A stretch of 27,777 nt of DNA from a virus. The translations under genes and the position numbers were made by a program. Below, one piece after another: positions 1 through 27,777 of the stretch. Where the stretch lies: IMG/VR virus record IMGVR_UViG_3300022851_000090, positions 1-27,777 of that record. One strand, written 5' to 3'. Position 1 is the stretch's first letter, and the number at the start of each line of letters is the position of its first letter. The notes under the pieces were generated by a model, which ran no database searches, was not told where the DNA came from, and saw nothing but the letters and a program-made list of their open reading frames with translations.

Positions 1-228
1 AACCGAACATGCAAACGTGATCACAAAATTGGATTTTCGGACTACTTCAAGCAAAAGAGCGCAGGCGGCCGAATGAGCCTGCGCCGCAAGCAATTCTCAA
101 CTGCGATTGATGGCAACCCGACTATGTTAATCTGGTTGGGTAAGAACTGGCTCGGGCAGACTGACCAACCCGACCACCAGGTGACAGCCGCCGCGCCGGT
201 GATCAATATCATCAACCCCAATAAATAA
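1..228 (+). CDS. Terminase small subunit, C-terminal part (partial)
   Basis: The reading frame is open from the first base and ends in TAA, leaving 75 C-terminal residues; the start lies outside the window. The end contains the stretch SLRRKQFSTAIDGNPTMLIW followed by LGKNWLGQ. This resembles the usual C-terminal signature of one family of phage small terminases (basic SLRR segment, then NxTMLIWLGKxxLGQ). Such proteins recognise phage DNA and regulate the large terminase at the start of head filling. The N-terminal DNA-binding region cannot be seen. The large terminase begins 3 bases downstream, the normal partner order. The identification rests on motif recall plus neighbour, so it is probable rather than proven. 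Confidence 0.75.
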   Translation, partial: NRTCKRDHKIGFSDYFKQKSAGGRMSLRRKQFSTAIDGNPTMLIWLGKNWLGQTDQPDHQVTAAAPVINIINPNK

Positions 229-231
229 ACA

Positions 232-1470
232 ATGGCGGATATTTGTCCAACCATTCCACAATTCGAGTACATGATGAGTACCGCGCAATTTCCCGCACTT
301 GTTAGCGGGTTTGGTGCAGGAAAGACCGAGGCAGCAATCAACCGCTGCATCATTGGCAAATTGCAATCGCCTGAAGTCAACCGGGGATTCTATGCGCCAA
401 CATACGACTTAATCCGAATGATTGCATTTCCCAGGTTCGAGGAAGTACTCGAGCAATTAGGCATCCCTTACCGGTTATATAAATCACCGCTGAATTACAT
501 CGAGATACCAGGGTCCGGGCGCATCTATTTTCGATCGATGGATACACCGCAACGTATCATCGGCTACGAGCATGGCGACGCAGATGTCGACGAGTTGGAT
601 ACGATGAAAACCGACGATGCAGCGTATGCCTGGCGCCAGATCGTCGCTCGAAACCGACAGAAGAAAAACGACGGGACGCACAACACAATCGGAGTGACAA
701 CAACACCCGAGGGGTTTAAATTCGTTTACAACACATGGAAGAATGACCCGCGACCAGGATACGAGATCATCCAAGCAGCGACGATGAGCAACCCGCATCT
801 GCCCAGTGGGTACGTTCAAACGCTGCGGGATATTTACCCGGCGAATCTGCTCAATGCTTATTTGGACGGGCAATTTGTTAACCTACAGTCGGGGACTGTA
901 TTCAACAGCTATGAACGGAGCCGATGCCGCAGCACAGAAACCATACAGGCTGGTGAGTTGTTGTGCATTGGTATGGATTTCAACGTCACCAATATGAGCG
1001 CCGTGGTTTACGTTATGCGCGGCGAGGCATGGCATGCGGTCGATGAGCTAAAAGGCATCTATGATACACCAGCGATGACCAGGGCGATCAAAGAGCGTTA
1101 TCCTGGGCATAGTATTAGAGTGTATCCTGACGCATCAGGGTCTAGCCGCAAGACGGTGGACGCCTCAACATCGGACATTGCACTTCTAGAGCAGGCTAGG
1201 TTTAGTGTTTACGCTAACAAAACCAACCCGTTTATTAAAGATAGAGTTATGGCAACTAACGCCGCATTTGATCATGGCCGATTGTTTATCAATGATCTAC
1301 ACTGCCCGGAATATGCTCGCTGCATGGAGCAATTAGCGTATGATGCAAACGGATTACCGGACAAAAAGTCCAATTTAGACCATTTACCCGATGCGGGCAC
1401 TTACCCCATCGCCTATGAAATGCCCGTCGTGAAGCCGGTGGCCGATCTACGCGTTCGATTCGCGAGATAA
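232..1470 (+). CDS. Terminase large subunit (packaging ATPase/nuclease)
   Basis: A 412-residue protein with the layout of phage large terminases. The ATPase half has a Walker A-like SGFGAGKTEA near residues 25-34 and a Walker B-like DADVDELDT around residue 115-123. The C-terminal half has an RNase H-like nuclease pattern: the acidic strand IGMDFNVTNMSAVV around residue 246-259, then YPDASGSSRKT around residue 298-308. It would pump DNA into the prohead through the portal and cut the concatemer. It follows the small subunit and precedes the portal. The ATG at 232 has no good Shine-Dalgarno; translation may be coupled to the upstream stop 3 bases away. At 412 residues it is slightly short for the family, but both domains are present. 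Confidence 0.93.
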   Translation: MADICPTIPQFEYMMSTAQFPALVSGFGAGKTEAAINRCIIGKLQSPEVNRGFYAPTYDLIRMIAFPRFEEVLEQLGIPYRLYKSPLNYIEIPGSGRIYFRSMDTPQRIIGYEHGDADVDELDTMKTDDAAYAWRQIVARNRQKKNDGTHNTIGVTTTPEGFKFVYNTWKNDPRPGYEIIQAATMSNPHLPSGYVQTLRDIYPANLLNAYLDGQFVNLQSGTVFNSYERSRCRSTETIQAGELLCIGMDFNVTNMSAVVYVMRGEAWHAVDELKGIYDTPAMTRAIKERYPGHSIRVYPDASGSSRKTVDASTSDIALLEQARFSVYANKTNPFIKDRVMATNAAFDHGRLFINDLHCPEYARCMEQLAYDANGLPDKKSNLDHLPDAGTYPIAYEMPVVKPVADLRVRFAR

Positions 1471-1474
1471 TAAT

Positions 1475-2920
1475 ATGGCAGTATCAGCGCAACACAAGGA
1501 CTACCAAAAGTTCATTCCACTGTGGCAAATGCTACGCGACTGCGACGACGGGGCAAACGCGGTCAAGTCGCGACGTGGATCCGCGTCAGGTCAGATAGGA
1601 TCAATGCCCGGCACAGCATATTTGCCGGCACCAAACGCCGAGGATGGCAGCACAGCTAATAAGCTACGATATGAGGCATACCGACAGCGGGCGTCTTTTG
1701 TCAATTTCGTAGGGCATACCAAAGAGGGCATGCTCGGAATGGTTTTCCGCAAAGAGACAATGCTCGATGTTGATCCAGGTATTGAGTACATCAAAGACAA
1801 TGCAAACGGCGAAGGGTTGAGCGCCGATCAGCTAATTAAGTTGATCGCAGCCGATACTTTGCTGGTCGGTCGATTTGGGCTTTTGGTTGACTACCCGCAA
1901 ATGCGCGAAGGTTTGACCGCCGCGCAAACGGCTGGTCAAGAGGCCCGCGTCCTGACATATCCCGCAGAATCTATCATCAACTGGCGCTGCGAAACCATCA
2001 ACGGCAGGCAACAATTGTCGATGGTGATTCTGCGGGAACCGACCGAGAAAGTAAGTGCAGACGGTTTTGATGTTGTTGAGTTAATGTATCACCGGGCACT
2101 GCTGATGGTAGACGGCGTTTATATCCAACGGCTTTACAATGAGAATGATGAGCTACTAGGCACCGAGCAGAATGGTGCTTTTGCGGCCGACATCGTACCG
2201 CGCAAAGCTGATGGTTCCACATGGAACTTAATACCCTTCAGCTTCGTCGGCTCGGTCAATAACGATGAGGTTGTCGATAAGGCGCCGCTCTATGACATCG
2301 CGGAGATCAACATCGCGCACTATCGCAACAGCGCCGACTATGAAGAATCCAGTTTTCTAGTCGGCCAGCCGACGCCTGTATTCTCCGGCCTAACACAATC
2401 ATGGGTTGACCAGAACATGAGTGGCGGCGTTGCGTTCGGCAGCAGGGCCGCAGTATTGCTGCCCGAGTCGGGTAGTGCGATGCTGCTTCAAGCCGGAGAT
2501 AACCAAATGCCGCTAAAAGGTATGGAAATCAAAGAGCAACAGATGGTCCGAATTGGTACCAGGATTATCCAGGACAAGGGTGGAGTCGAAACAGCCGAGG
2601 CTGCAAAGATCCGCTTTGCAGGGCAGAACAGCAAACTTAGCGCGATCATCGGCAATGTCGAAGAAGCATTCGCTCAATGCCTAACCTGGGTGATGGATTT
2701 CATGGGCGGCACACTCGAGCCTGAAATTATCATCAACCGCGAATTCTACGAGGCGAGTATTGACCCGCAACTGGTAATGGCCGCAGTCCAACTAATGGAT
2801 CGAGGTGTTATTGCTTTGCCGGACCTTCGGCACCAACTACGCCGATCTGGTCTAATTGCCGCTGATCGCACCGATGATGAAATCGACAGCGATGCAGAAA
2901 TCATCGACGAGGTACTGTGA
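1475..2920 (+). CDS. Portal protein (DUF4055-type)
   Basis: A 481-residue protein starting 4 bases after the terminase. The N-terminal region (YLPAPNAEDG around residue 50, then YEAYRQRASFVNFVGHTKEG and GMVFRKE) matches the pattern I associate with DUF4055 phage portal proteins. Portals form the dodecameric ring at one head vertex through which DNA enters and to which the tail docks. The position between the large terminase and an SPP1 gp7/Mu F-like head protein supports this. The C-terminus is acidic (DDEIDSDAEIIDEVL). The stop codon TGA overlaps the GTG start of the next gene (GTGA), so the two are probably translationally coupled. Confidence 0.88.
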   Translation: MAVSAQHKDYQKFIPLWQMLRDCDDGANAVKSRRGSASGQIGSMPGTAYLPAPNAEDGSTANKLRYEAYRQRASFVNFVGHTKEGMLGMVFRKETMLDVDPGIEYIKDNANGEGLSADQLIKLIAADTLLVGRFGLLVDYPQMREGLTAAQTAGQEARVLTYPAESIINWRCETINGRQQLSMVILREPTEKVSADGFDVVELMYHRALLMVDGVYIQRLYNENDELLGTEQNGAFAADIVPRKADGSTWNLIPFSFVGSVNNDEVVDKAPLYDIAEINIAHYRNSADYEESSFLVGQPTPVFSGLTQSWVDQNMSGGVAFGSRAAVLLPESGSAMLLQAGDNQMPLKGMEIKEQQMVRIGTRIIQDKGGVETAEAAKIRFAGQNSKLSAIIGNVEEAFAQCLTWVMDFMGGTLEPEIIINREFYEASIDPQLVMAAVQLMDRGVIALPDLRHQLRRSGLIAADRTDDEIDSDAEIIDEVL

Positions 2921-4734
2921 CTAGCCGCGCATTCGTAACCAACGCCGCAACGCGAAGGGCTGTATTCTTACAGCGATACATCCGCAGACAAAACGAGGTG
3001 GCGGCTGCACAGCTACGATTGTACAAAGGCCAGTTGAGCGCCAGGCTACTCCAGGACGAATATGCATCAAAGGATCTAACCAGGCTTATTGCCGATATGC
3101 GAACGTTACAGATATTGGATCAAAAGGCATTGATCGCAGAGGCTGAGAAACTCGCCATCAGTGAGGCTGGGTTTACGGCGGATATGCTAACTGCAGGAAC
3201 ATCCGCAATATTCGCTGTGCCAACCAGTACATTACTCGCAACCGCGATCAGCGCAGCGGTACCGGTTCAGGCGGGCGTTTCAATACCAGAATTGTTGTCT
3301 GCGTTCGGGACTAAAAAAGCATCCGACATTCTGAATGTTATTATGGACGGGGCAACTTCAGGCAGCCCCACAACTTCAATTGTGAAAAAGGTATCAGGGT
3401 TTATCGACTCGCTGATATCCAGGCAAGTGCAAGCACTAGTCGCAACGGTACTAAGCCATGCCAGTAGCGCCGGGCGGCTCGCGACATATGAACAGAACAG
3501 TGATCTGGTTAACGAGTATCAATGGGTTTCCACATTAGACGGATTAACCAGCATGATATGCATGGGGCGCGACGGCAACAAGTATGATGTTGGTATTGGA
3601 CCTATGCCGCCAGCGCATTACAATTGCGTGATTTCAGGCACGTTCATAACGTCCGCTGCGGGTGTTTCGGCTATTAGCAAACGGGTATTTGAAGGTAAAG
3701 TTATCACCATCAAGACAGTTTCCGGTAACGTAATCACCGTTACTCCAAAGCATCCGGTACTCACCGCTAAGGGTTGGATGTCTGCTGAGCTCGTCAATGT
3801 TGGCGACCAATGCTTTAATCAATCGCGGTGTAAGGGGATTGGTGTTATTGACGGTGATGATAATCGCGGCTTTCATCGTGTCGAGGATATATTTAAATCG
3901 CTCTGGTGCTCTGGCGATGTGAAGGCCAGAGAAGTGGTAATTTCCGCCCCAGATTTCCACGGCGATGGAATCGATAACGAAATCGCAGAGATACGGTCCG
4001 CAAGCAACCTGGCGGGTACATGTGACATTGGCATCGTCCAACATTTCGGCGAAAGCATCCTCAAGCGCAGAAACATGATGGACATCGACTCTGCCCGCGA
4101 GCGACTTAGCCAGCTTGCACTTAGTGGCAAATGTTCGGACGCTGCCTCTGGCGGCAATGTTCGCATTTCTCACCAGAGCACGCTTTTCAGCGGGAGTAGC
4201 TTTGTCCATCCTAGCCTGTTGCTGGGCACCACGGCCACGAAGAACAACGCCATTCTCACGAATGACTCGCTCAATGGGTCTTGGGCTGACACCGAGTTTA
4301 TCGGCGATTCCCCCAACACCTACGCCGGAGGCGTATTCGCGGATGATGTAATCAGTGTCGAGGTTAGTGATTTTATCGGGCATGTTTATAATCTCCAAAC
4401 GTTTGATCATTGTTTTGCTGCAAATGGCATTATAACACACAACTGCCGATCAACGACCATCCCGGTGGTACGTCAAGAGTTCAGCCTAGACGTTAAAGGC
4501 CAACGACCAGCAATCGGTGCTGACGGCACAGAAGTTGTCTCAAGCAACACTAGATACAGCACATGGTTACGCAGCCAACCCAAGAGTTTTATCGATGAAG
4601 CCCTTGGGCCTGCGCGATCTAAACTATTCCGAGATGGCACCTTTACGCTTGATCGGTTTACCGACCCGACGGGAAAGCAATATACCCTGTCGCAACTTGA
4701 CAGCATGAATAACATCGCGTTGTCAGCCGAATAA
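2917..4734 (+). CDS. Minor head protein (SPP1 gp7/Mu F-like) precursor interrupted by an intein
   Basis: A 605-residue precursor: N-extein residues 1-236, intein 237-509, C-extein 510-605. The spliced protein would have 332 residues. Joined exteins restore the typical signature of this family: SMICMGRDG with Cys, then PPAHYN joined to CRSTTIPV, i.e. the P-x-H-x-N-C-R motif. The C-extein ends with WLRSQPKSFIDEALGPARS and a D..G..YTLSQL segment, also typical. Family members sit inside or at the portal of the prohead and assist head assembly or DNA delivery. The start is GTG at 2917, overlapping the portal stop, with a GAGG 5 bases upstream. Without splicing the conserved Cys/His motif would be broken, so splicing is presumably needed. 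Head-protein assignment is strong; the exact assembly role is inferred. Confidence 0.9.
   Translation: MTSRAFVTNAATRRAVFLQRYIRRQNEVAAAQLRLYKGQLSARLLQDEYASKDLTRLIADMRTLQILDQKALIAEAEKLAISEAGFTADMLTAGTSAIFAVPTSTLLATAISAAVPVQAGVSIPELLSAFGTKKASDILNVIMDGATSGSPTTSIVKKVSGFIDSLISRQVQALVATVLSHASSAGRLATYEQNSDLVNEYQWVSTLDGLTSMICMGRDGNKYDVGIGPMPPAHYNCVISGTFITSAAGVSAISKRVFEGKVITIKTVSGNVITVTPKHPVLTAKGWMSAELVNVGDQCFNQSRCKGIGVIDGDDNRGFHRVEDIFKSLWCSGDVKAREVVISAPDFHGDGIDNEIAEIRSASNLAGTCDIGIVQHFGESILKRRNMMDIDSARERLSQLALSGKCSDAASGGNVRISHQSTLFSGSSFVHPSLLLGTTATKNNAILTNDSLNGSWADTEFIGDSPNTYAGGVFADDVISVEVSDFIGHVYNLQTFDHCFAANGIITHNCRSTTIPVVRQEFSLDVKGQRPAIGADGTEVVSSNTRYSTWLRSQPKSFIDEALGPARSKLFRDGTFTLDRFTDPTGKQYTLSQLDSMNNIALSAE
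3634..4383 (-). CDS. Putative homing endonuclease encoded antisense within the intein (HTH plus Vsr-like nuclease)
   Basis: A 249-residue protein read opposite to the intein and in exact codon register with it. The start ATG (4383) has GGAG 9 bases upstream; the stop TGA (3634-3636) lies three codons inside the intein. Residues 11-51 look like a helix-turn-helix that recognises DNA (IADKLGVSPRPIERVIRENG). Residues 105-155 resemble a Vsr/DUF559-type PD-(D/E)XK nuclease core: E108 in SALEDAF, D134 in YLCDFVID, E143 in IAVEIWGG and H150 in NYHFSG. By analogy with known Vsr-like homing endonucleases it would cut intein-less alleles of the head gene. The last 40 or so residues overlap intein blocks A and B and may be constrained mainly by the sense protein. 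Fold and function are inferred from motifs only; an unrelated antisense shadow is possible but unlikely given the nuclease pattern, HTH, ribosome site and promoter. Confidence 0.75.
   Translation of the reverse strand: MPDKITNLDTDYIIREYASGVGVGGIADKLGVSPRPIERVIRENGVVLRGRGAQQQARMDKATPAEKRALVRNANIAARGSVRTFATKCKLAKSLAGRVDVHHVSALEDAFAEMLDDANVTCTRQVACGPYLCDFVIDSIAVEIWGGNYHFSGLHIARAPERFKYILDTMKAAIIITVNNTNPLTPRLIKALVANIDELSRHPTLSGEYRMLWSNGDYVTGNCLDGDNFTFKYPFANSRNTRSGRYERA
4429..4437 (-). promoter_or_regulatory. Extended -10 promoter for the antisense endonuclease gene
   Basis: Read on the minus strand the bases are TGTTATAAT: a perfect -10 hexamer with the TGn extension. No convincing -35 hexamer is seen at 16-18 bases, which extended -10 promoters can do without. 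Initiation would fall near 4422, giving a leader of about 40 bases containing the GGAG (4393-4396) before the ATG at 4383. The same bases encode Ile-Ile-Thr of the intein's last splicing block, including an ATA isoleucine codon. The sequence match is direct; activity is inferred. Confidence 0.6.
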
Positions 4735-4773
4735 ACCGCCGTCCAGTGGATGGCCTACTCAGTGAGTATTATT

Positions 4774-5427
4774 ATGACATTAGAAGAATTGCAAGCCGAA
4801 AACGCCAAGTTAGTAGAAGCCAACACAACGCTAACCGGCCAGGTCGAAAGCCTGACGGGTGAAACCACCAGCATCAAGGCTAAGATGGATGAGTTGTTAG
4901 GCGAAACCAAAGCCGCAAAAGAGGCTCGCCGCAAAGTGGAAACCGAGGCTGCAGCTGAGGCATCGCGCATCGCAAAAGAAAAGGGCGACTTCGAGCAGTT
5001 GCATAAATCATCCGAGGAACGATACCAAACTACACTAGGCGAATTGGAATTACTGCGAGGCGCAGTCGGTAATGAGAAACGCGATAACGCCGCGATGCGT
5101 ATCGCGACCGAACTGGCCGATGGACCCAACGCGGAACTGTTATCGACATTCATAGCAAACAGGCTAGTATTTAATGATGAGTCTGTTAAAGTTGCCGATA
5201 GTAACGGTCAACTAACCGTTTCATCGCTTGATGATTTGGCGGCCGAGTTTAAAAATAATCCAAAGTTTGCCTCGCTATTAAAAGGCAATCAATCCTCTGG
5301 CGGCGGTGCCAACGGCGGAAACAACAGCGGCGGTGCTGCAAAAATCAAAACCAGGGGCGAATTTGAAGCCCTCAATCCAGTACAGCGGGCAGAGTACGCA
5401 AAGTCCGGTGGCACCATCACTGATTAG
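4774..5427 (+). CDS. Capsid scaffold protein
   Basis: A 217-residue, highly charged protein immediately before the coat gene, the usual place for a scaffold. Residues 1-100 are predicted coiled coil, rich in Glu, Lys and Ala (LEELQAENAKLVEANTTLTG and following). A Gly/Asn/Ser linker (SSGGGANGGNNSGG) separates it from a short C-terminal segment (TRGEFEALNPVQRAEYAKSG), a common ending in phage scaffolds that contacts coat protein. I chose the ATG at 4774 (MTLEELQ), with GTGAG 7 bases upstream, over the in-frame ATG at 4750. Scaffolds template the prohead and then leave. No protease motif is visible here. Confidence 0.8.
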   Translation: MTLEELQAENAKLVEANTTLTGQVESLTGETTSIKAKMDELLGETKAAKEARRKVETEAAAEASRIAKEKGDFEQLHKSSEERYQTTLGELELLRGAVGNEKRDNAAMRIATELADGPNAELLSTFIANRLVFNDESVKVADSNGQLTVSSLDDLAAEFKNNPKFASLLKGNQSSGGGANGGNNSGGAAKIKTRGEFEALNPVQRAEYAKSGGTITD

Positions 5428-5437
5428 GAACTGAATC

Positions 5438-6583
5438 ATGGCTGAGAATACAATAACTTCAATCGTACCGGATATTTACGAGGCTCTCGACGTTGTAAGT
5501 CGAGAGCTAACTGGATTAATTCCGGCGGTAACAATGAACACCAGCGCAGCAAGAGCTGGTAAAGGTCAAAATATCGTTGTTGATGTTGAACCAGTGGGTA
5601 ACGGCGTAGACGTTACACCCGCAATGGCTACACCTGAACCAACCGGACAAACATCCGGCGCCAAGACAATCACCATCGATAAGTCTCGCGCTTATGAGTT
5701 TGGTTTTGTCGGCGAGGACCAGTTGAAATTGCAAACTGGCCCCGGCTTCATGGGCGTTCGCGCTAATAAGATCGCACAAGCTATTCGCGGTCTGGTTAAT
5801 GAAGTAGAAACCGACCTGGCTGCGCTGCAAAGCAAATTCAGCCGGGCATACGGCACCGCAGCAACTACGCCGTTTGGCACTGCCAACGACTACACCGACG
5901 CGTCGAAAGTTATGCAGATATTAAAAGATAACGGCGCGCCTGGATCCGACAACCAGCTGGTTATTAATACATCAGCCGGCGCCAACTTCATCGGTAAGCA
6001 GTCAGCGGTTAACGCTGCCGGCACCGATTCGATGTTGCGTCAGGGTGTTTTGCTTGATATTGCGGGCATGCCATTGCGCGAGTCTGCACAGATCAACAGT
6101 CCAGCTATCGGCGATAGTGACGGTGACTTCACCACTAGCACCGCCGGTTTTGCAGTTGGCGCAACGAGTATTGCGCTGATTACTGGTGCTGATGAGATTC
6201 TCGCTGGTGACATTGTTACCTTTGCAAATGACGCCAACAAATATGTCGTAGCAACAGGCATCGACGGTCCTGGTACGCTTGTTCTTGCAGCACCTGGTCT
6301 ACGCCAGGCGCTACCGGCATCAGCGGTTGCGGTTACTAGCGTGGCTGCATCGGCTCGGAACATGGCGTTCAATCGCTCTGCTCTAGTCTTGGTTGCTCGC
6401 GCACCGGCTCGACCCGAGGAAGGTGATATGGCATCTGATGTTATGATCATCACCGATCCGCGTTCAGGCTTGGCGCTCGAGTTTAGCCTGTACAAAGGTT
6501 ACCGAAAGGTTCGTTATGAGGTCGCATTGGCCTGGGGCGCTGACGTAGTCAAGCCCGAGCATACTGCAATCCTGCTGGGCTAA
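5438..6583 (+). CDS. Major capsid protein (P22 coat protein 5-like)
   Basis: A 381-residue protein whose N-terminus (NTITSIVPDIYEALDVVSRE, then LTGLIPAV) follows the pattern of the P22 coat protein 5 family. These are HK97-fold capsid subunits that assemble on a scaffold. Later recognisable parts include YEFGFVGEDQ and the glycine-rich GFMGVRANKIAQAIRGLVNEVE helix region, which corresponds to the capsid spine helix. The C-terminal half carries a Thr/Ala/Gly-rich segment around residues 228-305 that may be an inserted surface domain. The ATG at 5438 follows the scaffold stop by 10 bases. Order scaffold then coat agrees with the call. Confidence 0.9.
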   Translation: MAENTITSIVPDIYEALDVVSRELTGLIPAVTMNTSAARAGKGQNIVVDVEPVGNGVDVTPAMATPEPTGQTSGAKTITIDKSRAYEFGFVGEDQLKLQTGPGFMGVRANKIAQAIRGLVNEVETDLAALQSKFSRAYGTAATTPFGTANDYTDASKVMQILKDNGAPGSDNQLVINTSAGANFIGKQSAVNAAGTDSMLRQGVLLDIAGMPLRESAQINSPAIGDSDGDFTTSTAGFAVGATSIALITGADEILAGDIVTFANDANKYVVATGIDGPGTLVLAAPGLRQALPASAVAVTSVAASARNMAFNRSALVLVARAPARPEEGDMASDVMIITDPRSGLALEFSLYKGYRKVRYEVALAWGADVVKPEHTAILLG

Positions 6584-6602
6584 ACGGTTGTAGTGCTTCA
6601 CC

Positions 6603-6631
6603 GCTGGGCCTTCGTGAGAGGGTCCAGCTTT
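6603..6631 (+). terminator. Possible weak hairpin terminator after the coat gene
   Basis: GCTGGGCC (6603-6610) pairs with GGTCCAGC (6621-6628) with one G-U wobble around a 10-base loop, followed by only three T. It starts 20 bases after the coat stop codon. A leaky terminator or mRNA-stabilising hairpin after a highly expressed coat gene would make sense, but the short T tract makes termination uncertain. Confidence 0.35.
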
Positions 6632-6654
6632 GATGGCATTACGAGGCAGACATA

Positions 6655-6783
6655 ATGGAAACTTTAACTGTTACCCGATCGGGTATTAAAACACTAATAA
6701 ACGCCGAAGATCGGCGACCCGATGATATCGTCCAGGGCGAAAAACCAGTAGTCAAGCCAAAGGCAAAAGCTAAGGCCAAATAA
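6655..6783 (+). CDS. Small basic-tailed protein, unknown function
   Basis: A 42-residue gene between the coat and head-completion genes. GAGG lies 8 bases before the ATG, a good ribosome site. The protein begins METLTVTRSGIKTLINAEDR and ends in a Lys/Ala/Pro tail (KPVVKPKAKAKAK). Small proteins with basic tails are common between the coat and connector genes in siphoviruses, but I do not recognise a family. Its stop TAA abuts an ATG at 6784. The reading frame is short, so the case rests on the ribosome site and tight fit between neighbours. Confidence 0.6.
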   Translation: METLTVTRSGIKTLINAEDRRPDDIVQGEKPVVKPKAKAKAK

Positions 6784-6861
6784 ATGTGCCGATGTACTTG
6801 TATATCCTTTGCAGATATTGCCGATAGCGGCACCTCGCTGGATTGTGGAGTAGGGATATAA
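6784..6861 (+). CDS. Possible 25-residue Cys-containing micro-protein
   Basis: An ATG directly abutting the previous stop opens a 25-codon frame ending in TAA one base before the next gene's start. It would encode a peptide beginning MCRCTCISFADIA with four Cys in total. The exact fit between two genes (TAAATG and TAAC-ATG) suggests translational coupling, but so short a frame can arise by chance and no family is recognised. It could be only a leader that carries ribosomes to the next start. Confidence 0.25.
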   Translation: MCRCTCISFADIADSGTSLDCGVGI

Positions 6862-6862
6862 C

Positions 6863-7330
6863 ATGGCGATTATTATAGAGGACGGCACCCAGGTTGTCGG
6901 CGCTAACAGCTACGCAACCGAGGCACAGCTTGCAACATACGCAACCGACCGCAACGTCACTGTGACCGCTGCCGGCGCGGTGCTATTGATCAAAGCGATG
7001 GATGCACTAGAGCACAAAAACTTCGTCGGTACCAAAGCCAATCCAGACCAGGCGCTACAGTGGCCCAGGCTCGGCGTCCAAATTGACGGATACAACATTG
7101 CATCTAATACGATACCTGCGAACCTTATCAATTCTCAAATCGAGCTTGCCATAGCAATTGACGGTGGGGACAACCCACTTGCCAACCAGGGGCGCGAAAC
7201 TGTGCGCGAAAAGATCGGCGACATCGAAGTCGAGTACGGCAAATCAGCGCATGCCACAACATACCTGGCAGCAGCCGAGGCTAAGTTATCGGGCTTAGTT
7301 AAAAAGCTAACCGGTATTATTCGTGTTTGA
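6863..7330 (+). CDS. Head-tail connector / DnaT_2-like protein
   Basis: A 155-residue protein beginning MAIIIEDGTQVVGANSYATE. It has the run ALQWPRLGVQIDGYNI and then TIPANLINSQIELAIAI, followed by VREKIGDIEVEY. This pattern matches a family often annotated as putative DnaT-like in phages, found just after the coat gene. In that position it probably acts as the head-tail adaptor (connector) that sits below the portal; a DNA-replication role is unlikely here. The start ATG is preceded by GGAG/GGG within 12 bases. Its end overlaps the GTG start of the next gene by 8 bases. Confidence 0.7.
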   Translation: MAIIIEDGTQVVGANSYATEAQLATYATDRNVTVTAAGAVLLIKAMDALEHKNFVGTKANPDQALQWPRLGVQIDGYNIASNTIPANLINSQIELAIAIDGGDNPLANQGRETVREKIGDIEVEYGKSAHATTYLAAAEAKLSGLVKKLTGIIRV

Positions 7331-7679
7331 TTATTCCGCAATGGCGGCAACAGCCGAAGCATTGATTAATCACTTCGGCGCAGTAACAACGATCGCCAGA
7401 ACAGCCGGCGCAACGTTCGACCCATCAACCGGAGGGTATACTGGCGGATCCGTTGAAACGCTGACGGGAAAAGGTGTGCGTATGCAGTTCGATAATAGCG
7501 AGTTGGATGGTGAAATTGTCAAACGCGGCGACTTCAGATTATTATTCGGCGCATCAACGGGTGCGCCGCAGGTCGATGATACCGTTACGTTTTCCGGTAA
7601 TGATTACAGGGTAATGCAGGTGTTGACAACATCACCTGCGGGAACAGCGGTGATGTATGACATTCACTGTAGACGTTAA
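7323..7679 (+). CDS. Putative head closure (stopper) protein
   Basis: A 118-residue protein with a beta-rich C-terminal half (FRLLFGASTGAPQVDDTVTF, then NDYRVMQVLTTSPAG). Size, position and the pattern 'GDxVxFxGxxYRVxxV' fit small head-closure proteins that close the connector after packaging. It starts at GTG 7323 overlapping the previous stop; an internal ATG at 7341 is an alternative without a better ribosome site. It overlaps the next gene by 23 bases. The assignment is from synteny more than sequence. Confidence 0.6.
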   Translation: MFDYSAMAATAEALINHFGAVTTIARTAGATFDPSTGGYTGGSVETLTGKGVRMQFDNSELDGEIVKRGDFRLLFGASTGAPQVDDTVTFSGNDYRVMQVLTTSPAGTAVMYDIHCRR

Positions 7680-8094
7680 AGCATGGGCGGATAAATCTGG
7701 TTTGGATTTGGTCCAGGCCAAACGCGCCGCCGCCATACAGATATTTGGCGCGGTTATAATGGCAACGCCAGTCGGCAACGCCAGCCAATGGCAGCGGCCA
7801 GGGTCGGCGCCACCAGGTTATGTTGGCGGCCGATTGCGCGGCAACTGGCAAGCAACGCTCGACACACCAGCAGCTACCCAGTTGGATATTATCGATGCGG
7901 GCGGTGGACTAACAATAAATAACGCTCAGGCGGCAATTGCCGGTGCTGTCGGTGATCAAAAGATTTACCTAACCAACAATCTACCTTATGCTAGTCGGAT
8001 TGAGTTTGGCGGCCATAGCAAACAGGCGCCGAGTGGGATGGTTCGCGTAAGTATTCTGGCATGGAATAACGCAGTAGAGGCCGCTATTAAATGA
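7657..8094 (+). CDS. Putative neck / tail-completion protein (HK97 gp10-like)
   Basis: A 145-residue protein with TPVGNASQWQRP and GYVGGRLRGNWQ followed later by NNLPYASRIEFGGHSKQAP. The motif 'TPVdTGxLRxxW ... YAxxIExG' typical of HK97 gp10-like neck proteins is recognisable (TPVG, GRLRGNW, YASRIEFGG). These proteins sit at the head-tail junction or help complete the tail. It lies between the head-closure and tail-terminator genes, as expected, and its stop overlaps the next ATG by 4 bases. Confidence 0.75.
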   Translation: MTFTVDVKAWADKSGLDLVQAKRAAAIQIFGAVIMATPVGNASQWQRPGSAPPGYVGGRLRGNWQATLDTPAATQLDIIDAGGGLTINNAQAAIAGAVGDQKIYLTNNLPYASRIEFGGHSKQAPSGMVRVSILAWNNAVEAAIK

Positions 8095-8507
8095 GTACAA
8101 TATTCGCCAGCATTAGCGCCGCGTTAGATGGTAGATTAAACACGTTGGCATCATTGCCGCCGGTTGCATGGCAAAATGTAGCGTATGAGCCGACAAGTGG
8201 GGTATTATATCTACGGCCAACACTGCTCCCGGCGCCAACGCAACAGGCTGGGCTAGGTGATGCCGGTCTCGATGAAAATCAAGGCATTTATCAAATAGAC
8301 ATTTTCGCGGCGGTCGGTGGCGGTCGCGGAGCGGCTGAGGCCCAGGCAGACTTGATCAGTGATCACTTTAAGCGAGGCACCAGTTTAACAAGTGCAGGTA
8401 CCAACGTTAGATTACGCGACGTATCCCGTACCGCTGGCATTGTAGATGGTGATCGTTTTGCCATCTCAATTTCAATAAATTACATGGCACATACGCCACC
8501 GAGGTAA
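8091..8507 (+). CDS. Putative tail terminator (DUF4128-like)
   Basis: A 138-residue protein beginning MSTIFASISAALDGRLNTLA with PPVAWQNVAYEPTSGVLYLR and then NQGIYQIDIFAAVGGGRGAA. This order (short N-terminal helix, VAWxNVxYxP, YLRP, G-x-YQIDIF) is what I associate with DUF4128, a family placed where lambda gpU-like tail terminators lie. The protein would cap the tail tube and join it to the head. The start ATG overlaps the previous stop (ATGA). The tail tube gene follows after 2 bases. Confidence 0.75.
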   Translation: MSTIFASISAALDGRLNTLASLPPVAWQNVAYEPTSGVLYLRPTLLPAPTQQAGLGDAGLDENQGIYQIDIFAAVGGGRGAAEAQADLISDHFKRGTSLTSAGTNVRLRDVSRTAGIVDGDRFAISISINYMAHTPPR

Positions 8508-8509
8508 TT

Positions 8510-9421
8510 ATGACAATCGCAACAGGTTCACGCCACGATTTAAGCTACATCGTAGAATCGACATTTGGCACAACACCAACATCATCGCCGGTACTTACAC
8601 CCATTCGACATACAGGTACAACGCTCGGTCTATCAAAGGACGCTATTGAATCCGAGGAACTGCGCCAGGACCGCCAAGTTGCAAATTTCCGACATGGCAA
8701 CAAGTCTGTCGGTGGTGACATTAACTTCGAGTTGTCCTACGGCACATTCGATGACTTGATCGAAGCGACGCTGTGCGGAACATGGGATACTGACGTTGTA
8801 CTCGCAGGCGTTACCCGGCGCAGTTTCACAATTGAGCGATTTCATGCCGATGTTGCAAAATACCTAAGATCGACCGGTTGCAATTTCAACAGCATGAGTT
8901 TGTCGATTGCACCTAATAGCATGGTTACAGGATCTTTCGGTATTATCGGTAAAAGTATGAGCGTATCAGCATCATTACTGGCCGGCGCAACATACGACGA
9001 CGACACAACGAGCGAGCCGTTTGATTCATTCACTGGTTCAATCACCGAGGGCGGCGGCTCAATCGCGACAATAACCTCGTTGGAGTTGACAGTAGACAAC
9101 GGCGCCGAGGCGCTTTATGTTGTCGGTAGTGATTCTACGTTGCTGCCATCAGTGGGCAAATCAATGGTAACCGGTACGGTCACCGCATACTTTGAAAATT
9201 CAACACTGATTGATAAGTTTATCGCGGAAACATCCAGCGCACTCGTCTTTGTACTGACGGACCTGGACGGTAGCAGTTACACCTTCACATTGCCCAACAT
9301 CAAATACAATTCAGGCAACCCTGAAGTTTCTGGACCCGGTGCTGTTACGGTATCGTTGGATTTTATCGCTTTGTATCACGCAGCAACAGCCAGCCAAATC
9401 AAAATCGAAAGAGCCGATTAA
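8510..9421 (+). CDS. Major tail tube protein
   Basis: A 303-residue protein, beta-rich with repeated Gly/Ser/Thr segments. The N-terminus (GSRHDLSYIVESTFGTTPTS) and the following ELRQDRQVANFRHGNKSVGG resemble phage tail tube proteins of the TTP family ('ES.FGTTP ... R...D.....G......G.i..El'). It would polymerise into the hollow tail tube around the tape measure. The position between the terminator and the chaperone genes is the standard one. The C-terminal half (residues about 150-250) could hold an Ig-like or second tube domain, but this is not certain. Confidence 0.82.
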   Translation: MTIATGSRHDLSYIVESTFGTTPTSSPVLTPIRHTGTTLGLSKDAIESEELRQDRQVANFRHGNKSVGGDINFELSYGTFDDLIEATLCGTWDTDVVLAGVTRRSFTIERFHADVAKYLRSTGCNFNSMSLSIAPNSMVTGSFGIIGKSMSVSASLLAGATYDDDTTSEPFDSFTGSITEGGGSIATITSLELTVDNGAEALYVVGSDSTLLPSVGKSMVTGTVTAYFENSTLIDKFIAETSSALVFVLTDLDGSSYTFTLPNIKYNSGNPEVSGPGAVTVSLDFIALYHAATASQIKIERAD

Positions 9422-9422
9422 T

Positions 9423-9776
9423 ATGGAAATATCCAGTCTATACACCGCTGAGGCCCATGAACATGGGTCTGATGTGCAGGTGATCAGTCCAGCAAACGGC
9501 GAGTTGACCGATTTCTATATCACCGTTGTTGGTCCGGACTCGAAACAGTACCGCGCAGCTGTGCGTAAGTTTCAGATGAAACTGCTCGAAAATATCGAGG
9601 GTGCTGATATCGAGTTGCTAGTATCGATCACTAAAGGCTGGCGTGGATTGAAGGACGGCAAAAAGGACGTTGAGTATAGTGATAAAGTCGCACGTAAACT
9701 GTACACCGACGCGCCATTTATTGCCGGCCAAATCGACCGCTTCATAGCAGACCGCAAAAATTTTACGCCGGGCTGA
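9423..9776 (+). CDS. Tail assembly chaperone, short form (gpG-like)
   Basis: A 117-residue product in the unshifted frame, starting at ATG 9423 directly after the tail tube stop. It lies between the tail tube and the tape measure, the place of the lambda gpG/gpGT pair. It is acidic and helical with YRAAVRKFQMKLL and ISVTKGWRG-like segments (LLVSITKGWRGLKDGKKDVE), recalling tail chaperones that bind the tape measure before tube assembly. The frame ends at TGA 9774-9776, 10 bases after a slippery heptamer. Confidence 0.8.
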   Translation: MEISSLYTAEAHEHGSDVQVISPANGELTDFYITVVGPDSKQYRAAVRKFQMKLLENIEGADIELLVSITKGWRGLKDGKKDVEYSDKVARKLYTDAPFIAGQIDRFIADRKNFTPG

Positions 9777-10099
9777 TCGGCGAACTAGAGATATTCGCCA
9801 CTTGGCAGTTTTGGGCGGCGGGTTTTGATAAAGGTTCAAAGGTCAGTCGGTTAGATAATCTAAAGCAAGTCGAGAAGTCAATCGGGCGGGAACCAAAAGA
9901 ACTAGCCGAGCGCCCTATGTTACGGGTTAAGTTGTTGCCCTATTGGGCTTTGTTCGTTGAGCTGAAAAATTCAGCAGATGGCGCGATCGGTTACAATGAT
10001 ATTTCTGCATATTCAGCCATTTATGGCGCGTTATCGGTTATAGAGGTTGATATGATACGCGCATTAGACCACTTGCATGCGAGGACCAACGATGGCTGA
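9423..10099 (+). CDS. Tail assembly chaperone, frameshifted long form (gpGT-like)
   Basis: If ribosomes slip back one base at 9758-9764, translation continues as NF-YAGLIGELEIFATWQFW and on to TGA at 10097-10099. The total is 225 residues. The extension is open back through the slippery site and has sensible protein character (AGFDKGSKVSRLDNLKQVEK and GYNDISAYSAIYGALSVIEV). It has no good start codon of its own before 9917. This is the arrangement of the classic gpG-gpT chaperones, in which the rarer fusion product links the tape measure to tail tube subunits. The stop overlaps the tape-measure start by 8 bases. Confidence 0.82.
9758..9764 (+). promoter_or_regulatory. -1 frameshift slippery heptamer A AAT TTT
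   Basis: In the zero frame the codons are AAA AAT TTT, so the heptamer A AAT TTT fits X XXY YYZ exactly. Slipping one base back joins the short chaperone frame to the downstream frame before the zero-frame stop at 9774. It sits inside a run of five A and four T. I did not identify a clear downstream pseudoknot by eye. Confidence 0.8.
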
Positions 10100-12395
10100 T
10101 GTATCCAATTTAACGATTAAGGTCGATTCGACCGGTGTGGCAACTGCATCCAAACGCCTCGACACCCTGACTGAATCAAGCAAGCGCACCGACACAACTG
10201 CCACCAACATGGCAAAGTCTATCGCCTTCGCCGAGACTGAAGCCCACAAGATGGCAAAAGGCATGGATCGGGCAGCCGACCGCCTTGTCACTCTGACGGA
10301 ATCAAGCAAGCGCACTGACAAAACCGTCATTAACATGGCAAAGTCCATCGGATTTGCCGAGGCAGAGGCCTATAAGATGGCTGCCGCGATGGAGCGATCC
10401 GGCAAGACAACCACAACAGCTGGGACAACATTCAAAAAAACAGCGGCTCAGTCGAACGTTGTTAAAGGCAGCTTCGGCGCCATGAAGGGTGCGACTCAAC
10501 AATTATCTTTTCAGTTACAGGACGTTGCAGTGCAAGCCCAAATGGGCACAAGCGCGTTTGTTATTCTCGGACAGCAGGGGCCGCAAATCGCGTCAATATT
10601 TGGACCAGGTGGAGCAGTATTCGGCGTATTGATTGCGCTCGGCGCGATGGTTGGCGGCACACTAGTTGCAGCATTCGGCGGCGCTGGTACGGGTGCTAAA
10701 GAACTAGAAGATGCCTTATCCAGGCTAGAGGGCCAGGTTGTACGCAACACAGGCGGCACCCTGGAGTTTGCCCGCGAACTAGAGAAGTTGGGCAGGATAT
10801 CCAGCGCCGCAGCGACAGCGCAGATCGTATCGGGTATGAACGCTGCCAGAACAGCCATCATCGGATCAACCGGCGCTATCGACGATATGGTCGATGGTAT
10901 TACTGGCATTGACCTGAGCAAATTCAACGAGGATATAGAGCGCCTCCGCCAACGCGGATTTAATAACTCCGACTTTGTAGCGCCTGTAAAAACATACTCA
11001 AACGCGGTGGGCGGCGTTACGGCGGCGTTGACCGAGATTAGCGAGGCATTGGGTATCACCCGTACAGAGGCTCTGGCATTCGCTCAAGCGGCAGGATCAC
11101 TGGACCCAAAGAACGTTGGTACATATAACGATCTGCGCGATGCGGTAGATGAAATCACCGGGGCGCAGCGTTCATTAACACCGGAGATGGATCAATTCCA
11201 TCTCGATATGAAACAGAACGATGGCGTTATCCGCGACGCCGCCGAAAGCCTGGCGTTTTTCAGGAAAAATCAACGATTATTGAAGGATGGCGGATCACTA
11301 ACCGGCTTGATTGAGGGCGATGCCGAGGCGGAAATAGCCAGACTGGAAAAGTTAGCAAAGGAAAAGGAGCGATTACGAGAGTCCGATGATAAGGCACTGG
11401 AACGGGCACAGAAAAAACAAGCGGACGCAGACTCTAGTGCGATTGAGTCGGCCAATAAGAAATATGAATCCCAAACAGTAGCCGCCGAGCGATACCTCGG
11501 GCAAGTCACCATGCTCGGGTTGAGCGAAGAGGCGGCGTTTGCCGAGCGCCAAACACGCATAACGACCAGGTTGGACCTAGAGCTTGCTAACCGAACATTG
11601 AGCGAGGAACAATACCAAGCTGGCATTACAGCATTAAAGCGCGAATCTGACCTTCGCGATCTCGATGCCCGCAGTGGATACTTGCTCGAGTGGCAAGAGC
11701 AGACCAACGAAGCACTGACCAACATGGATATGATGGGCGCAAACATGGCCCAAAATTTAACCACCAGTATGTCCGGCGCGTTTGAGTCAATCCTAACAGG
11801 TACCTCATCGGCAAAAGATGCGTTTAAAGAATTCGCCAGGGGCATGGCTGCATCAATGGTCGGCGCATTGGCAGATATGGCCGCGCAGTGGGTTGTATAC
11901 CAAGTCGTGCAAAAACTTGTCGGCAAGGCTGCCCAGGCAGGGGAGGCATCGGCTATGAGTTTAAACGCATCCGCAGCCGTCGCGATGGCGGGCCTTAACG
12001 CGTTTGCATCAACAGCGGCGATACCGATAGTCGGTCCGGGTTTAGCACCCGCAGCGGCTGCCGCTGCGATCGCAGCAACAACACCAATGGCAACCGCAGT
12101 TGCGGCCTTGTCTGGTGCCGCTGTAGGCGCCAGGGCACTGGGCGGACAGGTACGGGGCGGCGAATCATACCTCGTCGGCGAACGCGGTCCTGAGTTGCTG
12201 CACATGGGTACAAGTGGCCGCGTTGTGCCGAACGATAAAATGGGCGGCGGAGGTAGTGTTACGATAGTAAACAACGTTGACGCATCTGGCGGCGGTGCAG
12301 ACGTTGATATAAGAATTCAACAGGCGATGATTCAAACCAACCGCCAAACGGTGGCGCAGGTCCAAGACTTGCTACGCAGAGGGCGCCTAACATGA
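10092..12395 (+). CDS. Tail tape measure protein
   Basis: A 767-residue protein, the second longest of the late region. It has a helical N-terminus, a hydrophobic segment around residues 175-200 (GGAVFGVLIALGAMVGGTLV), a long charged helical middle (residues about 380-490) and an Ala-rich hydrophobic segment around residues 640-690. The C-terminus ends in GGGSVTIVNNVDASGGG then VQDLLRRGRLT. Tape measures set tail length and leave through the tube on infection. I start at ATG 10092 because GAGG lies 8 bases upstream; an ATG at 10077 is in frame but poorer. Residues 22-105 hold two tandem 42-residue repeats. Confidence 0.92.
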   Translation: MADVSNLTIKVDSTGVATASKRLDTLTESSKRTDTTATNMAKSIAFAETEAHKMAKGMDRAADRLVTLTESSKRTDKTVINMAKSIGFAEAEAYKMAAAMERSGKTTTTAGTTFKKTAAQSNVVKGSFGAMKGATQQLSFQLQDVAVQAQMGTSAFVILGQQGPQIASIFGPGGAVFGVLIALGAMVGGTLVAAFGGAGTGAKELEDALSRLEGQVVRNTGGTLEFARELEKLGRISSAAATAQIVSGMNAARTAIIGSTGAIDDMVDGITGIDLSKFNEDIERLRQRGFNNSDFVAPVKTYSNAVGGVTAALTEISEALGITRTEALAFAQAAGSLDPKNVGTYNDLRDAVDEITGAQRSLTPEMDQFHLDMKQNDGVIRDAAESLAFFRKNQRLLKDGGSLTGLIEGDAEAEIARLEKLAKEKERLRESDDKALERAQKKQADADSSAIESANKKYESQTVAAERYLGQVTMLGLSEEAAFAERQTRITTRLDLELANRTLSEEQYQAGITALKRESDLRDLDARSGYLLEWQEQTNEALTNMDMMGANMAQNLTTSMSGAFESILTGTSSAKDAFKEFARGMAASMVGALADMAAQWVVYQVVQKLVGKAAQAGEASAMSLNASAAVAMAGLNAFASTAAIPIVGPGLAPAAAAAAIAATTPMATAVAALSGAAVGARALGGQVRGGESYLVGERGPELLHMGTSGRVVPNDKMGGGGSVTIVNNVDASGGGADVDIRIQQAMIQTNRQTVAQVQDLLRRGRLT
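10155..10406 (+). repeat. Tandem duplication, two 126-base units in the tape measure gene
   Basis: Units at 10155-10280 and 10281-10406 encode RLDTLTESSKRTDTTATNMA... and RLVTLTESSKRTDKTVINMA..., both ending near ETEAHKMAKGM / EAEAYKMAAAM. The unit is exactly 42 codons. Bases are mostly identical with mainly third-position changes, so the copies have diverged under selection. Confidence 0.9.
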
Positions 12396-12991
12396 CAACA
12401 TACAGTTTCCCGGAATTGACGCCGAGCCAATCATCGTTTGAGTTAGTCACCAACACAAAAACCTTTCGATCACCGCTAACCAACGCAATCCAGACTTCCG
12501 GTCGGAAAGGCTCGCTCTGGCGCGTAACTATGACATTCAACAATTTGTTCGGCTCAGACCGGGCAGAAATGCAAGCATTCCTTGCCAAATTAAACGGCCA
12601 AGAACATAGGTTCTATTTGCAGGATCATTCATTCGCGCGGCGCGGTGCAGGCGGCGGGACACTACTTATCAACGGCGCTGACCAGTCTGGTAGCACACTT
12701 GTATGCGATGGAGCGACATTCTCCGTCTCCGATTACCTAATGTCCGGAGATTACGTGGCATTTAACAACGAACTGCACATGGTGACAGCGGATGCTGATT
12801 CCGATGGTAGCGGCGAAGTTTCCCTTTCGATCGCGCCACCGATCCGCAAGCAAACCAACGATAACGATGTGGTAGATTACTCGGTACCGGTCCTTGGTGT
12901 TTTTATACTGTCGTCAAAAGTATCCTGGGACAACAACCCAGGCATTAATTCATCATTTACAATTGAGGCGATCGAGGACGTTCTAGCATGA
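12392..12991 (+). CDS. Distal/minor tail protein
   Basis: A 199-residue protein overlapping the tape-measure stop by 4 bases (ATGA). The middle carries WRVTMTFNNLFGSDRAEMQA and FLAKLNGQEHRFYLQDHSFA, a pattern seen in siphovirus tail proteins encoded directly after the tape measure. By place it should be the distal tail or tail-tip adaptor that joins the tube to the tip complex. No enzyme motif was noticed. The exact family is not recognised with certainty. Confidence 0.65.
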   Translation: MTTYSFPELTPSQSSFELVTNTKTFRSPLTNAIQTSGRKGSLWRVTMTFNNLFGSDRAEMQAFLAKLNGQEHRFYLQDHSFARRGAGGGTLLINGADQSGSTLVCDGATFSVSDYLMSGDYVAFNNELHMVTADADSDGSGEVSLSIAPPIRKQTNDNDVVDYSVPVLGVFILSSKVSWDNNPGINSSFTIEAIEDVLA

Positions 12992-13611
12992 GTAGAGCAT
13001 TTGAGGCAGCCAGTGCGGCGGCATTTGCAGCGCCACACGTTAGCATTCTCACATTTGCGTACCTGGACTTTTCCAGTGGCATCGTGCGAGTACATAACGG
13101 CATCGGGACATATACCTGGGGTGGTTTCGATTGGCTGGGCGTTGGTGATTTTGGTGCGGTATCAGCATTAGAAGAAGGGTCAGACGTCAGCCCCTATGGT
13201 GTTACATTGACATTAAGCGCACTGGATTCAACGTTAGTTGGTGTAGCCATGACAGAAGATTATTACATGAGAGACGCGATTATATACATTGGGGCGCTTT
13301 CAGCCGACGACGAACTATTAAATACGCCGCTGCAGATGTGGGCTGGGCACATGGATGTTATGAATGTCAGTGCTGGTGTCGTTGGTGGCGACTCAATCAC
13401 GGTACAATGCGAGTCGGAATTATCGGCGTTTAACCGGTCATCAGGTTTGAAATATACCACCCAGGCGTTACAAGCCGCTTACACTGGCGACTTATTCTTT
13501 GATTTCCTACCGAAGATATCCGGCGCAAAAATCCGATGGAAATCGAACACCAGTGACTCGATCGCAGGTGGACCCAGCATAGGCCCGATAGACATTGGCT
13601 CGTTGTTTTGA
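12988..13611 (+). CDS. Minor tail-tip protein (distantly DUF2163-like)
   Basis: A 207-residue protein. The N-terminal part has FAYLDFSSGIVRVHNGIGTY and then TWGGFDWLGVGDFGAVSALE, a 'LDF.SG..R...G.G...W.G..W.GVG' pattern of phage tail-tip components. MWAGHMDV follows near residue 120, as in DUF2163-like proteins. It lies between the distal tail protein and a DUF6950-like hydrolase, a usual tail-tip cluster. It overlaps the upstream gene by 4 bases. The role in tip assembly is inferred from context. Confidence 0.65.
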   Translation: MSRAFEAASAAAFAAPHVSILTFAYLDFSSGIVRVHNGIGTYTWGGFDWLGVGDFGAVSALEEGSDVSPYGVTLTLSALDSTLVGVAMTEDYYMRDAIIYIGALSADDELLNTPLQMWAGHMDVMNVSAGVVGGDSITVQCESELSAFNRSSGLKYTTQALQAAYTGDLFFDFLPKISGAKIRWKSNTSDSIAGGPSIGPIDIGSLF

Positions 13612-13613
13612 AC

Positions 13614-14009
13614 ATGGCACCGAGTACAGCAGCAGTTATACACGCGCTAAACTCATGGAAAAAACGCGGATTTGAATATGGCAATTCGGATTGCTGCATA
13701 TTCGCGGCGCATGTTCTAACCGAGATCACCGGGCGCGATTACATCGCCCGATTTCAATACAGTAACGAAAAAGACGCGTCTGCATTAATACAAAAGCATG
13801 GCGACCTTTCCGGCCTGGTTAGTTATGCATTAGGCATAAAACCCGACGACAAATACATCGACGGCGACCCGGTTATGGTACGATTGCGAACAGTCGGCGA
13901 TGCGATGGGTATAAAGTTCGGAGAACACGCGGTTTGTCTGACTAGACACGGGTTAACGCGGGTTCATCATCGCCACATTATCGAGGGTTGGTCAGTATGC
14001 CACCAGTAA
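13614..14009 (+). CDS. DUF6950-like tail-tip protein (NlpC/P60-like fold)
   Basis: A 131-residue protein with FEYGNSDCCIFAAHVLTEIT (Asp-Cys-Cys near residue 23-25), ITGRDY, and a later HAVCLTRHG. The 'F.yG..DC..fAa......TG.D' motif is that of DUF6950/NlpC-P60-like phage proteins encoded just before the J-like tip. A Cys-His pair (C of DCC and H of EHAVC) could form a thiol-hydrolase site acting on peptidoglycan during entry. Some family members are degenerate, so activity is not certain. I start at ATG 13614; a TTG at 13608 overlapping the previous stop is an alternative. Confidence 0.75.
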   Translation: MAPSTAAVIHALNSWKKRGFEYGNSDCCIFAAHVLTEITGRDYIARFQYSNEKDASALIQKHGDLSGLVSYALGIKPDDKYIDGDPVMVRLRTVGDAMGIKFGEHAVCLTRHGLTRVHHRHIIEGWSVCHQ

Positions 14010-17000
14010 TCGCATTTGTCGCCGCCATTGGTACAGCCGCCGCAGGTCTTGTCGGGATTGCTGTTGTAGGCGGTGCCGCGTTTGCCGTTGGCGCCGCAAT
14101 TATTGTCGGCGGTACAATGCTCGTTACCAAACTGGCAAAGCCCGGCATAAACCAAGGCATCAAAGACAATGATCGCTCGCGGCAAGTCACAGCCAGGGGC
14201 ACAATCGAAAGCCAGAAAATAATTTACGGCGAGGCTCTGGTATCGGGTCCGCTTTCGTTTGTCGGTGTTAGCGGATCAGGCAATAAAAAACTGCATCACG
14301 TTGTGGCGCTGGCAGGGCACCCGGTCGAGGCAATCACAGAAATATGGCTCGACGATCAAATTATCACAGCGGCCAATATTGCCGGTGATAATTGGGTTGA
14401 GTCGGGTACATTCGCGCCGCTCGGTGGCGAGGATATTGTCAAGATAGTCAAGAATCTAGGCACATCAACGCAAGTGGCCGACACCGACCTGGTAGCAGGA
14501 TTCACCGGTTATACGTCAGATCACCGAGGCAGAGGTATTGCCAACATTGCAACAACATTCGTACTCAATAACTCAAGTCAGGAACTTTGGGACAAATACG
14601 CGCCCAACAACATCAAAGCCTTGGTGCAGGGGCGCAATGAGGTGTACGACCCGAGGCTAGATAGTACAGTAGGCGAAAGCCCTACGAGTGCAACATACCA
14701 GGCATACACCGACAACCCGGCGCTTTGCGTTGTGGACTATCTAGTTAATGCCAGGTTTGGCATGGGTATTGCTGTATCTAAAATCGACTGGGCGGCAGTA
14801 GTTACCGCAGCCGACGCATGCGACCAAACAGTGGCGATACCTACATCGGCAACACAAAAGCGATTCACCGCTAACGGCGTTTTGTTTGCAACGGATAAGC
14901 ACCAAATCAACATTAATAAATTGCTGTCGTCTATGAATGGAACGCTTATATACACCGGTGGGATTTACGTTGTCCGGGCGGGAATATACGAGGCGCCGAC
15001 CGAATCGCTGGATGAGGACGATTTGATTGGACCCATCACGGTCAAAACCAGCGTAGAAAGGTCAGAGCGGTTCAACACTTGCGGCGGCATTTTCATTGAC
15101 CCGGCACAACAGCATAAGTCAATGGAATTCCCAAAGGTCCAGCTTACCGCAGCGTTAAACCGCGACAATGGCGAGGTACTCGAGCGTGAGATAGATTTAC
15201 CGTTTACAAATTCGAGCTACATGGCGCAGCGCATCGCTAACAAGTTGGTTCAATTGAGCGACCAACAGAAAATAGTTAGCTTCCCCTGCAATCTCAGCGG
15301 GTTGCGGGTTGCCGTTGGGGATCGCGTCAATTTGACGGTTGAAGATTTCGGATGGACTAACAAGGTTTTTCGTTGTATGGCCTGGGCTTTCTCGGACAAC
15401 GGCGGCGTTGATTTAACATTGGTCGAAGATGATTCTGGCAGTTACGCGGATCCTGCGGAGGGTGCGTATTCAACGGTAACATCAACCGGTGTGATCGTTG
15501 ATGGTTTTCCAGGCGTACCTGACCCGCAGAATCTAGCCGCCGCAGCGGGCATCAAGTCGATAGACTTGAACTGGACCAACCCGGAGAACGTTAGCAAGTT
15601 TGCCGGCGTTATTTTATACGCATCGGAAACATCCGCATGGGGCGCGGCGGTTGAGATCGGGCGCGGTATGCTAACATCGTTCAAGCACGACGCTAGTACA
15701 ACAGCGGATCCGATCACTAATGGTGATGAACGGTGGTATTGGGTACGCGCAATCGGCACAGGATCATCCGGTCAGGTTCTATCCGACCGCAACCCAGACA
15801 ATGACACAAGCACCATTACCGCAACAGCGGCACTTAACCAGGCGCAGGCGGTCGAGTGGGCCGCTGTAGCTGATGGGGCGGGCAATCGACCAGACAACAA
15901 CGCAGATGTCACTGGCGAGAACACATTTGTACCAGCAGTCAGTTGGCCGTTTGCGGCGAGTTCGCTTGATGGGTTTTCGGCTACCAACAATTCAACTTTG
16001 GTTAGCCAAAACAACGGCACAGTTCGGTTGTCTGCAACGGGCTTAGACCCGATTCTCGAAAGCCCATCTGGATTAACGGTGGTAGGCGCAGACAACTTTA
16101 TTATCCGCGCTAGAGTATGGCGTATATCTGGCAGCACATGGGATGGAAAGCTGTTCTACTCAACAGCAGGGCATGCTTTTTCTGGCTCGTATTATAAGGA
16201 TCACAGCGACACGACAACCACAGGTCAATGGGTCATTATGGAGTGGGATATGTCGTCGCTTACTATTGGCGGCACAGATTGGATTGATAATACAATTCTA
16301 CAAATCAGGCTAGATTTGGGTTTCGGTTCAGGAGATGACTTTCTAATTGATTGGGTAACGATTGGCAGAAAAAGCGGAACTAGTGCGCCTGGCAATGCAG
16401 ACGTCACAGGCTTAAACACTTCACTCAACACAACCAACGTGGGCGGAACGGCAGCCGCTACAGTTGAATCAGGTGCGGCTTCGGGTGCTACGGCATCGCA
16501 GGCTACAGGTGTGGCCAACAATGCTGATGTAACTGGCTCAAACACTTCGAACAACACAAACAACGTAGGCGGAACAGCAGCCGCTACAGTTGAATCAGGT
16601 GCGGCTTCGGGTGCTACGGCATCACAAGCCACCGGGGTTGCCAATGGCGCCCAAGTCAATACCATAGATGCAGGAGATGGACTGGCCGCACTAGACTCAA
16701 CCGCAAATAATAAACTATCAGGTATCGCTACTGGTGCCACTATCAACATATCAACAACGGGTACAGCGTTTCCTGCGGGCGGTAACACTGGTGATTTTTA
16801 TCATCGTACTGGATCAACTGCGCCAGGTATTTATTTGAAGATACTTGGCGCTTGGATATTGACAGCCATAGACCCAACAGGAGATTTGATAGGTAAGATC
16901 AATGGCATTGCAGTCGCAACTGTAACGGCTGGCGCCTCATTGGGCGGTACATCATCGCAGGCTACAGGTGTGGCCAACAATGCAGATGTCACTGGCGAGA

Positions 17001-18403
17001 ACACATTTGTACCAGCAGTCAGTTGGCCGTTTGCGGCGAGTTCGCTTGATGGGTTTCTTACTGCCAATGCAACTCTTGTTAGCCAAAACAACGGCACAGT
17101 TCGGCTAGATTCGACAGGTTCAGATCCGATTCTCGCAAGCCCATCTGGATTAACGGTGGTAGGCGCGGACAATTTCATTGTTCGAGCCAGAGTACAGCGT
17201 GTCGCTGGAAGCGCATGGGATGGTTCACTGTACTACTCAACAGCAGGACACGGTGAAACAGGCTCGTATTATAAGGCCCATACCGACACAACGGTCACTG
17301 GGCAATGGATCGTCGTAGAGTGGGATATGTCGGCGCTTACTGTTGGCGGTACTGATTGGATTGATAATACAATCCTACAAATCAGGCTCGATTTAGGGGC
17401 ATCAGCGAGTGATGACTTTCTGATTGATTGGATAACGATAGGGCGCAAGAGCAGCATCGCGACCATACCTACAGCACTCGGCGATGTTATAGAATCATTG
17501 AGTCAAAATCTTCTGCCCAACTGGAATTTCTCGATTGTAGATTCCGAAGGTAAGCCTGCTGGGATTAAATCTACCGAAGGCATTACCAGTAGATCACAAG
17601 TGCAGTTTGGCGGTATAGGCATCCAAATTCTTGGAACGCCAGATAGCACAGTGGCCTATGGATTCCCAGCAATCCCGATTGATGATGCTCAGGTGTATAG
17701 CGTAACAATACGGCATAAGTCATCGGCAGCAGACGCTGATGGTTTGTATCTACGGTTTGAAGAACTAAACTCTGCGTTGCCAAATGGTAAGACCCATGTG
17801 GGCACTGCGGACGGCTCCTCAGTATCTGCTACTCGAACAGGAGTTGTAGACTTGGTTAGTAATGGCCCAATGCCGGGCACATCGACCGTAGAAAATACCT
17901 ACGCCTACACACCTACAGCGGGAACTAAATATGCCTCATTTAGTATGTATAACTGGAGCGGTTTTGCTGGCACCTATGAGGTGGAATTCGTACAGATTAC
18001 ATCTGCATTTTCTGGTGACATTGGGGCGCATGGACACACGGCACAAGGCAGCCCAGGGGGGAAAGTTTGGAACGCCAACGGCAGCGGCGTATGGCAATCA
18101 GGCAATCCTACATTTGATCTGGTCGCTGAACTGAGCAACGCCGATGGTACGTTGGTAGCGTCTAGAACTCTACGCGGAACGATGACAACTAGCACAGGCA
18201 ATATATCTGTAACAGCAGTCAGCAGCACAGCGGACGCTGGTTACTCAACAGCATATGCGACAACCGCAAACGCCTCAAAATTCCCGTTAGCCACTGTCAC
18301 ATTCACAATGCCTTCAGGTAAGAAAGTGACTCAATTATTATCATGGATTGCTATAGACCCATCTACAGCAGGCGGATTGCCTGTAACGGGAGGAGGAAAA
18401 TAA
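13997..18403 (+). CDS. Central tail-tip / receptor-binding protein (lambda J-like)
   Basis: A 1468-residue protein, the largest in the window. The N-terminus has a hydrophobic double segment (residues about 3-45). The tip core follows with ALVQGRNEVYDPR and SATYQAYTDNPALCVVDYL then FGMGIAVSKIDW, the classical TipJ signature. A fibronectin type III-like domain begins near residue 504 (VPDPQNLAAAAGIKSIDLNW). The C-terminal half is modular: two copies of a beta-rich, lectin- or carbohydrate-binding-like domain (residues about 636-794 and 996-1152) flank a low-complexity Ala/Gly/Thr repeat region. The last part probably makes host contact. ATG 13997 has GAGGG about 10 bases upstream and is preferred over TTG 13988. 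It overlaps both neighbours. Confidence 0.9.
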   Translation: MPPVIAFVAAIGTAAAGLVGIAVVGGAAFAVGAAIIVGGTMLVTKLAKPGINQGIKDNDRSRQVTARGTIESQKIIYGEALVSGPLSFVGVSGSGNKKLHHVVALAGHPVEAITEIWLDDQIITAANIAGDNWVESGTFAPLGGEDIVKIVKNLGTSTQVADTDLVAGFTGYTSDHRGRGIANIATTFVLNNSSQELWDKYAPNNIKALVQGRNEVYDPRLDSTVGESPTSATYQAYTDNPALCVVDYLVNARFGMGIAVSKIDWAAVVTAADACDQTVAIPTSATQKRFTANGVLFATDKHQININKLLSSMNGTLIYTGGIYVVRAGIYEAPTESLDEDDLIGPITVKTSVERSERFNTCGGIFIDPAQQHKSMEFPKVQLTAALNRDNGEVLEREIDLPFTNSSYMAQRIANKLVQLSDQQKIVSFPCNLSGLRVAVGDRVNLTVEDFGWTNKVFRCMAWAFSDNGGVDLTLVEDDSGSYADPAEGAYSTVTSTGVIVDGFPGVPDPQNLAAAAGIKSIDLNWTNPENVSKFAGVILYASETSAWGAAVEIGRGMLTSFKHDASTTADPITNGDERWYWVRAIGTGSSGQVLSDRNPDNDTSTITATAALNQAQAVEWAAVADGAGNRPDNNADVTGENTFVPAVSWPFAASSLDGFSATNNSTLVSQNNGTVRLSATGLDPILESPSGLTVVGADNFIIRARVWRISGSTWDGKLFYSTAGHAFSGSYYKDHSDTTTTGQWVIMEWDMSSLTIGGTDWIDNTILQIRLDLGFGSGDDFLIDWVTIGRKSGTSAPGNADVTGLNTSLNTTNVGGTAAATVESGAASGATASQATGVANNADVTGSNTSNNTNNVGGTAAATVESGAASGATASQATGVANGAQVNTIDAGDGLAALDSTANNKLSGIATGATINISTTGTAFPAGGNTGDFYHRTGSTAPGIYLKILGAWILTAIDPTGDLIGKINGIAVATVTAGASLGGTSSQATGVANNADVTGENTFVPAVSWPFAASSLDGFLTANATLVSQNNGTVRLDSTGSDPILASPSGLTVVGADNFIVRARVQRVAGSAWDGSLYYSTAGHGETGSYYKAHTDTTVTGQWIVVEWDMSALTVGGTDWIDNTILQIRLDLGASASDDFLIDWITIGRKSSIATIPTALGDVIESLSQNLLPNWNFSIVDSEGKPAGIKSTEGITSRSQVQFGGIGIQILGTPDSTVAYGFPAIPIDDAQVYSVTIRHKSSAADADGLYLRFEELNSALPNGKTHVGTADGSSVSATRTGVVDLVSNGPMPGTSTVENTYAYTPTAGTKYASFSMYNWSGFAGTYEVEFVQITSAFSGDIGAHGHTAQGSPGGKVWNANGSGVWQSGNPTFDLVAELSNADGTLVASRTLRGTMTTSTGNISVTAVSSTADAGYSTAYATTANASKFPLATVTFTMPSGKKVTQLLSWIAIDPSTAGGLPVTGGGK
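15902..16376 (+). repeat. Domain duplication in the tail-tip gene, copy A
   Basis: Its first 75 bases are identical to copy B (16982-17452), and the rest is similar with many third-position and some codon changes. The offset falls from 1080 to 1076-1077 bases because of small indels. It encodes FVPAVSWPFAASSLDGF..., DNFIIRARV..., YSTAGH... and DDFLIDWVTIGRKS. Confidence 0.88.
16397..16648 (+). repeat. Tandem 126-base repeats in the tail-tip gene
   Basis: Two 42-codon units at about 16397-16522 and 16523-16648 encode NNVGGTAAATVESGAASGAT followed by ASQATGVAN. They are nearly identical at the base level. The final piece of the unit (GGTSSQATGVANNADVTG) recurs once more just before copy B near 16945-16993, so the linker and the flanking domains were probably copied together. 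Confidence 0.88.
16982..17452 (+). repeat. Domain duplication in the tail-tip gene, copy B
   Basis: Second copy of the beta-rich domain described at 15902-16376. The block is identical through 17056 and then diverges, e.g. DNFIVRARVQRVAG against DNFIIRARVWRISG. Divergence is in frame, so both copies are under protein-level constraint. Confidence 0.88.
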
Positions 18404-18915
18404 TGTTATTAAGAAAGCCTGTGATGGCCGATTATCAATTTGTATTAGAGTGCTATGCCGACTGGCCGATAACTTCTCATTCAGGAGTAATTACTGTTGA
18501 TAAAGTGAGTAGCTGGATTCAACGCTGGATAGCAAGAGAGGATGAAACTTGTCTTGTAGCGGAGGATGCCGAGGTTCCAGTCGGGATTATACTCTACTCC
18601 ATTCTTGATCCAAGTGGCCCCGAAGTATCCATTGACGATCCTGATTTTGTTGGAGCGAATGAGCGCGTTGCCAAGGTACATAATATCATTGTGCATCCAG
18701 ACCATAGACGAAAAGGCTTTCATAACCAGATGGCAACAATGACATGGGAACATGAAGCCGAAAAAGGCATAGATAGGGCGGTGTTTGACGCGGTAGCTGG
18801 GCCTATACGAGATAAGGTCATTGGTAAGAAAGTATTAGGTGATGCCAGCTACAAATTAAAAGGCACCAAGCTGGGTGAAACAGGAGAATTGACTATTGGA
18901 GAATTGAGCAAGTGA
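18403..18915 (+). CDS. GNAT-family N-acetyltransferase
   Basis: A 170-residue protein. Residues about 85-108 (VAKVHNIIVHPDHRRKGFHN) form GNAT motif A, with the acetyl-CoA pyrophosphate loop R-R-K-G-F-H; an earlier VPVGIILYSI strand fits the fold. GNAT enzymes transfer an acetyl group from acetyl-CoA to an amine; here the substrate is unknown. The gene starts within TAATG overlapping the tail-tip stop, with a perfect GGAGG 6 bases upstream, so it is probably coexpressed with the tail genes. It may modify a phage structural protein or a host protein. GNAT genes at this place behind tail fibres are known in phages, without clear roles. Confidence 0.85.
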   Translation: MLLRKPVMADYQFVLECYADWPITSHSGVITVDKVSSWIQRWIAREDETCLVAEDAEVPVGIILYSILDPSGPEVSIDDPDFVGANERVAKVHNIIVHPDHRRKGFHNQMATMTWEHEAEKGIDRAVFDAVAGPIRDKVIGKKVLGDASYKLKGTKLGETGELTIGELSK

Positions 18916-18962
18916 ATCAATACAAGGGCGAACTGTACGCAAGCGCGGCAGAGCTTCTGTGA
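18912..18962 (+). CDS. Possible 16-residue leader peptide
   Basis: GTG at 18912 overlaps the GNAT stop (GTGA) and has GGAG about 10 bases upstream; its TGA overlaps the next gene's GTG start (GTGA). The peptide would be VNQYKGELYASAAELL. Both-end overlaps suggest a coupling relay that feeds ribosomes to the HExxH gene, which has a weak ribosome site of its own. It may equally be chance. Confidence 0.25.
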   Translation: MNQYKGELYASAAELL

Positions 18963-19345
18963 GGTTTATTTTCGCATTTGATTGGTTGCCGGTTCCAGTA
19001 TTCTACGTCAAGACATTACGCCTGGCCGGACAGATAAAAATCTACGGTATACCTGTGATCTTAATCAAGGAGCAGTATCGCGATGATGTTGGTTTACATT
19101 ATCACGAACTAGAACACGTTGAGCAATTCTGGCGGGCGTTTCCATTCTACTATTGGAAGAACAGGGACAATCAGTCATTCAGGTTGAAAAACGAGGCATC
19201 AGCATACGCCAGGCAATTGACCTATGCGCCGTCAGATAGCAACTATAACCAGTTTCTTGTTTTTCTATACAACGACTACGGTTTTACTATGGGGCGCCGA
19301 AAGATTAGAATAATATTTGATAACGTAGTTGCCCGGAAAGGATAA
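18959..19345 (+). CDS. HExxH-motif protein, putative zinc metallopeptidase
   Basis: A 128-residue protein starting at GTG 18959. Residues about 47-58 read HYHELEHVEQFW, containing HELEH, a match to the HExxH zinc-binding site of metallopeptidases. A glutamate in the downstream helix (RLKNEASAYARQ, about residue 80) could be the third ligand, as in gluzincins. A hydrophobic N-terminus (FIFAFDWLPVPVFYV) may anchor or export it. It sits between a GNAT gene and the lysis-type genes, so a role in lysis or virion processing is possible. Function is inferred from the motif only. Confidence 0.6.
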   Translation: MRFIFAFDWLPVPVFYVKTLRLAGQIKIYGIPVILIKEQYRDDVGLHYHELEHVEQFWRAFPFYYWKNRDNQSFRLKNEASAYARQLTYAPSDSNYNQFLVFLYNDYGFTMGRRKIRIIFDNVVARKG

Positions 19346-19348
19346 GCA

Positions 19349-19894
19349 ATGATTGATGATCTACATACAAAGGTTTCACAACTGGAAGGGGTCACAACTG
19401 AGTTGGCAAGCCTGCTCGCAATCGCAAGCAGCAATCTTGGCAAGAATGAGGAACACATCGTCCGGTTGCAGACAACAATGGATAGCAGCACGGCTGCAAT
19501 CCTCGACCGGCTAACTGGCTTGCAGGAAATGCAAAGCGTTCACATGGCGCGAAGCGATGAGAAGTTCAAAGGTCAAAAACACACGTTAGATAGAATGATG
19601 GAAAAGGTGGACGATACCGCCGAGAGGTTAGCTGGTAACAATCAGTTAACAGAAACGCTCCGCAATCACACCCATACTCTTTTTGAGCGGATAGATGCCA
19701 CCGATAAAAACCTTACCCTTTCCATGAAAACCGCTTCAAATGGCGGTACGGTATCATCAACGTTTATAGATTCGCCCAATTTCAGATGGGTTATGATCCC
19801 GGTCATTATAATTCTGCTCGGTCTATTCGGTTTAGCAGGGTATAACGTCACCAACGACGCATGGGCGTTGATAGGCGTTCCAAGTGGGGATTAA
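19349..19894 (+). CDS. Coiled-coil protein with C-terminal membrane segment
   Basis: A 181-residue protein. Residues 1-120 are predicted coiled coil (heptad-like Leu/Ile spacing in MIDDLHTKVSQLEGVTTELA and later DRLTGLQEM, LDRMMEKVDD). A single membrane segment lies near residues 146-165 (WVMIPVIIILLGLFGLAGYN). It is followed directly by a holin-like gene overlapping by 11 bases. A place in the lysis cassette is likely, perhaps as a membrane-anchored partner, but I recognise no family. It could be a spanin-like or a holin-regulating protein; no signal peptide or lipobox was seen. Confidence 0.65.
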   Translation: MIDDLHTKVSQLEGVTTELASLLAIASSNLGKNEEHIVRLQTTMDSSTAAILDRLTGLQEMQSVHMARSDEKFKGQKHTLDRMMEKVDDTAERLAGNNQLTETLRNHTHTLFERIDATDKNLTLSMKTASNGGTVSSTFIDSPNFRWVMIPVIIILLGLFGLAGYNVTNDAWALIGVPSGD

Positions 19895-20312
19895 GGACAC
19901 ATTAGTTGCCGCAGCGGGCAAAGCCACAGCCGAGATCATGGGTAGTCTTGGGGTTTTATTCACATCAGATGATGAGCGACTAGGGCACCAGGGTAGAATT
20001 ACCCAGGCTATGAATGACCTGACCAAAGCGCATCTTGATGCTGCTGCGGCGCAAGAATCCGAGCGCAGCGACCGACACGAAACAGATATGAAATCGGACA
20101 GTTGGATGAGTAAAAATATCAGGCCGCTAACGCTGGTGTTTTTGATGGGCTTTTATACGATCATCGCAATTACCGACAGCATCGGCATGCTGGCGTTTGA
20201 CGTTAAGCCAGCATACATATCGCTACTCGAGACATTGATGATGACGGCCTTCGGTTTCTATTTCGTTATGCGTGGCGCCGAGAAGATCACCAAAATTGCA
20301 AAGGACAAGTAA
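19884..20312 (+). CDS. Putative holin (3-transmembrane family-like)
   Basis: A 142-residue protein starting at GTG 19884. The N-terminal half is soluble and charged. The C-terminal half has WMSKNIRPLTLVFLMGFYTI (residues about 78-97), a hydrophobic segment, then SLLETLMMTAFGFYFVMRGA. 'W..knIRPl.L.fl' followed by paired membrane helices resembles the Holin_3TMs family used by some phages and gene transfer agents. It would make membrane lesions to trigger lysis. The downstream DUF5675 gene overlaps the stop (TAATG). No separate endolysin is obvious. Confidence 0.65.
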   Translation: MGIKDTLVAAAGKATAEIMGSLGVLFTSDDERLGHQGRITQAMNDLTKAHLDAAAAQESERSDRHETDMKSDSWMSKNIRPLTLVFLMGFYTIIAITDSIGMLAFDVKPAYISLLETLMMTAFGFYFVMRGAEKITKIAKDK

Positions 20313-20716
20313 TGCAACTGCAACTAACGCGGTTCGCGCACTATCCCGACCGGACCATTGGCCTTATGGAATTGGGCGGCAGGCATTGGTACACCGTCGA
20401 GCGCCCCTGGTTGGACAACGCGCCAAACATTAGCTGTATCCCACCAGGCGGCTATACAATGCGGAAAGTCACATCGCCGCGATTTGGACCGGGCACATGG
20501 GAGGTTGAGAATGTACCAGGGCGGGCGCATATTTTAATTCATGCAGCGAACTGGGCAAAGCAACTCGAGGGTTGCATTGCGCCAGGGCAAGGTTTGTTTG
20601 CTAACCTAGACGGCGTCACGAATTCGAGAAACGCACTAGGCGAGTTGGAACGGATCACCAGCGACACCGAGATAATGACGCTGGTAATCTCGCAGGGACC
20701 GATCCGGGTTATTTGA
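20312..20716 (+). CDS. DUF5675-family protein
   Basis: A 134-residue protein with YTVERPWLDNAPNISCIPPG, YTMRKVTSPRFGPGTW, VPGRAHILIHAANWAKQLEG and GCIAPGQG. This order is characteristic of DUF5675: TVERPW..N.P..SCIP.G, then SPR.G, GR..ILIH.AN and GCIA.G. The family is common next to holins in phages and some workers suspect a cell-wall role. Its His and Cys residues are compatible with catalysis but this is unproven. It is the last gene of the rightward operon, and its 3' end overlaps the convergent gene by 8 bases. Confidence 0.8.
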   Translation: MQLQLTRFAHYPDRTIGLMELGGRHWYTVERPWLDNAPNISCIPPGGYTMRKVTSPRFGPGTWEVENVPGRAHILIHAANWAKQLEGCIAPGQGLFANLDGVTNSRNALGELERITSDTEIMTLVISQGPIRVI

Positions 20717-20894
20717 GAGTATTAGCCGATCGCCGTTGATGTTCAGTTAAACCGATCGGCTCCTGGCCGCTAACACCCGACGGTACCAGGGTTATTGTTT
20801 TGCCTGATTTTAGATATGCATCGACCTCGGCGTCAATGCGAGCCGTTTCGTTTTTCCTGTATTCGGTGGTCCCAAACCTACGCATTCCTTTCAC
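20709..20894 (-). CDS. Small basic protein, last of the minus operon, unknown
   Basis: A 61-residue protein with RRFGTTEYRKNETARIDAEV then DAYLKSGKTITLVPSGVSGQ. The segment 'ID.EV.AyL..Gk.I..vP.GvS' resembles small phage proteins often annotated as hypothetical. It starts at GTG 20894 with GGGAG 7 bases upstream; GTG overlaps the stop of the previous gene (GTGA). Its 3' end overlaps that of the DUF5675 gene on the other strand by 8 bases. Function unknown. Confidence 0.65.
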   Translation of the reverse strand: MKGMRRFGTTEYRKNETARIDAEVDAYLKSGKTITLVPSGVSGQEPIGLTEHQRRSANTLK

Positions 20895-20998
20895 CAGACT
20901 ACTCCCAACAATAAGAACACCAGCACCAAAGCGACACCTGCGGCGATCGTTTTGGTGCGCTCACTAGCACGTGCATAGTATCGATCAATGATGTTCAT
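20891..20998 (-). CDS. 35-residue single-pass membrane protein
   Basis: A short frame MNIIDRYYARASERTKTIAA followed by a hydrophobic helix GVALVLVFLLLGVVW. It has an N-terminal charged tail and one predicted membrane helix. Both ends overlap neighbours (ATGA at the start, GTGA at the end), which argues for a real, coupled gene. Function unknown; a lysis- or superinfection-related role is possible but unsupported. Confidence 0.6.
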   Translation of the reverse strand: MNIIDRYYARASERTKTIAAGVALVLVFLLLGVVW

Positions 20999-21150
20999 TC
21001 TGACGCACCCTGGGCCGCGTCGCGGGCTTGTACGAGTTCAGCACAAAAGGATAACGCCTCGCTGAGTTTTGGGCTGTAGCCGAGGCATACAGCGCCGCTA
21101 CGGTGCTTGAATGTTGCCAGATAAAGTCCGTTTGCCATTTTAATTTTCAT
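20995..21150 (-). CDS. 51-residue protein, unknown
   Basis: Encodes MKIKMANGLYLATFKHRSGA, then VCLGYSPKLSEALSFCAELV and QARDAAQGASE. The ATG at 21150 has GGGTGA 3 bases upstream, weak but usable, and lies inside the 3' end of the previous gene by 11 bases. The stop overlaps the next start (ATGA). It resembles no family I recognise. Confidence 0.55.
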   Translation of the reverse strand: MKIKMANGLYLATFKHRSGAVCLGYSPKLSEALSFCAELVQARDAAQGASE

Positions 21151-21343
21151 TATTCACCCATTCTATTAGTTCGTTTGTATCATTGCACCACTTGCAATCC
21201 CGATCCAGCGACACGAAGCCTTGCATGGTGAGTTTATGCAACTGCCCATCAATACAGCGCTTGTTAATCCCATCATGGCAAGGGCAATCGGCCTCCTGCA
21301 ATAGCGTAACGGCGCGTTTATAGATTTGTTTTATACTAGCCAT
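21140..21343 (-). CDS. Small Cys-rich, probably zinc-binding protein
   Basis: A 67-residue protein with C-P-C-H (residues about 20-23), a further Cys about 8 residues on, and C-K-W-C near residue 50-53 (RDCKWCND). The spacing suggests a zinc-binding fold. A strong AAGGAG lies 8 bases before the ATG. It overlaps the next gene by 11 bases. The residues between the Cys clusters (GQLHKLTMQGFVSLDRD) look like a small helix-strand element. Function unknown; a regulator or an inhibitor of a host enzyme is possible. Confidence 0.65.
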   Translation of the reverse strand: MASIKQIYKRAVTLLQEADCPCHDGINKRCIDGQLHKLTMQGFVSLDRDCKWCNDTNELIEWVNNEN

Positions 21344-21389
21344 TTTATTTCTCCTTTTATTTAGTAGGTCCAGGGTGCAGATTACGCGC

Positions 21390-21503
21390 CTACCTGGTTA
21401 GACGTTTCGCCAGAACCGCTTGGGTCTGCGGCAAGGATGGCTTTTCTATGTTGTTGACCAGGCAAACGCATCTGCCATACGCAACAGGGCTAAGGTCAGT
21501 CAT
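21390..21503 (-). CDS. Possible 37-residue protein
   Basis: The frame MTDLSPVAYGRCVCLVNNIE then KPSLPQTQAVLAKRLTR ends in TAG. It fills the otherwise empty stretch between two small genes and has only a poor ribosome site (GGAT and GGG near 10-15 bases). Shared-strand spacing makes it plausible, but codon support is thin. If false, positions 21344-21518 hold only spacer. Confidence 0.35.
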   Translation of the reverse strand: MTDLSPVAYGRCVCLVNNIEKPSLPQTQAVLAKRLTR

Positions 21504-21518
21504 TGCCCAGGATCCGGT

Positions 21519-21617
21519 TTATCGTTTTTCATAGTATGCTATAGCGAGCATCACACCAAACGCGACGCCGATAAACATACCCGAAAAGAACAACAGCAGA
21601 ACATGACTCTCACTCAT
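21519..21617 (-). CDS. 32-residue single-pass membrane protein
   Basis: Encodes MSESHVLLLFFSGMFIGVAF then GVMLAIAYYEKR. One strongly hydrophobic helix spans residues 6-27, ending with a positive EKR. GAGG lies 9 bases before the ATG. The start lies within the 3' end of the previous gene (8-base overlap). Function unknown. Confidence 0.6.
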   Translation of the reverse strand: MSESHVLLLFFSGMFIGVAFGVMLAIAYYEKR

Positions 21618-21786
21618 TGCTATTTGCCTCGGCGACCGGGTCCGCAACAACAGGCTGGCGCATTTCAGCAACCATGGCGCGGAAATCAGATACCCGACTA
21701 GAGTGGATGGTCGCCTCAACCCGTTTTAGGCCGCTCTTGGCAGCCAGGCCGCGGTGCTTTTTGACGTAATCCTTACCGTGTTTCAT
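21610..21786 (-). CDS. Small ribbon-helix-helix-like protein
   Basis: A 58-residue protein, MKHGKDYVKKHRGLAAKSGL then KRVEATIHSSRVSDFRAMVA. The 'GLKRVEATIHSSRVSDFRAMVAEM' stretch recalls a ribbon-helix-helix DNA-binding fold: a short beta strand followed by a helix. GGAG lies 6 bases before the ATG. The start overlaps the previous stop (ATGA). Such proteins often repress phage promoters, and one candidate operator lies upstream at 23193-23224. This link is inference. Confidence 0.55.
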   Translation of the reverse strand: MKHGKDYVKKHRGLAAKSGLKRVEATIHSSRVSDFRAMVAEMRQPVVADPVAEANSNE

Positions 21787-21980
21787 ACATTACTCCATTT
21801 ATCCTCGGGCATGGTTGCCTGATCATCTCTGCGCCTTCCAACCGATTCGTAACTGGCGGCGAATGATACGCACATCAACCAGACTCCAAACGCGCCCCAC
21901 GGCCCTACATGAACCACCAGCACCCCTGTGGATAGCAAAAAGAAAACCGTTGAAATCATACTCCACGTGCGTGATTTCAT
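21783..21980 (-). CDS. Small two-helix membrane protein
   Basis: A 65-residue protein with two hydrophobic stretches (SMISTVFFLLSTGVLVVHVG and WGAFGVWLMCVSFAASY) followed by a charged tail (GRRRDDQATMPEDKW). The ATG at 21980 is preceded by AGAGG 9 bases upstream. It ends in an ATGA overlap with the next gene. Function unknown; a holin-like or immunity role is conceivable but unsupported. Confidence 0.6.
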   Translation of the reverse strand: MKSRTWSMISTVFFLLSTGVLVVHVGPWGAFGVWLMCVSFAASYESVGRRRDDQATMPEDKWSNV

Positions 21981-21992
21981 GCTGCCTGCCTC

Positions 21993-22148
21993 TTATTGGT
22001 ATTGATTTGGTCGCCCTACGTTTCTAAAGTGTGTCGCCTGCTTCCCGTTAGCTATTTTTAAAACAGTCAAACCCCCAGCCCAAAAAACGCAATGGCTTGG
22101 CTTTACGACCATCGCGTCATATTTTTCTATAGGCTCCCAAAAGCTCAC
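21993..22148 (-). CDS. 51-residue protein coupled to the PP-loop gene
   Basis: GTG at 22148 overlaps the TGA of the PAPS-reductase-like gene (GTGA). The product starts VSFWEPIEKYDAMVVKPSHC and continues VFWAGGLTVLKIANGKQATH and FRNVGRPNQYQ. An internal ATG (codon 13) is an alternative start. It is slightly basic with one Cys; no family recognised. The overlap and the continuous coding of this stretch argue that it is real. Confidence 0.55.
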   Translation of the reverse strand: MSFWEPIEKYDAMVVKPSHCVFWAGGLTVLKIANGKQATHFRNVGRPNQYQ

Positions 22149-22918
22149 AACATGCACTCACAAGGCATATCAGCCTCTGGATAATTAAACATATCATCCG
22201 TTGCTATCACGTTCTTCCAAGCAAAATGGCCGCGCCCCAATCCTTTGATGCTGGTCAATTCTGCGTTTTCTTCCATTGCTACGGCTCGCGCCATTAGATC
22301 TGGGTGACTTGCGTTAAGTGCGCGAATCTCCCCTATTTTTGAATTCGGGCAAAAGAAACAGGCAGACTTTCCCGGCAGCGGCAAGCCTTTTGACTTAATC
22401 AGGTCAATGCAATCGTCCCGGCCCATACCCCACTCAATTAGTGGATACCAGTAATCGTATTTGTGGTCTGAGTAATCCTTCGCCGCTCGCCGAGGCTCGT
22501 CCGCATCAAAAAACACAACTTTCCGCAACTGTCGCCCAGCCTTCCATTCTTCTTTTGCTACGTGCCAGTTATTAACAAATTTGTCTTGAGGGGCGATTTT
22601 AAATTTCTGGCTGCAGGCCTTAAATCCGTAAGCAATTGAGGGGAGCATTTTTTTATCTAAACAATTTTCCTCCAAGGTCATTACGTCACCATGCTTATCA
22701 ACCTTTTTTACTGTCGTAACTTGCGGCCAGTTTCTAGCCCTAAGCCAATCGTTCATTGTTTTAACCGTTTCGTATGTTTCGGGCTTCTCGCCGCCAGTGT
22801 CTGCAAACAAGATTAAATCCGGCATATAGCCACGATCCTCAAGCGCCAACAATCCGGCCACTGAATTTGTGCCGCCGCCAAAACTAACAACTAACTTTTG
22901 CTCAATTTCTGAACCCAT
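22145..22918 (-). CDS. PAPS reductase-like PP-loop protein
   Basis: A 257-residue protein of the PP-loop (adenine nucleotide alpha-hydrolase) superfamily. The nucleotide loop is LVVSFGGGTNSVAGLLAL (residues about 9-26), where GGGTNS replaces the SGGKDS of standard PAPS reductases, a known phage subgroup. DLILFADTGGEKPETYETV follows. A C-terminal Cys pair (SACFFCPNSK, residues about 187-196) may bind metal or carry sulfur. The enzyme would use ATP or an adenylated substrate; the true reaction is unknown. Candidates are sulfur transfer, a DNA or tRNA modification, or sulfate reduction. It is cotranscribed with an upstream Cys-rich gene (TAATG overlap). Confidence 0.85.
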   Translation of the reverse strand: MGSEIEQKLVVSFGGGTNSVAGLLALEDRGYMPDLILFADTGGEKPETYETVKTMNDWLRARNWPQVTTVKKVDKHGDVMTLEENCLDKKMLPSIAYGFKACSQKFKIAPQDKFVNNWHVAKEEWKAGRQLRKVVFFDADEPRRAAKDYSDHKYDYWYPLIEWGMGRDDCIDLIKSKGLPLPGKSACFFCPNSKIGEIRALNASHPDLMARAVAMEENAELTSIKGLGRGHFAWKNVIATDDMFNYPEADMPCECML

Positions 22919-23160
22919 TACGGCGCACCACTTATGAAAACAGCTATTTTGTCTTTTTTTATCTCGCCTTTTTCGATGCTGTATTCAAGCCCACATGGAA
23001 AGCATTTTTTACAAAATGAAGTCCCGCTGGATTGCTTTGCAATTTCTACGCTAACGACTCTGAACTTGCCGCTTCTACCGTTGCAGATGGAAGAGCTGTT
23101 CAAGCCTATGTGGTACATTCCGGTTTTCGATCTAAGTATGTTTTCCATTTTGTGCGCCAT
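22918..23160 (-). CDS. Cys-rich small protein preceding the PP-loop gene
   Basis: An 80-residue protein starting at ATG 23160 (MAHKMENILRSKTGMYHIGL). It contains a C-K-K-C-F-P-C cluster near residues 50-56 (SGTSFCKKCFPCGLEYS), suggesting zinc or iron-sulfur binding. The upstream in-frame ATG at 23205 lies in the promoter region, so the downstream start is preferred; AGG lies 6 bases upstream. The stop overlaps the next start (TAATG). First gene of the second minus operon. Function unknown, but pairing with a PP-loop enzyme may be meaningful. Confidence 0.65.
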   Translation of the reverse strand: MAHKMENILRSKTGMYHIGLNSSSICNGRSGKFRVVSVEIAKQSSGTSFCKKCFPCGLEYSIEKGEIKKDKIAVFISGAP

Positions 23161-23182
23161 TGTTTGCCTGTTTATGTCCTCT

Positions 23183-23212
23183 ATTATATACCTTACCGGA
23201 AACATAATACAA
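23183..23212 (-). promoter_or_regulatory. Promoter of the second minus operon
   Basis: On the minus strand TATAAT occupies 23183-23188 and TTGTAT (4 of 6 to the -35 consensus) 23207-23212, with 18 bases between. Initiation would fall near 23176, and the first ATG is at 23160. The -35 hexamer and much of the spacer are covered by the inverted repeat at 23193-23224. Confidence 0.6.
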
Positions 23213-23224
23213 TGTTTCCGGTAA
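23193..23224. repeat. Inverted repeat with 13-base arms, candidate operator
   Basis: TTACCGGAAACAT (23193-23205) is the exact reverse complement of 23212-23224, with a 6-base centre. It overlaps the promoter's spacer and -35 and lies just beyond the helicase stop (23234). No T tract follows on either strand, so it looks more like a binding site than an intrinsic terminator. Confidence 0.75.
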
Positions 23225-23233
23225 TTTTGGGTT

Positions 23234-24580
23234 TTATTTCGCCTTCAAAGCAAGCAACAATTCACGCTGGGTCGCATCCTTATTCGCCAGGACCGACAGC
23301 ACGCGTTCATCCAGGCAACCAGCAGCGACGATATGCAGGATCCGCACAGCGCAAGTTTGGCCCTGGCGATGCAGCCGGGCATTAAACTGCTGGTAGTATT
23401 CCAGGGACCAACACAACCCGAACCAAACAATCAGCGAGCCACCATGCTGCAGGTTTAACCCATGCCCGGCGCTTTGTGGGTGGGCCAACAACATAGAAAT
23501 CTCGCCGCGATTCCAGCGGTCGATCGTTTCCGGGTCCTTGTCCAGCACCACCGCATCGGGAAACCGGGCCTGCAGGCGCTCAAGGTCCGATTTGTAGGAA
23601 TACGCGACCAACATATTCTCGCCAGTATTGTCCTCCACAACATCAACCAGGGCGTCCAGCTTGGCGGTATGCAGCTCGCGGTAGTTTTTGAATTCATCGG
23701 TATAGATTGCGCCATTGCACCATTGCAGTAGCTTATTCGCCAGTACCGCAGCATTAGCCGCCTCGACATCAGCACCATCGGCGAATTCAACCAACAGTTC
23801 GCGCTCGAATTTTTCATATTCGACCTGGACCATTGCTGGCAGCGCAACTGAATAATTGATATTGATGCGCTCGGGCAATTCTAGATAGTCGGCCGCAGCC
23901 ATTGAGATAGCCATCGGCTCAATCAGAGCGTGGATTGTTTTATCAGCACCATCGCGAAGTTTGAACGAATAGCCACCATAGCCCTCGCGCTCAAAGAATC
24001 GTTGCTTGTAGTTGCCAATGGTTCGGCCCAGAGCGGCGCCGAAGTCAATCAGATACATCTGCGACCATATATCCATCAAACCGTTTGGTGCCGGCGTACC
24101 GGTCAACAACACCAAATAGTTGATCAGCGGCGCGATGCTTTTAATCGCCCTAAACCGTTTGGTGCCGGGCGTTTTGAAACTGCTAGATTCATCGATTACG
24201 ACAAAATCAAACGGCCATTTTTTACCGTAGTGCTTGACCAGCCAAGGCACATTCTCTCGGTTGATTGTATAAACATCGTAACCGCCGCGCTGCAGGACAG
24301 CTAACCGATTACGCTCGGTTCCCAGGACGCTACCAACCTTTAGATGGCGTAAGTGGTCCCAACTAGCAACCTCGTTATGCCAAACCGATGCGGCGACGCG
24401 CAACGGCGCAATCACCAGTACTCGGTTAGCCTGGAAAGAGTCCAGCAAATCAACGGCAGCGGTTAAAGCTGTGCAAGTTTTACCCATGCCCAAACCCAAA
24501 AACAATGCACAGCGGCGTTTATCTTTTATGTATTGCACCGCCCGGTTTTGATATGCGTGCATATCATCGCGTAAAAGCAT
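23234..24580 (-). CDS. SNF2-type superfamily II helicase/ATPase
   Basis: A 448-residue protein with helicase motifs in order: I FLGLGMGKTCTAL (residues about 27-39), Ia VLVIAPLRVAASVW, II VVIDESSSFKT, III LLTGTPAPNG, and the C-terminal VI QFNARLHRQGQ. SNF2-like enzymes translocate on double-stranded DNA and remodel protein-DNA complexes. In phage replication modules this member usually follows VRR-NUC, as here. I choose ATG 24580 because GGAGG sits 6 bases upstream; ATG 24586 is too close to it. The start overlaps the VRR-NUC gene by 17 bases. The protein is shorter than cellular SNF2 proteins but both RecA domains are complete. Confidence 0.93.
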   Translation of the reverse strand: MLLRDDMHAYQNRAVQYIKDKRRCALFLGLGMGKTCTALTAAVDLLDSFQANRVLVIAPLRVAASVWHNEVASWDHLRHLKVGSVLGTERNRLAVLQRGGYDVYTINRENVPWLVKHYGKKWPFDFVVIDESSSFKTPGTKRFRAIKSIAPLINYLVLLTGTPAPNGLMDIWSQMYLIDFGAALGRTIGNYKQRFFEREGYGGYSFKLRDGADKTIHALIEPMAISMAAADYLELPERININYSVALPAMVQVEYEKFERELLVEFADGADVEAANAAVLANKLLQWCNGAIYTDEFKNYRELHTAKLDALVDVVEDNTGENMLVAYSYKSDLERLQARFPDAVVLDKDPETIDRWNRGEISMLLAHPQSAGHGLNLQHGGSLIVWFGLCWSLEYYQQFNARLHRQGQTCAVRILHIVAAGCLDERVLSVLANKDATQRELLLALKAK

Positions 24581-24836
24581 TGGCATCCTCCAGGCTATCG
24601 ATCACCCGCACATCGCAACCTAGTGCCCGGCGGCGATGGTGGTCGGCGTGTTGTTTGCGTGTTGGCTTTTTGCCTGGCGCTTTGAGTTCAACAAAGATAA
24701 TCACGCCACCGGGCAAAGTTACCAGGCGATCGGGCACCGAGCGTTTCGCCGGGCTGGTAAATTTCTCAGCGACACCACCAAGCGATTCAACCCTGGCAAC
24801 CAATGCCCGCTCAATATCGCGTTCTAAAATAGTCAT
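24564..24836 (-). CDS. VRR-NUC domain nuclease
   Basis: A 90-residue single-domain nuclease. The core is KRSVPDRLVTLPGGVIIFVE followed by LKAPGKKPTRKQ: the S-x-x-P-D-R, then E-L-K, then Q pattern of VRR-NUC (PD-(D/E)XK type). The acidic pair D (PDR) and E (VELK), with Lys, would bind the catalytic metal. Stand-alone versions cut branched DNA as homodimers, probably Holliday junctions. GAGG lies 7 bases before the ATG. It overlaps the polymerase stop (ATGA) and the helicase start. Confidence 0.93.
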   Translation of the reverse strand: MTILERDIERALVARVESLGGVAEKFTSPAKRSVPDRLVTLPGGVIIFVELKAPGKKPTRKQHADHHRRRALGCDVRVIDSLEDANAFTR

Positions 24837-26596
24837 ACACCCACCTCGCGTAGTAATTTATTCGCCTCGGCAATGTACCGGGCGTCATCAACCCATGCCC
24901 GTTTAAAACCGGATAGGCGTATCAGCGGTATGCCTCCGGTCGATTTGGGGACTAGATTACCGTTGGTGGCGTAGCGGATACTATCTAGTACAGTATTGTT
25001 CACCCAGTAAAATCGCACCGCTTTACCTAGTTTTACCGTCCCACAAACCGCGCCGCCAGTGACCCGGCGAACGGTGACGAACATCAGCGGATCAGCACAA
25101 CCGGCGATGGTATCCTCGATCGGCGTACCGCGAGCAACATACTCGGCAACCGCATGGGGAATGATCGCCATATCAGGGTTTTTGGCGATGCCGGTTTTAG
25201 CAAAAACACCTTTACCTTTTGCGGAACCGTCAGGTTTAACCGCAACATAATTATTCACATCGCGACTCGCCAGCGCCGCATAATCGGTGCGCTCGAGATC
25301 GAAACTGGTATCCAGCATCCAATCAAACGCCACCTCGTCAACGGTACGCTCCAGGGCGGGCGCGAAGTGGCATATAATGCCGTCAGTGTTTGCCGAGCGG
25401 ATAGCAACGCCACTGGCCTCTAGGCGTTCGATTAACATCAACAGACACAACTGCCCGGTTATAGTGGTTTGGATGAGCAATTCAGGCGCATAGAGTTTAG
25501 AGTATTTACTACCCAGTTTACCGAAGGATCCGTTAACTGCGATTTTCAGAGTGTACGCCGTCACTTCATCACCCTGGTGCTTGGCGAGCATCCGCCGATC
25601 AACAATCGACTGATATACATCAAGAAAAGGTTTACCCATCGAGGTAGGCGCCAGTTGCTGCTGCAGTATGATATTGGGGTAATAGCTGGCAACGTCTAGC
25701 TCGCACAACACCAGATCACCAGCAACCAGGTACTGTGCCTTTTCGCATGAATGCAGGCCACCGATACCCATCTGGTAAGAACCGGCGCCTATAACTATTT
25801 TAGTTTGTTTCAGCCAATCTGGAATCTTGACGGCACCATTACCGCCGAGGGTAAATTCAGTGGTTAGTATGCGCTCGAATATTGCTTGCAGCGACGGTCT
25901 AGAAAACGCAACGATGCCAGGGTTTTGATATTGGAAAACCTCGCGGTCAGTATTGGGCCGTTTGACCTGGCGGCCAGTTCGCGCCGCGAGTTCACTGGTT
26001 ATGATTGCCTCGGCTATTTGGGCATCGGATTTGCTACGCAAATCGATACCGTATCGCGCCGACATATCCTCGCGCAGCGCAATTTGAGGAACCAAATTAT
26101 TATACAACCGTTCGGTTTCATCCAAGTCGTTATCGCAGTAATTCATCACCACGTTGCGGTCTAGCCAATCAAGCAACGCATCAGGCTCAATGGGTAAATC
26201 TTGAATGTTAGGCGAACCGAGACGGGCGCCGTAGATTTTTAAACTGACGCGACCCGGCGCGACTTCAAATAGGTCGATGTGGTCCCAACCGCGATTTAGA
26301 CTGATACCCGCATCCTTCGCAACTACCCAACCAGGGGATCGCCCTTTGATAATGCGATCACATAGAATCTTCAGCGACGCCACAGTAGCACCATCGAGCA
26401 GAGCCGCTATCAGAATCAGATCAAAGTTCAAGCCGTTAAAACTGACGGTCGTGTTGTGCTTCATTAGTTTAGCAATACCGGCCAGGTCGGGCGGGTGCCC
26501 ATCGTAGAATTCAAAGCGTTTATATTTGTCGGTCATTAGATGCTTGGCGGATAGCAGAAAGTAGTTTTTATAAATTTCGACATCAATCACGATCAT
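24833..26596 (-). CDS. Family B DNA polymerase with 3'-5' exonuclease motifs
   Basis: A 587-residue protein. Exonuclease motifs: MIVIDVEIYKNYF (Exo I, residues 1-13), SFNGLNFDLI (Exo II, about 52-61) and YCDNDLDET (Exo III). Polymerase motifs: A LCELDVASYYPNI, B LKIAVNGSFGKLG, C RSANTDGII (NTDG instead of DTDS), and a late KGKG element. This is a family B polymerase of modest length. It would copy the phage genome. ATG 26596 is chosen with AAGG upstream; an in-frame upstream TTG lies inside the terminator hairpin and is rejected. It follows a terminator after the DUF2815 gene. Confidence 0.92.
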   Translation of the reverse strand: MIVIDVEIYKNYFLLSAKHLMTDKYKRFEFYDGHPPDLAGIAKLMKHNTTVSFNGLNFDLILIAALLDGATVASLKILCDRIIKGRSPGWVVAKDAGISLNRGWDHIDLFEVAPGRVSLKIYGARLGSPNIQDLPIEPDALLDWLDRNVVMNYCDNDLDETERLYNNLVPQIALREDMSARYGIDLRSKSDAQIAEAIITSELAARTGRQVKRPNTDREVFQYQNPGIVAFSRPSLQAIFERILTTEFTLGGNGAVKIPDWLKQTKIVIGAGSYQMGIGGLHSCEKAQYLVAGDLVLCELDVASYYPNIILQQQLAPTSMGKPFLDVYQSIVDRRMLAKHQGDEVTAYTLKIAVNGSFGKLGSKYSKLYAPELLIQTTITGQLCLLMLIERLEASGVAIRSANTDGIICHFAPALERTVDEVAFDWMLDTSFDLERTDYAALASRDVNNYVAVKPDGSAKGKGVFAKTGIAKNPDMAIIPHAVAEYVARGTPIEDTIAGCADPLMFVTVRRVTGGAVCGTVKLGKAVRFYWVNNTVLDSIRYATNGNLVPKSTGGIPLIRLSGFKRAWVDDARYIAEANKLLREVGV

Positions 26597-26616
26597 AAGG
26601 GGTAGCCTTATCGGAT

Positions 26617-26642
26617 AGAAAAAAGGCCCACCGAAGTGGGCC
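26617..26642 (-). terminator. Intrinsic terminator with UUCG loop between DUF2815 and polymerase genes
   Basis: On the minus strand GGCCCAC-TTCG-GTGGGCC forms a perfect 7-bp stem with a UUCG tetraloop, followed by six T. It starts 18 bases after the DUF2815 stop and ends about 20 bases before the polymerase ATG. This is a textbook rho-independent terminator. Confidence 0.92.
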
Positions 26643-26659
26643 AAAGGGGAGCGCCCGGT

Positions 26660-27196
26660 TTAGCCAAAGATATCATCGTCGGTGTCTGCATCATCAAAGG
26701 CGTCGAAGTCGTCGCCGCTGGCGGTTGAACCACCCTCGCCAAACGCATCGCCATCTTTAAAGAATTGAACACCGAGCAGGTTAGCGTTCACGCGCTTACC
26801 ATATGCATTCTTTTGATACCAAAGTTCGACGCTGGCGTTAACGTAGCACCCCGAATAAATGCGATTGTCGTCGTCAGTTAACGGTGACTTGTCTCGATCG
26901 ATCACCAGCGGGCGCTTTGCGTTCGAGGCTTTTAGTGACCAGGCGTTTTCATAGCCATCATACTCACTATCGACACCGTCTTTAAGGCACAGCTTATCGG
27001 CACCAAGTTTTGCGCCGTCAAGTTTTTCCTTTATGCCGATTTTCATTTCGGACTGGATTGCTTTGATAACATCAGCATGCTGATCTTTATCGAGCAGTAG
27101 CGTTGCCTCGTATTTCGTTTCCTGACCTTCAAAAGTCGCCTTTTGAAACAGTGAAGGAAAGGAGAGTCTTACATTTTTTAGGGAGATTTTAGCCAT
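26660..27196 (-). CDS. DUF2815 ssDNA-binding-like protein
   Basis: A 178-residue protein starting MAKISLKNVRLSFPSLFQKA with KYEATLLLDKDQHADVIKAI, IYSGCYVNASVELWYQKNAY and NLLGVQFFKDGDAFGEGG. This is the DUF2815 pattern, an OB-fold family that probably coats single-stranded DNA in phage replication modules. The C-terminus is very acidic (DDFDAFDDADTDDDIFG), like the tails of SSB proteins that recruit partners. ATG 27196 is chosen with AGGA about 11 bases upstream; an upstream in-frame ATG (27223) has no better site. A strong terminator follows. Confidence 0.88.
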   Translation of the reverse strand: MAKISLKNVRLSFPSLFQKATFEGQETKYEATLLLDKDQHADVIKAIQSEMKIGIKEKLDGAKLGADKLCLKDGVDSEYDGYENAWSLKASNAKRPLVIDRDKSPLTDDDNRIYSGCYVNASVELWYQKNAYGKRVNANLLGVQFFKDGDAFGEGGSTASGDDFDAFDDADTDDDIFG

Positions 27197-27254
27197 TAGT
27201 TCTATTTCCTGTTTTAAGTTCAATTTAACGCCGCAAAGCGCGACGGGGTTAATA

Positions 27255-27777
27255 CTAAGTTAAATCTTCGAAGTCGTCAACTGAAACATTCACCGCCGGG
27301 CGCTTATCCGAATCAACCACCAGTGTCGGTGCGCCATCCTTGGATTGGATCATTGTTGCAAGTTCGGCGGCGCGTTTTTTGCCCACCAGTTTCTCGGCCT
27401 GGGCTGGGCTGATAATTTTAGCAATGTATATTTTATCGTCACTCTCGACGCCAAAGTCATCAACCAGCGTAGTATAAACGACACCATCATCAACCGACCA
27501 GGACCGCGACTGGTTGCCAGCAACCATTTTATAACCGGGGAAATCCTGACCCGACAGCAGCCGATCTTTGACCGTCGCCGCAATCGCATCGAGCCACGAT
27601 AGAATTAACTTCTTATTGGTTAACGCCAGCGCCATCTGCTCATCGGTAAGCGATTCGACCGGCACAACATCGAGGTCGTCAAATTCGGCCATCATCGTTG
27701 CTTCGGTCATTTTCAATAGTGCTGGGCAAGTAGGTTTTGCGTCGCACCATTGGCATTGTTTCTCGCCGGGGATTCGA
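27255..27777 (-). CDS. DUF2800 Cas4/RecB-like nuclease, C-terminal part (partial)
   Basis: The frame is open to the right edge, so the N-terminal nuclease domain lies outside; 173 C-terminal residues remain. It begins with IPGEKQCQWCDAKPTCPALL, a Cys-x-x-Cys...Cys cluster of the Cas4-like iron-sulfur type. The C-terminal half has LTDEQMALALTNKKLILSWL, FPGYKMVAGNQSRSW and later LVVDSDKRPAVNV, as in DUF2800. It is the first gene of the visible replication cluster, 58 bases before the DUF2815 gene. Internal ATG and TTG codons near 27716 are not the true start. Confidence 0.88.
   Translation of the reverse strand, partial: RIPGEKQCQWCDAKPTCPALLKMTEATMMAEFDDLDVVPVESLTDEQMALALTNKKLILSWLDAIAATVKDRLLSGQDFPGYKMVAGNQSRSWSVDDGVVYTTLVDDFGVESDDKIYIAKIISPAQAEKLVGKKRAAELATMIQSKDGAPTLVVDSDKRPAVNVSVDDFEDLT

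Follow-up and report, generated by a model that had tools for sequence, protein, structure and literature searches.

A small conserved hairpin at the start of a phage DNA polymerase gene: a candidate translational operator behind an intrinsic terminator

Comparative sequence evidence leads us to consider it fairly probable that the junction between the SSB and DNA polymerase genes of the virus record IMGVR_UViG_3300022851_000090, the whole of which (27,777 bases) is the window analyzed here, works as a two-step valve consisting of an intrinsic terminator and then a protein-locked hairpin at the polymerase start. The hairpin belongs to a class that we write as GG-HHRCY-CC with a covarying outer stem, and on our best reading it would act as a translational operator to which a trans-acting protein, in all likelihood the polymerase, binds. 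A sequence-only reading of the window had drawn attention to the terminator; the unusual device at this junction is instead the small hairpin.

The replication module

The minus strand of the window ends in a replication module comprising a DUF2800 fragment, the SSB, the DNA polymerase, a small nuclease, and an SNF2 helicase (Table 1); the last base of the SSB stop codon is 26660, and the polymerase begins with the ATG at 26596..26594. Pfam gives no match for the window polymerase at its default E-value limit (DNA_pol_B appears only at E=0.0085, below the cut-off), and its assignment to family B is a remote profile match: compared with structures, a profile of 17 polymerase relatives (A1) matched 1s5j best (E=1.7e-7), 3k57 at 4.6e-6, and 1clq at 0.051, which we take to be the Sulfolobus, E. 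coli Pol II, and RB69 enzymes, respectively. No Pfam match was found for the nuclease gene either, and its VRR-NUC label is borrowed from other phages, in which the syntenic gene is so annotated. Beyond the helicase, a 13-bp inverted repeat at 23193-23224 (TTACCGGAAACAT...ATGTTTCCGGTAA) covers the start of a small minus-strand ORF (23205..22918) that adjoins a PAPS-reductase-like gene (22145-22918, phrog_424 9e-33).

Table 1. Elements of the SSB-polymerase junction and neighboring replication genes in the window
Feature	Position	Strand	Evidence
Candidate translational operator hairpin, AUAAGG-CUACC-CCUUAU	26595..26611	-	comparative; CM R1 21.8 bits (the window row itself belongs to the model)
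Operator loop CUACC (consensus HHRCY)	26601..26605	-	loop alignment
Shine-Dalgarno-like UAAGG, paired within the operator 5' arm	26606..26610	-	sequence
Intrinsic terminator stem-loop, 7 bp, UUCG loop	26625..26642	-	strict scan; position kept in relatives
T6 tract of the terminator	26619..26624	-	sequence
SSB, Enc34-type ssDNA-binding protein (DUF2815)	26660..27196	-	PF10991 E=4e-38; phrog_112 E=4e-51
Family-B-like DNA polymerase, 587 aa	24833..26596	-	phrog_1252 DNA polymerase E=2e-169
VRR-NUC-type nuclease, overlaps the polymerase stop	24564..24836	-	phrog_93 endonuclease E=5e-26
SNF2-type helicase	23234..24586	-	PF00176 E=1e-13

Occurrence of the hairpin

We assembled 166 polymerase loci including the window from IMG/VR, GTDB genomes, and named phages, and reduced them to 127 representatives, of which 123 were scorable and 4 were cut by contig ends; of at least 586 viral relatives, the best 80 entered this sample. 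The first ten related loci with terminators kept AGG-NNACC-CCU, with neighboring bases changing in pairs. Defined as at least 4 Watson-Crick pairs closing an HHRCY pentaloop between -60 and +12 of the polymerase start, the hairpin was found in 61 of the 123 scorable representatives (3 of the 61 look like chance), as compared with 0.95% of shuffled regions and 10 of the 962 starts of other ORFs in these loci, a frequency on which we rejected a general gene-start motif; the antisense strand of the polymerase starts gave 0 of 123. A looser motif requiring 3 pairs on GG/CC identified 64 of 123 loci after L144 was dropped, and these 64 include two contigs twice, one as L025/L038 and one as L034/L043. 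Judged by stem and loop, L144 was a chance match, as were L125, L141, and L145, which had the motif of at least 4 pairs and were dropped as well.

Searches with a covariance model placed the element almost exclusively at this one gene. Over 81 loci (455,581 bases) 64 matches reached 16.4 bits or more, and only the one in L099 lay elsewhere than at the polymerase start; a match of 15.6 bits at L006:7490, within a coding region reading NDSWATP, was taken as chance. In whole records the best match was at the polymerase in 28 of 30, the two records without a match being that of L091, whose displaced hairpin was missed, and that of phage LP.1. Run on 30 loci sampled later (five of them named phages), which had no part in its building, the model gave 15 matches of at least 14.6 bits in a set that includes close kin of model members (for example L228-L230); 14 lay at the polymerase start and 1 before an ORF inserted ahead of the polymerase. 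In five host MAGs the model found only polymerase copies at 22.5 bits or more, everything else scoring at most 18.1 bits with E of at least 0.73, and a host regulon carrying the hairpin was not seen there.

Two sequences were also sought by exact scans of 2.9 million viral contigs. The 17-base TGAGGCYACYCCTCATG occurs in 16 stretches, 14 at this polymerase and 2 preceding ORFs of 22 and 6 codons; of the 25 stretches with ATAAGGHHACYCCTTATG, 6 are at the polymerase and 1 precedes the ORF inserted ahead of it (L313, on the contig of L227); 3 mark the start of one tail-protein-like family, and the rest precede other ORFs, one of 68 codons and 14 of no more than 34. Rfam 15 returned no match at gathering score in 9 loci, and only sub-threshold chance matches to positions 26500-26750 of the window. 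Nor was a description of this hairpin found in a search of the PMC literature, which is weak evidence of novelty given that subscription papers fall outside that collection.

Anatomy and covariation

In the window the hairpin sits between the T-tract and the AUG, pairing the Shine-Dalgarno sequence and touching the start codon. Its relatives are small and weak, with stems of 4-6 bp and a median stability of -4.2 kcal/mol (range -1.8 to -6.3), as would suit an operator stabilized by a ligand. In the loop, all 71 aligned hairpins have C at position 4, and 70 have a purine at position 3 (the exception being L271, with C); the commonest loops are CUACC (18), CUACU (13), CCACC (9), ACACC (8), and CCACU (7). 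Measured from the conserved CC, the start codon follows after 1-4 nt in 65 of 76 loci, after 9 in L039, and after 10-20 in ten.

The outer stem changes in pairs. Over 70 distinct hairpins, pair 2 is G-C in 69 and A-U in 1; pair 3 is A-U in 57, G-C in 10, U-A in 2, and C-G in 1, and is never unpaired; and pair 4 is G-C in 33, U-A in 15, A-U in 11, C-G in 6, G-U in 1, and unpaired in 4. By requiring GG/CC, the search motif largely fixed pairs 1 and 2, which therefore carry no weight as evidence; the looser motif placed no such demand on pairs 3 and 4. The covariation score for the four inner pairs is 0.468, as compared with 0.113 +/- 0.016 in shuffled alignments (0 of 500 as high) and 0.269 in the best slid control. 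On the polymerase tree, the type of pair changes at least 15 times at pair 4, six times at pair 3, and once at pair 2; the kin of Pseudoalteromonas phage PHS21 (later loci and phage AL) bring new compensatory pairs, as in GUGG-CUACU-CCAC.

A FastTree phylogeny of 122 polymerases with local support places the hairpin-bearing enzymes in one clade of 73 rows (62 with and 11 without the hairpin), PHS21 alone falling outside, and the hairpin label changes 9 times on this tree as compared with 40.8 times when shuffled. The 11 hairpin-less rows comprise 4 cut by contig ends, 2 in which an inserted gene has displaced the hairpin, and 5 true absences (L042, L067, L084, L113, and L115), which have the polymerase and from which we conclude that the hairpin is dispensable. 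It is also absent from Vibrio LP.1, the sister of PHS21 in the tree, and from Vibrio 1.017.O, AchV4, Acidovorax ACPWH, Hafnia yong3, and Pseudomonas JG054. All nameable hosts are Gammaproteobacteria: Pseudoalteromonas for the cultured, hairpin-bearing phages PHS21 and AL, and otherwise Tolumonas or methanotroph MAGs.

Independence from the Shine-Dalgarno sequence and from SSB

A Shine-Dalgarno-like site is confined to the 5' arm of the hairpin in 66 of 76 hairpin loci; in the other 10, such a site (AGGA, AAGG, AGGT, or GGA) lies 3' of the hairpin. With the 5' arm thus at liberty to vary, pair 3 departs from A-U in 7 of these 10 as compared with 6 of the 66, and yet pairing and loop persist. 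The element is thus more than a Shine-Dalgarno hairpin, and we regard this as the strongest argument that the hairpin itself is recognized.

The hairpin is likewise independent of its upstream neighbor. In seven representative loci (L026, L029, L089, L108, L109, L117, and L123) SSB lies 434-851 nt upstream and the hairpin is still at the polymerase, so that terminator and hairpin are separable and a tie between the hairpin and either the SSB gene or the terminator can be rejected. In three of these loci the 440-770 nt gap between SSB and polymerase (L108:690-1480, L117:700-1470, and L109:1020-1480) has no evident ORF and is built of repeated hairpin-like elements (TTGACAGCTTGGAAAGACAAGC...TATCA), possibly non-coding RNAs; L108 and L117 gave no match in Rfam.

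The terminator

The sequence-only reading had described a 7-bp stem, a UUCG loop, and six T between the DUF2815 and polymerase genes, some 20 bases before the polymerase start, and this description is borne out: on the minus strand, 26642..26619 reads GGCCCAC-UUCG-GUGGGCC-U6, 6 of the 7 pairs are G-C, and 22 bases separate the last T from the polymerase ATG. The GC-rich stem, UUCG loop, and T-tract, in that order in the transcribed direction, are those of other intrinsic (Rho-independent) terminators; what differs is the location, inside a co-directional replication cluster and immediately before the polymerase gene. Under a strict rule (at least 6 bp, dG of -12 or lower, and at least 5 T in 6) this is the only match on either strand of the whole window, where a first-order Markov model predicts 0.025 per strand. 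A generic scan of 13000-27777 gave 18 terminators as compared with 15.2 +/- 3.8 in shuffles, no excess, and was dropped as evidence in favor of the strict rule and conservation. Because the fold of the 106-nt region around the terminator is not unusual (z -1.25), the case is made by hairpin, T-tract, and conservation.

Among 75 loci with SSB-polymerase gaps of up to 220 nt (L091 and L099 were left out), 42 have a strict terminator at the junction, where dinucleotide shuffling of these regions would lead one to expect 0.8: 36 of 56 loci with the start hairpin and 6 of 19 without. UUCG is present in 13 of the junction terminators, and the stem sequences differ among loci, indicating that function rather than letters has been conserved; the other 33 junctions have no terminator by the strict rule, and some of them have GC hairpins but few T. 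On these sequence grounds we regard the terminator as genuine. The gap before the polymerase has no sigma-70-like promoter match, and together with the conserved terminator this suggests that polymerase mRNA probably depends on read-through or antitermination. The earlier claim that the gap leaves no room for a promoter agrees with the lack of such a match but was put too strongly, since a promoter could overlap the terminator. The transcriptional model built on that claim is plausible and gains from the retention of the terminator in relatives, but it is half of the control only: it overlooked the second hairpin over the ribosome-binding site, and with a covarying hairpin in the 22-base gap, translational control is at least as likely as termination.

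A proposed two-step valve and its alternatives

In the mechanism that we favor, the terminator would end most transcripts after SSB, as its sequence and conservation suggest, and read-through alone would reach the polymerase, nuclease, and helicase genes. In the read-through mRNA the hairpin, which is defined by comparative evidence and whose action is predicted, would pair the Shine-Dalgarno sequence and abut or overlap the start codon. Weak by itself, it would be opened by ribosomes, until a trans-acting protein recognizing the loop locked it and polymerase translation stopped. Conservation of shape and loop in dozens of distant phages suggests that this is probably a protein-mediated off-switch for the polymerase. 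Because the hairpin follows the polymerase gene, and because T4/RB69 gp43 provides a precedent, the likeliest binder would be polymerase molecules that outnumber the replication forks; possible alternatives are SSB, some other protein of the phage, or one of the host.

Several other accounts must be weighed against this one. The hairpin could be a passive element, an RNA thermometer or a Shine-Dalgarno-sequestering stem that lowers translation with no bound protein, and the weakness of the hairpins and the pairing of the Shine-Dalgarno sequence in most loci are what one would expect of it. But such an element, depending on stem stability only and holding the Shine-Dalgarno sequence within the stem, has no need for a conserved asymmetric loop, and the hairpin is kept in the 10 loci where a Shine-Dalgarno-like site lies outside; we consider a passive element unlikely. 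The purely transcriptional account, in which the high SSB to low polymerase ratio is due to the terminator by itself and the second hairpin reflects no more than incidental pairing of the Shine-Dalgarno sequence, draws on a terminator that is real, conserved, and present even at junctions lacking the second hairpin. It does not explain why a hairpin with a chance rate of about 1% covaries at pairs 3 and 4, keeps HHRCY with the Shine-Dalgarno sequence outside, and stays in place when SSB is not adjacent, and we give this account slightly less credence still. A DNA-level element (a protein-binding palindrome or part of a promoter) would covary too, as palindromes do, but not with an asymmetric conserved loop, no antisense occurrences, and a start codon that follows within 1-4 nt in 65 of the 66 loci lacking a 3' Shine-Dalgarno-like site (9 nt in L039); it is very improbable.

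Should a protein be involved, it might not be the polymerase. SSB would provide an SSB-to-polymerase feedback, its gene is directly upstream in most hairpin loci, and T4 offers a parallel in its SSB, gp32, which according to passages in PMC3014915 and PMC535899 represses translation of its own mRNA. However, the hairpin is at the polymerase gene and not at the SSB gene, and the hairpin-less loci L042, L084, L113, and L115 have SSB and polymerase side by side. SSBs also usually favor unstructured strands, and we rate SSB as binder no higher than the passive element. A host RNA-binding protein of Gammaproteobacteria would agree with the range of nameable hosts, but the five host MAGs hold no other strong copy of the model and the 9 loci searched match no Rfam family at gathering score; this, too, seems quite unlikely, a shade more so than control by the terminator alone.

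Relation to known operators

The textbook example of a DNA polymerase repressing its own mRNA is T4 gp43. Passages in PMC3014915 describe how this family B enzyme represses its own translation by way of an upstream RNA hairpin, with the 3' loop bases AC mattering for binding and with a UAAC loop in the gene 43 operator and CAAC in the SELEX form. The resemblances are i) a family-B polymerase gene, ii) a leader hairpin adjoining the ribosome-binding site, and iii) an inner AC, which alone is common to those loops and HHRCY. The differences are as clear: in T4 the hairpin is found about 40 bases upstream, apart from the sequence recognized over the ribosome-binding site, whereas here a usually 5-base loop stands on GG/CC, with the Shine-Dalgarno sequence inside and the AUG adjacent, and the polymerases are only marginally similar (1clq, E=0.051). 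By anatomy, then, the hairpin is not a gene 43 operator, since position, loop, and stem all differ; by analogy it may work like one, and the T4 parallel may be convergence or chance.

RNA-phage coat protein binds a small hairpin at the replicase start and stops translation, another case of control at the start of a polymerase gene, in which loop, bulge, and binder differ from those considered here. The hairpins of T4-phage homing endonuclease and late genes also pair the ribosome-binding site, but they act through RNA structure and the late-promoter arrangement, and no conserved loop is mentioned in the portions of PMC2988022 that treat them.

If our reading is correct, replication enzymes acting as their own translational repressors would be a recurrent theme in phages rather than a T4 peculiarity, and family-B polymerase starts would have a second class of hairpin, unrelated in sequence and strongly covarying among at least 60 diverged phages. 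The proposal is directly testable, as it involves an element of about 17 nt and, as candidate ligand, one protein of 587 aa, and the hairpin is present in two phages in culture, PHS21 and AL. We would extend it more tentatively, and at rather less than even confidence, to a general picture in which unrelated, widespread phages with the SSB/PolB/VRR-NUC/SNF2 module may control PolB translation autogenously through a GG-HHRCY-CC hairpin over the start codon, behind an intrinsic terminator, the device having been captured by mobile endonuclease genes and extended to primase in one subclade.

Inserted genes and related hairpins

Genes inserted ahead of the polymerase inherit the hairpin in L099, L091, and L227. 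In the first two an ORF that we labeled HNH/AP2-like by eye lies between hairpin and polymerase (L099: hairpin 128-150, ORF 146-667; L091: hairpin 950-972, ORF 986-1500), and its stop overlaps the polymerase ATG (ATGCTGA and TAATG), which suggests translational coupling. In L227 (1180-1520) a 92-aa ORF separates an intact hairpin from the polymerase, whose own leader resembles a degenerate duplicate of the hairpin.

The polymerase gene is itself interrupted in L245, L247 and their kin (viral contigs), in L268, and in L271 (gene from about 1501). The interrupting ORF, again typed by eye, is GIY-YIG-like in L247 and L268 and HNH/AP2-like in L271; in L247 and L268 the C-terminal half begins anew at a Met of its own, and E/K/L-rich, coiled-coil-like ends have been added to both halves. 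This suggests a split polymerase in these two loci like that of Aeromonas phage 25 gene 43, as described in part of PMC2988022.

Similar hairpins occur over two other gene starts. One is that of a divergent primase-like gene in the L010/L059/L066 subclade (L010, minus strand near 523; L200, L201, and L202), with the forms ATTGG-ACACT-CCAAT-G and TTGG-ATACT-CCAA-TG, either a possible second target or inherited chance; the primase start was rejected as a general second target, since the hairpin is limited to L010, L059, and L066, which are close kin, and is absent from the other primase homologues seen. The other, in the three related loci L304, L308, and L317, is that of a family of glycine-rich tail-like proteins, where ATAAGG-UAACY-CCUUAUG covers the start and the loop resembles the T4 UAAC.
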